64,000 bases of DNA from Nannochloropsis oceanica (taxonomy: Eukaryota > Sar > Eustigmatophyceae > Eustigmatales > Monodopsidaceae), in contig CP038133.1 in NCBI GenBank assembly GCA_004519485.1, positions 1,012,830 through 1,076,829 on the forward strand, given 5' to 3'. Positions 1 through 64,000 of the stretch are shown piece by piece. The stretch's first letter is position 1. Every line of letters begins with the position of its first letter. The notes under the pieces are model-generated. The model was given only the letters and a program-made list of their open reading frames with translations, made no database searches and had not been told where the DNA came from. Made by a program: the position numbers and the translations under genes.

Positions 1-327
1 TGAAATGTAAAAGATCCAATCGATGCAGTGCTCATAATATCTAATCAATACACTGGTCAATAAGAGGGTTTCTTTGTTTGATTAATCGGTAGATTTTTTG
101 ATTCTTTTTCTTGTATATTTAGTTTTTGACTTTTGAGTGATTGATTTATTAATCCTTTGATATATTGAATCGGTCTTATTCTCCTTCCGTATTAAATATT
201 TAGTTTTATCTCCTCTCTTCCCTTTCACTTCTAAACGACAACATTTGAGGGCTTACGCTGTTATACCTGGATCCAATTTCTAAATATGTCCCTCCCTCCC
301 TCTCTCCTCCTTCCTATCCATCTATCT
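1..327. other. AT-rich intergenic stretch
   Basis: No coding region is supported here. The sequence is AT-rich with T-runs and lies just downstream of the 3' end of the minus-strand GT49 gene. It probably holds that gene's 3' UTR. Confidence 0.5.
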
Positions 328-2356
328 CTATGGCTTCACAGCCGTTGGGTTGGAGGGAGGGCACAAATGGGTGATTTTACTCGCTCTGGATGCCTTCTCC
401 TGGGACGCCCAACCCAAAAACCGGCTGTACATCTCGTCCATCCGCTCCCTCCATCCCGCCTTCCCTTCCTCCCGCCCTCCTGTCAACCAGGACTTCTTGC
501 TCCTACTCGTTGGATGGGGGAAATGTACCAGGAAGGCCTGGGGGGGGAGGACTGAGAAAGTGAATCCTCGGTAACGGAGGTGAGCAATGTGCTCAATTTT
601 GTTCTTGCCATAGCCTGTGAAGGCCTCGGCGAAGGGAGGGGTGGTGGGGCAGCGGCGAAGGACCACGTAAGGCTCGTATCTGAGGGGCGGAGGAGGGAAA
701 GAGGGAGATAAAGAGGAAGAGAAAGAGGCAGGGAGGTAGGGAGCAAGAGAGAAATGAGGTCACGAGAACCGTGGAGAAACGCTTGTCTGATGCAGGGGAG
801 GGATCAGCTCCGTGCCTGACACCTCCCTCCCTCCCTCCCTCCCTCCCTCCCTCGTCCCCCCACCTGTTCGACAAGAAACAAGGAATATCCTTGATCTCGT
901 CCTCGCCCTGCCTGCTTGTCCAGTACACTGTGTCTGTGCTCCCGTGCCCGTGCACATTGTACTGCGAGTCAAAGACGAGGCATTCCCCTCTCTCCAAGCA
1001 CGTCAGCAGCCCCTGCTGCTCCTCCGGCATGCCCTCCACCCGCTCCTCCCTCCCTGCCTCGCCCTTTCCCCCCTTCTCCCCCCGTGCTTGCTCTGCCGTC
1101 GTCGCCTTTCCCAGGTAGCCAAACGCGGGCACCACCAACGCCTGCAGCGGATCCAGGAATCGCTCCCTGGTCTCGCCTCCTCCCCCTCTCTCCATCCCTC
1201 CCTCCCTCCCTCCCTTGCCGTTCTTCGACGACAGGTGCTTGAGGAGGGAGTAGAGGTGGAGGGAGGGCCAGAGGTCCATGTCCGTCAGAAGGAAGTGCGT
1301 GGTCGTAACCTCCGCGATCGCCAGATTTCGCAGGGCATTGACGGGATAGTGATCCGGCGAGCCCCAGTAGGCCGAAGAGGAGGAGCGGGGGGCGGAGGAG
1401 GCGGAGAGAGAGGAGGGGGGCGGCGAGACCTGCAAGATGCGCGCGTGCGGACAGGCAGTGATCTCGGAGAGGAAGGTATGGTCGGCGGAGGTGGAGTTCA
1501 GCATGTAGATGGCCAGGACTATGGGTCCTTGCCAGCGCTGGCAGATGTGAGGGAGCATCCAAAGACGGTCGGGGGAGGATTGGGACACGAGGGTGAAATC
1601 GATGTCTTCGGTCTCGTCCAGACCGGTGCCCGTGCAGGTGGTGTTTGAGGGCGGGAAGGAGGGAGGGAAGGAGGGGGGCGTCGGCGGGAATCTGATGCCG
1701 AAAGCCGCGTCGCCGTACGCCTGGTGCTCAGAGCTGAGGGGCCATGCCCAGGAGGGAGGTGGCCAAGAGGTAAGGGAGGAGGAGGAGGAGGAGGAGGAGG
1801 AAGAAGAAGAAGAGGGAAATGCAAGAGAAGAGTGGTCAACTGTTCTTCGGCTTTCATCCTTTCGAACGTGCATGTCATCGTCTCCACCTGCGTCTCGCTG
1901 CACCTCTTCTACGGCTCCCTCCTTATCCTCGTCCCCATCCTCTTCTTGCTTCTGCTCCCGGGCCCACCATTTCTCCGTCTCCTCCTCCCCCTGCAGCACA
2001 TCTTGCTTTTCTGCCGCTGCTTCCTCCTTTATTCCCTCTTCCTCTTTCGTTTCATCAGTGGTGATTGCGCTGTTTCTGTTCACGTCCTCACCTCCTGCAG
2101 CCCAGGCCGCTGCGCTGCTGCCTGCAATGAGAGAATCGTTAGGTAAGGAAGGAGCAGTACGGCCGCCGCCGTGTCGCAGCGTGATGTATTGTGGGCGCGT
2201 ATTGGCATCACCAATTCCGTCAGGAGGGACGGGGAGAGATCGCGAGAAGAGCCCCAGCACGTAGGCAGACAGGAGGAAGAGGAAGAGGGAGAAACGGAGG
2301 ACAATGAAGCTGCCGGGGGTGCCGCGGGGCGGAAGGTGCGTCGAGGAAGAGTGCAT
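328..2356 (-). CDS. GT49 (LARGE/B4GAT1-type) Golgi glycosyltransferase
   Basis: Two exons fit: 2356-864 and 679-328, with the intron (863-680) starting GTGGGG and ending CTCAG. The spliced product is about 614 aa. Residues about 18-38 form a hydrophobic signal anchor, so a type II Golgi membrane protein is expected. The GT49 core is visible as YPVNALRNLA followed by a DMD metal-binding motif near residue 360, then VPAFG. The splice junction restores RYEPYVVLRR and is followed by GYGKNKIEH and FLVHFPHP, all hallmarks of LARGE/B4GAT1. Characterised members transfer glucuronic acid or xylose onto dystroglycan-type glycans; the acceptor in an alga is unknown. An acidic/Ser-rich stem (residues about 80-200) and a Gly/Arg/Glu tract coded by GGGA repeats inside the domain are unusual additions. 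Family is fairly sure, substrate is not. Confidence 0.85.
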
Positions 2357-3982
2357 GATCTTTGTTTGTTTGTAATGTACTATCGACTATTTCATGTTGT
2401 CAAGGTTATCTGCCGCTGCTTGTTGCTGTTTCTGTGTGTATGCAGGACCCGTAGAGAGGGTGATGAGGAGGTGGCTTACAAATTACTTTCAAATTTGTGC
2501 CTGGGACATTGAAAGATTAGTAACAGGGTCTAGGGGGCAAGGGTAAGCTCAACGAGAGAAAGATGGAATGAGAGATGCTGCTGGAGTCCTGCTAGTGAAA
2601 AGAGCTGGATGTACGTGAGTCACGTGCAAGGCATCCCATAACACGAGAAGCCCATATGTGGGCCGAACGGCACTTCGGTATGGTGGGTGTGGGAGGTTGG
2701 AAGCCCAAAAGCCATACACACCCTCGTCGGGGCAAATACCTTGCCATCACTTGATGCAAAAAATCAATTTCAGAGCGTATCCTAAGCTGCTGGTAGCACC
2801 TATTGCAGAGGAGTGGTCATGCGTCTTCCTTTCATGGGCCGGCATCGCACCACAACAACCCCCAAAAAAACAACGTGCCCCCTTCTTGCTTTTCATCCAT
2901 TTTCCCTGCTTATTTCACACCTGCAGATCATTGCATACCTCATCCTCCCACCTTGTATGCCCCGTTGCCGTGTTAAGGCTGTCAAAAAGACAGTACATCA
3001 GCTTTCCCGAAGAGGAGAAGGAGGAGAAGGAGGCGATGGAGGAGAAGGAGGAGGAGGAGGAGGAGGAGGAGGAGGAGGAGGAGGAGGAGGAGGAGGAGGA
3101 GGAAGAGGGAGGAGGAGGAGGATGACGAAGGAAAAGGAGGATGACGAAGGAGGGAGAGGAAGAAGTCGCCTATAATCAAGCTTGGGAAACTAGCTTTGGC
3201 TTGTGCTGATCTTCTCTTCACTCCGCCTCTTCCGCCGCTGCAAACACAGATGACAAGAAAGAGAGAACAACGATCAATGAAATTATAAGTGACTGTCAGA
3301 GACGGGGTTCGATAATTTTGAAATGCAGAACAAGACCGGTGAATGTAAAGCTATTTGAAATAAAAATGAAGCCTGCATTCCGGACCAAAAAAATCTAATT
3401 TCAGCTCGCAAGGAATGTACAGACTTCCGAGCCCACAACATGTACTAAATCAGAATCTGTTTTGTCGCTCTTTAAGAAGTGGAAGGAGATGACATTTGTT
3501 TGTTTTATTTCGTAAAAAAAATCACAAGCCTGACCGGAAGCCATTCCAATCCTATTCGGTGTCACAGGAAATTGCAGTTTCAGGAATGTTGAACCCAAGG
3601 GGTAAAAGAACGGATCGAACATACCCGGCACACATCGGCAAAAGACCCTGGTCAACGTTTAAGTTAGACAAATACACGCATCAAACCCGTGCCTCACCAC
3701 ATCGCAAATCACATGACAGATCACCTCGACAGAGGACTGGTTGAAGGCCCGGTGTGGCCGCTGGACAAGGCCGGGAGGCACAGGTAAAGCTGTGGGTTGC
3801 TTTGGACGCAATGGCCCGACTAGAGCTTTCCCCTTTGACATTTAATGACCTTGTCTACCAAATCAGTCAAAAATGACCCCACCGCCAATATTTTTCGTCT
3901 ATTTTGGTCCTCGTGCACAATATCACTCTACCCATCACCCGCCCGGACACCCACAGAAGGCCTTTTAACGAAAGTAAGAGGC
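2357..3982. other. Intergenic region with GGA microsatellite
   Basis: This spacer separates the divergent GT49 and phosphatase genes. The only clear structure is a (GGA/GAG)n microsatellite from about 3,010 to 3,160. Reading frames across it give poly-Glu or poly-Gly products and look spurious. Promoters for both flanking genes must lie here, but I see no recognisable motif. Confidence 0.5.
3010..3160. repeat. (GGA)n trinucleotide microsatellite
   Basis: Nearly uninterrupted GGA/GAG triplets with a few AGA variants at the edges. Confidence 0.9.
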
Positions 3983-5217
3983 ATGCCTGCGCCGACTCCG
4001 CGTGCCTGCTGTGGCCCCCCTCTCGCCTGTTTTCTCTTCCTCCTGGCCCTCGTCTATCTTCCCGTAGCCACTTCCCATGGATTGGGACCACACCGAGCCC
4101 GCATTCATGCTTTTGTACCGGATGCGGTGGACATGGTATGTAGTGACTGCTGGGGAGGAAGTGTCATGAGAGAGGCGATTGAGGGCCCTGGCACTTACCA
4201 AGTCATTCAAAATTGAGAAGACAGCGCTCGCTTCCGATCGACGGTCGGGTATTTCCTCTTAATTTAATCCAAACCTATGCGATATCCCTTAATTGCCACG
4301 CCCTCTTCGAACAGCGCGACCAGCAATTCGAATTCATGACGGGGAGGGACATGGGGCTTGGAACCGAATGGGGCAACGTCAAAGACCTAGTCAGCAGCAG
4401 CAGCAGCAGCAGCAGCAGCGGCCGCGGCGGACTTAAAGACAGTGGGATTGCTATCACTATTACGCCACCCGTGCTCCACCAATCCGGGGACATGGTCGAG
4501 GTAGGGCGGGGGGAATGGAAAGGAGGGTTGGAGAGGAAAGAGATGTCGGAAGCAGTGCAGCAGATGCACTGAGATACAATTTGTCGATCTACTGATTGAT
4601 CTGTCGTTTTTACACCTTCTTCCGATCCCTTCACAGGTGTGCGTTGCTCAAGTCCCAGGCGCCGACGCCTCGACTGACTTCATCGCGGCCTACGCCCCGG
4701 CTGACGTTGACCTCCACGCCACGGCCCCGGTCAAGGTGAGGAGGGAGGGAGGGAGGGAGGAAGATAGAGGTGCGGGGATTGAAGGAGAGGATGGGAAGGA
4801 AGAAAGAAGGGAAGGGGGAGGGAGGGACAGATGGACGGAAGGAGGGACGGTAATGAGGATGGAGAGTGAGGCGCAGGGGCTCTTGTGGACACTCCCATCC
4901 CATGCTCTAATTATCGACTTTGTTCTTCGTCATCTCCTCCTGACACGACAGCTCAAGTACCTCCACGAGGAGACCTCGGCCTCCCTCCCTGCCTCCCTCT
5001 ACTCCTCTACCGGCCAGGGCTGCGTCTCCTTCCGCCTGCTGAATCTCCGCGACGCCTACTCGTTCGCGGTAATGCGAGGGAATGTGACCTCCCCTTTGCT
5101 GCTGGCCACGTCAGCCGCTGTGGGCTTCAAGGAGCCGAACGAGGTAGGGTGGGAGGGAGGGAGGCAGGAAGAAGGGGAAAAGAAGCATGCTAAGAACTCT
5201 CTGGTCCCTTTTGTCTT

Positions 5218-5255
<38 letters not shown>

Positions 5256-5278
5256 TACACGCTCTCTCTCTTTCTTTC

Positions 5279-5346
<68 letters not shown>

Positions 5347-8313
5347 GTAACACAGGTCCACCTGGCGCTGACTGGAAACGACGGAGAGGTAGGTACCTGC
5401 CATCCGTCCCTCTCTCCTTCCCTCCCTCCCTCCCCTTCACCCTATTTGCTACTACTGGGAAGCTCATCAGCCACACTTCCCCTCTCTCCTTCATTCCCTC
5501 CCTCCCGCCCTCCGACTCTCAGATGAGCGTCACATGGGTCACCCGCGATACCAGAGCGCCCGTCGTGCAGTGGTGGGCCGCCATGCCGGATGAGGGGGGG
5601 GGGTGGGAGGGAGGGAGGGCGAGCTCAAGCAGGAGGCAAGTGAAGGCAGGGGACAGGAAGTGCCGGGCCGTCGAGTGGCGGCGGCAGTCGCTAAAAGGCG
5701 CAAAAAAGACGGAGCCGGGGGACCTAGCGGCGGCCTCCTCCTCCCCATTGGACCGCATAGAGGTAGTCTTATCTCCCAAGCAGTTCCTTACCTCCTTACC
5801 GGCACTTCCCAACCTCCCTCCCTCCCTCCCTCTTTCCTTCCTTCCTTCCCTTTCTCCCTCCCTCCCTCCCTCTCTGCAGCACCAGGCGGTAGCCTCGACC
5901 ACCACCTACACCCGCCTTGACATGTGCTCCCCTCCCGCCGCCACCATCGGCTTCCACGACCCCGGCGCCATCCACTCGGCACTGATGCGAGGACTGGAAG
6001 GAGGGAGGGACTACACGTATCGCGTCGGGGATGCGGGTAGGTGACAGAGAGGCGGAGGGAGGGAGGGAGGGAGGGGACGAAGGCCTCCGCAGGTCATCTT
6101 CTTCTCGAGACAGGACTCATTCGTACGAGCCTCCCTCTAATTCCCTCCCTCTATCCATCCCTGCCCCCCCTTCCCTTTCCCTCCGATCCTTTCCCTTCGC
6201 TAAAATCCCAGAACTGAACGTCTGGAGCGACTGCATCACCTTCACCGCGCCTCCCTTCTTCCCGTCGAAGGAGGTGGAGGGAGGCGCGGGTGGGGGCGGA
6301 AAGGACGTGACCTACACATTTGCTGTGTTCGGAGACATGGGCACGGCAGAGGAGGACGGGAGCACGAATATGGGCGGAGAGGAGGTAGGGAGGGAGGGAG
6401 GGAGGGAGGGAGGGAGGGAGGGAGGAAGGATGAAAAGGAAGCAAGGTTTCTTCTTGGTCTCGGCTCCGCATCTCGTCCCCTGGCGGCGTTTGGACCCATA
6501 CTCTCACCACCCTCTCTGTTTCCCTTCTCCAGGTGGCCTCGCTCAACACCACGCGCCTCTTGCTCCGTGCTCTCTCCTCCTCTATCTCCCGCCCTCCCCT
6601 CTCTCTCGTCCTCCACATCGGGGACCTGTCGTACGCCCGCGGCTACGACTACCAGTGGGATGAATTTCTCGCTCAGAACGAGGACATCATGAAGGTACTT
6701 TCCTCTCCCTTCCTCCTTCCTCCCTCCTCTTTCCCTCCATCTTGCCTTGGGTGGATGTTTTCACCTCACTCGTTTTCCCCTTTCCTCCCTCCCTCCCTCC
6801 CTCCCTTCTTAGGTCGTCCCCTGGATGGTCTCTTCGGGCAACCACGAACGAGACGCCAGCGCCGTCTCTCTGTACCGTCCATCGCCGTCTCTCTATATAG
6901 GTACGCCCCCCCTCCCTCCTTCCCTCCCTCCTTCCCTCCCTCCTTCCCTCCCTCCTTTCCTTTCTGTCACCTCCCGTTCAACAAGTTGACTCCTCCATTT
7001 CCTCGCGTTAGGCCCCTGACCCTCAATCGCAATCCCTTCCCTCCCTCCTTCCCTTCCCCCTCCCTCAGGTGAAGACAGCGGAGGGGAGTGCGGAGTGCCG
7101 ACCCAGATTCGATTTCCCATGCCGGGCCCGTGGCAAGAGGCAGAGAAAGACGAGCCCTGGTACTCCTTCAGCAGCGGTCCTGTCCGCTGGGTGGTGCTGT
7201 GCATTGAGAAGGTGGGGAGAGTGGGAGGGAGGGAGGGAGGGAGGGAGGGAGGGAGGGAGGGAGGTTTTGCACAGGGGATGGGCGTACTCGGTGATGCTGA
7301 CATGCATACATGTATGTACATACACACGCCCACAGGATTTTATGCCGGGCTCACCGCAGCATGACTTCCTCCTTGACGCCCTCTCCTCGCAGGTGTGTCT
7401 TTGCCACCCTCCCTTCCTTCGTCTTGTTCAGGTCTCTGAACCCTCCGTCCCTCCCTCCCTCCCTCCTCCCCCCCTCCTCCCCCAGATGAATCGCACGCTG
7501 ACCCCGTGGGTGGTGGTGGCGGCCCACCGGCCTATGTACATAGACAGCGACTGGGATGACCCGGAAAAGGAGGCCTCGGACCAGGAGGTGGCGAAGAAGA
7601 TGCAGGAGGGCTTGGAGGACGTGCTGGTAGGGAGGGAGGGAGGGAGGACAGCGGGTAGTGACAGGGTTTCTCACACGCTTTAATACTTCGCTCCACGCAC
7701 AGATGCAGTACAAGGTGGACTTAGGGATTTACGGCCATCACCAGTGAGTACCACCCCTTATCCCATTTCTTCCTTTCCCCCGCTCTCTTCCTCAGCCTCC
7801 TTCCCTCCCTCCTTCAGCTCCTATCAACGCACGTGCCAGGTGTACCGAAACAAATGCCTCGCTCCCAGCGGCGGGACCGAGTACAAAGCGCCCGTCCACG
7901 CGGTGGTGGGGATGGCCGGCCAAGGTTTAAGTCAGAACGGTAGAGAGGGAGGGAGGGAGGGAGGGAGGGAGGGGAGAAGGGAAGGAGGGGAAAGAATCGT
8001 TTCCAGGACGAGTCGAGATGCCGTCGAATTGTACCTTTTCCTTCCTCAAGGCGCTCTTCTTTCCCTCTCCCCCCCCACCATTTCCCCTCCTTGTCCTTCC
8101 TTCCTCTCCACAGCCCTGGCCGTCCGCCCGGCTATCTTCGAGCACGTGGACACGAGCCACTTCGGCCTGACCCTTATGACGGTCAACCGCACCCACCTCA
8201 CTCTCACGCTATACAGCGACGAGGAAGGAGGTGAGGTCTTGGACACGTTCACCCTGCTGGGAAAGGCAGGAGGGGAGGGAGGGCGGGCATCGGTGGTGAG
8301 GACGGAGGGATGA
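3983..8313 (+). CDS. Secreted purple acid phosphatase, 16 exons
   Basis: A metallophosphoesterase of the plant high-molecular-weight PAP type (PAP1/24/27 subgroup, often nucleotide phosphodiesterases). Phase-compatible exons: 3983-4135, 4315-4500, 4637-4735, 4952-5143, 5347-5388, 5523-5762, 5880-6036, 6212-6384, 6533-6694, 6813-6900, 7069-7211, 7336-7392, 7486-7626, 7703-7743, 7818-7939, 8114-8313, giving about 731 aa. The start was chosen because it opens a signal peptide (LACFLFLLALVYLP); an upstream in-frame Met exists at 3845. Metal-ligand motifs occur in order: FGDMG, GDLSYARG, SGNHERD, AHRPMY and GHHHSYQRTC. DSGGECGVPT and PWYSFSSG also match the subgroup. Canonical GHRPMY and GHVH are slightly altered, but every ligand residue is kept. 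Exon 2 carries a poly-Ser tract coded by AGC repeats. Likely role: phosphate scavenging at the surface or in the secretory system. Confidence 0.92.
4391..4420 (+). repeat. AGC trinucleotide run coding poly-Ser in PAP exon 2
   Basis: About nine AGC codons in frame in the phosphatase gene, just upstream of its N-terminal beta-sandwich domain. Probably length-variable. Confidence 0.8.
5215..5345 (+). repeat. (CA)n then (CT)n microsatellite in a PAP intron
   Basis: CA dinucleotides with some CATA run to about 5,260, then CT dinucleotides continue to the acceptor CTCAG at 5,346. The CT block doubles as the polypyrimidine tract of the intron. Confidence 0.9.
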
Positions 8314-9369
8314 GGAGGAGAGGAGCGAGGGGGGGGGTAGATAAAGAGGGTTTGGGGGAGGAGGTGGGAGTGGCGCTGTAAATGGAGTACATACAGATGC
8401 TGTGAGGGAGGCAGTCTGCCTGCTATGTTGATAAAACGGTCTAATTGAAGGGTGACGCTGGGTGAAGATTGAGAGGAATGTAGATGGTGAGAGGATGGGG
8501 GGAAGAGAAATAAGGCAAGCTCTCAATCCTCCCTCTACATGGGCTACAATATCTTCAGTCAAAAAGCAATAAAGCGCCAGCTGCTGACACTCCCAGAGCA
8601 CCATTTCTTGTTTATTCTTTTCCCCATAGTCCTCCGCCCATCGCCCCTCCTTCCTCTTCGCACCTTTCCATCCCTTCCCTACCCTCCCAGGCCTTAATCT
8701 CTCATCCAAATTCCTTTGTTACTTGATCGTCGTCCCGCCGCCTCCCCCTCCGCCTCCCACCCAACCCCCTCCCAGCCCTCCCCCCGTGATGGCTGGTGGT
8801 GGCAATCCCGTCAAATTAGGAGAGGTGGCAGCCCCGGCGCCGCCTTGCACTAAAGAAGCTGATATTGGGGTATCAAGGGCAGGGGGGGAAGCGACGAGAA
8901 TTAAAGCGTGAGCCCCGTGCCACAGTACGAATACATTCGAGGAGGAAGAGGGTGATGGGCACTACACGAGCCGTCCCAGGAGAAAAAGGAGAGTATGTAG
9001 GGGATGAATTTCGACGACACTCAGTGAACAGTGGATGCACACATCTTTCTCCATCTTTCGCGCCCTAGACTTTCTCCAAGCCTCCCCCTTCTCCCCGCCG
9101 AGAGGCACCTACCATGACCCTGCACCATACTGATGGGCGGCGTCGCCCCCCCACCGACTGGGAAGTGCATCCGTACGTCTTCCTCTGTCAGCAAGCCTAC
9201 AAATAGGAGGGAAGGAGGGAGGGATTAAGGGGTGAAAATTGGTGCAATGGCCATGACCAGATAAATATAATTCTATTTAGCCTCCTCCTCTCTCCCTCCT
9301 TCCTTCCCTCCCTCCCTTCCCTCCGTTCCTCCCTCCGTCCCTTCCTTCCTCCATCCCTCCTTCCCTCCC
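8314..9369. other. Convergent intergenic spacer
   Basis: Lies between the 3' ends of the phosphatase (+) and NOT2 (-). It contains GGGA/TCCC-rich runs (about 9,285-9,370) and no frame I can support as coding. Confidence 0.5.
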
Positions 9370-12239
9370 TCAAGACGCACCCGAGGCGATGGCGGACATA
9401 TTGGCGGGGGAGGTCTGCGGAAACACGCGCTTCTCCCTGTCAAGGAGAAAGGAGGAGGGGGAAGAGGAGGAGGGAGGGGCAAAGGGAAGGGGAGGGGGAA
9501 TGAGGGGGTGGATGAGGGGCCATGGGACGCGTAGGGGGGTCAGTGGTGAGGAGAAGGGGAACATAGAGCAGGCAGGCCGAGAGAAGCAGACAAAACTACG
9601 ACGACAAAGCGGCGAAAAAGGAAAGGAAGAGGAACACGATTACGCGAGAAACGCGAAGGGAGAGGAAACAGACGATAAGGGCCCCTAAGAGGGAGGGAGC
9701 GAAGGGAAGGAGGGCGGGAGGAAGGACGCACCAGTGATTGATGTCGAAGTACCAGTACTGGCCGCCCTCCTGCTTGACCCACAGCTTCATCTCCTTGTGA
9801 AATCGCCACTCCCGCCGATACAGCTCCTCCGCACTGTACGCCTGGGAGGGGACGTGGGAGGGAAGGAGAGAGGGAGGGAGGGATGGGGCGAGGGAGAAGG
9901 AGCGTGAAAAAAACAGACCATGCAGAGGACATGTTGCCGCCTTGTGTCACATTCCTCTCCCTCCCTGCCTCCCTGCCTCCCTCCCTGCCTCCCTCCCTCC
10001 CCTCGAACCTGCAGGGCGTCCTTGGGCATGGCGTAAAACACGTAGAAGAGTGTCTCCTGCGCAAACTTTCCGAAGTGCGCGAGCTTCAAGGCTGGGGGAT
10101 TATGATGAAGAGAGAAGGGAGGGAGGGAGGGAGGGAATGATGAGGGGTCGGCGATGAGACCATGGGCGGTGGGGGGAATGCGTTGGCGCTCTTCGGGACA
10201 GACAAAACGAGGGAGGGAGGGAGGGAGGGAGGGAGGGAGGAGCGCACGCACATTGCTTCTGGATGTTGTAGCACTGGGGAAGGAAGAACTTGGGCTCGCG
10301 GGAGGTGGGGGCCTCGGCCCATGGCGAGGCGAAGGTGGAGTAGAGGGACTCGCTGGCGTTGAGGTTCAGGCCGAGAGTGGTCAGGTCGCTCCCTGAGGGG
10401 GATCGGAGAGGAGGGGAGGAAGGAGGGGAGGGAGGGAGGGTTGAGAGACCGCAGGGTAGGACGCAGGGAAGACGTCGACATAAAAGGAAGGGGGGCGAGA
10501 GGGAGGGCGGGCGGGCGGGCGGGAGGGAGGGCGGGAGAGAGGAAGGGCCAGTACCTACCGAGGGCGAGTGTGTTGAGATCGGGGTCGGTCATGCGGATGA
10601 CGGCGAGGAGACCAAGCAATCCGAAGCGCTCCCCACCCCCATCTTGTTGCTGCTGCTGTTGCTTCAAGCGCAGGGAGTGAGAAGGAATAAGGGGAAGGGA
10701 AGGGAGGGGAAGGGGGGGGAGGGAGGGAGGGAGGGGACGGACCTGCTGCTGTTGTCGGGTCAGAGTCGAGGTAGATTTAACGCCCTCGATGTGTGGAGGG
10801 GGGGCCGACGAGGATGAGGTCATGCCTAAGGAGGAGGGGAAAGGGAGGGAGGGAGGGAGGGAGGGAGGATGTCAGAATCGTCAACGACGACAACAAAGAG
10901 AGGTGTGAAGCACATGGCTCGTCGTCGCCACCCCCTCCTTTCCTCCTTCCTTCATTTCTCGCCCCCTCCTTCCCTCCCTCCCTCCAGCCCGCCCTCTATG
11001 CGCACCTGCCAACGTCTGCTGTTGCTGTTGCTGCTGCTGCTGCTGCTGTTGCTGCTGCAGATGCCCTTCCCCCCCTCCTCCTCCCCCTCTACTGGGCATA
11101 GAAGGCCCGCTGCCTGGAAGCGCGGGAAAGTCCTCTTGCTGGATGGCGAACTCCCCTGAAGAAGGAAAGGAGGGAGGGAGGGAGGGAGGGATGGGGGGGG
11201 GGGAAGAGAAAGAAAGAGAGGGGCAGGATAAGCACTTACTCGCTGATGGAATGACATAGAAAGAGGGACGCAAGATACCCCCACATCCCCTCCCAACTTT
11301 TTTTTCCTTGACACCTCTCCTTCAGATCTTCCTCCTGCCAAACCGTCTATTATTTCTTGACTAATCCACCTCCTCCCTCGTTTCAAGGACAATCTACCTC
11401 CTCTCTCCTCATTCCCTTCTGGCTTACCTCCTGCCCCGCCCACCACGTTCTGTCCCGCTCCAGGCCCCATCACACCTCCCCCTCCCCCTCCGGTGCTCGA
11501 GCCCACGAGGTGGCTGTACATGGGCTGCTGCCCGCTGCCGTAAGGAAGAGTCTGTTGCGAAAGGTGAAGAGAAGGAGGAAAAGACGGAAGGACAGAGGGT
11601 TGAGGGGTGGGAGTGTGCTCCAAGACAAAGGAGGGACAGCTAAGGCGCTGTCCCTCCCTCCTTCCCTCCCTTCCTTCGCGGTCACCTCCGCGGCCCCCTC
11701 CGCTCCTTCATTCTTTCACCCACCACCTACCTCTTCTTGCAGCGACATCTGTCCCATCCGTTGTTGCATGCCTGCTATTGAATTCCCTCCTCCCCCTCCC
11801 CCTCCCCCTCCCCCTCCTCCTCCCCCTCCTGGTGCCAGGGCTGGGAATTCGTTCAAGTCGAATGTAAGGGGTCCGCCGCCGGCTGCTGTATTTGGCGGCT
11901 GCCCTCCTTGTGAGGGGGAGGCGAGTGCCTGCTATTGAGAGGAGGAGAACAGACAGAGGGAGAGGAAGAGTGGGGAGAAAGGGGGTGGGTGTCGGTGTTG
12001 ATCCGCTCACCTTGCCGTGCCCTCATGCCTGCCCTTTCCTTCCTTTCCTCCCTCCGAAAATTTGTTCCGCTCCCCCACAAAAAACGTACCAAACTCGAAT
12101 TGCGCCCATTCATTGTGGTACCCCCCTGAGCGAACTGCCCCCCTCCTCCTCCGCTTCCTGTTTGCTGCCCTTGTCCTCCTCCGGCTCCTCCATTCTGTTG
12201 TGTGGAGGCTGCCCCAACATAGCCCAATCCGCCCATCAT
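9370..12239 (-). CDS. NOT2: CCR4-NOT complex subunit 2 (NOT2/CNOT2)
   Basis: Structural subunit of the CCR4-NOT deadenylase complex (mRNA decay and transcription control). Ten coding exons join in phase: 12239-12090, 11928-11731, 11551-11428, 11155-11006, 10825-10743, 10661-10559, 10392-10252, 10091-10009, 9841-9732, 9436-9370, giving about 402 aa. The sixth exon could start a few Gln codons later because CAG acceptors overlap a CAA/CAG tract. The N-terminus has the NOT2 motifs FDLNEFPAL and IQQEDFPALPG between Gly- and Gln-rich segments. The C-terminal NOT box shows FGLLGLLAVIR, ALGSDLTTLGLNLN (restored across a junction), SLYSTFASPW, ETLFYVFYAMP, WRFHKEMKLW and YWYFDINHWEKR. The first ATG is taken as the start; upstream sequence has splice-like sites suggesting 5' UTR introns. 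Length is shorter than the human protein (540 aa), which is normal for protists. Confidence 0.9.
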
Positions 12240-13035
12240 TCCTCCTCCACCGCCGCTGCTGCCTCCAGGGACACTAGCCAGTCCTGAGGCGTTCTCTATA
12301 GCGTGGTAAAGCGAAGGATGAGAGTGAGTTCGGAGGACAGGGAAGGGAGGAAGTGAGCGAGTGAGGGAGGGTCACTGTACCTGGCCGGCCTGGGCCACCG
12401 CGAGAAGAGAAAGGCTCCACCCTTTCCGTCGACTCGCCTCAATTGTGCTTTCCTAGATCGTTGATATCCTTTCCCTTGTTCTTATGGTGACGACGGGGCT
12501 CACCTACGGATATGCAGTCGTTTGTAAGAGAGGTAAGCAAGTGCTTTATAAGATCATCTTCTTTAGAGGGATAGTCTTCTTTGCTTCACCCTATCGAGCA
12601 ACATCACCCCCTCAAGCCCTCCCAAACAAGTCCAGAAGCATCCGCACGTCTGTTTGATAAGGTCGACCTCATGATCACAAACGTTGGCCGGTGTATATGC
12701 CATGCCACAGACTCGTAGCTTAGGAATGGACAGCCCTCTTTCATCATATCGTCATCATCATCGCACTATCGGCCTTCTCTGCTTCCTCTTGTCGATCGAG
12801 CCCCGCCTCGCCTCCCCATCGCGAATGACATGTCGTACTTCCCAGACACTGGGCTGGAAATAATATCCTTGACCAAAAAGAAACCTCAAATTTGATATTC
12901 ATTCATTCGGGTCTATTTGGGATCAAGGTATGTTTGATTCATCGTGAAATATATGCTTTTGTTATACTGAACGACCACCTAAACCTGCATGGGCCGCCTT
13001 GTTAATTATCCCTTTCCTCTTTCATAGGATTACGA
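12240..13035. other. Divergent promoter region with probable 5' UTR introns
   Basis: This spacer lies between NOT2 (-) and the homeodomain-like gene (+). On the minus strand, a donor-like GTACAG near 12,380 and an acceptor CTATAG near 12,300 could frame a NOT2 leader intron. On the plus strand, TTTCATAG at about 13,028 could end a leader intron of the next gene. Confidence 0.4.
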
Positions 13036-13653
13036 ATGAGCACAGGCACCGCAAAAACTAAGAAAAAGCGACAATGGATGACATCGACGCAAGCCGCGGC
13101 CGTGGCGGCTGCTTTCGAGGCTTGGGCCGGCGATTGGCGGCAGCCGGGAGACAAGGACCGGGAGATCGATGCCCTGGCCGCCGCCTTGTCTCTGCCCCCA
13201 CGGACCATCAAGAAGCGATTTACCTACCTCCATCAGAAGAATAAAAAATATATTGCCGCCAAAGAAAACAAAACCGAGAAGACATTGGATAAGAAACGGG
13301 AATGGTTGACGCCGGGGCAAGCGCAGGAGATAGCGGCTGCGTTCGAGGAATGGGGTGGAGTGTGGGAAGAGAGGGAGGAAGAGGTGGCTCGACTAGCTAC
13401 ATCCTTAGGCTTAGAGAAGCGTAAGGTCAAGAAGCACTGTGCATACTTGCGAAGTAAAAAAAAGGAGAGGGGCGGTGCTGCAGGTGAGGAAGGGAAGGAA
13501 GGCGCGGGTTTGTCGTTGCCCAGTCTTCCCCTCCTCTCTCCCCTCCTTCCTCCCCCCCCTTCTCCTTCATGTGTGGCCCGCTCTTCCCTGACAGAGGTCA
13601 GATTGCAAGCGGTAGAGGTCGACAACGAGGATAGCGTCCACGTGTATATCTGA
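13036..13653 (+). CDS. Small protein with two homeodomain-like HTH repeats
   Basis: The open frame is 205 aa. Two repeats are obvious: residues about 12-73 (begins KRQWMT) and about 87-143 (begins KREWLT). Each has FEAWAG or FEEWGG, then an LA..L.L helix and a basic recognition-like helix (RTIKKRFTYLHQKNKK and RKVKKHCAYLRSKKKE). The spacing recalls helices 2 and 3 of a homeodomain, but the invariant WFxN of helix 3 is replaced by RFTYL and HCAYL. Nuclear DNA binding is inferred from the basic helices. A strong intron signature lies inside the ORF: GTGAGG at 13,484 to ACAG at 13,594, 111 nt, a multiple of three and stop-free. Splicing would remove 37 residues of low-complexity Pro/Leu sequence and give a 168-aa protein with the same C-terminus. 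I do not recognise a named family. Confidence 0.65.
   Translation: MSTGTAKTKKKRQWMTSTQAAAVAAAFEAWAGDWRQPGDKDREIDALAAALSLPPRTIKKRFTYLHQKNKKYIAAKENKTEKTLDKKREWLTPGQAQEIAAAFEEWGGVWEEREEEVARLATSLGLEKRKVKKHCAYLRSKKKERGGAAGEEGKEGAGLSLPSLPLLSPLLPPPPSPSCVARSSLTEVRLQAVEVDNEDSVHVYI
13484..13594 (+). other. Probable in-frame intron (exitron-like)
   Basis: GTGAGG donor, long TCCC-rich pyrimidine tract and CTGACAG acceptor inside the homeodomain-like ORF. The length is 111 nt and the reading frame stays open, so both spliced and retained forms encode proteins. Confidence 0.55.
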
Positions 13654-13762
13654 CCGTGGACAAAACCAACTGAGACGATGTAATGGAAGGCGCCATACAC
13701 AGATGGGCCTCATGGCACCTTATTCCTCTCGTTATCAATGCTTTATTTGTTTATGTCTACCT

Positions 13763-15598
13763 CTAACTCTCCTCTTCTGCCCTCCCTCCCTTCACGGGCA
13801 CGACGCTGTTGTAGTGCTCCCCTAGGGCATAGAACTGTCGGTGGTAGGACAGAAGGAGGGCCGCCTCTTCCGGGTAATCGCTCTCCCCCATCGTGTAAAC
13901 AGGCTGCTCCGCCGCAAACACGCGGATGGGTCTTTGGTAGGCGTGACACTGCAGATAGACGAACGCGTAGAATGGATAAGTGAGGGTGGGAGGTAATGAG
14001 GACGTTGGCGGTTGTGTCGGCCATCTCCCTGGGCCATCTCCCCCTTCCTCCCTCCCTCCCTCCCTCTCTCTTACCAGCGCTCGTATCTCCAGCTCCCCTC
14101 CCCACTCTGCCGTCTCTTCGAGCCTGTAGGCATACGCCTCCAGCCCTCCCTCCTCCCCTCCCTCCGTCCTGCCCCCAGCGAGGAAGGGGATGAAATCCTG
14201 GGGGTACTCTCTCATATGCCGGGCCGCGGCTCGTCGAACTTGCTGGTGGTCCAGAGGCGGGTGGCCGTGGCTGATGAGCTGGCGTGGGTAGGTGGAGAGG
14301 GATGGAGGAAAGAGAGACGATGTAGGTGAGCAAGGGCGTGTGGAGCGAGCGGGGTGTCATCCGATCTGGAGCTGTTTTGGACTCCGGCGGGAGGAGGGAG
14401 GGAGGGGGTCTTCAGGAGGCAGGCGCTTCGGCGAGACCCACCTGGTGCGCCACAGATCGGTAGAGGCAGTGGCCATCGGCAGCCACCTCGTGGATGTCCA
14501 GGCCCATGGGGGATAGGAGGGACAGGAGCTGTTTCATCTCAATCTCGCGGGGAGGGACGATGTGCCTCTTCGCCTCCTCGATCTCCGCTTGGCGCTCTGC
14601 TTCTCTGATGAGGGGGAGGAAGGGAGGGCATGACGAGGGGAGGTCGGAAGTAAAGCCGGCTGGACCTGTTGATAAGAATGCCCCCCTCTCTCACTTCCCT
14701 TACCTTCTTGGCTGTTTGCCGTCCTTCTTCCTGTCCACACGTACCTTTGGGCTTTGCGTTCCTTCTTCCGCCGGGCCTTGTCTCGTTTCCGCGCCACCTT
14801 CTCCGCCTCGGTCATCCCGCTCTCATCTTCCTCCTCGTCGCTCTCTCCATCCCTGTTGCCCTTGCCCCCTCCTCCTGCTGCTTTTCCCTCACCCTCGCCC
14901 TTCTTGATGTTGATGGCAGGCGCGAACCGAACTCCTTTGACACCGTCTTCCTTTCCTCCTCCTCCTCCTCCTCTGCGTGGGGTTGGTATGGAAAAACCGA
15001 GAAAATTGAGAAAGGGGGAAGAAACAACTAGAAAGGGCATGGCTCTTGGCATTGTGGCACATGACCACATGAAGAAAACCGGCCGCCCTCCCTTTTCTAC
15101 ATTCCATCCCATTCCCTCCGCGGCAGGTCTTCCACTCCTTTCCTTCCCTCCCTCCCTTACCCATCCGCCCACCGCATCTGCTCCTTCTTGTGCCGCTCCT
15201 CTATATCCCTTTCCATCTTTGCCACCTCGCCCTGGACTTCGGCTTTCTTGGGCTTGGGGGCCTTTTTCAGCATGGCCCGGGTTTGCCCTTCCAGTTGCTG
15301 GCAGCAACGGAGGATGAGGGAAGGGGATGTAGAAAGGTTGAAGACAAGAGGAGATGAGCAAATGTCGAGGGCTCATGGGGCTCAGGCTCTTGTGCCCTAT
15401 TAGCAACTAGATTGATACCCTTTTGAAGCTCTCGAGCATCGAAGGCCATGTCGACCCTCTCCCTCGTTTCCTCCCCCCCTTCCCACGCCCTGTCATTCCC
15501 TTGCTGCGACTTACCCGCACTTCGCTCTTGTGCCGCTTGCGCATCTCCTCCTGCGTTTCCCCGACTGTCTCTCGCGCGGCCTCCTCTTCTTTCATCAT
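13763..15598 (-). CDS. OTUD6-type OTU deubiquitinase
   Basis: Cysteine protease that cleaves ubiquitin chains. Six exons chain in phase: 15598-15515, 15297-15161, 14972-14745, 14604-14442, 14278-14075, 13948-13763, giving about 333 aa, close to OTUD6B (about 293-323). The N-terminus is a charged coiled coil typical of OTUD6 (EEMRKRHKSEV, KKAPKPKKAEV, RDIEERHKKEQ). The OTU domain has the catalytic Cys in DGHCLYRSV (about residue 196), then MREYPQDFIPFL, ETAEWGGELEIRAL, RPIRVF and the catalytic His in GEHYNSVV (about residue 317). One junction codes for a Gly run from a GGA repeat. The first of two adjacent Met codons is taken as the start; a CGCAG acceptor about 20 nt upstream suggests a leader intron. 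OTUD6B is linked to translation initiation in animals; the role here is inferred. Confidence 0.9.
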
Positions 15599-15974
15599 GG
15601 CCTCGCTTGGGCTCGTGTGAGGCCTGCGTGTAGGGAGACGAGGAGGTAGAGGCGAAATCGGATGATGACCGAGGTGAGTCGTCGCTCGTGTGCAATTAAA
15701 AAAAATCATTAAGAGGACAAAAAACATGCAAATGGCCTCGTTGACTACTGCGTCTCTATGTCTCTTATTACAGAAACTGGTTCACTGCCTGGGTGTGTGA
15801 CCAAAGGCCAGAAGGTACCTAACTGCTTGTCCATGGCAACCAACATCGCCGCTTCGTCGCCCAAAAATCAAGCAACGTCTCACTCCCCTTTTCTCTTTCT
15901 CACGCACACACATAGACACACTCACACGCCGTGGCGAACTGCCCATTTGCTGTACTCTCCCGCCCTCCACCGCC
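15599..15974. other. Divergent spacer between OTUD6-like and RCE1
   Basis: A 376-nt shared upstream region. It contains a probable OTUD6-like 5' UTR intron end and a short CACACA tract near 15,902-15,930, but no motif I can name. Confidence 0.4.
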
Positions 15975-17870
15975 ATGGTGTTCCATCCCATATTTCTCTC
16001 GCCCGCCCTGCTTCAAACCCCTGCCCTCCTCCAGTCTTCCTCCCTCAGTCTCGCCCTCATTGCGTGTCTGTCCATGGCCGTGCTTTACGTTGCCGCGCTC
16101 TACGTCTTGCCGGCCTCTATCAGGCAACGGCACCGTGACGATGCCACCCACGTCAAGGCGCGATTCTTCTCTGTGGTGGCGGCCTGTCTGCTTTCAATAC
16201 GGTAGGGTTGGAGAACGGAGGAGAGGAAGGAGGCCAGAAGGGGAGGGGATGATAATGCTGACGAATCAAAACGAACCAAACTACCAGGATCTTCTTGCTC
16301 TTCACTAATCCCGCGCCTGACGCTGTGCATCCCGTCTATCACTGGCTGGGCTTCACAGGTATGTCCACACCTTTCTTGATTTCGCTCTTTCGCTGCGCTC
16401 TTCCTCCTTACCCACCTTCCATCCCCTCCTACTTACGACCCGCTTCATATTTTCTTTCCTCCTCGTTGGCCTCAAACTATTGACGACATAATGGTTAGGC
16501 TGGACGAACCCTGCCATCTTTCTCCCCCTCCTGGCCATCATCTGCCTCTTCTTCGGGCCCATCGTAGTCATTTGCGCAGGTATGTAAAGGAAAGTATGCT
16601 ATCCTGTGCTCAGCCGCCCAATTTTTAACCCTTCCTCCTTCCATCCCTTCATTTCTGCTTATGGGTCTTCTATCGTGGACGATAAGAAGTGGAGATACGA
16701 CACTCCCTGTCCTGTCCTTTCCCCTTCCTCCTCTCATCCCTATCTGCTTACCTCCCTCCTGTTCGTCTCTCAGAGAGCTACTACGATCGTTGGTATGAGG
16801 TAGTGATGCACCTATCCTCTTCTCCCCTCCTCTTTCGGCTGCGTCGTCGTCGTATCCCCCTGCCCTCGACCTGGTACGACTGGTGGGAGAGGAGGAGAAT
16901 CGCGCACAGGCTGACCAAGGAAACGCTATGGAGAAACCTGGTGGTGGCGCCACTGACGGAGGTAGGGCATGGGAGGGTCAACACAAAGGGACAGAAATTT
17001 GAGAACTTCATTCCATCCATCGCCCGGCCTCGACTTGAACCTATCTGCCTTCTTTTTTCAAGGTCCCTTCTTCCCTCCCTCCTTCCGCTTACAGGAAATC
17101 GTATTCCGTGCCTGCATGCTCCCTCTCCTTTACCAAGCTTCCTCCTCCCCTTCCTCCCTGGATTCCCCCCGTGCTATCCCTTTCGTGAAACTGATCTTCT
17201 TGTCACCCCTTTTTTTTGGTCTGGCGCACGCCCACCACGCCCTGCAGCGGGTGCGAGAAGGATTGCCGGTAGGGGACGAGGGAAGGCGGGATGAAGGAGG
17301 CAAATCCTAAAAGAGAGAGCACCTATGAAGAGCTGAGGCAAAAGAGCGTGAGGTTCATGAAAATCTGTTTTTCTCCCCTTCGCTCTCCTCGTTTGCCTCA
17401 CAGCCCGCACAGGCCCTTCTCGAAGTAGCGTTGCAAGTTGCCTACACCAGCATCTTCGGCTGGCATGCAGGTAAGGGCATGTTGGGGGCCGGAGGGATAG
17501 AGAGAAAGTTAGGAAAGAGGACGCCTTCAACTTTTCCCCATTCTCGATTATATATTCAGTTACCTCTTTCTTCTTCCACTCTCCAGCGTTCCTTTTCCTC
17601 CGCACCGGCTCTCTCCTGCCCTGCATCCTAACCCACTCCTTCTGCAACTTTGTGGGCCTCCCAAACCTGGCCTTTATGCTTTCACCCTCCTCTCTTACGC
17701 CCTCTCCTGCCTCCGCCTTCCTCCTGTATGTGCATCGATGGAAGTTTCTCGCTGCTCACCTTCTAGGGATCGCCCTTTTTGTCGCACTTTTGTTCCCATT
17801 CTCGGAGCCGAAGCTGTTCACCGAGAGAAGATTAGAAGGGGAAAGAGGTGTGCCATTATACTGGCAATGA
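15975..17870 (+). CDS. RCE1: CAAX prenyl protease 2 (RCE1)
   Basis: Intramembrane endopeptidase of the ER that removes the AAX tripeptide from prenylated CAAX proteins (CPBP/ABI family). Exons in phase: 15975-16201, 16288-16358, 16499-16579, 16774-16961, 17095-17268, 17404-17470, 17587-17870, giving about 363 aa. Several hydrophobic segments match the multi-pass fold (for example SLALIACLSMAVLYVAAL, and IFLPLLAIICLFFGPIVV). The catalytic signature TEEIVFRA is formed exactly across a splice junction (Glu about 189 and 190, Arg two residues after IVF). The second motif is FGLAHAHH (about residue 233) and the third is THSFCNFVGLP (about residue 285). Exon 4 has a cryptic donor (GAG/GTAGTG at 16,800) which, if used, would drop a basic loop of uncertain role. 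Confidence 0.92.
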
Positions 17871-19869
17871 GAACGGCAAAAAAGGCATGCGAGGGCGAGG
17901 GGTTTGTGGATAAATTCGTCCTTGAAAGGGAGCTCTGGAGGAATTAATCAAAATAAAGAAATGAAATGAAAATGTCTCTATAAGTAGGCTTCGACATATT
18001 TAGCGCTAAAGATCCCATTTGGCAAATGATGCTCGCTATTTTGCTTTTGATGACAGTGAATTGTGGGCGTTAATCATTTATGATACTGGCCATGTATTCG
18101 ACGCGCCCGCGCCTTATCATCATATTTGGGAGAAATGAGACGGATCTCGAAGGAAGTAAGTGCCCACCCAACAATTCACATGCGAGGCCCAAGAATGTCT
18201 CTTACGTGATTGCTAGGCTCCATGATTTGTAGCATCCATCTGGCTTGTGTTATCCGTTGAACGTCAGGGAGCGTAATACAAATAAACAAATTGTTTCGTT
18301 TTGGGGGGGGGAAGAGGTGGGGGGTATTTTTTCCCCAACTTACAACCACACAAGCACTCCTCTGTATCTGCATCGTTACCTATGTACACGTTTACATACA
18401 ATTTACGAGTGAATGGCATAGCCCATGTGCGGAAAACACGGCTTGTCGAGTTTCAAACCAGCAGCCGTGCACCAACCATCCCTCTGCTGCGCCCCTCTTT
18501 CCACTGCGCTTCTCCATCCTCCCGGTTTAGGTGATGCGTACCAAGTCCTATCCTACACTCCGATGCTTCGTATACGCCAAGAATAATGTATGGGTGTATG
18601 GCGGTACGCGTCGTAGCGACATACGGGACAGCTACGCACGTTGTGCAGCCGTCCGCCAGCTGCCGCTGCCGCCCAGTCATCAAGTCTTGCCTGTTGTCAA
18701 AGTCAATATTTTGTGCCAATTCTTGAATAGTGCCCCAATCAGGTAAGAATGTGCCTGTTCTCTATACCAAAATTGATTTACCAGATAGCCCATAAGAGGA
18801 GCGACAGCGAAAGAAATAAAGAAACGATTCAAGTAACATGGCCACAGTGGTGGGCTTTAGAAAGGTCACTGCGAGGACCCAAATAAACCAAAAAGCAACG
18901 CGCACACCACGCACTCAATTGTCGTTCACACGACATGAAGCAGTCAGTCACTACACTGGCGGAGATGAGTCTCCAAACGTCTCCACGCCGGAGATACACG
19001 CACGAGCGTTCGACCGACAAAAGCCCTACCTAACCTATCCCCTTTCATTCAACTATACGTGCTTTTCATCTCCCAATTGATTGCCATATCCCTCCGGTAC
19101 AAGCATACACACTACGCTGCCTATGTGAGAAACGACAACTATCGATAAAAAGGGGCCAAGGCATTGATATGAGCCGCTGGCCCACTCTTTCACGAGTGTG
19201 CTCTCCAGAGAGGAGGGGAAGTCTCACGTCCACTTCCGAGTCGTCATATTACGCTGAAATGTAAAGTAGAAATGCTCGTCCGCTGCAAGAAAGAGTGAGA
19301 TGGTTTTAGCCCTGCCTATAAACGTGTGGTAGGAGGGGGGGAAGGTGAAAGGGAGAAGGTGGATGCTGCAGCTCGACCATGCATGGTTACCCCCCGACCC
19401 ATCCAGAGCCTATTTTTACCCTCTTTCTCTCGTGACACTCGAGCTTGCCTCTTTCCCTCGCCTCTAATCTCCCTCTCATGCCCCCGTCCTCTTTCAGATG
19501 TTTCCCATCCTCGCCCTTTCAGCCTCCACCTTTCCTTCGCCACCCTTACCCCGCATACGCTCCTTGTGTTTGCCCTCTCAAACCTATTTTCTACAATTTC
19601 GTAGGCATATCATAAAGCTTGGCCATATCAATGCCCTTAGGATGGTCTATTCGTCTATTTCTCTCCCTCCCTCTCTCTCCCTCTTCCTCTACTTCTCACC
19701 TCTTCCCCTCCGTCGTCTTGTGGCGGCCTCGGACGCCTCCAGCTTGCTCTCAAGAATGTCTGGATCACATGTGTACCTGTATTTACGTGGAAGAAAAGTG
19801 AATGTCGCATCAGCACCTTCTCGCAGACAGGCTCTCAAGTCGCAAATTCAGGAGAGTCTACGTTCAAGG
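17871..19869. other. Gene-poor transition into the subtelomere
   Basis: About 2 kb without a coding region I can support. Base composition shifts towards AT. Small frames here have no recognisable motifs. Confidence 0.5.
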
Positions 19870-20206
19870 CGTATGGGCCCATCACCACACAACATGATTA
19901 TCATGAGCCCACAGCACAGTTTAACCCCTTTGATTGCGCAGACCTAGGCAGAAGGAAGGTCATATGAAGCAGAAGGGAAGTGTGCCTGTGGCAGCTGCAA
20001 TCTCTGTCATCCATGCTTTGCATAGTATAGCATATACGTATGGGCCCATCACCACACAACATGATTATCACGGGCCCACAGCACAGTTTAACCCCTCTGA
20101 TTGCCCAGACCTCGGCAGAAGGAAAAGGTCACGTGAAGCAGAAGGGAAGTGTGACGGTGGCAGTTGCGATCTCTGTCGTCCATGCTTTGCATAGTATAGC
20201 ATATAC
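19870..20206. repeat. Two-copy tandem direct repeat, about 167 bp unit
   Basis: Copy 1 starts at 19,870 and copy 2 at 20,037, both beginning CGTATGGGCCCATCACCACA and ending GCATAGTATAGCATATA. They differ at a limited number of positions, so the duplication is fairly recent. No coding function is evident. Confidence 0.85.
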
Positions 20207-20508
20207 GCACACAACATGTTGTCATTTATGGCCGCAGGCCTTCAAACGAGTTTTGACGGACAGAGCCGAGCGACGACCTCTTGGGAAACATGATACGAAT
20301 CTCATGCAACATGTGGAGTCAGCCATCGGGAATGCGAGAATGCAAAGGTGCTTTCGATACACTTGAGAAATCCACTAATTAGACTCAATCTTGCACAGAA
20401 ATGATTATGGGGAGAGGCGTCACAGATGAAGAGTGGAGACTGGCTTTTGAGGCGCTCAGGAGCCGTTTCGCCCCCTGCCGTTTCGCCATGATAGCCTTCC
20501 TATGCAAG

Positions 20509-20934
20509 TTACCTTTGCACTCCTCCTATTACGAGGAGTAGATAGGGGCAGTGGGCCACACGTTGGACAACTGTTCTGCAAAACTGACCCGTACGACTAA
20601 TTATTATGAAAGTCGTAAATAGTCGTCGGTGGTCATGTGAGTAGTCGTATCGTGTATGATTCCCCTCCTCCTCATCCTCCAAGTCCTCTTCGTCTTCCGA
20701 AGCCATGGCTATCTCTGCATCTATAAACTCCAACATTTGTCGCAGATTACGATCCATTAATACTGCCTGATTTATCTGCTGCACTTGATTTTCCGATAGA
20801 GTCTTTTTTGAGCGCGGACCAACTTCAAGCTCCGCCTGGAGTCTCATGTGTTGAAGGATGATATCAACGGGAAAGGAATTTGATTTCTCTTTGAAGAATC
20901 TGACGAGCATTCGGACCAGTCTCACTGAACCCAC
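20509..20934 (-). CDS. Hypothetical protein, acidic C-terminal half, possibly a fragment
   Basis: The open frame is 141 aa and starts MGSVRLVRML. Residues about 20-90 look like real coding sequence (helical, for example VDIILQHMRLQAELEV) and lead to an acidic patch (EDEEDLEDEEEG). The remaining C-terminus looks like random read-through. I do not recognise a family. With a second coding-like fragment just upstream on the same strand (21,261-21,037), it may belong to a decayed gene. Confidence 0.3.
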   Translation of the reverse strand: MGSVRLVRMLVRFFKEKSNSFPVDIILQHMRLQAELEVGPRSKKTLSENQVQQINQAVLMDRNLRQMLEFIDAEIAMASEDEEDLEDEEEGNHTRYDYSHDHRRLFTTFIIISRTGQFCRTVVQRVAHCPYLLLVIGGVQR

Positions 20935-21036
20935 CCCAGGGTTTCTGCCTCCCGTTCATCCTCGAGCGCCTTTTGATTGTGAGTTGACGGATTTCAATGT
21001 CCATGTCAAGTCAAGCTACTCGATAGTCAATTTCGA

Positions 21037-21261
21037 TTACAATTGGGCGAGAATTTTGTCGATCTGCAGGTGTAATTGATCGAGCGTCGAGTCATTCACG
21101 ATAATATAATCGACGTGCTCCAACGATGCGACTCCTTGGTCTGTAACATTCATATCTATCATGCTCCTTCTCCGTGCTTCTTCCTGTTTCTCATGACGCA
21201 CCCTTGCCTGGTGGGGCGAATCCTCTATTTGTTGGCGGCTCCAGACTGCCCTTTCCTGCAC
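21037..21261 (-). pseudogene. Fragment resembling a nucleotide-kinase C-terminus
   Basis: A 74-aa frame with a charged helix (HEKQEEARRRS) followed by VDYIIVNDSTLDQLHLQIDK. That ending resembles the last segment of dephospho-CoA and deoxynucleoside-monophosphate kinases (ADYVIVNDG...), but no P-loop is found upstream. Probably a relic; the family assignment is weak. Confidence 0.25.
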
Positions 21262-21547
21262 CTCGTTCTTGTACCATAGAGTTGATCCTGCAGTTGTACC
21301 GATCTCCCGTGGAAAGAAACGACGTACTGTCTTTTTTTGCGTGATGATATCATGATGTTATGTCGTATTTCAAGAAACGTAGTACCAGCTCATGAAGTGG
21401 GCGGTTACACCCCGATGCCCAACTTTCCCCTTTTCTGTGTCATGCCATTACTTTGTACATCGCCATTCATACTCGTCCATGCAAGGAGGTATTAGCCACG
21501 TACGCCTCGAAGGCGAATCGCATCGACGGCGCGCGGGATGAATGTAG
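21262..21547. other. Unannotated subtelomeric spacer
   Basis: No coding frame or repeat that I can support. Confidence 0.4.
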
Positions 21548-21745
21548 TTTTATACAGAAAGATATTTAAGTTTTTTTATTGTTTTTATTTTTTAGGGGTT
21601 TAATCGCCTCTAGGCGCTTTGCCGCCGGCATGATGACATCTACTTCTATCATATTTTGAGCACCAAAATAAGCCCGCCCCGCATGACGGGGAAGCTGCCG
21701 GCATCAGGCCACTGGCGTTTTCGCGGGACGATGATGTTGTGGTAG
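21548..21745 (+). mobile_element. Foldback element family A, left-half fragment
   Basis: Matches the left arm of the complete family A copy at 48,873-49,285: TACAGAAAGATATTTAAG, the T-rich block, then ATGACATCTACTTCTATC and CGCATGACGGGGAAGCTGCC. The terminal CGGACTA and the right arm are missing. Confidence 0.7.
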
Positions 21746-22189
21746 GCACGCATGACCGTCTCTTAATATGCCCCCACGTCGACCACCAAGTGTCTCACAA
21801 CACAAGGGCCTTTTCTTGAAACTTCCAACGCACGGCAGAGTACAGTGCTCCGTTCTCCACGAAGGATGCCCCCCATAAGTCCCATCAGGACTCGTCATGA
21901 CACGAGAACCTGACCCTGCCACCGCCACGGCGACAAATAGACCATTCCCATAGGTTACACTATACCAACTATACCCACTGAAACCTTGTCTCGGTGTCCA
22001 TGCAATGCCATCCGTACACCTGCATGCGGGTGTATGCCACGCTCATGCCGAGGCCAGTGTGTCCAAGAGTCTTTGAAATCCATCCATTGATGCTGTAGGT
22101 ATGTGGTTTCATGGCCTCGTAGGAAATGAGGGCGGAGGAATTGATCATACTGAGCTCAATGTTGATGACAAAGAGGTGGTGCTCGAGTG
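21746..22189. other. Unannotated subtelomeric spacer
   Basis: Short frames only; nothing recognisable. Confidence 0.4.
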
Positions 22190-22204
22190 TGCCTACGAAT
22201 GCCA

Positions 22205-22610
22205 TTCCCCCTTCGCCTCCTCCTCCTCCTCCGCCTCCTTCCTTCCCCCTCCGCCTCCTCCTCCTCCTCCGCCTCCTCCCCTTCTCCGCCTCCCTCCACC
22301 TCCTTCTGTCTCTTCCGCGTTTCTCTGCATCCCCCGAGTCCTTCCCCTCCTCCCCCTCCGCCTCCTACCCTTCTCCGCCTTCTCCGCCTCCCCGCCTCCC
22401 CTTCTCCACCTCCTTCTGTCTCTTCCGCATCTCTCCGCCCCCCTCTCATCTCCCTCCGCCTCCTCCGCCTCCTACCCTTCTCCGCCTTCTCCGCCTTTCC
22501 TTCTCCACCTCCTCCTGTCTCTTCCGCCTACTCCTCCTCCCCCTCCGCCTCTTCCCCTTCTCCGCCTTCTCCGCCTCACCTTCTCCGCCTCCTCCTGTCT
22601 CTTCCTACCA
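22205..22610. repeat. Pyrimidine-rich minisatellite
   Basis: About 400 nt of CCTCCGCCT/CTTCTCCGCC motifs. Longer units of roughly 120 nt recur, each with CACCTCCTTCTGTCTCTTCC or a variant. Open frames across it encode Ser/Pro or Arg/Gly low complexity and are not accepted as genes. Confidence 0.85.
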
Positions 22611-22767
22611 GTAATGTGTCGGTGGTAAATATTTTATGTAAGCGGTAAGGTAGGTGCGAATCAGAACTGGTCCAGCGTGGTATTTGGAAACGGCGTATTT
22701 GTCGCCGTGTCCACCAACGGCATTGGAGCGGGTTGTTTTTCTTTGCAGCCCTTGGTAGACAAATTAT

Positions 22768-23133
22768 GTGCTAATATTGTTTCAAGGGCATCAAATTTTG
22801 GGGTATCAGTATCAGAAAAATAAAATGTATGTACTACTACACACCCACGTCAAAAAAAGCATGTACACATTCATGATTCATTCTTTTACGAGTACATATC
22901 ATCGATCGTATTGGACATTAATGGCGAAACGTCGACCGCGTTCTCACTTGAACCAAGATTCCGGGATTGCGAGCATCAACGAAGCTCTCAATGATGTCGC
23001 GACAATGATTATCACCACCATGTCGTCGATAATCACCAGTCATGAAATCACGAGTGCATCTGAGGCAATCATGCCGACGAGGCTCAGAAACAAAATCAGT
23101 CAACATGTTCACACAGCATTTTCAGAACTATGA
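22768..23133 (+). CDS. Hypothetical small ORF
   Basis: An uninterrupted 121-aa frame in AT-rich DNA. The second half (from MAKRRPRSHLNQDSG) has plausible composition and helices but no recognised domain. Could be chance or a gene fragment. Confidence 0.2.
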   Translation: MLILFQGHQILGYQYQKNKMYVLLHTHVKKSMYTFMIHSFTSTYHRSYWTLMAKRRPRSHLNQDSGIASINEALNDVATMIITTMSSIITSHEITSASEAIMPTRLRNKISQHVHTAFSEL

Positions 23134-23174
23134 ACGAGGAAATCCGACCGGTGGTCTTATCGTCTCCACTGATT

Positions 23175-23403
23175 TCACGATACGGGTCGTTTGAGTCGGT
23201 AGCGATAGAGCGCAAAGATGCCGACAGCGCTTGTTACGACGACAGCTATTCCGATCGTTGAAATGGTCTTGGGATGCATGGGTCGAGATGCTTTCGAATG
23301 GGGGGGGGAGGGATAAACGGTAGTTGTCGTGGAGGGAGGTGACATTGGCTCCTGACGAATTGGTGTTGTCACTGGAGGGCTTGTCACTGGGGTCGTTGTT
23401 TGG
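23175..23403 (-). pseudogene. 3' fragment of a Thr/Pro-rich single-pass membrane protein
   Basis: The frame reads a Thr/Pro-rich stalk (TTTPVTSPPVTTP), then a membrane segment (ISTIGIAVVVTSAVGIFAL) and a short basic tail ending RPVS. This is the usual C-terminus of a mucin-like surface protein. Its 5' side stops at a short telomeric tract (23,404-23,427), so an ectodomain-coding part may have been lost. Confidence 0.4.
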
Positions 23404-23427
23404 GCATCGGTACGTTAGGGTTAGGGT
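23404..23427 (+). repeat. Short interstitial telomeric tract (TTAGGG)
   Basis: About three TTAGGG units in the same polarity as the terminal array at 38,127-38,511. Confidence 0.85.
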
Positions 23428-23448
23428 TAGGATTACTGACTCTACAAT

Positions 23449-23750
23449 GTGTACGTTTTTGGCTCTTTTTACTTTTTTGGGAGGTTAATCACCATTATGA
23501 GCCTTATCATACGCCCTTCGTTTTGGGCAACCACGCCAAGTTGTGCAAATACGTTTGAAACTGCCCTAGTTTTCAGATATACAAAAACAAAACAAAAAAG
23601 GAGAGTACGCCTTCAATGGCAGGTCATGACGGCATGGCCAAGACTCCTCCTCGTGGCACCCACGATCCACAGTACCGCCGGTACGATCGCATCTACTTCT
23701 ATCATAATGTGAGCATCAAATAAGCCCGTCCCGCATATATATACACCACT
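23449..23750 (+). mobile_element. Foldback element family A, degenerate interrupted copy
   Basis: The T-rich block and TAATCACCATTATGAGCCTT match the family A left arm. After about 180 nt of unrelated sequence the match resumes at CATCTACTTCTATCATAAT and AATAAGCCCGTCCCGCAT. Probably an element split by an insertion or rearrangement. Confidence 0.55.
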
Positions 23751-24127
23751 GGCGGTACGATTATTTCCAAGGGCTGGGATTCCGGACAGAGAATTGAATT
23801 CATGTTGACACCCATTTAGATCCTCTCAAAAGCAGTTTAGATACTGCGGTGGATTTGACGGGTCGAAATTATATAGACCTTGGTGAACAAGAGTATAATT
23901 TGTAGGAAGGACCCGTAGCATGTCCGATTGGTAGTCTCGAACCAAAGTCATGACGCTCCAATCAGCAGTATTTGCGACCAGCAACCTAAAGGAAAAACAA
24001 TTGAGTGAGCAAGGGGAGAAAAGACTAAACTCTTACTGAACTTACCCTTTACTTCCGTGCAATCAGTGGGAAAATAGAGGCGCCGGTATTCCATATCGTA
24101 TCTTCTGCCACCGATACTCACGAGCAT

Positions 24128-24571
24128 TGATAATGAAAGGAAGAACAAAGATCTTAAATCAAAGGTGCAACATTTAAAGGCTATGGAAGAGAAGACGGCG
24201 AGTTACCGGAAGAAGTGCATGCAGGTAGCCCAGGAAAAGAAGACTCTCAAGGCGGCCCTCAACACCGTCCATGGTAAATCCAGCAGCTAAAGGCTGCTCT
24301 AAAGAAGAAGGAAACGTGCGTGGTTATAAAGGACATTAACGGACATTTAAAAGGAGGAGGCGACCACCCCTTGCAGGTCCACGACAACCTCGCCAACTCT
24401 ATCCTTGACGTGGCCATTAAGAGTATTGAAACCTTTGATCGCGTATTCGAGGTGGAAATGAGAAAGGAAAGTGTCACAGATGGCAATAATTTGGTGTTCT
24501 GGTGTAGATCAAAGAGGTTGAGAAGGTGGAAAGGTGGAGAAACGACGAGATTCTACAAGCATAGGCCTTGA
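24128..24571 (+). pseudogene. Broken coiled-coil coding remnant, unknown family
   Basis: Two adjacent stretches look strongly coding: a Lys/Glu-rich coiled coil (DLKSKVQHLKAMEEK) and a second part (HDNLANSILDVAIKSIETFD). They are not in one open frame. No domain recognised; origin unknown. Confidence 0.35.
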
Positions 24572-24669
24572 CCAAGCGATAATAGGAGGAGGAGGATATA
24601 CATATAAGATATATATATAGGAGGAGGATGATATACTGAAGGAAATATCTAGAAGCTAAGGGATGCAAT

Positions 24670-24722
24670 GGACTATACAGAAAGTTATGTAAGTTTTTTG
24701 CTCTTTTTACTTTTTATATTTA
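24670..24722 (+). mobile_element. Foldback element family A, left terminus only
   Basis: GGACTATACAGAAAGTTATG and the following T-rich block match the family A end closely; the match is lost after about 50 nt. Confidence 0.6.
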
Positions 24723-25085
24723 TTGGTTCGCGCACTTTTTTTCCAAGACTGGCGGCCCGGATGCACCTGTCAGAATCCGAAAGTGCGTCTCCCTTTTCGC
24801 GATCAGACGATTAATGTTTTTGTATTGATTAACGCGCGCTTCGCGCTTTGATGATTCAGAAGTGAAAAATACCAAGCACTTATACTACAGAATCATAATG
24901 TTGCCTATCACATCCACTTCTTGAAAGGTAGCATGTTGAGCGTGTCGTCACTAATACTACGCATGAACAGCTATCTACGTTGTGTCTGAGGTACTTTCTC
25001 GGACAGAACCGATGAAAATAGCCCCAAAGGCGTGTAGGATGTCGATAATCGACGCTTCCATGTGGTCAAAGTCGTGCGTGTGTGT

Positions 25086-25118
25086 GAGGTTTTAATCACC
25101 ATTACGAGCCTTGCGTCA
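25086..25118 (+). mobile_element. Foldback element family A, internal scrap
   Basis: GGTTTTAATCACCATTACGA followed by GCCTTG matches the inner left arm of family A; nothing else of the element remains here. Confidence 0.4.
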
Positions 25119-25388
25119 GGAAGCAAGCGCTCGAAGGTTAGAAGAGGGAAAAGCACCTACCAGAAATATAACGAGGGCAATGAAGCCACTAGAAAATGAG
25201 AGAGGGAGAAAGGAGGAAAAGGAAAAGAAGACGGTTAAGGGAGCGGCTTTGTTGGAGGGGCCTTGTATAATGAGCAAAGGTCATTGACGTACGACGACCG
25301 CGCTCGGCGGGAAGCAACGAGCACCCCCTAGCACCAATCAAGCATCTATCGAGCACCCACCCTACGTTCGCCATTCTATACATGTAGC

Positions 25389-26090
25389 ATGAAAAAAATG
25401 AACAAGCATGGGAGAAACGGCGGTTGGCTGCTGAGCATGAGGCCAGTGTGCGCGGGCGTTCGAATGCGGCAGCACGTTTCGAAAACTTTGACAACAGGAG
25501 CAAGATGGGGGGGGGAGCTGACGGCTGACTCCACACAGATGCAAGCGGCGATGGCGACCATACTTGAGAATTGGGACGTACAGCCCGTGCCAGGGACAAG
25601 TCGCAGGGGTAGAGGGGGAAAGGGCGATTCGAAAAAGAAAAAGAGCAAGAGGAGGGGTGGAGGGAGAGATCGCAATACTATTCAAGCTGGTGGTGACGTC
25701 GTTACAGGGGTGGTGCTGAGTGAAAGAGGAGAAGAAGGAGGAGAAGGAAAAGGAGGAGGAGACATATGTAAGGCTCCAAACAGCTACGACGGCACGGGAG
25801 GAGTGGGGGGGGGGGCAAGGACAAAGAAGCCTGTGTCTAGAACGGAGGTCAAGGAGAGCCAGGACCAGGCCTTTGAGCAGGAGCAAGAGATGGAGGACAA
25901 GGAGGATGAGTGCGCTCTGTGCGTTATTTCGATAGTGGACCCTCCCGACCGGGTATTGATGGAACTGCTGTGCTTTCACAGCTATCACCGGCAGTGTGTG
26001 TGTGCTTGGAGGGATCGCTGCAAGGCAGAAAAGATAACGGTGTCTTGTCCCATGTGCAGGGATCTGATGTCCGAAAGGCTTTTTACTTGA
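25389..26090 (+). CDS. RING-H2 finger protein (probable E3 ubiquitin ligase)
   Basis: A 233-aa intronless frame. The C-terminal 60 residues form a RING-H2 finger: CALC (about residue 174), a 15-20 residue loop, then CFHSYHRQC, CAW and CPMC near the end. The two His and six Cys ligands are all present. The N-terminal 170 residues are low complexity: basic (GDSKKKKSKRRGGG) and acidic (EQEQEMEDKEDE) patches without a membrane segment. RING-H2 proteins recruit E2 enzymes for ubiquitination; the target is unknown. The 5' end is uncertain, since another frame over the first 150 nt also looks coding, so an upstream exon is possible. No coding neighbours within 1 kb. Confidence 0.7.
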   Translation: MKKMNKHGRNGGWLLSMRPVCAGVRMRQHVSKTLTTGARWGGELTADSTQMQAAMATILENWDVQPVPGTSRRGRGGKGDSKKKKSKRRGGGRDRNTIQAGGDVVTGVVLSERGEEGGEGKGGGDICKAPNSYDGTGGVGGGARTKKPVSRTEVKESQDQAFEQEQEMEDKEDECALCVISIVDPPDRVLMELLCFHSYHRQCVCAWRDRCKAEKITVSCPMCRDLMSERLFT

Positions 26091-26807
26091 GCCCAGGGTA
26101 GGAATGAGACGAGCGACGATGTAAGAAGCTTGATTGATGCATTTGATCCTCTTTTGTATTGATATGAGCGGGAAGCACGATGTGTCTGAGGAAATTAGGA
26201 CTGTCCCTTGCGCGGGGCAAGAATCGTTTTTCCTTTCTCACCCGAGAAAGCTATGGTGTGTCTGAGCAAAGATTTGTACGACTTAAGGAAATTTCACTCT
26301 CCTCCTCGACATCCTTCATACCCTCCTCAGCCTCTCCTTCTCCTCCTCTTCCTCCCATGTAATTCACCTACTCTCCCTAGGCGAGCTCAACAAGCACAGC
26401 CTCTTATTGCTTTAGCGCTTCTCCTTCTCCGCTTTCCCACCCACCGTTCCTCCCTCCTCTCCATTCGGACGGGACAGAGGGAAAGGTAGCGGTTTATTTC
26501 GCAGGTCTAGGGAAGGAAGGCAGGAAGGCAGAGGAAGATGAATCTGATTGTAGTAACGCAGGAGTAGAAAAGCGGGGGGGGGGGGGCACAAGAAGAAAAT
26601 CCTCGTGGAAATCAAGTTTATCTGGCAATAATCCCATACTTTTTACTTTGTACTCTCACACTGGCATTGACCCTAAATATTCTCTGTCCTTGAGCGATCA
26701 CCTCACAATTTGCAGCCCACATTTCATCTACATGCATTTCCTCTCTTTCTATGTACTTCAAAATTTAAACTATGTTTCACTCTGACTCAGCCATCAGCTT
26801 CAGAGAA

Positions 26808-27722
26808 TCATCCAGGTAGGAACATGCATTTTTCTTGCAGCAATTCAAAGGTCTTAGGACAATGCACTGCGCGCAAGATGCCTATCGCCGACGAATTATA
26901 TTCTTCGGGAATGCCGCAGATTCTTCTCTCATCTTTCACGGTCAATTTATTCCATACATGTAGAGCAATACTACCATCTAGCTCTAAGTTGTGAGTGCCC
27001 CAGAAAAACGACCGATTGTGATGATGTATAGGGTAGAATGACTCCCTCGGCCACGTTGATGGACAATTTGCATGCTCCCCTGAAGCTTCCTTCTGCTTAC
27101 ATGCATGTTGGATTCTTGTGAATAAAATGGGTCCTTGGTGTCCCCAACTGGAGCCATAATACTTATCGACGAAATCGTGCATACACACGTCAAGGAAAGG
27201 GGCGAATGGCCTTTTGAACTTGAAAGCTGCATTGTTGTACCCAGTTTCACTTTCAAGTCCTATGCCATCAACAATGTCGTCAGGACTACGCAATACAATA
27301 AAATCTGAGTCCATGTACATACCGCCATATTTATATACTACCGACAACCTCAGCGCATTTGCAATGTTCTGCCTCCAAAAAGTTCCATTAAACTCCAGAT
27401 TTTGAAACGGAGTACCGTAAAATTCGTCGGTGATGTTCAAATTCCGGATGTCAGTATTCTCGGATATGTAGCTGGGAATTTGCGTCGCGTTTGTCCACAC
27501 AATTATTTTTGCTCCACTGACGCGTCTCAAGGACTCAATTGCACAATATGAAGCGACTGGTGGTTTGTCATACATGAGAATAAAATGATATTGCATTATA
27601 TCAGCGGGCGCCGTGGCCCGCAAAAAACTGGACATGACAAGAATCCTTTGTAGTGGAAACATTGGTAATGCAAAGCCCAGTATAGACGTTGCCACTGCCA
27701 ATATAAGATGTTTGAGTTTCAT
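26808..27722 (-). CDS. GT32-type glycosyltransferase (A4GALT-like), subtelomeric
   Basis: Intact, intronless, 304 aa. Residues about 5-25 form a signal anchor (LILAVATSILGFALPMFPL), predicting a type II Golgi protein. The catalytic region matches GT32: ALRLSVVYKYGGMYMDSD with the DxD motif at about residues 136-138, then FIVLRSPDDI, and a downstream SSWGHQGPILFTR block as in alpha-1,4-galactosyltransferases and lactosylceramide galactosyltransferases. Several N-glycosylation sites (NIT, NGT, NRS, NSS) are present. Sugar and acceptor cannot be told from the sequence. Composition is more AT-rich than the core genes at 1-17.9 kb, like the other subtelomeric transferases. Confidence 0.85.
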   Translation of the reverse strand: MKLKHLILAVATSILGFALPMFPLQRILVMSSFLRATAPADIMQYHFILMYDKPPVASYCAIESLRRVSGAKIIVWTNATQIPSYISENTDIRNLNITDEFYGTPFQNLEFNGTFWRQNIANALRLSVVYKYGGMYMDSDFIVLRSPDDIVDGIGLESETGYNNAAFKFKRPFAPFLDVCMHDFVDKYYGSSWGHQGPILFTRIQHACKQKEASGEHANCPSTWPRESFYPIHHHNRSFFWGTHNLELDGSIALHVWNKLTVKDERRICGIPEEYNSSAIGILRAVHCPKTFELLQEKCMFLPG

Positions 27723-27839
27723 CTTTCACAGGATCGTGATTGTGAGAACGAAATCGCTTTCAGTGTGCGAACAAGTTGGCTTTTGCTGCGCGAAAATAGG
27801 TGCAGGCACCACGTGCAAGCAGCGATGAGATAAGTAATG

Positions 27840-29140
27840 CTTACTCTCCCGTGACTGTTTCTCCGCATGTTCTACTCATCAGCTTGATACCTATCTAAAA
27901 GTGAAAGGATATGGAAGGAAAAAGACAGAACTGATCAGAGGGATGACTGGTTTGGAGCCCTTCCGAAGATATGAGACGTTGTGAACAATATATTTACTCT
28001 CGCTTCGAGATAGGCTTTTTTGATCTATCAAGAGGACAAGCAATCAAAATAATGACAAAATTTTGAAAGTATTCTGCTGATCGGCGTGGCCTTCAGAAAA
28101 ATCGGGCATCCCAAAAGCCTAAATAGAATGCTCATTATATCGCAGCCCTTGATAAAAAAGAGACAAAAAATGGCAGTCAGGACAAAACGTGGAGGTTACC
28201 GACCATTCAAGAACCAAGTGCCAATCCAGACACAAGAAGACATGACATTGATGTTCCCTGCCTTCTCCCTGTATCGCAGATTGTCTGAGTCTTGGCGAAA
28301 TAAATGGCGGTGCCAAATAACATAAAGCGTACGGACTATACAAAGGCACTCTGCCACACCCACACAAAGTCCGAAAATTCTGAAAAGAGCCCTCTGCATT
28401 CAGGAGGGCGCTTGGTCAAGGGTGAGCGTGCAAGGTACTCAATTTTTTTTAATTTATTTTTATTTCCATTCTTTTGTTGATGTATATGGACTGTTTTTTT
28501 ATGTTCTTCCAAGAGGGCCGCGTTTGTAGTATGATCTATAATAGACACTACCGCGTGCCAGAACTTGGGCCATGCAGCCATAGTACTGACCTAAAAAGAA
28601 GCAATTAGGTGAATGACGCACTCTCGATGGAAACCATCCATTGATTGCACATTTCTAGCCAACGCCAAATTGGCTATCCAATGTAGCGCACTATTAGCGA
28701 ATGGAAGGGTGCAACCCATCATATTGAGGACAGTACTGAGATGGATGCAGAGTCGTTCACCGTTAATGTGAATACCATCATCCAATATAGGTATTTTGGA
28801 GTGATAGTAGTGCTCGTTGCTTGAGTGCCGCAGATCAGCGACAGAGGTGAAATAGCATTCCCGACGTAAACTTGTAAATAGACTATCAGGGCGCCAATAA
28901 GAACGCTACTATTAAAGGGAAAGGCCGTGACGTAGACTTCTTCATGATAACCCCGCTAAAGCGGGCGCTCGCTCCTGTCCTGCTTGCTAAAGTATCTTAA
29001 CGCCTCAACGTCAAAATTTGGTCGGAAAGCAAGATATAAATAGAAGGAAAATACCTCTCCAAATTCTGTCTCTCAAATTTGTAAATAATACTCTGAAGAT
29101 TATGCTCATGAGTGCCTGGAGTAATTGGCTGAGATTTGCC
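27840..29140. other. Unannotated AT-rich region
   Basis: About 1.3 kb of AT-rich DNA without a supportable gene. A short match to the family A terminus (CGGACTATACAAAGG at about 28,331) is the only repeat scrap seen. Confidence 0.4.
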
Positions 29141-29299
29141 GTTACTCTATAGATTTCACGATTTTGTCTCGCCTTCTCTCCCGCCTGAACATCAGAACGC
29201 ATGTGCTGCTTTTGAGCGAAGAAGGCAGTCCGACCCCGAGGCTCCTCTCACCATCCCTTTGCCAAAAGCACACTACGCACTTACTCACCATATCGATCA

Positions 29300-29855
29300 C
29301 TACCCAACGACAGGAAAGATGCCACCAAGATGTCACCAAGAGCATTGAACAACGGAAGAGAGGAGTGCGCAAGAACTCCCTTGTCTCCGAACCTACCGAG
29401 CCCTTCAATGTGATGGGAGAATGCAGGCTCACGGGCAGCTTCCAGGGGAATTTCCGCCACGAGGGATGCAAGCAGTGCACATTCAGGCTCAACCGCGAGA
29501 ACGGATAGGTCAAGTGCAGGAGGCCGAAAGCCCAAAGGGTGGAAGAGCCCCACGTAATTTTCAGAATGTCGTTTCCTGTCGAGAATAAAGGCGCTAACGG
29601 CCCCACGACGAGAAGATGACGATTAGCGCCATGGCGGATGCGATGGAGAAGAGCTTCTTCAAGGGAAGTTACACAGCTCAAACGTTCGCCCAGCAGTAGC
29701 AGAAGACTTATACTTCCGCCTTCATCAACCCCGACCAGACCAAGCAGCTCTTCTCTGCGCTGCAAGGTCGACCACCAGACCAATGTGCGAGGCACAATTG
29801 TGGCATTCAACGTCACGCACGTCAAGGACAGCGAGGCGGAGGAGGAGGAGGATTA
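29300..29855 (+). pseudogene. Broken coding remnant of unknown family
   Basis: Several stretches on this strand have protein-like composition (ECRLTGSFQGNFRHEGCKQC; DAMEKSFFKGSYTAQTF; VDHQTNVRGTIVAFNVTHV), but no single open frame holds them. Looks like a decayed gene. I recognise no family and do not reconstruct it. Confidence 0.35.
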
Positions 29856-29869
29856 AGGGGTGGACGGAT

Positions 29870-30990
29870 CTAGAGAGGGGTAGGGGTGCCTTGGCTAAAC
29901 CATCATGTAGGAGGATCAAAAGGAGGGAAGGGGGCAGAAGAGGAAATACAGATTGGGGCATATAAAACGGAGGTGAGCACATAAACAAACAAACGAAACG
30001 AATAACAACACGTAATCCCCAAACAAAAAACAAAAACTAAAGAGAGAACAACTGTAGAAATCAAGCAAGAGAAAGACGGACGCACAACAAAAAGAAGAAT
30101 GAGCGAAGGGCAGTGAGACTTCTTGAATTCGCTTCTTTCCCACCCTATTTCTTATTCAAAACCCTTTAGCTCTTAACAAGCCCGCGGCTGGGGCGCAGTC
30201 CCTCTTCGGGAAGGGAGTTTTGGGGGAGGAGATACCCTTTCCTCTAAGAAAGTGGATGGTAATTTATATGGAAAAGAAGAAAGCTAAGAATTTCTGGGTT
30301 TTCCTCCCCTTCCCTTCCCCCCCCCCCCTTATATTGAGCCTACTACCAAGCTTTTAGCCCGGAGACAGCCAGTAAACGCTGATACTCTTTGTTAATGCAC
30401 ACAAGTACGTGGCTACTCTGTCAAAAGAATAAAAACAGCGAATTGATACGTGAGCAGACACGAAGGGGTCTTGAGGGCAAGTGCACTTTGGAGAGCGGAC
30501 CAAGAAAGCGACTCGTGGTAGATGAGCGTCCAGGAGGGAGGGGGAAGGATAGGGACGGAAAGTGGCTAACGAATGGGCTAAACGAAGGAATGCCTTTGGG
30601 CCGAAAAACGGGTAAACAGTCCGGCGGTGAACTCGGTCTTTAGAATGTACCGCTGTCAAGGCGAAATATCTCTCCCCATGCTCAGTTTTACATGCACTCC
30701 TGACTCTTATTGGAGACCATGCATTCTTCAAGCTAATGAGGAGGCCTGTAGTGAAAAAGCAACCTGTGTGCAACAGAGACCTCATCCAGACATCTCCGTG
30801 ATACCAGCCTGTAGCCCTGATTCTAGGGACTCGGAAAAGTGCAAGCAACTGCGGCTAGCACGCCGGTTGCACGGATCCGAAGGGGGCCAAGTTATAATAT
30901 TTGATTTGAGAATCGAGTCTTGGGCATTACCTCACTATCGACCTGTGCCAGGAAGTCCGATCCCTCAACAGATAGTGTCGATTATGGCCC
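29870..30990. other. Unannotated subtelomeric stretch
   Basis: Moderate-length frames exist on both strands (up to 164 aa on the minus strand at 30,354-30,848) but none has a recognisable motif or convincing composition. Confidence 0.35.
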
Positions 30991-30999
30991 TGTGAATTT

Positions 31000-32159
31000 T
31001 TATAAACGTGAAAAGAGCGGATAGAGTTTTTCCAAAAAACTTGCAAGCACTAAAGTAGAAAGCGTTCCTGTAACCTCCCCGAGCGACATGGGCGTGTCAC
31101 ACATCCTATCCACGTGTCGTAGTTTGCACAGTGCAGGGTGCGCCAGAGCAGCGGCATCAAATACATATGAGGCCCTGACGCAGTCACCCGTCGAGAGGTA
31201 TCTGTCACGAATAAAACGCTTCTCAATGCCCGCACGTAGATGTTTACGACTCTCCCACCCTATCTCCGTGAGCTCATTTACCGGAACAAGCGTGTGGTTG
31301 TGCGGGAGGTTGCTTTCAGTGTCTCCCCCCGAGGCCTCAACGTCCACCCCTCTATCCTCCGGTTCCTCCTTCCCAGCCTCAATAGCAGGATTCACCACAA
31401 GCAGGGGCTGCTCCAAACATAGGTCGCTCGCAAGGAGCTCAGCAATGCCCAATACGAAGCAGAGCCCCGATGCGGGTGAATTGCTCTGCATATCCTTCAG
31501 CACAATGTTCACCGCACGGATCAAGGTATACAGCTCAAGTATGACCTGGTTCACTTTCCTCAGCTCCGTGTGCCTGCTCCGAGAATGATAAATCCTCAGA
31601 ATGGGCTTGTAATCCGTCAAAACTCGTCGCAAACATTCCTCCGCAGAACTCCACCGATTCATCGCAAAATTGACGAGCTTCAAAGCCTGACCATACATCT
31701 CGCGCTGCACCTCATCAAACAAAATTTTCATGGTGGTGGTTTTGGAAATGTGTTTGACTACATTCCGCACCTCCATCAAAATGTTTCTTGCCCCTCTCAT
31801 TTTCCATCCGTCCGTCCGTCCCTCTCTCCCTCCCTCCCTCCCTCCCACCCTCCCTCCCTCCCTCGCCTCCACTGTCCTTCGCCGTCGAGGTCTCTGGACT
31901 TGTTCCTTGTACGGGTGGTGCCGGTGTCAGAAGTTGTTTCCGCTGTGGCCATGGCACTGGCATCACTGTCGCTGGTGATGGAGCTGTCGTTATCATTAAT
32001 CTTGTCGTCCTCGACTTCGAGGTCGAAACCTTGGAAATCGTTTTCGTCCTCCTCCTGTTGTTCTTCGTCGTGATGGAGGAGATGGAGCTCCATCTCCTCT
32101 TCCTCCTCCTCATGAAAAGAGAGACCAGGTAGAAGAGCATTCTCGTCGGTCACTGACAT
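31000..32159 (-). CDS. Possible hAT-transposase-derived gene
   Basis: An acidic N-terminal frame starts at 32,159 (FHEEEEEEMELHLL) and a second frame covers about 31,800-31,000. They are separated by a GGGA tract (31,830-31,875) where the frame changes, either by an intron or by repeat-length drift. The second part includes ALKLVNFAMNRWSSAEECLR and KHLRAGIEKRFIRDRYL followed by a helical block (YVFDAAALAHPALCKLRHVD). The order recalls the C-terminal RNase H-like half of hAT transposases, but no BED finger and no clear catalytic triad are seen. Could be a domesticated or partial element, or an unrelated gene. Confidence 0.35.
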
Positions 32160-32196
32160 GACGCGTGCTATAGCTGTATGTGTGCGTGTGTGTGAG

Positions 32197-32200
32197 AGAG

Positions 32201-32236
<36 letters not shown>
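32197..32236. repeat. (GA)n dinucleotide repeat
   Basis: About 20 uninterrupted GA units. Confidence 0.9.
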
Positions 32237-32237
<1 letters not shown>

Positions 32238-32239
32238 GA

Positions 32240-33229
32240 GGGAGGAGGATCAGTCTCAGTCGGCGACTTTGTGGAACAAATAGAATTCATTGTTCACGAG
32301 GCGGCGTACTTGCGCGCCTGCAGACTTGCACAGACCATTAACCCACTTCGTGGCCACGGATTTATTTGTCTGACTTCATGCTAGAATCTGTCGTTGTGAC
32401 GAATTACTCCTGTCCGCTTCATGATGGTGCGCAGATTAAATACAGAGTGGTGAAGTAACTTCGTGAGGGTCCACAAATCATGTACGAAGTTACCTTCGTC
32501 ACTTTGTGCTGCCCACGATTTTGTGTACAAAGTGACGGCATAACTTCGTCCGCCGGCACAAAATGTGTACGGAGTGATGGATTACATCAAATATTGACGA
32601 ATTAGACAAAGTAACGCATAATTTCCTGGACAGGGCCTTACTCGTCAAAAATTCGTCGGACGTGTGATCATGACACGCGCGAAGGAGAGGGGGGAAGGAG
32701 GGGAAAGAAGAGAGAAAGACATGACGAAAAGGCCCTTAAACTTCACACAGGACGCCTCTTACGCATTGAATTGCACATATGGGTAATTTGATAAAAATTT
32801 GGATTTGTTTGGTGGCTTATTTTACATGTCAAAGAAAAGTCAGAGTCCCCCCCGTACTCTCGGGTTGGGGGGTTGAGGGGGGGTTAGGGGGGCCCCCGGA
32901 GAAAGGGGGACAAGAGGGATGACACAGGAGGGTGCAAAATCAACAGTATTGATCATTCTATTTCCTTTTCTTCTTCTTTCTCTTTATGCCTCGTCTACAG
33001 CATATTTTGTACCTGGTTACTCAGGTCCACCCGGGCTACCGAACTGGACGCGGGTCGTTTTTTTACTCGGGTCTATTATCCAGATCTGCCGGCACACATC
33101 TCTGCCCCCGTCAAACACGTCTCGCAACTTCATTCCCTCATCCTTCCACCACACAGCCATCTTCCTCCATAGCAGATTTTTCTCACATATTCCCACTTTT
33201 GCCAAACCCCTTCTGTTTAGATTGGCGAC
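32240..33229. other. Unannotated region with G-runs
   Basis: No supportable gene. Contains long C and G runs around 32,847-32,910. Confidence 0.35.
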
Positions 33230-34120
33230 CATGTCGGTAAGAATTTCACTGGAAGATTCCGCGGAAGTTTTGTCTAGACAATTGTGGACCCAAAAAGTTT
33301 GTTGTACTTCATCCTCTTCGTGGTGGCCTACAACAGCATTTAAAAAAACGAACTGGCTCGAGCGGGCCTCAAATCTCTGTTACCGTGATTGATAGGGAAG
33401 TCAATCGCGTAGATGAAAAGGTTGTCCTGATTACATCGTGGCCTTCATCAGGGGGTCACTTGATAGACTCAACTTGCAGACTTCTTTCACTGGCATAAGC
33501 TTGACGAGCTAGGGTACAAGGTCATGCTCTCGGTGCCAGAATGCCCATGCGCAGAAAGTGTACTTGAAACTGCACAACTGCTTCTTGGAAGTCATTTCAT
33601 TAATCTCCGGGAGCTTATACAAAGCGACTCCTGTTTTTCCGAGAAGTAATCCTTGTTCACCATGCGCCATCTAAGTTGTCCTCTTTGAGTCTCCCACAAA
33701 ATGTGGTGAATATTCTTCCAAAGGAATGGAACGACGGCATTACAAATAACGCCTACTACTTTTTCCTGACTCGCACCAGCACTAATGTGTATCGAATACT
33801 CGAGAACCATGGCGAGGTTGAACACTTATTTCGAGATCATGGGTTTTGGGTCATCGACCCAGAAACCTATTCAAACAGTGCTCTATTAAACACGCTAGGA
33901 ATATAGTAATAACCAACGGCTCAGCACTCTCCAGTCTTATTTCAGGCTTATTTATATATACACTTAAGTAGAATACTTTGTCTTGATTCCGCAGTGTTTC
34001 AACCGCTGTGGCGTCAGTCAGGGCGTCGGAAAGGGACCGTTCTTCCGATACTAATGAAAAGAAAGATTTTAAGAAGATCATCTGGAAAAATGCAGTGAGT
34101 CGATTCAATTTCACCTATGT
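33230..34120 (+). pseudogene. GT61-like glycosyltransferase remnant
   Basis: A 76-aa frame at 33,676-33,906 reads FFLTRTSTNVYRILENHGEV, then FRDHGFWVIDPETYS. This is the pattern of the GT61 (DUF563) C-terminal lobe: an Arg-rich strand, an N..E helix, then GF.V.DPE. Just downstream in another frame comes ARNIVITNGSALSSLI, matching the next GT61 motif, where an aliphatic strand leads to a (H/N)G(A/S)AL turn. The frame shift between the two parts at about 33,885-33,900 means the gene is broken. Upstream scraps (EVNRVDEKVVLITS; GGHLIDSTCRLL) may be earlier parts. Confidence 0.45.
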
Positions 34121-34383
34121 TGACGCATTTTAGAACCTTATAATAGATTTATTGCGGTGGTGGATAGGGATGTCATGAGCGAGAATGTGACGTTCGCCCA
34201 CACATTCCTTTTGTCAATTTAAACTGTTGGGGCTGCGAATATATACGATAGTGTCTCATCGTTTGCGTTGTATGATGAAATCATTAAGGTCCGCGGTTGT
34301 GGTTTGAAGGACTTATCGAGATCGTAGGTCGTAGGCAGGAGGTCGTGTACCATTCGAAGGGCGTCTTGTATTTGAAAGAGATT

Positions 34384-34495
34384 GACGTCATCGACCTTGA
34401 AGAAGCCTACCTATGCGATCAAAGAGGTACAGTGACACGTAACCGTATCTCACGTCATCGACCCTGAAGAAGCCTACCTATGCGATCAAAGAGAC
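34384..34495. repeat. Imperfect tandem duplication, about 70 bp period
   Basis: GACGTCATCGACC(T/C)TGAAGAAGCCTACCTATGCGATCAAAGAG occurs twice with a spacer, in the region of decayed coding sequence. The quoted unit is split here by the variable base. Confidence 0.7.
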
Positions 34496-34920
34496 ACCAG
34501 GATCGTGTTGCATGATCTCGACTTGGTGGCCCACATGGCGAGTATACGAAACCGACGCATCTTTTTTGCAGGATGTCTTTGTCGGTCGATTACCATAGCT
34601 ATATAGGCCTGCCAAACTCTAGCACTTTCGGGTGTTTCTGTATTTCTTGCTCGCGTTCATGGACCGCTAATTTAAGATACTAAACACTTTTGTTCGTCTG
34701 GCCGGTTCGATTTCAGATCTGTGCCGGACATGTTTTTGCAGTATTTTGATCATAAGCTGTCCCCCGCGCAAGAAATTCGAATTTTGACAGTGTCCCCATG
34801 TGTGTAGAGTGGAGGATATAAGAAAGCAACACAACATATCTTGAGATATCTCAAGACTATAGAAGACTAAATAGCTAACCTGTCCAAAGGCCCCCTTGGT
34901 TCTTTTGATTTGGTCATCAC

Positions 34921-35085
34921 TTGGCCCAGCATCAACACAGCATCAACCCAGCACCAGCCCAGATCAACCCAGCACCAGTCCAGCATCAACCCAGCACCAG
35001 CCCAGCATCAACCCAGCACCAGCCCAGCATCAACCCAGCACCAACCCAGCATCAACCCAGCACCAGCTCAGCATCAACACTTAAG
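34921..35085. repeat. 22-bp minisatellite built of two 11-mers
   Basis: Alternating CAGCATCAACC and CAGCACCAGCC units, about seven 22-bp periods. Frames through it give SINPAPAQHQP-type peptides in all three phases and are rejected as genes. Confidence 0.9.
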
Positions 35086-35251
35086 GGGCTGATTTACAGG
35101 TAAATCGGCCAAACCCTACTTATAGGGTAAAGCACAGCTAATACATGAGACTCTCACGCATAATTCTGTTTAATATCCTAATCTTAAACTTGTATAGATA
35201 AATTCGTAGCCTGTGCACCAAATTTCCACTTCTAGGCACACAATTATTTGA

Positions 35252-35430
35252 CGGACTATACAGGAAGTGATGTAAGTTTTTTATTGTTTTTATTTTTGGG
35301 GGTTTTGATCACCACTTTGGGCTTTGCCATCGGCATGAGGACATCCACTTCTATCATATTTTGAGCCCCAGAATAAGCCCGCCACGGATGACGGGTAGAT
35401 GCCGGCATCGGGCCACTGACGGTTCCGCGG
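35252..35430 (+). mobile_element. Foldback element family A, left half
   Basis: Starts with the full terminus CGGACTATACAGGAAGTGAT and continues through the T-rich block, GACATCCACTTCTATCATAT and GATGACGGGTAGATGCCGGC. The right arm is absent. Confidence 0.75.
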
Positions 35431-35759
35431 AATAAAACGGCAAAATATACGTGTTCGAAAGAAAGAACAACAATCTTCCCTTTTCCCATATCAAGTTCCG
35501 CCCGCGATCCATTAGTCACCATGACGGATGTAGGCATCACTTTTCTTTCTCGATTAAGAGGGGAGGGAGGCGGTGATTAGATCTGCATACGCTACGTGTG
35601 TTTCTTTTGTTAGATTTTGCGTAAATCAGTCACCAAGAGATAGGCGGTCACGTTTCCTATTGGTCGCAATAACGGATGTAGACATCACTTTTATTTTTTA
35701 ATACATAGTCGCCATAACGGATGTAGGTATCACTTTTATTTATTATACATAGTCGCCAT

Positions 35760-35795
35760 AGTGTTTTTGTTTTTGTTTTTGTTTTTGTTTTTTAA
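35760..35795. repeat. (TTTTTG)n short repeat
   Basis: About five TTTTTG units in AT-rich DNA upstream of the next gene. Confidence 0.8.
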
Positions 35796-35940
35796 ATTCA
35801 AGACTTATTATACCAATCGAATTATCTTATGACGTAGAATAAGGATGTAAAATAGCAGGTATTGTTTCGTAATTAAATTATGTGATATAAAAGAAAATAA
35901 GCCTCCTATCCTATAGACTGGTCACACATCAATATTTTCT

Positions 35941-37242
35941 ATGAACGTACACAGAATGAGGTATATTATATGGATATCACTGCAATATAATCTCACGGGA
36001 GCTCGAACTCTTTTCCATTGCACACCATGCCATATAGGTACGATGACCGTTAAAAGGCGCTGCACTATAAATTTCAAAAACTACTGGACTATAGAATTTA
36101 CTGCAAACCTATTACTGGCATCTGGGATCTTCCTGCTTTTGTATTTTTCAGATTGGCATAAGTCGTACTCAACAACGAGAAGCAACAGAGGGAGTGGACA
36201 TAAAAAAATATTTTCCAGCTACTTTCCTTATCCTATTGAAACAATCGTCTCGGTAAAAGTACATAACGACAAGTATTCTGTAAGGGACTTTCTTTGGTCT
36301 TGGCTGGCATTCTGGCCCCCCATATATGGACAAATCACATTCATAGTGAACTCTCAGAAGGCTGTATCGAATATAGATTCTTGTCTTGAAGGAGCACGGG
36401 TGAAACCCTTCATAAAATATTTGAATGACAGTGGATCTGCGGAACCAAAAACTTATTATAAGTTCATATCTGACTTATACACGAATGCTACTGTAATCGC
36501 ATTTTTTGATGATGATGCTTGTCTACGGGACCACGTGATCCCACTTGATCTATTTACTCCCGACAAGAAGATAATTGCTCGTGGTGTGTCTTGGGGAGCC
36601 GTTAATGACGAGTGGCTTGACTCATACGGTGCTCACAGCGCACTTTTCAACATCTCTAGCACGGATAATTACATGATCAATTTTCCAATCCTTGTCTGGC
36701 GAGATATGCTCTCTGACTTTCGAACCCATGTGAACCAATACGTACATGGCGTTAGCGATAATTCCATTGCATTGTTCCAGGACGCAATGAACAGCATCAT
36801 ATTACAGGATAATCATCGAACGTTCAAAGGTGTTGTATGTGAATTCTGCTTATTACTAAATTTTGCGCATGACAATCCGAAATGGAAGTCAAGATACCAG
36901 TTTGATGTATGGCCAACAAAACATCCTTTGTATTCGGCATCACAACACCACTTCAAAACATGCAGGAAACCTGAAGCTCTATGGGAGAGAGACAATGATA
37001 AATTTCTTCCAAATTTGGTGACAAGTGCAATCTTCCCATTTAGTTTTCATCCAGCATATGAGAAATTGGCCGATAGATATTATAATCATGCGTCTTTGCG
37101 CATCATACACGACATGATTTACGATCGTTCCCAAAAGCTACAACAATTTGCTAGTAACCATCCAATGTCAGACTTGTCGTGGTATACGAGGTGGAACGAT
37201 GATATTGCGGCAGTCTGGTATCGATGCTTACGCTCGGGTTAG
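35941..37242 (+). CDS. Type II membrane protein, putative glycosyltransferase with DDD motif
   Basis: Intronless, 433 aa, or about 399 aa from the second Met at 36,043, which I prefer because it sits close to the membrane segment (ANLLLASGIFLLLYF). After the anchor comes a GT-A-like fold: PIETIVSVKVHNDKYSVRDF, FIVNSQ, then VIAFFDDDACLRDHVIP (residues about 183-199 of the long form), where DDD would be the metal-binding DxD. Downstream there are SWGAVNDEW and many aromatic residues. Several NxS/T sites occur. I cannot assign a CAZy family. Its position next to a telomere and its size resemble the other transferase genes here. Confidence 0.6.
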   Translation: MNVHRMRYIIWISLQYNLTGARTLFHCTPCHIGTMTVKRRCTINFKNYWTIEFTANLLLASGIFLLLYFSDWHKSYSTTRSNRGSGHKKIFSSYFPYPIETIVSVKVHNDKYSVRDFLWSWLAFWPPIYGQITFIVNSQKAVSNIDSCLEGARVKPFIKYLNDSGSAEPKTYYKFISDLYTNATVIAFFDDDACLRDHVIPLDLFTPDKKIIARGVSWGAVNDEWLDSYGAHSALFNISSTDNYMINFPILVWRDMLSDFRTHVNQYVHGVSDNSIALFQDAMNSIILQDNHRTFKGVVCEFCLLLNFAHDNPKWKSRYQFDVWPTKHPLYSASQHHFKTCRKPEALWERDNDKFLPNLVTSAIFPFSFHPAYEKLADRYYNHASLRIIHDMIYDRSQKLQQFASNHPMSDLSWYTRWNDDIAAVWYRCLRSG

Positions 37243-38126
37243 CTATATGAATTTCATTTCCAGTCACTGAGTTATGTGTGGTGTACGCCTATGCCATTTT
37301 ACGACTTATTTTCAAGTTTTAGCAACCAAGGGCGCTTTAATCAAAGAAACAATGAGTTATCCCTTGTAGCCGCTCCCCAGTCACACTCTCCAACTTTAAA
37401 GTTATATTCCGAGGATATGTGTCATAAAGCATATTCATAGAATGTCCAAAAAGATGACATCTCTACCATCAAATCGTCAAATCCTTACGAATATTCCTTG
37501 TTTGTGTCATTTGGCAAGATCCCACTCGATCAAATTTATTCCCCGACAAGGCATTGCATCGCCCCTCAAGGCCCGGCTCTCCGTCCCCGCCGACTTCCGA
37601 GCGCTGTAAATCAGCCCCCAGAAGCCGGATTATACCACGCATTGAGCCTCATCAAAAACGCCTAGACCTTAACTCTCGTGACTCCATTGAATTCTCCAGG
37701 ACAGTTTAGAGTTGTTTGGCTTCAAGTTTCCTGATCGACAGTCATACATCCGATCCTCCTAGCCCCAAGACAAAATTTGAATAAGGCCCGTAATTGCAGA
37801 GTTAAACAATCTCTGAGGGAGCTCCATGAAGGGATGTTTGATAGTCTTACTATCAGGATGCAATAACTTTCATGAGTCCGCTGTATCCACAGACGGATCG
37901 CCTGCAAATTGAAGTGGACACCTGAAAAGTTTGCATCCGTCCCGACAATACTGGACATTCAGATGCGCCCACTGAGATGAGGGTTCTGTGATGCTTAAGG
38001 TCATCGGTGTCAGAGCTTCAAAGGAATCGGTCTTCATATCACCTTTAAGCATGCCTAAAATCGCCATCTTCATATCACCTTTAAGCATGCCTAAAATCGC
38101 CAGATACCGCTCGCGCAACCTCTCTG
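37243..38126. other. Telomere-proximal spacer
   Basis: No gene supported. A 35-nt direct duplication (CATATCACCTTTAAGCATGC and following) lies at about 38,032-38,102, immediately before the telomere array. Confidence 0.5.
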
Positions 38127-38511
38127 TTAGGATTAGGGTTAGGGTTAGGGTTAGGGTTAGGGTTAGGGTTAGGGTTAGGGTTAGGGTTAGGGTTAGGGTT
38201 AGGGTTAGGGTTAGGGTTAGGGTTAGGGTTAGGGTTAGGGTTAGGGTTAGGGTTAGGGTTAGGGTTAGGGTTAGGGTTAGGGTTAGGGTTAGGGTTAGGG
38301 TTAGGGTTAGGGTTAGGGTTAGGGTTAGGGTTAGGGTTAGGGTTAGGGTTAGGGTTAGGGTTAGGGTTAGGGTTAGGGTTAGGGTTAGGTTAGGGTTAGG
38401 GTTAGGGTTAGGGTTAGGGTTAGGGTTAGGGTTAGGGTTAGGGTTAGGTTAGGGTTAGGGTTAGGGTTAGGGTTAGGGTTAGGGTTAGGGTTAGGGTTAG
38501 GGTTAGGGTTA
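38127..38511 (+). repeat. Telomere array (TTAGGG)n, right chromosome end polarity
   Basis: About 64 units with a degenerate first unit and two TTAGG variants (about 38,387 and 38,447). The G-rich strand runs 5'->3' toward the N-gap, as at a genuine 3' chromosome end. Confidence 0.97.
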
Positions 38512-38611
38512 NNNNNNNNNNNNNNNNNNNNNNNNNNNNNNNNNNNNNNNNNNNNNNNNNNNNNNNNNNNNNNNNNNNNNNNNNNNNNNNNNNNNNNNNN
38601 NNNNNNNNNNN
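38512..38611. other. 100-N assembly gap between opposed telomeres
   Basis: Exactly 100 N, the usual placeholder for a gap of unknown size. It is flanked by TTAGGG on the left and CCCTAA on the right, so it probably joins two chromosome ends. Confidence 0.97.
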
Positions 38612-38869
38612 CCTAACCCTAACCCTAACCCTAACCCTAACCCTAACCCTAACCCTAACCCTAACCCTAACCCTAACCCTAACCCTAACCCTAACCCTAA
38701 CCCTAACCCTAACCCTAACCCTAACCCTAACCCTAACCCTAACCCTAACCCTAACCCTAACCCTAACCCTAACCCTAACCCTAACCCTAACCCTAACCCT
38801 AACCCTAACCCTAACCCTAACCCTAACCCTAACCCTAACCCTAACCCTAACCCTAACCCTAACCCTAAC
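38612..38869 (-). repeat. Telomere array (CCCTAA)n, left chromosome end polarity
   Basis: About 43 near-perfect CCCTAA units. This is the expected form at the 5' start of a chromosome. Confidence 0.97.
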
Positions 38870-38879
38870 AAGAAGAGGA

Positions 38880-39245
38880 GGGCAGGGTTGATTGGCGGCG
38901 ACGCATCACAGACGTGGACTTGCGTGCCTCGGAAGCGCGGGAGCCGAGAATTGAAAACGTGTGGAAGGAAGTGATAACGGGGAATAGGGGCCCGGGTGGG
39001 GCAGTGGATGAGAGCGACAAGACGAAGGTATTGTAGCTGGAGAAGCGTCAGAGAACCATTGCGGACCTCATATAGAAGCTGCAGGAGGAGACTGGCAGTT
39101 ATACGCGGCATTGGCACGTGTATCGAGAGCAGGACACTGGCCCCATGATCTCGTACGCATGGGCCAGGGCGAAATTGGATGAGTATTTTGATTGGTGCGA
39201 GGGGAAGGGCAACAAAGTGGACATTGCGAAAAATTGCAGTGGACC
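38880..39245 (+). pseudogene. Broken coding remnant next to the telomere
   Basis: One frame looks coding in pieces (DVDLRASEAREPRIENVWKE; ISYAWARAKLDEYFDWCEGK) but is interrupted. Family unknown. It ends where the 239-bp satellite begins. Confidence 0.35.
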
Positions 39246-39249
39246 ACAA

Positions 39250-39850
39250 GCCTTGACCTTGGGAACCAAAAGCCATAGCCTTAGGAACCAAGTGCCTTAG
39301 CCTTGGGAACCAAACTTCCTAGCACCCATATTTCACTCCTGAATCATCACAATGAAGAACATTGAAGGGCATATCTCACTCCTGGACATCACCATACAGT
39401 CCTTTTAGATCTTTAGACAAAGACCTAAGCCTTGGGAACCAAAAGCCTTGGCCATGGGAACCAAAAGCCTTAGCCTTGGGAACCAAAAGCCTTGACCTTG
39501 GGAACCAAAAGCCATAGCCTTAGGAACCAAGTGCCTAAGCCTTGGGAACCAAACTTCCTAGCACCCATATTTCACTCCTGAATCATCACAATGAAGAACA
39601 TTGAAGGGCATATCTCACTCCTGGACATCACCATACAGCCCTTTTAGATCTTTAGACAAAGACCTAAGCCTTGGGAACCAAAACCCTTGGCCATGGGAAC
39701 CAAAAGCCTTAACCTTGGGAACCAAAAGCCTTGACCTTGGGAACCAAAAGCCATAGCCTTAGGAACCAAGTGCCTAAGCCTTGGGAACCAAAAGCCTTGG
39801 CCATGGGAACCAAAAGCCTTAGCCTTGGGAACCACAAGCCTTGTTTTTCC
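39250..39850. repeat. 239-bp subtelomeric satellite with CCTTGGGAACCAAAAG subunits
   Basis: Copies start at 39,251, 39,490 and 39,729 (period 239). Each holds several CCTTGGGAACCAAA(A)G subunits and a unique middle (CACTCCTGAATCATCACAAT and following). The third copy is partial. Confidence 0.9.
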
Positions 39851-40315
39851 CGCTGATTTTTGTCCTGAGTGGAGTGATGAGCAATGATCGTCATGGGCGC
39901 ACTTCGACCGCGCTCGGTCAGGCCTGGCCAGCGGGAGAAACCGTCCCTCAAGAAGTGCGCGAGCGCATTGAGCGCCCCCCCAAGGATGCGCCTTAATATA
40001 TACAACATAGGGTGGTGAAAATGAGGAAATACAATACAGGGCTTGATAGTGAGCATCAAATAGCTTATTTTCATTTGAGGTCATTTTCTTCCTCTGATTT
40101 GGATGAGAAAAGCTCAGCGCCCCTCGCAGCGCCCCGGGGGCATATCTCACTCCTAAGCGCCCCCTCCAAAGGGATTTATTTTCCATTAAATAGGCCTGAC
40201 ACTACCTATAGTTCCACTAACACTACTTTCAGGAAATGTTCGATTCTGGGCTCTTCCTTAATTTTTGAGCTAATTTCTTGGGACACTCCTGACAGATATC
40301 AAAGAGATACTCTTA

Positions 40316-41593
40316 TCAAATTTTGAATTGGACGTCGCAAAGACTATTTAAAAATATTCTCGCCAATTCACCGTATACCCACGGGGGAAAGTGAACGTGG
40401 TCTTCGGATAGATCGAAAACAGGCTCCGAAATTCGAAATGCATCTATTATATGGACATCGGAAGCCAGAAGTGTCGATAGCGCCATATCTCTAAACATTT
40501 GATACCTAAAATTATTTCGCGCGATCGCCAACTTTTGGGGGACAGTCTTGAATGGATTAACTGCGTTGGAGACTCGAAACTGGACCCTCGTTTGATTAAG
40601 TTTGAGGCGCTGTGCCCGATCGCTTAATGCATGCAAGCTTACCTCTAAATAGCTTGAACCTTTAAGATACTCACTGTGTAGACCACAAGATACACTGATG
40701 AATTGTCCGGAGCGATCATGTCCTAAGGAGTCAAAGAATGCGGTGAAATTACATCCGCAGTCCCATTGGCAGGTGTTGACAAAGTGTATATTGCCACATT
40801 GCGATGTCATCGTCGTTTTTTCCAAAATTGGGGTCGTGCTGAAAATTGCGGAACATATGTGGTCGAACAATCGTCGGCTCTCAGAGGTCCCGACAATCCA
40901 TATGTTTTTGAATTGAGCAGCGTGGTAGCAAGACAGATTAAAGTCCCTGGAGAGTCCACGAACGATATGTTTTTCCCACATAATTGAATCACCACGCTGC
41001 ATGCCATTCATGCCATCCTTAGCCATACTTGCAGCGATTTGTATCTGATCAATAACAGACGCGTTGATCGCCACAATTGTGGGGTGATACAGAATGGTGT
41101 CATTCTTTACCCATTCCACCTCTTGCAAGAGCTCGTCGGGTAGCACGTTAGAGTAGAGCGTGAGCAACGCCTGGGTGATCTTCTCCATCGGTACCCGCCA
41201 ATTAATTTTGTTGGGCTTGACAATCTCTGCTGCCTGTCGATGACCGCTCTCAACATTAATCAAAATCACGCTTGCGATGAACCCTTGACAATTTCCACTA
41301 TGTTCAAGGAAACCTGATAATGGTCCAGTCTGTATGAGCGTCAAATTGCACGGTAGGTGTGAAATTGTTGGCCATAATTGAATGTATGCAGGTTCGAGTA
41401 CTCCGGGGGAAATTAAAGCTGATCCCAGCTGTTCGAAGGCACGATAATCAGAATGTGTGATGGATATGGAACCTTCCATCCAGACCGTCATGAAATACAT
41501 TCCGATGCATGCAAGGACCAGATGACGAAGGATATATCGACTAGAAAGAAATTCACAAAATTTCTTGACTTCGACGGGGATATGAGATATCAT
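40316..41593 (-). CDS. Type II membrane SGNH/PC-esterase-like protein
   Basis: Intronless, 425 aa, with a membrane anchor at residues about 22-40 (LRHLVLACIGMYFMTVW). The lumenal domain has a nucleophile-elbow candidate, IWIVGTSESRRLFDH (Ser about residue 237), in the place of the GDS motif of plant TBL/CASD1-type acyltransferases and esterases. The C-terminus has SEDHVHFPPWVYGEL (about residue 400), matching the DxxH catalytic dyad followed by an aromatic stretch. In known families this fold adds or removes O-acetyl groups on polysaccharides or sialic acids. Cys-rich segments (CQWDCGC) and N-glycosylation sites fit a Golgi-lumen protein. Function is inferred from two short motifs only. Confidence 0.55.
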   Translation of the reverse strand: MISHIPVEVKKFCEFLSSRYILRHLVLACIGMYFMTVWMEGSISITHSDYRAFEQLGSALISPGVLEPAYIQLWPTISHLPCNLTLIQTGPLSGFLEHSGNCQGFIASVILINVESGHRQAAEIVKPNKINWRVPMEKITQALLTLYSNVLPDELLQEVEWVKNDTILYHPTIVAINASVIDQIQIAASMAKDGMNGMQRGDSIMWEKHIVRGLSRDFNLSCYHAAQFKNIWIVGTSESRRLFDHICSAIFSTTPILEKTTMTSQCGNIHFVNTCQWDCGCNFTAFFDSLGHDRSGQFISVSCGLHSEYLKGSSYLEVSLHALSDRAQRLKLNQTRVQFRVSNAVNPFKTVPQKLAIARNNFRYQMFRDMALSTLLASDVHIIDAFRISEPVFDLSEDHVHFPPWVYGELARIFLNSLCDVQFKI

Positions 41594-41704
41594 GGAAATA
41601 TTATCAAACCAATTTGAAGAATAGTGGTTTCAGCAAAATTGTCTGTAGGGGGGATGGTAGATCAATGATTAGGCAGAGGAGGGCTGGTGGCTAATGTGGT
41701 AAAT

Positions 41705-42111
41705 CTATATGTAGGAGGGGTGGAACTTGGACCAAGTTCCTCCATTCCTATCCTTCCACAACGCAACAAAGTCAACCAAATAGCCAAAGTTACTTCGAAG
41801 GAAAGCAATGTTTTATTCTTTCTACGGTATTTATGCCTTTTTTTTTTGGGATCATCTTTGGTCGCTTGATCGCCCAAAAAAAGAAAAGAAAGAAAACGTC
41901 GGGGTCGGAGAAAGTCAGGACAAAAGAGAAGAGGTCGGATGAAGCGGGGGGGAAATAAAAGATGACCTCGAATAAGGATGTATGAATACCGTAGAAAGAA
42001 GAAAACATTGTGTTCCTTGAAAGTAGATTTGGCTATTTGGTTGACTTTGTTGCGTTGTGGAAGGATCGGAACGGAGGAACTTGGTCCAAGTTCCACCCGT
42101 CCTACATATAG
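41705..42111. mobile_element. Foldback element family B, complete copy
   Basis: 407 bp with long inverted arms. The left end CTATATGTAGGAGGGGTGG is mirrored by CCCGTCCTACATATAG at the right. Inner arm sequence (AACTTGGTCCAAGTTCC, ACTTTGTTGCGTTGTGGAAG) is also inverted. No coding capacity, so a non-autonomous MITE-like element. Confidence 0.8.
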
Positions 42112-42467
42112 GGGTTTTAATCACCATTACGAGCCTTGCCACCGGCATAAAGACATCTACCTCTATCATATTTTGAGCACCAAAATAAGCCCGCCCCGCA
42201 TGACGGGGAAGCTGCTGGCATCAGTCCCACTCGTTGGCGCGGGATGACCGGCAGCCAAAGGAGCGGCTTGTTTAGAGCGGGATGGCGTCATCGTCCCGCG
42301 CCAACGAGTGGGACTGGTGCCGGCAGCTTCCCCGTCATGCGGGGCGGGCTTATATTTGGTGCTCAAAATATGATAGAAGGAGATGTCACTATGCCTGTGA
42401 CAAGGCTTGTATTGGTGATTAAAAAGTAAAAAGAGCAAAAAACTAACACAACTTTCTGTATAGTCCG
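42112..42467 (-). mobile_element. Foldback element family A, copy lacking one terminus
   Basis: Contains both inverted arms and the central loop in the opposite orientation to the 48,873 copy. It ends with TTTCTGTATAGTCCG. The other terminus (about 70 nt) is missing where it abuts the family B copy, so the two elements were joined by a rearrangement or nested insertion. Confidence 0.8.
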
Positions 42468-42674
42468 TGGGTCGGAGAAACAGGAGAAACCAGAAGGTCG
42501 GATGAGGCCAGGAAGACACCAAAGATGATCTCAAAGAACGAGGCATAAATACCGTAGAAAGAAGAAAACATTGCTTTCCTTCGAAGGAGCTTTGGCTATT
42601 TGGTTGACTTTGTGGCGTTGTGGAAGGATCGGAACGGAGGAACTTGGTCCAAGTTCCACGCCTCCTACATATAG
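42468..42674. mobile_element. Foldback element family B, right half
   Basis: Starts inside family B sequence (GGGTCGGAGAAA) and ends with the terminus CCTCCTACATATAG. The left half is missing beside the family A copy. Confidence 0.75.
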
Positions 42675-42830
42675 AAAAATGTTTAGGAGCAGTCTCGGCC
42701 AGCATTTAAATTCCTCTCTTATAATTTGATTGCAAAGGTAGAGTGCTCCGCGGTGATGTTCACGATGATGCTAGAATCGTCGTTATCCTGATAAATCAGC
42801 CAAACCTAACCTTACCTGTAGTGATTCTAT

Positions 42831-44191
42831 TTACACTTTAAGATGTTTCGATGACGACTTGCTGTACATAATTTTATATGCCCAGATCGTGTCGATGAGA
42901 TTTTGTGGTAACGGATTTGCACCACGGTTGCAAAAGGTATTATACTGAGTTAGTGAAGAGTAATACTCGAGTGGGTCTGAGAGTGTACAGTTCAAGATGG
43001 TCTGATCCCTTCCCATCAGCATTTCTTCGATTCCATCTCCGTTGACATAAAATATCTTAGGTGTTGCATAGGGCTGCCACAGCCACTGGGCAAAGACGTA
43101 GTGAGATGTACACGTCACGGTAACTTCATCATTTCTGTTTGGAGTTCCCACTTCTGAAGGTATTAAAGGATTCAGAGAAACATTGACGCCTGCAAATACG
43201 AGAGCCTGCCAGTATAATTCTTTGTCTCCATATATATACTTGGTAGTGCTGTTAAATAGGTCTGGTGCCAAAATCTTCTCCAGTACCAACATTGCATCTC
43301 TGTTCAATGTCTTGTTGAATAAGACAACGGCACTTTCTCCATAATCGTAGCTCCACCTCGTCATAGGAGGCAACTTCTCTAAAAAGGGTGTTTGATTTCT
43401 AGGCGAATTGAAATGCCTCGAAATATTGCGTAGTTGTTGTCGGTAACTCCTCATATATTTAGCCGGTCGCTGGGTCCGACGATCTGCAAATAAGTATGCA
43501 CCTTGTTTTGAATAATCAGGGGTGTTCATGAGCACAAAGGGGTTGTCCGTGATTATGACATCTAGATCCAACATCAAAACATTCTCGAATGGTGCGGCTA
43601 GTAGCGCTGCTGGTTTACAAAAAAAGCCTTGAAAGTTTTGTAATGGTGCAGTCCCGAATTCAGATGCGTACGTCCCCTGGTACCAAGTTTCCAAGCTCTG
43701 TATCTGCACCCCGGGAATGGTTTTCAATTGTTTCCGCCATAGTTTGGCACCAATCGTTTCTCGAAGCTCATCTGCATGGTATATAATGAAGGACTCGTTC
43801 ACCATACCATATAGGGTACGCAGCGTTGATATCTCCGGTTGGAAGAAAGGGATAGATTATGAGCTCGCAAGAAAGGGCAAGTGAAGAAGCACAGATTTTT
43901 CCTCACCTGTATCCATGCAAGGCGAAGCGATTTGGCATCGTACGCACACAGAACGACCCCTCGATTGGCTTTATCCTTGACTTCGGCCGCCATGATGACA
44001 GGTCTTGCAGAAGGAGACGTGACAGTCAGGGTATTCATGAACAACTTCAATCCGACAGTGAACCAACAACACCCAACGATCACTCCTGCCATATGATAGG
44101 CGCGCCGGGGTATTGTATGCACTTTCATGAAATATGTGTCCTGGTATGTACAGTGGTGAGCAGCACGTGTATGGTTATCGTGAAAACCCAA
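42831..44191 (-). CDS. GT71/Mnn1-like glycosyltransferase
   Basis: Two exons: 44191-43907 and 43832-42831; the intron starts GTGAGG and ends CGGAG. About 428 aa, or about 407 aa from a second Met at 44,128 that sits nearer the membrane anchor (GVIVGCCWFTVGLKLFM). The junction restores a typical Mnn1 entry, SLRLAWIQ-ISTLRTLYGMV. The core has FCKPAALLAAPFENVLMLDL with DLD as the DxD motif, then VIITDNPFVLM. GESAVVLFNK and IYGDKELYWQAL further match alpha-1,3-mannosyltransferases of the MNN1 family. The likely site is the Golgi and the likely role is mannosylation of glycoproteins or wall glycans; specificity is inferred. Confidence 0.8.
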
Positions 44192-44329
44192 GAAGAAGGA
44201 TATGGACAGTAAAAGCAGGCAATTGTCGTGGTATAGTATTCATTTTGGGAATTTTTATCACAGAAAGCGATAATATAAAATGTAATAAGTGTATGAACGA
44301 TGGCAAAGGGGTTCAAGCTTATCTATAGT

Positions 44330-45845
44330 ATTAATAGATTTTTGTCCGGCTACTGTATGTCATCCTTTGTGATCTTATCACTAAGATGACTTTCGTAGTC
44401 GTGCATGGTTCCCACCGAGGACGACTATGGCGACTAGTTGTCGTGCGTGATTCCCATTGAGTACGATTACAATGACATTTTGTCGCGCATAATGGAAGGA
44501 CAAGATGACCAACGATTTACCTATCTATATAATACCGGTAGTCTTCCGACGTGTGGGGATACCAGACTTACTATACTTTGGGTTTTTTTTAAAAAAAAAA
44601 CCGTTTATGGCAAAGCGACTGGACTTCTGTCTGGGCGATAGCGAAGTCAAACCCACAAGGAAATAAGGAGATTGTTAAAGTTTAATTTCACACAGGAGTT
44701 CACGAACGAGACACCAGCAAAAAACAATAAAATTTCTTTTCAAGTCACATCTCTATCCCTTCCTCCTTTTTTCTTTCCTCCTTGTTCTTCCTTCCCTTTT
44801 TCAATCCGCCACCTATGCTTAATCATTCATCGCCATCATCATTATCATCATGATCGTCGTCAATCTCATCGTCATTAGCAACATCGTAAGCTCCATACCT
44901 CGTTATTTCCATCGCCTATTAATCGTTCTCTTCTGCTTCGGCGTCGTCCTCCTTCTCCCCCTCCTTCGCCACCGACCCTCTAACCCTCATCCAAATGAAA
45001 GATCTTTTAAAATTCCTCCTTGTTATGTGTTCGTTATGACATGGCCTCTTTCGCCTCCGTAGCAGTCAGCCCCATGAAGTCAGAGAGGGGCGTCTTTGTG
45101 TAGTCTTGGGAGGTCCTCTGTGGCGGTCGGCTGGATGCCGAAAAGTCCTCTTCCTCTAACTCCTCACCTTCATCCCCCCCACCCCTCTGTTGAAATGAAA
45201 CCCCTCTAACATAACAATGATTGCATTTTTCTTATCTTCAACTGGCGTAGCGTGCTCTTTGGTGTCCGCCATCTTATTCACTCACTTCATTGTCAGTAGG
45301 CCAGGGTCATCAAAGAGATAGGAGGGGTTTTCACAGTCTCCAGTGTAATGGTACATGTCCTTCACAAAATGCTTAATCATATCCTCGCGCAGAGGCCTCC
45401 TGCTCTTTGTTCCGTCCTCTGTCCAAGCAGCTCCACAGCCGTGTGACCGCGGGGCAGCACAGGCCCCGCTTCTGCTTCCTCCATGTCCCCTATCTCATTC
45501 TTCCTCTTATGACGGCGGGGTCAATCACACTAAGAGAATCACAGCCTTTGTTTTTTGTGGCGTGTAATCGTAGTTAGACAAAAAATATGAATAATTGCGA
45601 AGGATCTGAGTTGTTGTCGATTGCGGAATACTGAATAGTCGTCCCTTGATGATTGCTGCACGACTGCGACGACTTATCGTCGTTGCTTGCTAAAGATCAT
45701 GTGTGGTGTGGGAGAATCGACGAGCATTTACCACACTCCGCTTTTGGCTGTTAGCTAGCCTTATAATCATCTTCTCCTTCATTTTCTTCCAACTTCAAGT
45801 CAATTGTCCCTCTTGGAGATCATGCACAACCGCAACTCATAGGGG
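44330..45845. other. Unannotated subtelomeric spacer
   Basis: No supportable gene. Repeated CGACTA/GTCGT-containing motifs near 44,395-44,490 and 45,570-45,690 hint at decayed dispersed repeats. Confidence 0.4.
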
Positions 45846-45849
45846 AAGT

Positions 45850-47127
45850 CTACGAGAATCTTGTCAAATCTACCTCTATTGCGCCTTCGACCTTTTCAAT
45901 ATCGTAAAAAATCCGCTGGGCGTAGGTGGTTAAAAGACAACCAGCATATCCGTTGATCGCTTCCTCTCGTAAAGTCTCCAAAACAAATTGACGGCCATGT
46001 TCACCAATCCTCTTGGCCATCCTCGGATGCTCTCTCATCCATTTGATATTATCTTCAAGGTCAGACAGGTCGCTTTTAAAGGGCACGTAGTGTACAAACG
46101 GCTTCAGTGACGAATACCAGAATTCCATATAGTTGGACTCCTCCTTTAGCACCGTCGAGCCTAGTGCAAAAAGGAAGGGCAGTCGTGCCGCCCAACCATT
46201 TCCATCCATGTTGATTATGTACTTGTAACGTCCGAATTCCAACATCGATATTGCATCCCCCACGGCAGATGCGTTCAAAATGTCTTTTCTGGCATCTTCT
46301 GTAACCTGAGTAAAGCCACTAAAACGAGCATCAATAAGTTCAGAATGCTGTTGCGAAAATAGAACAAGTTGAGATCTCGGAAAATTTCTCCAATTTTCTA
46401 GCGTATAAGCCCCTCCTGTTTGTGTTCCACGCCAGATTGCTATATCTAGCTTCTTCTCCCAAGGTATGGCCGCCATCTCCTCTACCTCTTTGCTTTCCAT
46501 CCAGTCGTATATAGGTTGAGTAAAATTTTGCGTGAACATGGTCAAGTAAGTGAACGGTAGATCCAGATGACCATCTGTGGTCTGAAAAGAGAATATTGGA
46601 GCTGGAAAATCATCGTAAGCCTTGGTTTCTTCAGCAGGTTCATCCTTCAAGTTTACGATTATGTCAAAATCTGGAAAGTCGTAGTGAGATAACAGTATAG
46701 CGAATCGCCTGTATATGGCGTCGAGGTAGAGGCTGTGTTTAAAGGTACAGTCGTTCAGAATGCTGTAAAGCGAATGATTTTTTTTAAAATGTTGAAGTCT
46801 TATGTAATTTTCACAGGGATACATTTCTTTCAACAACTGCACACTCTCCTGTGTTATATGATCCCAATTTTGGAGAAAACGAAAGGCCTCATCGCGCCAA
46901 ATAGGCCACGTCGTAAGGCAGGGGTCACCCTTATGGTGTCCCAAGAAATAAGGTGGTAAAGTATCACGGAGCTCCACCGTGGACGGAGTCAAATTGTGAG
47001 ATCCATGCGATATGATAGAGTTAGGACCGGGAAACAATAAGCATTTATCTGCCAAGATTAATAGAAGACATGCAAGTCCCACTCCAGCGATAAGGCGTTT
47101 ATGGAGAAGATACGTCTTTTCCAGCAT
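45850..47127 (-). CDS. GT90 (CAP10/POGLUT-like) glycosyltransferase
   Basis: Intact, intronless, 425 aa. Residues about 10-28 form the signal anchor (RLIAGVGLACLLLILAD). The CAP10 domain is clear: IAIWRGTQTGG (about residue 230), LIDARFSGFTQ, then EFGRYKYIINMDGNGWAARL (about residues 298-317), GSTVLKEESNYMEFWY, and LKPFVHYVPFKSDLSDLEDN with the closing helix EHPRMAKRIGEHG. These match GT90 enzymes: protein O-glucosyl/xylosyltransferases in animals, and xylosyltransferases for fungal capsule. The C-terminus lacks an ER-retention KDEL, and the anchor predicts a Golgi type II protein. Acceptor unknown. Confidence 0.88.
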   Translation of the reverse strand: MLEKTYLLHKRLIAGVGLACLLLILADKCLLFPGPNSIISHGSHNLTPSTVELRDTLPPYFLGHHKGDPCLTTWPIWRDEAFRFLQNWDHITQESVQLLKEMYPCENYIRLQHFKKNHSLYSILNDCTFKHSLYLDAIYRRFAILLSHYDFPDFDIIVNLKDEPAEETKAYDDFPAPIFSFQTTDGHLDLPFTYLTMFTQNFTQPIYDWMESKEVEEMAAIPWEKKLDIAIWRGTQTGGAYTLENWRNFPRSQLVLFSQQHSELIDARFSGFTQVTEDARKDILNASAVGDAISMLEFGRYKYIINMDGNGWAARLPFLFALGSTVLKEESNYMEFWYSSLKPFVHYVPFKSDLSDLEDNIKWMREHPRMAKRIGEHGRQFVLETLREEAINGYAGCLLTTYAQRIFYDIEKVEGAIEVDLTRFS

Positions 47128-47293
47128 TCCATTGAAGGAATTTTAGCGAGGTAGTATGATGCAAGTCCGTAGATGCTATTATTTGATTGTTAAAGTTGGT
47201 GATCAAATGAATTCGTTTCGACAAAAAAGCTAACGCGCAAAGGAAAGTGTATTTATGCAATTCAACGGTGCAGGGGATTACTAGCCACCTGAA

Positions 47294-47310
47294 TATAATA
47301 ACCCTAACCC
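47294..47310 (-). repeat. Two-unit CCCTAA scrap
   Basis: ACCCTAACCCTAAA in otherwise unrelated AT-rich DNA; an interstitial telomere trace. Confidence 0.6.
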
Positions 47311-48028
47311 TAAATTTTGAGGTAAGAGTAGTATTAAAATATTGAGTCTATCTTTGGTATAAGCTACCGAGCTACCGAAGACAAGTGATAACAAAAGGAC
47401 ATGAATGGTCAATAATTCCCCCCCAAAAAGGTTTAATCTAAGTATCTAAAGTATTAATCGATTTTTGTTGTCGCGCACTTAAAACGATTTCAGCGTTCTT
47501 CTCCTTCCACAAACCACTGAAGCACATGCCCGCTTAGCAACACAAATGAAGAAGAATACAATGCACAAAACTCTATGTAGTCTTTGTGACGTCGTCCCGT
47601 GGTTTGTGTGGTTTTGAGCTTCCCGTCCCTCAATTTGGAGTGTTCCGCGGCCCGCGGGTCCACAAATACTAATCGTTTCCCCTCCAACTCCCCTCGAGTC
47701 AACTTCCTCTTCTGTCAACCCCTCACAAATGAAATGAGCGTGATAAGAGCGCACACCCATTTGCTGACCATGTACTGAGTGGCATTGCTCCCTTTTCTGC
47801 CCTTCTCCATGTTTATCGAGTGGGGGATGGGGGGGTGGAGGAGGGAGGGTGGAGAGTGGTATTGATGATGACGAAATTCCAAATATGGCCATTTGCCATG
47901 GGCCATCTCCCAGACCGCTCCCCATTGCAACACAGCTCAAAGCCCTTGTCCTACTCCCCCACCCTTACTCACAACATAGCACCGCCATGCCTGTTGTACA
48001 CCAGGGGAATGAATGGTGGTCAAAACAA

Positions 48029-48165
48029 CGGACTATACAAAAGGTTATGTAAGTTTTTGGCTCTTTTTACTTCTTTGGTGTTTTAATAACCATTATGAGC
48101 CTTGCCACATGCATTGTGACATCTCCTTCTATAATATTTTGAGCACCAAAATAAGCATGACGGGG
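48029..48165 (+). mobile_element. Foldback element family A, left half cut at telomere repeats
   Basis: Begins CGGACTATACAAAAGGTTAT and keeps the left arm to GCATGACGGGG, with a short loss in the CCCGCCCCG segment. At 48,166 it is replaced by TTAGGG units. Confidence 0.75.
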
Positions 48166-48226
48166 TTAGGGTTAGGGTTAGGGTTATGTATGTAATCCTA
48201 ACCCTAACCCTAACCCTAACCCTAAC
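48166..48226. repeat. Short head-to-head interstitial telomere patch
   Basis: Three TTAGGG units, a small imperfect palindrome (TTATGTATGTAA), then about five CCCTAA units. This is the orientation produced by end-to-end joining of two telomeres. Confidence 0.9.
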
Positions 48227-48539
48227 AGAGAAAGAAAGGTCATGTTAGTGGTGACAACGAAGAAGAGAATGATGCGTAGGAGTTTGGTCGTGGGTGCCAT
48301 CTTCAACGCACGACAACTCTTGGCAGCCAATTCACGAACGGCGACGATGATGCAATACAACCTCAGCCATGTGGAGTCGCATGCCAGGGCCGTGGCCGTG
48401 GCCGAGGGCGACCAAGTAGGGGGCGACGGCGTACTAATCCTGTGCGGAGGCCACGCAACCAAATCGAGCGAGAAGATGACATACAAGGCCGATTACGCCG
48501 GCGCTTGAATCCCGAAGTGCGGGCAGTAGAGCGAGATCT

Positions 48540-49935
48540 CTATGCTGCACCAAGGTAACCTCGAGGCCCTCGATAAAGCACTACGGGACCTTATGGCCAA
48601 CAAAGTTCACGGACCTTGCAAATCTTCTCTTCTGTGGAATAGTGGTGGGTTTTTCGGGGGATCTCCGTCAAATCCTCCCAGCGGTCCGAGACGACGACCA
48701 AAATGCTACCGTACGCGCTTCCCTGATTTGCAGCCCTCTCTGGCATCGTGCCCACGTCCTAACCCTGGAGGAAAACATGCGTATTCGTGCGGCGTACGAC
48801 GCGGGCCAGGATGCGACCCTTCACCAATGGTTTGCGGACCTCCTCCTCGCGGTCGGGGAAGGACGGGCACTACGGACTATACAGAAAGTTATGTTAGTTT
48901 TTTGCTCTTTTTACTTTTTTGGGGTTTTAATCACCATAACGAGCCTTGTCACCGACATAGTGACATCTCCTTCTATCATACTTTGAGCACCAAAATAAGC
49001 CCGCCCCGCATGACGGGGAAGCTGCCGGCACCAGTCCCACTCGTTGGCGCGGGACGATGACGCCATCCCGCTCTAAACAAGCCGCTCCTTTGGCTGCCGG
49101 TCATCCCGCGCCAACGAGTGGGACTGATGCCAGCAGCTTCCCCGTCATGCGGGGCGGGCTTATTTTGGTGCTCAAAATAAGATAGAAGGAGATATCTTTA
49201 TGCCGGTGACAAGGCTCGTAATGGTGATTAAAACAACAAAAAAGTAAAAAGAGCAAAAAACTTACATAATTTTCTGTATAGTCCGTACGGTTTATGTTAT
49301 TTTTTTGGTGTTTTGTACAGCTATAAACGTTGTGTATATCATTATTCTTATAATTATATTACCCACATTCTATCGTTGTTATATAAATTATCAGTAAATT
49401 CGATCGGACGGCGGTTCCCAATATCAAAACTCTCATTGATCGCGCTATCCTCACCCTCAAGAACAAGGACGTTGACGCCTTGAACGAACACGCCGTCCAG
49501 TCTTTCCCCGGAGAAGAAAAGATATACCTCTCAGCAGACAGGCTGGCGCAGGACGAGAACGAGGGTGCTTACCCCACGGAGCTCTAAAACTCCATGAATC
49601 CGCCCGGTAGCTCGCCTTCAGAACGCCAAGTTTCAGTTGCTTGAAAAATGGGCATCTAAAGGGTCTTGTTGGAACCTATGATTTAGTTGAATCGCCTTGT
49701 CTTGAAGTTAATTATTTCTAATTTGCATCACGGATTGCACAATTCCAAGTCCACTTATGACCGTGAGATCAAGATTATCCTCGTTCACAAACATGCCGCG
49801 GAAGATGCCCATCTAAACGCAATTACCACGATCATCCTCGTTTTTAAACTTGTAGGGTGCCGCGAAAGCATTCTTCCTCTTGCTTGTGCTCTTGCACATA
49901 ATAAACAAGGAAATTTCCCTCGCTCCTCCTCGCTC
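48540..49935 (+). pseudogene. Helitron/Pif1-like helicase remnant, split by a family A element
   Basis: Part 1 (about 48,540-48,870) reads MLHQGNLEALDKALRDLMAN, then SGDLRQILPAVR and CSPLWHRAHVLTLEENMR in a second frame: these match helicase motifs of Helitron and Pif1 proteins. Part 2 (about 49,400-49,585) reads DRAILTLKNKDVDALNEHAV, then FPGEEKIYLSADRL and EGAYPTEL, a typical Helitron helicase C-terminal block. Weaker matches follow to about 49,935. The frame shifts near 48,640 and contains stops after 49,585, so the gene is dead. The Rep (HUH) domain is not seen. The intervening 48,873-49,285 is a foldback insertion. Confidence 0.65.
48873..49285 (+). mobile_element. Foldback element family A, complete copy with TA duplication
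   Basis: 413 bp flanked by TA (48,871-48,872 and 49,286-49,287). The termini are CGGACTATACAG and CTGTATAGTCCG. Arms of roughly 180 nt are inverted around a loop of about 50 nt (from CGATGACGCC to GCCGGTCA). No ORF. The TA target is typical of Tc1/mariner-type elements, so this is a candidate non-autonomous derivative; other TA-target superfamilies are possible. Confidence 0.88.
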
Positions 49936-49989
49936 TTGACGACATTCTCCCTCCCGTCGCGCGCTGCACTGATCATGGTTTGAGTCAAA

Positions 49990-51050
49990 TATAATCACGC
50001 CAAAAAACGTTGTCGCATTTTGAGACTTAAGTCGGTTTTATAATCTATCCATACCTTCAAGCTGAAAGCAAAGATGACCACATATGAGATAACAGTGCCA
50101 GAGGAGACTGTGTCCTCTTGTGCGCTCGTTGTTCATCTGTCTCTGCTCTGTTTTTTTCATTTGTCTCTGCGCAACGGCTCTTCAACTTATCGGTTTGCGA
50201 AACGCTTTGGTGGCCGTTTCGCAAGCCCGATTCGCGCGTGTGTGTGTCTGCGACTGTGTGTTTTGAGATAGTGAAATCCACGACCACACCCTCCGACACA
50301 ATATTTTTCCATATCAGTGCAGTGCCGACACCCTCCTCTGTCTTGAGCACGCTGTGCGCTGTCCAGAGAGAAGGAGTGGGTCACAGCATCGAAGTAAGAT
50401 ATGAAGAATTGGACTCTGATTTCCAAAGTGATCATCGAGCATCACTGAGTTTGTTTCCCTCGAGTTAAATTCCTCCTTACCTTTAGTCTTAATCTTGTCC
50501 CACTTCCAGCCATAATAGATCATGGGCACCAAACACCCTGATGCTGTCCAGCAGGGAAAGGGAAGGAAGGAGCAAACACCACATGCTGGTGATGCACGCT
50601 CGTCCTCCTGCATGAAGACTCACCCTCCCGTCCTTCTCTCTCCAGCCCATGGGCAGATGTAACGACTCTGGGCTTGTCAACAGGATCCTAGAGACAAGGC
50701 AAGAAGTAACAAAAAGGCAGGGTGCACACACAAACACAAACAAAGACATACGAACAGAGGTGAGAGGGAGGATGTGGTGAAGGAATGGCCCATTGCTTGC
50801 TTTCCCCCAGGGCCGCCTACATAGGCTGACGGGAGAGAGGGAGAAGGTAGGCCGACAAAACGGACGGAAGGACTTATGTCCACACGAAGAGAGAAGGGAG
50901 AAGGCGCTGGCGACGCGATGGTGGTTGAGAAGGATACGGGCAAGGAGGGTGCGGTGTGGACAGGGGATGGTGAGGATGAGGGAGGCCGGGGAGGAAGAAA
51001 GATAGAGCGACACCCTTGCAGCTAAATGAATATATACCCTTGCATCTGCT
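49990..51050. other. Unannotated transition region
   Basis: Frames of up to 174 aa occur (minus strand 50,489-51,013), but none shows a domain or convincing codon pattern. This marks the shift from AT-rich subtelomere back to GC-rich DNA. Confidence 0.4.
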
Positions 51051-51059
51051 CGCTTCCCT

Positions 51060-51750
51060 TTACCTCCTCACCCCGCTAAGACACAGGCCCACCCTATTCC
51101 ACGCGATGTAGGTCTTCCTACCCGTGGCCTGCCCTCTCGTTCTTAACGTCCACATGGCAAGAAAAGGACCTATATTCAAGCACCTTCCACCTCTGATAGA
51201 TAGAGGACGCCGGGTATGGCTCATCGATAAGGAGGAGAGACGGCTACGGTGAAATGCAAGCTTACGCCAAGCCAACAACTCAAGGTACGAGGCCGCCTGC
51301 AAGGTACGTCCCTCCCTCCCTCCCTCCCACCTCCCTCCCCCCTTTCCTCTATCACTCCCTGCCGTTCTTCTCGACCTCCTCCCTCCCTCCCATTGCATAG
51401 TTTACTCGTGAACAAAGCCTTAGTATATAACTTTTCGGCATGGGTTGAGCTCATCCCTCTTCCCTTCCTCCCTCCCTCCCTACCCCCCTCCCTCTTTTCA
51501 GGTGTACCAACTGATGCATGCCCTTCATCCTCCTTTTCAATCGCCCCCGATGGCTTGGGGTTCATCCGTTTGGTCAGCATTTTTTTCCCGGCGTCCTCCT
51601 CCTCTTTGTCCTCCCCCCCAAGAGAAAAAGTTGGACATCTGGACCACGTAACCGCAGCCATGCAGACATTCCTCCTTGCCCCTGCCGCGCACTCCTCTCC
51701 TCTTCAGTGACATCGAGTACAATAGCACCATCTGTAAATCTCATTTGTGA
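51060..51750 (-). CDS. Possible small multi-exon gene, uncertain
   Basis: Coding-like blocks occur on the minus strand between GGGA tracts typical of introns here: KKMLTKRMNPKPSGAIEKED at about 51,530-51,590, THAEKLYTKALFTSKL at about 51,400-51,440 and AASYLELLAWRKLAFHRSRL at about 51,240-51,300, the last after a CTTGCAG acceptor. I could not fix start, stop or junctions with confidence, and no family is recognised. Confidence 0.25.
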
Positions 51751-52069
51751 CTCGTAGAAAACAAATGCAGGGATGGGGGAAGGAGAGTTAAAGTAGATTA
51801 AGTAGATTAAGGGGAGGGGTAGGAGGGTAAGGTAGGGTGAGGGGATGCGGGCTTGTGTACGCGTGGGCGTGGAGAGTTTTCTTCTTTTTGTCTGTCGCCG
51901 TGCAGCGCGGGAGCACGTGGTCTCCTTAGTTCTAGTCTGGTGTGGCTTACGGCCCATTATAATTTCTTTTATTACTGTTCCTTTCCACAGACTTTGCTTT
52001 CCTTGCTTTCTTCCTCTCTTTTACCTTTCCCCTATGGAAGCGCGGGCACATGATTTTGACGGGACAAGA

Positions 52070-53300
52070 TCAGGAATTGGACAAGCTCAAGGCATTTGAC
52101 AGCAGCGGCCCTTCTTTATGGCTCATTCTGACTGAATGATTTTTATTGATGGAGAACGATTCTTTGGACCCCTGGCCCTGCTGCCCTTGATGGTGAAAGG
52201 ATGCCGGGGGTAGGCCCGTGCATGTAGGCTCCTGAGTATGGCACGACCCATGTAAGGGCGAGGGCAAGTGTGCCAGGGCAGGGCCGATCAGACAGGATGT
52301 CGATGGCAGGCAAGAGAAGTGATGCTCTCTCCCGTGGCCATCCTTGACAAATAAGTGGGCATCCTTGTCTGCCATGGACGTAATGTTTGGCTTACCCTGC
52401 ACTGGCCTTTTGCGTGAGACCACGCTTTCCTCATCGTCCAGGCACGGCATGACGCCTAGAAGGTTCCTCAAGCTGCCTTTTTTCTCCTCCTTCACGCTAA
52501 TTACTGCTATTATGGTCGCTAAGGTCGATACTGCTGTTGCTGCTCTGAGGATGAATATGACATTCGCAGTCCATAGCGCGATCACAGGCACCTGTCGCTC
52601 TATTTCTTGCCTCCATGTCCCCCCCGCTCCCCTCCTCTTGTTCCTCCTTCGCCTTTTCCCCCTCCTCCTCCTCGCCCTCCTCCTCCTTCTTCTTCTTTCT
52701 CTTCTCATCGTCCTCGTCCTCATGGTCCTCGTCCTCCATACTCTCGTTCCCCTCGTCCTCGGAGGAATCGCTGAGGCCCTCGTCACCATGGCTGCGCTTA
52801 CGGTGGGTTTGTTTTGCGTTCGTCGCCCGGCCCTCGCACTTCTTTGCGGTCGCGTTGAGCGCCTACTCCTTGAGCCTCCACAGTTGGGCCTTCCTTTCCT
52901 CCTCTATGCTCTTGCGCTCGTCCAGAGTCAGGCTGATGCTGCCCCACACGGGCCCCTTATGTTTCGACTAAGTGCCGTCCCCACACAGGACAGGTATCAC
53001 TGAGCTCCTCCAGTGACCGCGGGGACCTCGTATCCGCGCTCCCCGCAGACGTTGCAGATGCCGTGGGCGCCCCTCAAGAGGTCTCGCTTCTCGGCAGCTT
53101 CGCGTCGTACACGGAGCGGTGCACGGGCGCAAAGCAGTCCTGGCCGACGTTCCCTGCCACCAGGCCCCGCCACCCCAGCTTCGCAGCGGTCGCCGCATCG
53201 ATGGCCGCCCGCCCCGCTGCGTGCTCCTTCACGCCGAGCTGCGACCGGTGACGGTCTTGTCATGAAAAAACTAGTTACTGGTGAACGAACAGACATTTGC
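52070..53300 (-). pseudogene. Degenerate acidic/zinc-knuckle-like coding region
   Basis: From high to low coordinates: a frame with KRDLLRGAHGICNVCGERGY (about 53,020-53,080), a segment SISLTLDERKSIEEERKAQL (about 52,900-52,940), an in-frame stop soon after it, then a long Glu/Asp/Lys tract (about 52,630-52,740) followed by ATGACDRAMDCECHIH. The blocks look like parts of one gene but do not form one open frame without guessing introns. Either a decayed gene or an intron-rich gene that I cannot resolve. Confidence 0.3.
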
Positions 53301-53541
53301 TGTGGTTGCTGTGGAGGTTAGGCCTCATGAGGAATATGCTTGCCCTTCAGACGTTCTTCGTGAGGGCGTTGCTCACGTTTCTCCATCGCATTCATTGCCA
53401 ATTTACAGACCTATATCACATTCTTATGTTACCTACTGGGCTTAGAGCACTTTGATCTTTCTATTCTCAACTCACGTTCCCTCGCAATTGTATTGCAGCT
53501 ACCTTCCCCCACTATCCCGGATCCATCACAGCCTGCCCACT

Positions 53542-55389
53542 ATGTCCCTCGCCCGAGTGAACCTCCTCCAAGTCGTCCTTGTAGTCACCGCCATGACTGC
53601 CGTCACCGGCTTCACCTTACCATTCACTTGCCTGCGCTCTTCCTACTTCGTTCCAAAGAACCTTTCCCCGTATAATTCCCCCCTCCTCCGTCCTTCCTGC
53701 TCCTCTCTCTCCCCTCCACGTCGCCTGCTCGCCTCGTCGCGCCCACCTCCGGCGCTTTCCCCATTGCACTCTTCCCCTCCGCCCTGGCCCTTCCTGCTCC
53801 TTTCCAGCGCGGCCATCCTCATTTCCTACGCCGACCGGGCCAACCTCGCCACCTGCATCCTTCCCATGGCGCAAGAGCTGGACTGGCCTCTCTCAGCCCA
53901 GGGCCTGGTGCTCTCTTCTTTCTTTGTGGGCTACGGCCTCACGGGCCTGCTGGGTGGATACCTTGCCGACCGTTACGGGGGATCAAGGGTCCTGCAAGCG
54001 GGCATCTTCCTCTGGTCCACCTTCACCTTGCTCATGCCTTCTTTCGCCCAGGCCGGCATCATCACCGCGGTGCTCGCTCGCTTTTTTCTGGGCCTGGGTG
54101 AGGGGGTTGCCTTTCCAGCAATTCATGCGATGATTCCTCTCCGTGTGCCTCCGGACAGTCGCAGCTTGGCCGTGTCCCTCATCACGGCTGCAAGCTTCTT
54201 GGGGGCGGTCTTCGCCTTTGCCCTCTCGCCGCTTCTCATCGAGACGGCGGGCTGGCCGTCAGTCTTCTACTTCTTCGGGGCCTTGCCCTTGCTCTGGTTT
54301 CCGCTGTGGTGGCTCTACGGAGGAGGGGAGACAGCGAAGGAAGACGCGGACGGATGTCTTGGCGCCGCTGATGGAAAAGGGGAGGAAAGGACGGTAGGAC
54401 GAATGGTAAAAGAGAAAAACACGCTCCAAAAGGTCTACCTGCCCGATGCGCTTGTGCCATATCCACCTGCCACGAGTAGTACTTACCCTTCTTCTCTCCC
54501 GCCCTCCTCATCCTCGGGGTTGAGCTGGTCTGAGGCCAAGTATCTGCTGGGTCGGAAGGAGGTGCAAGCCATCTTGGTGGCGCAGTACACGCAGTCGTGG
54601 GGCATCTACGGCCTTCTCAGCTGGCTACCCTCGTATTACAACAAGGTGGGTTGGACGGGGGATAGAGTGGCAGGGCGGGCTTTCGCTCTCCTTTCCGTTG
54701 CTTTCCTTACAAATAAGACGAGTCATGTTACATGATTTGGTTGATTAGCTTAAAGTCTAGCCAAACATTCTTGAAATACACCAACTGAGTCACTCCTTTC
54801 CCCCCCTCCCTCCCTGCAGACCTTCAACGTCGACGTTTCAAACCTCGCCGCCTTCACCCTCGCACCCTACCTCCTCCAGGCCCTGGTCGGTGTCTCTTCG
54901 GGCTACCTGGCCGACAGCCTTAAAGCCGCTGGGTGGCGCGTCAAGCGTGTGCGGCAGCTGCTCCAGTCGGCTGGCACCCTGCTCCCCGCCCTATTCCTCC
55001 TCCTTGCTACCTCTACCTACACCGCCACCGCTGCGTCCTCCTCCCCCTCCCTTGCTTTCTCCTTCCTCTATGTCACCGTAGGTGCGGGTTTCTCGGCCTT
55101 TACCCTTTCCGGAGTGTCATGCTCCCATCTGGACGTCTGCCCCCGCCATGCCGGCGTCGTCTTCGCTGCGGGCAACACGCTCGCCACGATCGGTGGGCTT
55201 TTCTCTGTGCCTGTGGCGAGTCTGCTGCTGGAAAAAACGGGAAATTTCGATGCGGTCTTTGCCTTGTTCGCAGCCCACTATCTGGTGGGGGCAGTCGTGT
55301 ACACCGCCTGGATTGGGGAGGAGGATGTCTTGCTGGGGTGGGAGGGAGAGAGGGAGAGTGAAGAGGGGAAGAATAAGGGGGAGGAATAG
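53542..55389 (+). CDS. Plastid-targeted MFS phosphate/anion transporter (PHT4/SLC17-like)
   Basis: Two exons, 53542-54645 and 54820-55389 (donor AAG/GTGGGT, acceptor CTGCAG), about 557 aa. The start was chosen at the Met opening a signal peptide (LLQVVLVVTAMTAVTG) followed by Phe (FTLPF). A Ser/Pro-rich transit-like segment follows; this is the bipartite plastid presequence of heterokont algae with Phe at the cleavage site. The body is a 12-helix major facilitator: SYADRANLATCILPMAQEL, GYLADRYGGSRVL, ARFFLGLGEGVAFPAIHAMI, and QSWGIYGLLSWLPSYY. These motifs match SLC17/PHT4, which carry phosphate, ascorbate or organic anions with Na+ or H+. The central cytosolic loop is expanded. The gene ends 275 bp before the convergent coiled-coil gene. 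Confidence 0.88.
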
Positions 55390-55664
55390 AGGACGGTTTG
55401 GGTGTGGCTTTCATATGTATTATAGCAAATCAACATGGGGACGACGGTGATCAAAATAATGAGTGGTTGTATTGTAAAGTAATATTGGGAAAAAAACATC
55501 ACACCAAGCAGTGTGAGGAAAGAACTGACAGGATGTTAATTTCTTCTTGCTACACTTCTTTGATTGCTTGCTGCTTGCTTTAATTTTGTTATAGCTCTTA
55601 TTCTGTTCCTTGACTATTTACATTGTACGTGTGCCTTCTCTTGTCTTTCCTCTCATTTCCTCCC

Positions 55665-56432
55665 TCAATCAATCAATTCCTCAGTGTATTGGTAACATCC
55701 CGATGTCCGTCTCTCTCCGCCTCCTGCAGCCCCCATCCACTTACGTGCCACCAGTCGTTTCGCCTCTTCCCGAGGCTCTTGACTCAAGGGCCCCGACACT
55801 CCCTCTCCCCTCCGCAACGACGCCGCCTCTTCCTCTTCCTCACGCGTCATAATCCTCTCTCGCTCCGCCAACACCCTCTGGGCCTTACGTCTTACCTTTT
55901 CCAGCACCTGCAGCGGGTCCACCACTGTCCCATCCTGAGCCAGTAGGGGCGGTGCGAGGGCTTCAAGTGCTTCGGCTTCCCGCGTGGCTTCCAGAACCTT
56001 GGCTTGCAGCTTTTCGATCTCTCGCTCGTAGGCTTTGAAGCTCATGGCCAACTCGGCTACCCCTTGCCGCATGTTGCGCATAGTGGGTGTCGTCGTAACC
56101 AGAGTCCTACTACTACTACTGCTACTACTAGAGGGCGTGGCGGGGGCGACATCTGACGACTGTCGTTTAACGGCCTCCACCTCCTGCCGCTGGGTCTCGA
56201 TGAGCTGCTGAAGAGCGGCCAGGGTCAGAGCGACGGCGTGGGGGTCTGTCCAGGAATCTGGTGGGTTGACACCTCGCCGTGCCATGCGTGCCAGGACGTG
56301 CTGCTGCTCGAGGTACTGCTCCCGCTGCTGGACTTGCATGACGAAGGATGAATAAATGATGGTGAATTTTTGTACGGGGTCGTCGATCGGAGGTTCCTGT
56401 CTTGGGCGAGAGCAGAGAATAGGTGAGTGCAT
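55665..56432 (-). CDS. Coiled-coil protein of unknown family
   Basis: A 255-aa frame. Residues about 30-55 (QREQYLEQQHVLARMARRGV) and about 115-205 (MSFKAYEREIEKLQAKVLEA, then VRRKAQRVLAERERIMTREE) are heptad-rich coiled coil, with a Ser tract between them. The real start may lie upstream at 56,565 (MTEGPWTVEIKRQLERQ), joined through a very short intron (about 40 nt, ending AAGACAG) in phase to EPPIDDPVQKF; that intron would be shorter than others here. A cytoskeletal or scaffold role is possible given the Sfi1-like neighbour, but this is only context. Confidence 0.6.
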   Translation of the reverse strand: MHSPILCSRPRQEPPIDDPVQKFTIIYSSFVMQVQQREQYLEQQHVLARMARRGVNPPDSWTDPHAVALTLAALQQLIETQRQEVEAVKRQSSDVAPATPSSSSSSSSRTLVTTTPTMRNMRQGVAELAMSFKAYEREIEKLQAKVLEATREAEALEALAPPLLAQDGTVVDPLQVLEKVRRKAQRVLAERERIMTREEEEEAASLRRGEGVSGPLSQEPREEAKRLVARKWMGAAGGGERRTSGCYQYTEELID

Positions 56433-56565
56433 TGACCGTGTGAACTGTTTCCATGGTTCGAAGAAGGTTTTTCGCCGGACTCAGACGCAAAGGAAGTCTA
56501 GGACGACTGCTGCTCTGCCGTTCAAGTTGCCGCTTGATTTCTACGGTCCAAGGTCCTTCTGTCAT

Positions 56566-57110
56566 TTGTTTTATTTTGAGTCAAACGCGTCTATCAAAGG
56601 GCTGGGTAACTAGCTGCATGGTCTGTACGGGAAGTATAAGGACAGCCACGAAATATTTCCAAGAATGCATGGACTTTTTCTTCTCAGTCACTCAATTTTG
56701 CCGCCCTCTCTCGCATCAGCCACATACGATGACACACAACCAAGCAGCGACTATGACCGTGTTTACTTGCAACCATCAGAATTCGATTCAGATATCGACA
56801 AATGTTAAATTTCGCTGAATCAATGGTTTCCCCAAAGAAGGAATTTTGGAGGCCCAAGAAACATACCGAGAAGAGCACAAAATGCAAGCTAGTACTATGT
56901 TTCTTCTTTACATGCCTCTCTACATGAGTTAAGCTTGTGGAAAATATGGGCCTGCAGGACATCGATTCTATCAGTGAACAATTCAAATATGCCGTCATCC
57001 TTTCCTTTTTCGTCACCTCCAGCCGCTTGCTACTCTCCTTCCCCCCTTCCATCCCTGGCAAAAACCAGTCATCCCACAGCCGTCACATCCCTTCGACATC
57101 GAATGGACCT
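56566..57110. other. Short spacer between two minus-strand genes
   Basis: No coding region supported; likely holds the 3' UTR of the Sfi1-like gene and the promoter of the coiled-coil gene. Confidence 0.4.
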
Positions 57111-60100
57111 TCAGACGGGCTGCGGTGACTGCATGCCTCGGGGCGGTGAAGGCACAAATAAGGTCTTGCTTCGTTTTTTGATGGGAGAAGAGGCACACGT
57201 GCTTGTCGTCGATGCGTTGCCCATACCCGTAGACCTGCCATTCTGCGCATTGTTTTTGTCCCGCGAGTCCTCGTCACTGTCCTCGTCGTCCAGCCCCAGC
57301 ACCTGCGACAGGTCTGGATCTTGCTTTTCGCCGTCTCCCCTTCCTCGTCGTCCATCTCCGCTCCCTCCCCCCTTCTTACCACCATCACCCCGATTACTTC
57401 CCGTGGCATGTCGAAGCTGGGCCAGCCATGTCTCGAGGGCTGCCTTCTCGACTAGCTTTCTCCGCGAGCGCATGGCGCACGCTTCCATCCCCCCATGAGT
57501 GGTGGCTTCGAGCTCCTCCATCTGCCCCTTCACCTCTCTTATCACTCTCCCTGCCATGTCCCGTCGAGCCACCTCCAGCGTCGCTTCTTTTTGTGCGTGC
57601 TTGTGACACAAAGCCTCGAACTGCCGGGCCGCTAGCAGCCTGTCCCCGGAGCTGGTTATGTCCGAGATCTTCTTCTTGACAGACTCAGCCTTCTCACGCG
57701 AAAAGCTCGGATTGGGGAAGGAGGAGGAGGAGGAGGAGGAGGAGGAGGAGGAGGAGGAGGAGGAGGAGGAGGAGGAGGAGGAGGAGGAGGAGGAGGAGGA
57801 GGAAGGCTTGTGGTGGCCCAAGCGCTCCTGTAGAGCACAGGGCCGGCCTTCCGCTGAACGTTGCTGCACTCTCAGCATATCCTCCTGGCCCTTGAACGCT
57901 GACAGCTGCTGCTGGAGGTACGCGATGGTGGAGGCTGCATCCTGCTCCACTTCGCTCTCTTCTTCCAGCAATTTCTCTGGTGCTCCTACTGCTATAACTG
58001 CAGCCGCTGTAGTTGCCGCCAAGACCTTGGCTTCCAAATACCGCTCCGCCGCCTTCACTTGGGCAGTCAAATTATCGATCTCTTGCAGCAAAAAAGCACT
58101 ATTGCTGCTGACAACTCCTTCTCCATTCCTCCACTCCCGCCCTCCGTCCCTCGTCGTCGTCGCACCCCCCGTATCGCAGACCACGTCGTTGAAGGCCTGC
58201 TGCAACAACGCCCTCGTTTGCGGCCCCTCCTGCCTTCCTCGCCTTATCCCTCCTACATCACATCCACTGCCGCTATGCCCATAGCCCAGAGTGGTGTCGC
58301 GCCATTGCCGAAACGCATGAGCCTTGTGTCGTCGCTGCCATCGCCGCGCTACCACCCTTCCCTCCCTCCTGCCTTCCCTCTCCCTCGCCCGTCGGGCCAC
58401 CAACACCTTCCACCGCTCCATAGCGACGCCTAGCTCGTGCAACCGACTCCCGGGTCGATGCGGCCATGCCCAACTCCTTGTCTCGCGCTCCCTCCTCGTC
58501 CATCCAGCCCACAGCAGCAGACCCCGCCGCAACGCGTGCCGGCGACGAGTCAAGATGCCCTTCGCCACAAGCACCCTTCGTGCCCGCCAGGCCTCCACAC
58601 GCGGCAGCCACTGGAGCAACAATGCCTGTCGCGTCGCCCTGAAGATCCTCGCCTTGTTCCCCTTTCTTTCTGCGGCCCGTACCCGTCGTTCTACCCGAGC
58701 ATGCTGCGCCAGCGCCTGCACCGCACGTGTCACCATTCGTGCCTCCCATTGCCTCTCGCCCTTGGTCACGGCCGCCCTCATGATCACGCGGCGATGCCGT
58801 GCCCAGGCTGCCCAGGTCACCAAGCACTGAGCCAGCGTAGTGGGAGCCCGTTGTGGGTGTCGCTCCAGCATCAAACCCTCGAAGCGAGCCACCTTGCACT
58901 GCAGCACCCACACCCTCCATCCCTCCCTCAGCCGTCGCCGGTTTTGTTGGGCTACCAACGCCGCATCCTTGGTTTGCAAAACCGCGCGCTGCTGCTCCAA
59001 TCGCCGACCAAACACCTTCCACGCCCGTTGCTTCCAAGCGGCGGCTGCCTTGTCCATCCCTTCTCGTCCCGTGGCGGTTGCGTAAGAGGTCAGCTGATGC
59101 CAACCCTCAAACAAGCCTCGCAGCAGTCGCCTATCCCGCAGCTTCTGCATTTGAGCCTTCAAGCGCTTGTGCCGCTGTCCCTCTGCGGCGACCTTGCGCC
59201 ACCCAGTCAGGCACCATCGAAGAAGCCGACGGCGGGCCGAGAGCTTGAAAAATAGCTCTTGCTTGGTGTACCGATGCCAGGCGCCCCAAAAAAACCGCAA
59301 GAGCACCGCATCCTGCCTTTTCTGGACGCGACGGCAATACTGGGCCAGCCATCGATGCTGCGCTAGACTAGCCAATGCCTTGTGCGCGAGGACTTTGATG
59401 CCCGCCGCTTGGAACCTCATCCCAAGCTCCCGCAGCCGTCGGGAGCGATGCGCGGCCAGACGCAAGAGAGCAAAGGCCTCCCGCCGCCGACGGAGAGCGA
59501 ATACGGATGAGGGCGAGGCGTAGAAGCGGGCGGCAACCTCCCCGAGGTCCTCCAGATGCTCCTCTTGCTGTGTGGCCTGACAGTTGGCTAAATACCGCTG
59601 CAGATCTTGCATTGCCGCCGTCTGCTCCTCCAGTTCCTCTTCTAGCGCCTGGTTGTCCGCCATCACAGCTGCCAGTACCCGAGAGGCCTCGGCTTTACCC
59701 TCTTGTGCCACCTTCAGATTGACACGGGCCTTCTCCCTCTCCGCACGCACGGCAAAGAGTCGCACCTTGACGGTCTGCGATTCCTTGAGAGAGTGCTGCA
59801 GGGTCTCCACCTCTGCCTGTCGTTCGCGCAAGGCCGCATGCACGAGGTTGACCTCCCCCTCAGCGGCTGTCCAGGACGGTGTGTCACACACAGCCCGCAG
59901 GAGCTCCCACAGCTTCACATTCTGGCGGTGCATACCTTCTTGGTGTGTGTAGCGCAAGGCCAGCTCGTCCTGCAAGGCCCCCACTTGCCGCTTGAGCGCA
60001 ACCAGGTCAAAGGCGGGGGTGAGCGGAGCGAGGGCAGGGGAAGGACTGGGGTACGGTTCGAGGACGGGGAGGTCGGTGAGCAGCTTCTGGAAGGCGTCTT

Positions 60101-60665
60101 CGGTCTGGGCACGGAGGCGACTCAGGCGCTGAAAGGCGGCCGTGGCGTTCTGAAGGCCGGGGGAGCGAGAGGGGGAAGATGAAGGAGGAGAAGGAAGAGG
60201 GGCGAGGTGCTGGGCGAAAGAAGAGGAAGAACAGGGGAGAGAGGAAGAAAATGGAGCATTGTGGGTTCTGGTGACAGGAGTAGGAGGAGAGGGGTGGCGT
60301 ATGCGAGGCGGAGAGGTGGTGAAAAGAGGTGGGCATGGCGAGGAAGGCGCTGTTGACGCCAAAGACGATGACGGGGGCAAGGGTTGATGAGAATTCTCTC
60401 CATCCTCTCCATCTTCAAAAGGCTGTCGGTAGAGATGGTGGTGCCGCTGCTGCCTTTGCTGCCATCGCGCCTCGTGCTCCTGCTGGTGGGATGTCATCGT
60501 CCATGGTGGAGGCGACCTTGGCCGAAGAGGAGCCTCCCAGCTTGGTTGTGAGGTGCTGATTGGGACGGCAGACTGTACACGCTCCCAAGCTGAAGGTCGA
60601 GCTCGCGTCGTCCCATGCCTTGTGCTAGTCGAGGTTGAGGAGGGTTTGTGCTGTTTATGGTACAC
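57111..60665 (-). CDS. Sfi1-like centrin-binding repeat protein, 1,184 aa
   Basis: A single very long open frame. The N-terminal 180 residues are low complexity (Ser/Pro/His), so the true start could be the Met of MTSHQQEHEARW some 57 codons in. Residues about 210-380 are coiled coil (for example LQDELALRYTHQEGMHRQN). From about 385 to 790 come repeated units with Trp at fixed spacing: LRFFWGAWHRY, LLRWCLTGWRKV, LLRGLFEGWHQL, LREGWRVWVLQ, LLLWAGWTRRE and HAFRQWRDTT. This is the Sfi1 pattern (L..W...W), which binds centrin in basal bodies or spindle poles. A second coiled coil and a poly-Ser tract (GGA repeat on the plus strand, 57,721-57,800) follow. Likely role: scaffold of the microtubule organising centre. 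Confidence 0.8.
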   Translation of the reverse strand: MYHKQHKPSSTSTSTRHGTTRARPSAWERVQSAVPISTSQPSWEAPLRPRSPPPWTMTSHQQEHEARWQQRQQRHHHLYRQPFEDGEDGENSHQPLPPSSSLASTAPSSPCPPLFTTSPPRIRHPSPPTPVTRTHNAPFSSSLPCSSSSFAQHLAPLPSPPSSSPSRSPGLQNATAAFQRLSRLRAQTEDAFQKLLTDLPVLEPYPSPSPALAPLTPAFDLVALKRQVGALQDELALRYTHQEGMHRQNVKLWELLRAVCDTPSWTAAEGEVNLVHAALRERQAEVETLQHSLKESQTVKVRLFAVRAEREKARVNLKVAQEGKAEASRVLAAVMADNQALEEELEEQTAAMQDLQRYLANCQATQQEEHLEDLGEVAARFYASPSSVFALRRRREAFALLRLAAHRSRRLRELGMRFQAAGIKVLAHKALASLAQHRWLAQYCRRVQKRQDAVLLRFFWGAWHRYTKQELFFKLSARRRLLRWCLTGWRKVAAEGQRHKRLKAQMQKLRDRRLLRGLFEGWHQLTSYATATGREGMDKAAAAWKQRAWKVFGRRLEQQRAVLQTKDAALVAQQNRRRLREGWRVWVLQCKVARFEGLMLERHPQRAPTTLAQCLVTWAAWARHRRVIMRAAVTKGERQWEARMVTRAVQALAQHARVERRVRAAERKGNKARIFRATRQALLLQWLPRVEAWRARRVLVAKGILTRRRHALRRGLLLWAGWTRRERETRSWAWPHRPGSRLHELGVAMERWKVLVARRAREREGRREGRVVARRWQRRHKAHAFRQWRDTTLGYGHSGSGCDVGGIRRGRQEGPQTRALLQQAFNDVVCDTGGATTTRDGGREWRNGEGVVSSNSAFLLQEIDNLTAQVKAAERYLEAKVLAATTAAAVIAVGAPEKLLEEESEVEQDAASTIAYLQQQLSAFKGQEDMLRVQQRSAEGRPCALQERLGHHKPSSSSSSSSSSSSSSSSSSSSSSSSSSSSFPNPSFSREKAESVKKKISDITSSGDRLLAARQFEALCHKHAQKEATLEVARRDMAGRVIREVKGQMEELEATTHGGMEACAMRSRRKLVEKAALETWLAQLRHATGSNRGDGGKKGGGSGDGRRGRGDGEKQDPDLSQVLGLDDEDSDEDSRDKNNAQNGRSTGMGNASTTSTCASSPIKKRSKTLFVPSPPRGMQSPQPV
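57719..57803. repeat. (GGA)n microsatellite coding poly-Ser in the Sfi1-like gene
   Basis: About 27 GAG/GGA triplets in frame as TCC Ser codons on the minus strand. Confidence 0.9.
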
Positions 60666-61848
60666 AGGAGCGTAGTCTTATGATGACAATGACGAATAAG
60701 AGGGAGGGAGCGGGAAACTTGATGAGTACGCAAGTTACCTCTACCACCCCGCCTTGCGCAACGTGCTTCTTACCATGGGGGGGCACTGCCGCGGAGGAGG
60801 CCTTCATCAAGACCACCATGCCACTGCCGACTGGTTTTTCAAATTGCGTTGTTGAAACTTGGAGAAGGGCCAAGGCAAGGTGAGTATTGTCTGGGGAGAA
60901 GGCATCTCATGTACAGCTAGTTCCCTGCCGTACACCATGTGAGATTGTTGCGACGTAAGTACGTACTTGTGATCATTAATGTGCCTTGTCTGATGTCCTG
61001 CTTTGGTTCCTATCTCCCTTTACACACATTACATCCAGTGTCGTCGTTCGCGCTTTCTTGACAACGTTCTCCCTTTCTCCATACGCTGATCAGTGACGTG
61101 TCCTTTTCCTACCCCTTTCCTTGCCATCCTTTCGCTTGCACACATATTCGACAGCATTCTTCTGGCATGTAACAGGACATGGCTTCATGTGCCTTCATGC
61201 AACTTGAAACCCGACTCTACAATTCAAATCCCTCACCTTTAGGTACGGATCATCCCAAGAGGAAAGATTCCACGCCGACGGATGATCGCCTCCATGACGT
61301 GGACTTTACACGACATAAACACACACGTTGCCCCGCTCTTTGCTGCCTATTATTTTCATTTGTTTACCACGTCTCTGTTGGGTCGTGTGCTTTGTTTCGA
61401 CGCTGTCATATCCTTGTTTATCCCCTATGCGCGTCTTCATGACAACATGTAGTACTGCTGCATGGCTAAGGCACTGTGCAATCCTCGCTCGGCTTCACAG
61501 TCAACTCGACGGGCCGGAGGTCGGCACAGTTTTGCAACTATTTGTCCTCATGAGCCATCTTTGACGGACCAAATCCCTTGCCTGCCTTCATGACAAGGTT
61601 CCATGACTTTGTCTTATACTATGCATGGTTGACTTGGCCTCTCCCATCTCACATCTGCCTTGTAATGTCCTTCCAAGGGCAGACAGACGTGACGTTGGGG
61701 GTACGTATCGGCTTCTCCGTAGGAGCACTTTTACGGCTATGATTTTCATCACTTACTTACCACTCATCTTGATTTTCATCACTTGCTTACCCCTCATCTC
61801 GACGCTAACACCCCCATACACACATACTACAGAACAAGACTGATACAC
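60666..61848. other. Divergent spacer upstream of the kinase gene
   Basis: About 1.2 kb between the Sfi1-like start and the kinase start. Several small frames exist but none is supported. A near-duplicated TGATTTTCATCACTTACTTA/TGATTTTCATCACTTGCTTA pair lies at 61,740-61,795. Confidence 0.45.
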
Positions 61849-64000
61849 ATGACGGTCTCAACCTGCCGGCCCGCTTCCTCCTCCCTCTCTTCATCAGTCT
61901 GCCCCTACTACTACCATGCCGACGACGAAACACCTCCGGCAAGCGCTCAAGTCGGGCCCCCGAAGCAACTCCATAGCCCCCAACAGCACCTTAAAAAGAC
62001 GATAGCAAACTATCCTTGCCCCACGGGTGGATATTTACCCCTGCTGAGTATCCCCCCGAAGAGATTTCTCCTTCCTTATCCTCCCTCCTCGGCTTCGACG
62101 GCTGTAGCTGCTGCGACTGCAGAGCGAAGCTCAAATTCCCCCCCCGCCACACCTACCCATTGTTCGAGAATGGTCTTGGCCCCTGCTCCTCTGGACCTGC
62201 CCGCCCACATGCCCACGGCCAGCATCAGCGTCCTTTCTGTACGTCTTTCCCCTAGCCAGGCACCTAGCCGTCGCTCGTGCCTGCTGTCCGCCGCACCCCG
62301 ACGACAACAACAAGACAACAACGACAGCAGCTGTAGTAGCAGTAGCAACAGTAGCGGCAGCAGTAGCAGGGCCTATCTACTCCTGAATCAGCTGACAAAG
62401 GCCAAAGACCGCGTCCGACTTTGGCTTGCATTAGTCCTGCGGGAAGAGGAAGGGGGGGACGGGAGCGAGGAAGTTGTTTACGCACCTGCAAGCCTCGAGA
62501 ATGTAGTCATAAAGGAGTCAGACACGCGTTTTATTCGTCAGTATGGCCGACTGTGGGGGGAAGACCCTGTGGCAGAAGTGGCGGCCTTGATCCGCGTTCA
62601 GGAACATCAGCAGCAGCCAGGGCACCCGAACATCGTAGCCATGCAAGCAGCGTTTGAAGGCGAGGGCGTGAGTCAGGGGTTGCTCTTTATGGTCTTGCCC
62701 TATCTCTCGGGCAGCGAGCTGTTCTACCAGGTGACCGAGGCCAAGGGGCAGCAGGGACTGGGGGAAGAGGCGACACGGCCCATTCTGCGACAGGTGCTGG
62801 CAGGGTTGCTGCACTTGAAGCAGGCTCACGGTATCCGGCACGGAGACGTCTCGCCCGAGAATGTGATGGTGGCACCCGACGGAAATGTCACACTGATTGA
62901 CCTAGGTATGGCCGAATGCCTTCCTTCCCCCCCGTCCTCCCATCCTTCCTCCTCGTCCTCGTCCTCGTCCCCTTCCTCTGTCCTTCTGGAAGCCCGGCCG
63001 CGGCGGGGGAAGAAGCAGTACATGGCGCCAGAGATCTACGAGGAGAGGGAATACGATCCCTTCGCGGCTGACGTGTGGGCATTGGGCGCCTTGCTTTACG
63101 TGTGCTGGACCGGATGCACCATATTCAAATCGGCCTCCGACCCGCACTTCAGGAGCTTGAAGGAGGGGGGAAAGGAGGGCGGGTTGAGGCGGCTCTTGGC
63201 GGAGCGGGAGCGGCAGGGGAGCACGAGGGTGTTGTCGACGGAGGCGAAGGAGCTGTTGGGCGGAATGATGGCCTGGGACCGGGAGAAGAGGATGACTTTG
63301 GAAGAGGTGGCCACGCACCCGTGGCTGGCGGAAGAAAAGGTGGTGGTGCAGAGGGAGGAGAAGGAGGAGACAGGGGAATGCCCGGGGAAGAAGGAGACGC
63401 AGCATTTGACGTCTGATTGGTCGTTAGCGTCCATACTACCTGCGTTTGAAAGACAGGAGTTGAACACGGAGGTGAGGGAGAGTAGTCAAGAGGAGGGGCG
63501 AGAAAGGGAGGACAGGAGGGAGGACCGCCTGCATGCCTCGCTCTGGGCCTCCACATTTGCCTCGTTCAACGAAGATGACGTGACCGACGCGGTAGAGAAC
63601 GAGAAGGAGGAGAAGGAGGAGAAAATTAACTATCCCTGCGCTCCCTCCGCGACCTGCGACTCGACCACCCCTTCCAAGCAGCGCAGCAACAACTGCGACC
63701 CCGGGGATCCGGACAACAGCCTGGCCTCTCTCCGGTCCTTGCACCATCTGGAGAGCTTTCAAAACAACTACAGCAGCAGCAGCAGCAGCAGCAGCAATAA
63801 CGACAACAACATAATCGAAATCAACAATAACGACTATGACGACGACTTTGACAGTATTAATAATGACGAAGACCAGGGATGCCGCCTCCCCTCCTCTCGA
63901 GCGATGTCTTCATCTTCTCTCTGCAATCATTCGATGCCTTCATGCCGCTTCGTAGCGAATGAGGATGAAAGGGAGGGCGAGGAGAAAAAGGGCAAGGAAT
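61849..64000 (+). CDS. Ser/Thr protein kinase, partial at window end
   Basis: The frame opens at 61,849 (MTVSTCRPASSS) and stays open to the last base: 717 codons, no intron seen. Residues 1-185 are low complexity, rich in Ser and Gln. The kinase domain starts at about 190: the VAIK-type Lys is in NVVIKES (about 221), the catalytic loop is RHGDVSPENVM (about 328-338), the metal loop is DLG instead of DFG (about 351), followed by QYMAPEIYEE, then DVWALGALLY and HPWL (about 490). The Gly-rich loop is not obvious. The HxDVSxEN form is common in heterokont kinases, so activity is plausible. The C-terminal part is acidic with Ser and Asn/Asp runs coded by AGC and AAC repeats (63,771-63,860). Substrate unknown; the 3' end is missing. 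Confidence 0.8.
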   Translation, partial: MTVSTCRPASSSLSSSVCPYYYHADDETPPASAQVGPPKQLHSPQQHLKKTIANYPCPTGGYLPLLSIPPKRFLLPYPPSSASTAVAAATAERSSNSPPATPTHCSRMVLAPAPLDLPAHMPTASISVLSVRLSPSQAPSRRSCLLSAAPRRQQQDNNDSSCSSSSNSSGSSSRAYLLLNQLTKAKDRVRLWLALVLREEEGGDGSEEVVYAPASLENVVIKESDTRFIRQYGRLWGEDPVAEVAALIRVQEHQQQPGHPNIVAMQAAFEGEGVSQGLLFMVLPYLSGSELFYQVTEAKGQQGLGEEATRPILRQVLAGLLHLKQAHGIRHGDVSPENVMVAPDGNVTLIDLGMAECLPSPPSSHPSSSSSSSSPSSVLLEARPRRGKKQYMAPEIYEEREYDPFAADVWALGALLYVCWTGCTIFKSASDPHFRSLKEGGKEGGLRRLLAERERQGSTRVLSTEAKELLGGMMAWDREKRMTLEEVATHPWLAEEKVVVQREEKEETGECPGKKETQHLTSDWSLASILPAFERQELNTEVRESSQEEGREREDRREDRLHASLWASTFASFNEDDVTDAVENEKEEKEEKINYPCAPSATCDSTTPSKQRSNNCDPGDPDNSLASLRSLHHLESFQNNYSSSSSSSSNNDNNIIEINNNDYDDDFDSINNDEDQGCRLPSSRAMSSSSLCNHSMPSCRFVANEDEREGEEKKGKE
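63768..63800 (+). repeat. (AGC)n run coding poly-Ser in the kinase
   Basis: About nine AGC codons followed by AAT/AAC/GAC-rich codons. Confidence 0.85.

Follow-up and report, generated by a model that had tools for sequence, protein, structure and literature searches.

At human 2q13, a natural interstitial telomeric fusion site, TTAGGG and CCCTAA repeats are found in a head-to-head arrangement. Natural telomeric fusions are gapless, and their repeat arrays are usually short and degenerate. The TTAGGG unit is also the telomere motif of eustigmatophytes related to Nannochloropsis oceanica (PMC8570151). In Nannochloropsis gaditana CCMP1894, an optical map was used to define 30 chromosomal scaffolds, of which 27 carry both telomeres and 3 carry one (PMC5814478). 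Among assembly artefacts, inversions have been described as common in Hi-C scaffolds when the contigs are short (PMC6719893).

In the present work, we analyzed a head-to-head pair of telomeric arrays in N. oceanica. The window, a stretch of 64,000 nucleotides, corresponds to C7:1012830-1076829 in a genome of 32 records and 29.26 Mb, where C7 is one of the scaffolds. We infer that this genome is the Hi-C/LACHESIS assembly of N. oceanica described by Guo et al. 2019 (PMC6610115) and that it is identical to the LAMB2011 assembly, GCA_004519485, of PMC6883114. According to PMC6610115, Canu assembly of PacBio reads with a mean length of 4.3 kb gave 129 contigs, which were joined by Hi-C with LACHESIS, a program that orients neighbors by Hi-C link likelihood; the cluster number was set to 30 following N. 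gaditana. The result is described as 30 pseudochromosomes for the nucleus and one each for the plastid and the mitochondrion, with the number of nuclear pseudochromosomes given as 29 in one place and 30 in another. The sequence analyzed here totals 29,264,788 nucleotides, 38,485 less than the 29,303,273 printed in that report (PMC6610115). Two records, of 117,556 and 38,068 bp, have no telomeric ends, which fits the two organelles. Strain IMET1 is likewise said to have 30 chromosomes in a subsequent Hi-C study (PMC10436460). The stem 'telomer' is absent from the main text (supplements aside) of PMC6610115, a literature search found nothing that paired LAMB2011 with 'telomere', and no report of the assembly problem described below was found in the literature searched.

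The junction and its surroundings

The two arrays face each other across the gap (Table 1). The left array opens with TTAGGA at 38127 and continues with TTAGGG units to 38511, with one 5-base unit, TTAGG, near 38389 and another near 38448. TRF assigns 64.7 copies with 98% matches to the left array and 43.0 copies with 100% matches to the right one. Such arrays do not arise by chance, given that the whole genome contains the 24-mer (TTAGGG)4 801 times on one strand and 588 times on the other, but the reversed control 0 times. Both are tandem repeats with the G-strand directed outward that abut a contig end, as is typical of telomeres. A natural fusion would show unbroken sequence through both arrays; instead, they are separated by 100 N, a fixed-size gap that recurs elsewhere in the assembly, as in a misjoin. 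With PacBio reads of a mean length of 4.3 kb (PMC6610115) and arrays shorter than 400 bp, reads could have crossed both arrays if these were continuous. The location, the 100-N gap and the polarity reported in the sequence-only reading of this DNA, with the G-rich strand entering the gap from the left and the C-rich strand leaving it rightward, are all correct.

Table 1. Features of the window around the telomeric junction (window coordinates) and telomere-bearing scaffolds of the assembly
Feature	Position or scaffolds	Strand	Evidence or remarks
Left subtelomere (extent approximate)	18122..38121		GC 0.43 over the 5 kb nearest the array and 0.46 over the nearest 10 kb
Alpha-1,4-glycosyltransferase-like gene	26808-27722		Pfam Gb3_synth; left of junction
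CTCTG motif	38122..38126	+	Inner edge of left array; commonest telomere junction motif of the genome (16/41)
Telomere array (TTAGGG)n, one chromosome end	38127..38511	+	Outward rightward into the gap; direct reading, TRF
100-N scaffold gap	38512..38611		Placeholder, no physical link; direct reading
Telomere array (CCCTAA)n, facing chromosome end	38612..38869	-	G-strand outward leftward into the gap; direct reading, TRF
Right subtelomere (extent approximate)	38870..48869		GC 0.46; tandem repeat, foldback repeats, glycosyltransferase-like genes
239-bp tandem repeat	39243-39792		Right subtelomere
Foldback-like elements	41705-42112, 42103-42448, 48890-49268		Inverted arms of roughly 75-150 bp
Mannosyltransferase-like gene	42831-43805		Pfam Mannosyl_trans3; right of junction
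GT90-like gene	45850-47127		Pfam Glyco_transf_90; right of junction
Scaffolds with a telomere at both ends	C1, C9		
Scaffolds with a telomere at one end	C4, C11, C15, C20, C21, C23, C24, C26, C27, C28, C29, C30		
Head-to-head pairs	C2, C3, C6, C7, C8, C10, C12, C14, C17, C19		Ten pairs (20 arrays)
One-sided internal telomere against an N gap	C5, C13, C16, C18, C25		

The surroundings of the junction are subtelomeric in character. A BLAST comparison of the window with 30 telomere-bearing and 17 non-telomeric loci (166 kb) gave 25 matches, every one of them in 6 of the 30 telomere-bearing loci and none in the non-telomeric ones. In particular, the foldback-like elements of the right flank are shared with the telomere-bearing loci of C2, C8, C11 and C30 and, among the loci compared, were matched nowhere but at other telomere-bearing loci. 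Pfam matches were obtained for three of the six ORFs tested near the junction, and glycosyltransferase-like genes are present on either side. A comparison of the left flank (24.6 kb) with the right flank (21.4 kb) yielded matches no longer than 186 columns, with 75-100% identity and in both orientations; the flanks thus share short repeats only and do not represent one end assembled twice.

The GC content over 10 kb on each side of the junction is 0.46, below that of all 20 scaffold starts (0.504-0.602). Over this length, the 4 telomeric and the 16 other scaffold starts are not separated (p = 0.38), so that GC over 10 kb alone is not a subtelomere marker. The GC content of the first 2 kb does separate the scaffold starts (telomeric, 0.46-0.50; others, 0.51-0.63), and purine/pyrimidine tract content gave no clean separation of telomeric from other starts. 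The outer ends of C7 have a GC content of 0.556 and 0.565, compared with 0.46 for the junction flanks.

A gapless miniature head-to-head tract is located at 48163-48226, where TTAGGG units are followed by CCCTAA units 10 bp apart. AGAG lies directly to its right, so that the G-strand of this tract begins after CTCTG. The tract is perhaps a healed or fused break.

Telomeres throughout the assembly

For the genome-wide census, we used six patterns at the inner edge of the array, one per phase, and inspected the two ends of each of the 32 records. All 1389 words were placed: 275+235 in scaffold-end stretches, 474+313 at internal loci and 52+40 in the window. The census gives 41 arrays that adjoin contig ends, of which 16 terminate scaffolds and 25 border internal N gaps; among them, the right array of C3 is degenerate. 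An N gap is present at all 15 internal telomere-bearing gaps and consists of 100 N in the 14 that were read whole; the C5 gap was read to the sixth N only, with its far side outside the count, and is classified as one-sided by what was read. The remaining interstitial tracts in the examined loci span 18-48 bp and adjoin no gap. The internal arrays closely resemble those at scaffold ends both in length (median 270 bp, n=25, versus 259.5 bp, n=16; p = 0.98, with arrays taken as independent) and in the frequency of CTCTG at the inner junction (10/25 and 6/16, respectively).

Of the 30 scaffolds, 12 carry two arrays, 17 carry one and a single scaffold carries none, and three or four are never found. 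Taking the arrays as independent, a maximum of two or fewer under random allocation of the 41 arrays has p = 1.5e-4 if the allocation is uniform and 3e-5 if it follows scaffold length and, for the head-to-head class as set after the data were seen, the difference in telomeric outer ends (0/20 versus 16/40 in the other nuclear scaffolds) has p = 4e-4. With one chromosome per scaffold and a recovery of 41 out of 60 telomeres, 14 scaffolds would be expected to have two arrays, 13 to have one and 3 to have none. Ten of the 12 two-telomere scaffolds are head-to-head, two have both telomeres outward and none is mixed. All 15 internal telomere gaps are located at 71-95% of the scaffold length, that is, in the last 29% and never near the start; this late position may be an output convention. 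At C13:833000-833372, a 100-N gap seems, by eye, to cut a CDK-like kinase gene, with a telomere directly across the gap. The Pfam matches of the kinase fragment to Pkinase have E values of no better than 0.11 and 0.28, and the gap appears to be another misjoin.

In 16 of the 41 telomeres, the CTCTG motif found at the edge of the left array directly precedes the first repeat, whereas 94 other offsets have on average 0.043 occurrences each, with a maximum of 1; the pattern was noticed after the fact, and the offset control is strong. The motif is also found in 8 of the 21 short interstitial arrays of the examined loci, some of which are mutual copies. This pattern hints that the telomeres of N. 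oceanica might be seeded at CTCTG as a fixed non-telomeric motif, a reading that we regard as tentative. Under such a mechanism, the telomerase RNA would continue past the template as 5'-CCCUAACAGAG-3', 3' ends in CTCTG would anneal to it and be extended, and a putative telomerase RNA locus would hold CTAACCCTAACAGAG outside arrays. Chromosome healing would then leave a readable signature. A search of the literature on the telomerase RNA template region returned no Nannochloropsis among the matches listed. Alternatively, CTCTG could derive from a shared repeat end, such as a transposon end, an origin with which the membership of some interstitial copies in one repeat family agrees but which is at odds with the different flanks that precede CTCTG in different telomeres. 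The loci C8:394289, C19:368483 and C29:192303 contain one and the same short telomere-like unit, in which TTAGGG units are followed by CTAACATCTA; apparently, this is a small foldback repeat family.

Origin of the junction

The junction is almost certainly a scaffolding artefact, and the arrays joined in C7 are probably the two ends of one chromosome that was scaffolded inside out. The left contig ends in a natural telomere and the right contig begins with another, and LACHESIS set them adjacent with 100 N between them. Hi-C clustering would have grouped the contigs correctly, but with the telomeric ends turned to face each other, so that the scaffold would be inside out, with interior breaks at C7:1 and C7:1310085, its outer ends. 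The orientation error might have been driven by telomere-telomere Hi-C contacts; telomeres in contact within the nucleus yield Hi-C links, and telomere-telomere foci are seen in a yeast Hi-C map (PMC13148404). The case for an origin in the same chromosome is built on counts. Whole chromosomes joined to each other would bring outer telomeres with them, and the absence of any among the 20 outer ends argues against two whole chromosomes. Furthermore, splitting the ten head-to-head N. oceanica scaffolds would yield 40 units, compared with the 30 chromosomal scaffolds of N. gaditana, so that one chromosome per group, with ten of these turned inside out, is the economical reading.

The outer scaffold ends themselves have the appearance of interior breaks. 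In addition to being non-telomeric in all head-to-head scaffolds, they include the right end of C7, where a SKI2-like helicase gene (PDB SKI2W, 2.5e-51; DSHCT, 9.3e-55) is represented by its 3' part only, without the RecA1 part. GGGA-type repeats are found at several outer scaffold ends and may be a cause of weak links. An inside-out C7 is predicted to continue from its end into its start, and this prediction was examined. The C7 start lies in a minisatellite, and the gene located there is, by eye, on the minus strand, as expected, has a start codon and runs toward the scaffold end. We spliced this first gene by hand and compared it with the SKI2 N-terminus. The match is weak: of 1000 shuffles, 8 scored as high for the human sequence, 9 for that of Arabidopsis and 58 for that of yeast, the hhalign probability was 3%, and equally high scores were reached by 26 and 65 of 1500 length-matched ORF controls and by 7 and 28 of 1658 single ORFs. 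In a profile search, the spliced protein ranks fifth of 1659 and one of its exons ranks third; the gene has no match in Pfam or PDB. A RecA1 query of the genome gave 10 matches, on C9, C14, C2, C4 and C17. The best of these, on C9, was rejected as the SKI2 half because, by eye, it belongs to a complete MTR4-like gene, and two matches on C14 were rejected because they belong to a more distant helicase; this query and the examination of these three matches yielded no second RecA1 domain clearly assignable to SKI2 elsewhere in the genome. This result and the weak likeness at the C7 start fit, without proving, a gap at that point.

In other scaffolds, partial gene matches (Aminotran_5, PreP_C and adh_short), all below curated cut-offs, occur at the start of C17 and at each outer end of C2. 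The outer ends of C2, and by eye those of C17, cut different genes, hence the ends cannot abut directly, and sequence must be missing or misplaced between them. With PreP as the query, a single match was obtained, at 795 kb of C2 (E 0.0014); the fragment at the C2 end went undetected, which indicates that the query is insensitive. Biotin carboxylase gave 11 matches, on C4, C5, C7 and C20, and CDK gave 32; none of these three queries of the genome placed a missing gene half or yielded a clear partner. The names PreP, aminotransferase, dehydrogenase and kinase denote partial Pfam matches below curated cut-offs, and the carboxylase at the C17 end was named by eye, without a Pfam match.

That both arrays are real chromosome ends joined by a scaffolder, as proposed in the sequence-only reading, is upheld by the 100-N placeholder, the terminal-type array lengths, the repeats common to other telomere loci and the similar arrangement in 10 scaffolds. 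The same reading proposed that two chromosome ends were most likely concatenated and that the flanking genes should therefore not be treated as linked. In favor of a junction of two different chromosomes, or of arms of two, at their telomeres, both arrays are genuine ends, Hi-C maps can show clustering between the telomeres of different chromosomes, as in the yeast foci (PMC13148404), and the LACHESIS clustering was fixed at 30 groups (PMC6610115). Nevertheless, we consider this explanation unlikely because three or more arrays are never found in one scaffold and because two whole chromosomes would carry outer telomeres, which are found at 0/20 ends; a pairwise swap of arms between chromosomes, a possible variant, would leave these counts unchanged. 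Thus, with at most two telomeres in any of the 30 scaffolds, no telomeric outer ends and 30 chromosomal scaffolds in N. gaditana, a concatenation of two different chromosomes with loss of linkage is probably the wrong reading. The genes on either side of the junction are not neighbors, but they probably share a chromosome, and their chromosome-scale linkage is probably real.

A natural end-to-end fusion that left a head-to-head interstitial array is highly improbable. The short gapless tract within the window demonstrates a similar arrangement on a small scale and could be cited in its favor; the arrays at the junction, however, are parted by a placeholder gap rather than by sequence, and the same arrangement recurs in 10/30 scaffolds, whose arrays are as long as terminal ones and whose outer ends lack telomeres. 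The repeats are also 98-100% regular on the two sides of the placeholder. Even harder to credit is the assembly of the same telomere twice in opposite orientation, as a palindrome or a haplotype duplicate: the short repeats common to both flanks would be compatible with such duplication, but the flank comparison reveals no long inverted copy, and the Pfam-matched genes differ between the two sides.

Inside-out scaffolding of a single chromosome, the explanation favored here, would make subtelomeric genes appear internal and interior genes appear terminal. Gene order, distance to telomeres, synteny and 3D-genome work would be affected on 10/30 scaffolds. Given that GCA_004519485 served as the scaffolding reference for two further strains (PMC6883114), the inverted order may have been inherited by these assemblies.

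Comparison with known systems

The C7 junction shares the head-to-head arrangement with fusions of the human 2q13 type but differs from them in the 100-N gap and in the near-perfect arrays. With N. gaditana CCMP1894, the N. oceanica assembly has in common the number of 30 chromosomal scaffolds; the passage of the N. gaditana report on telomeres counts them per chromosomal scaffold and names no internal ones, whereas 25 of the 41 telomeres are internal in N. oceanica (PMC5814478). The junction also resembles the errors of LACHESIS-type Hi-C scaffolding, in which contigs are grouped but their order or orientation is wrong and a fixed N spacer is inserted. The difference is that the error observed here is patterned, with the telomeric ends facing each other in 10 of the 12 two-telomere scaffolds.
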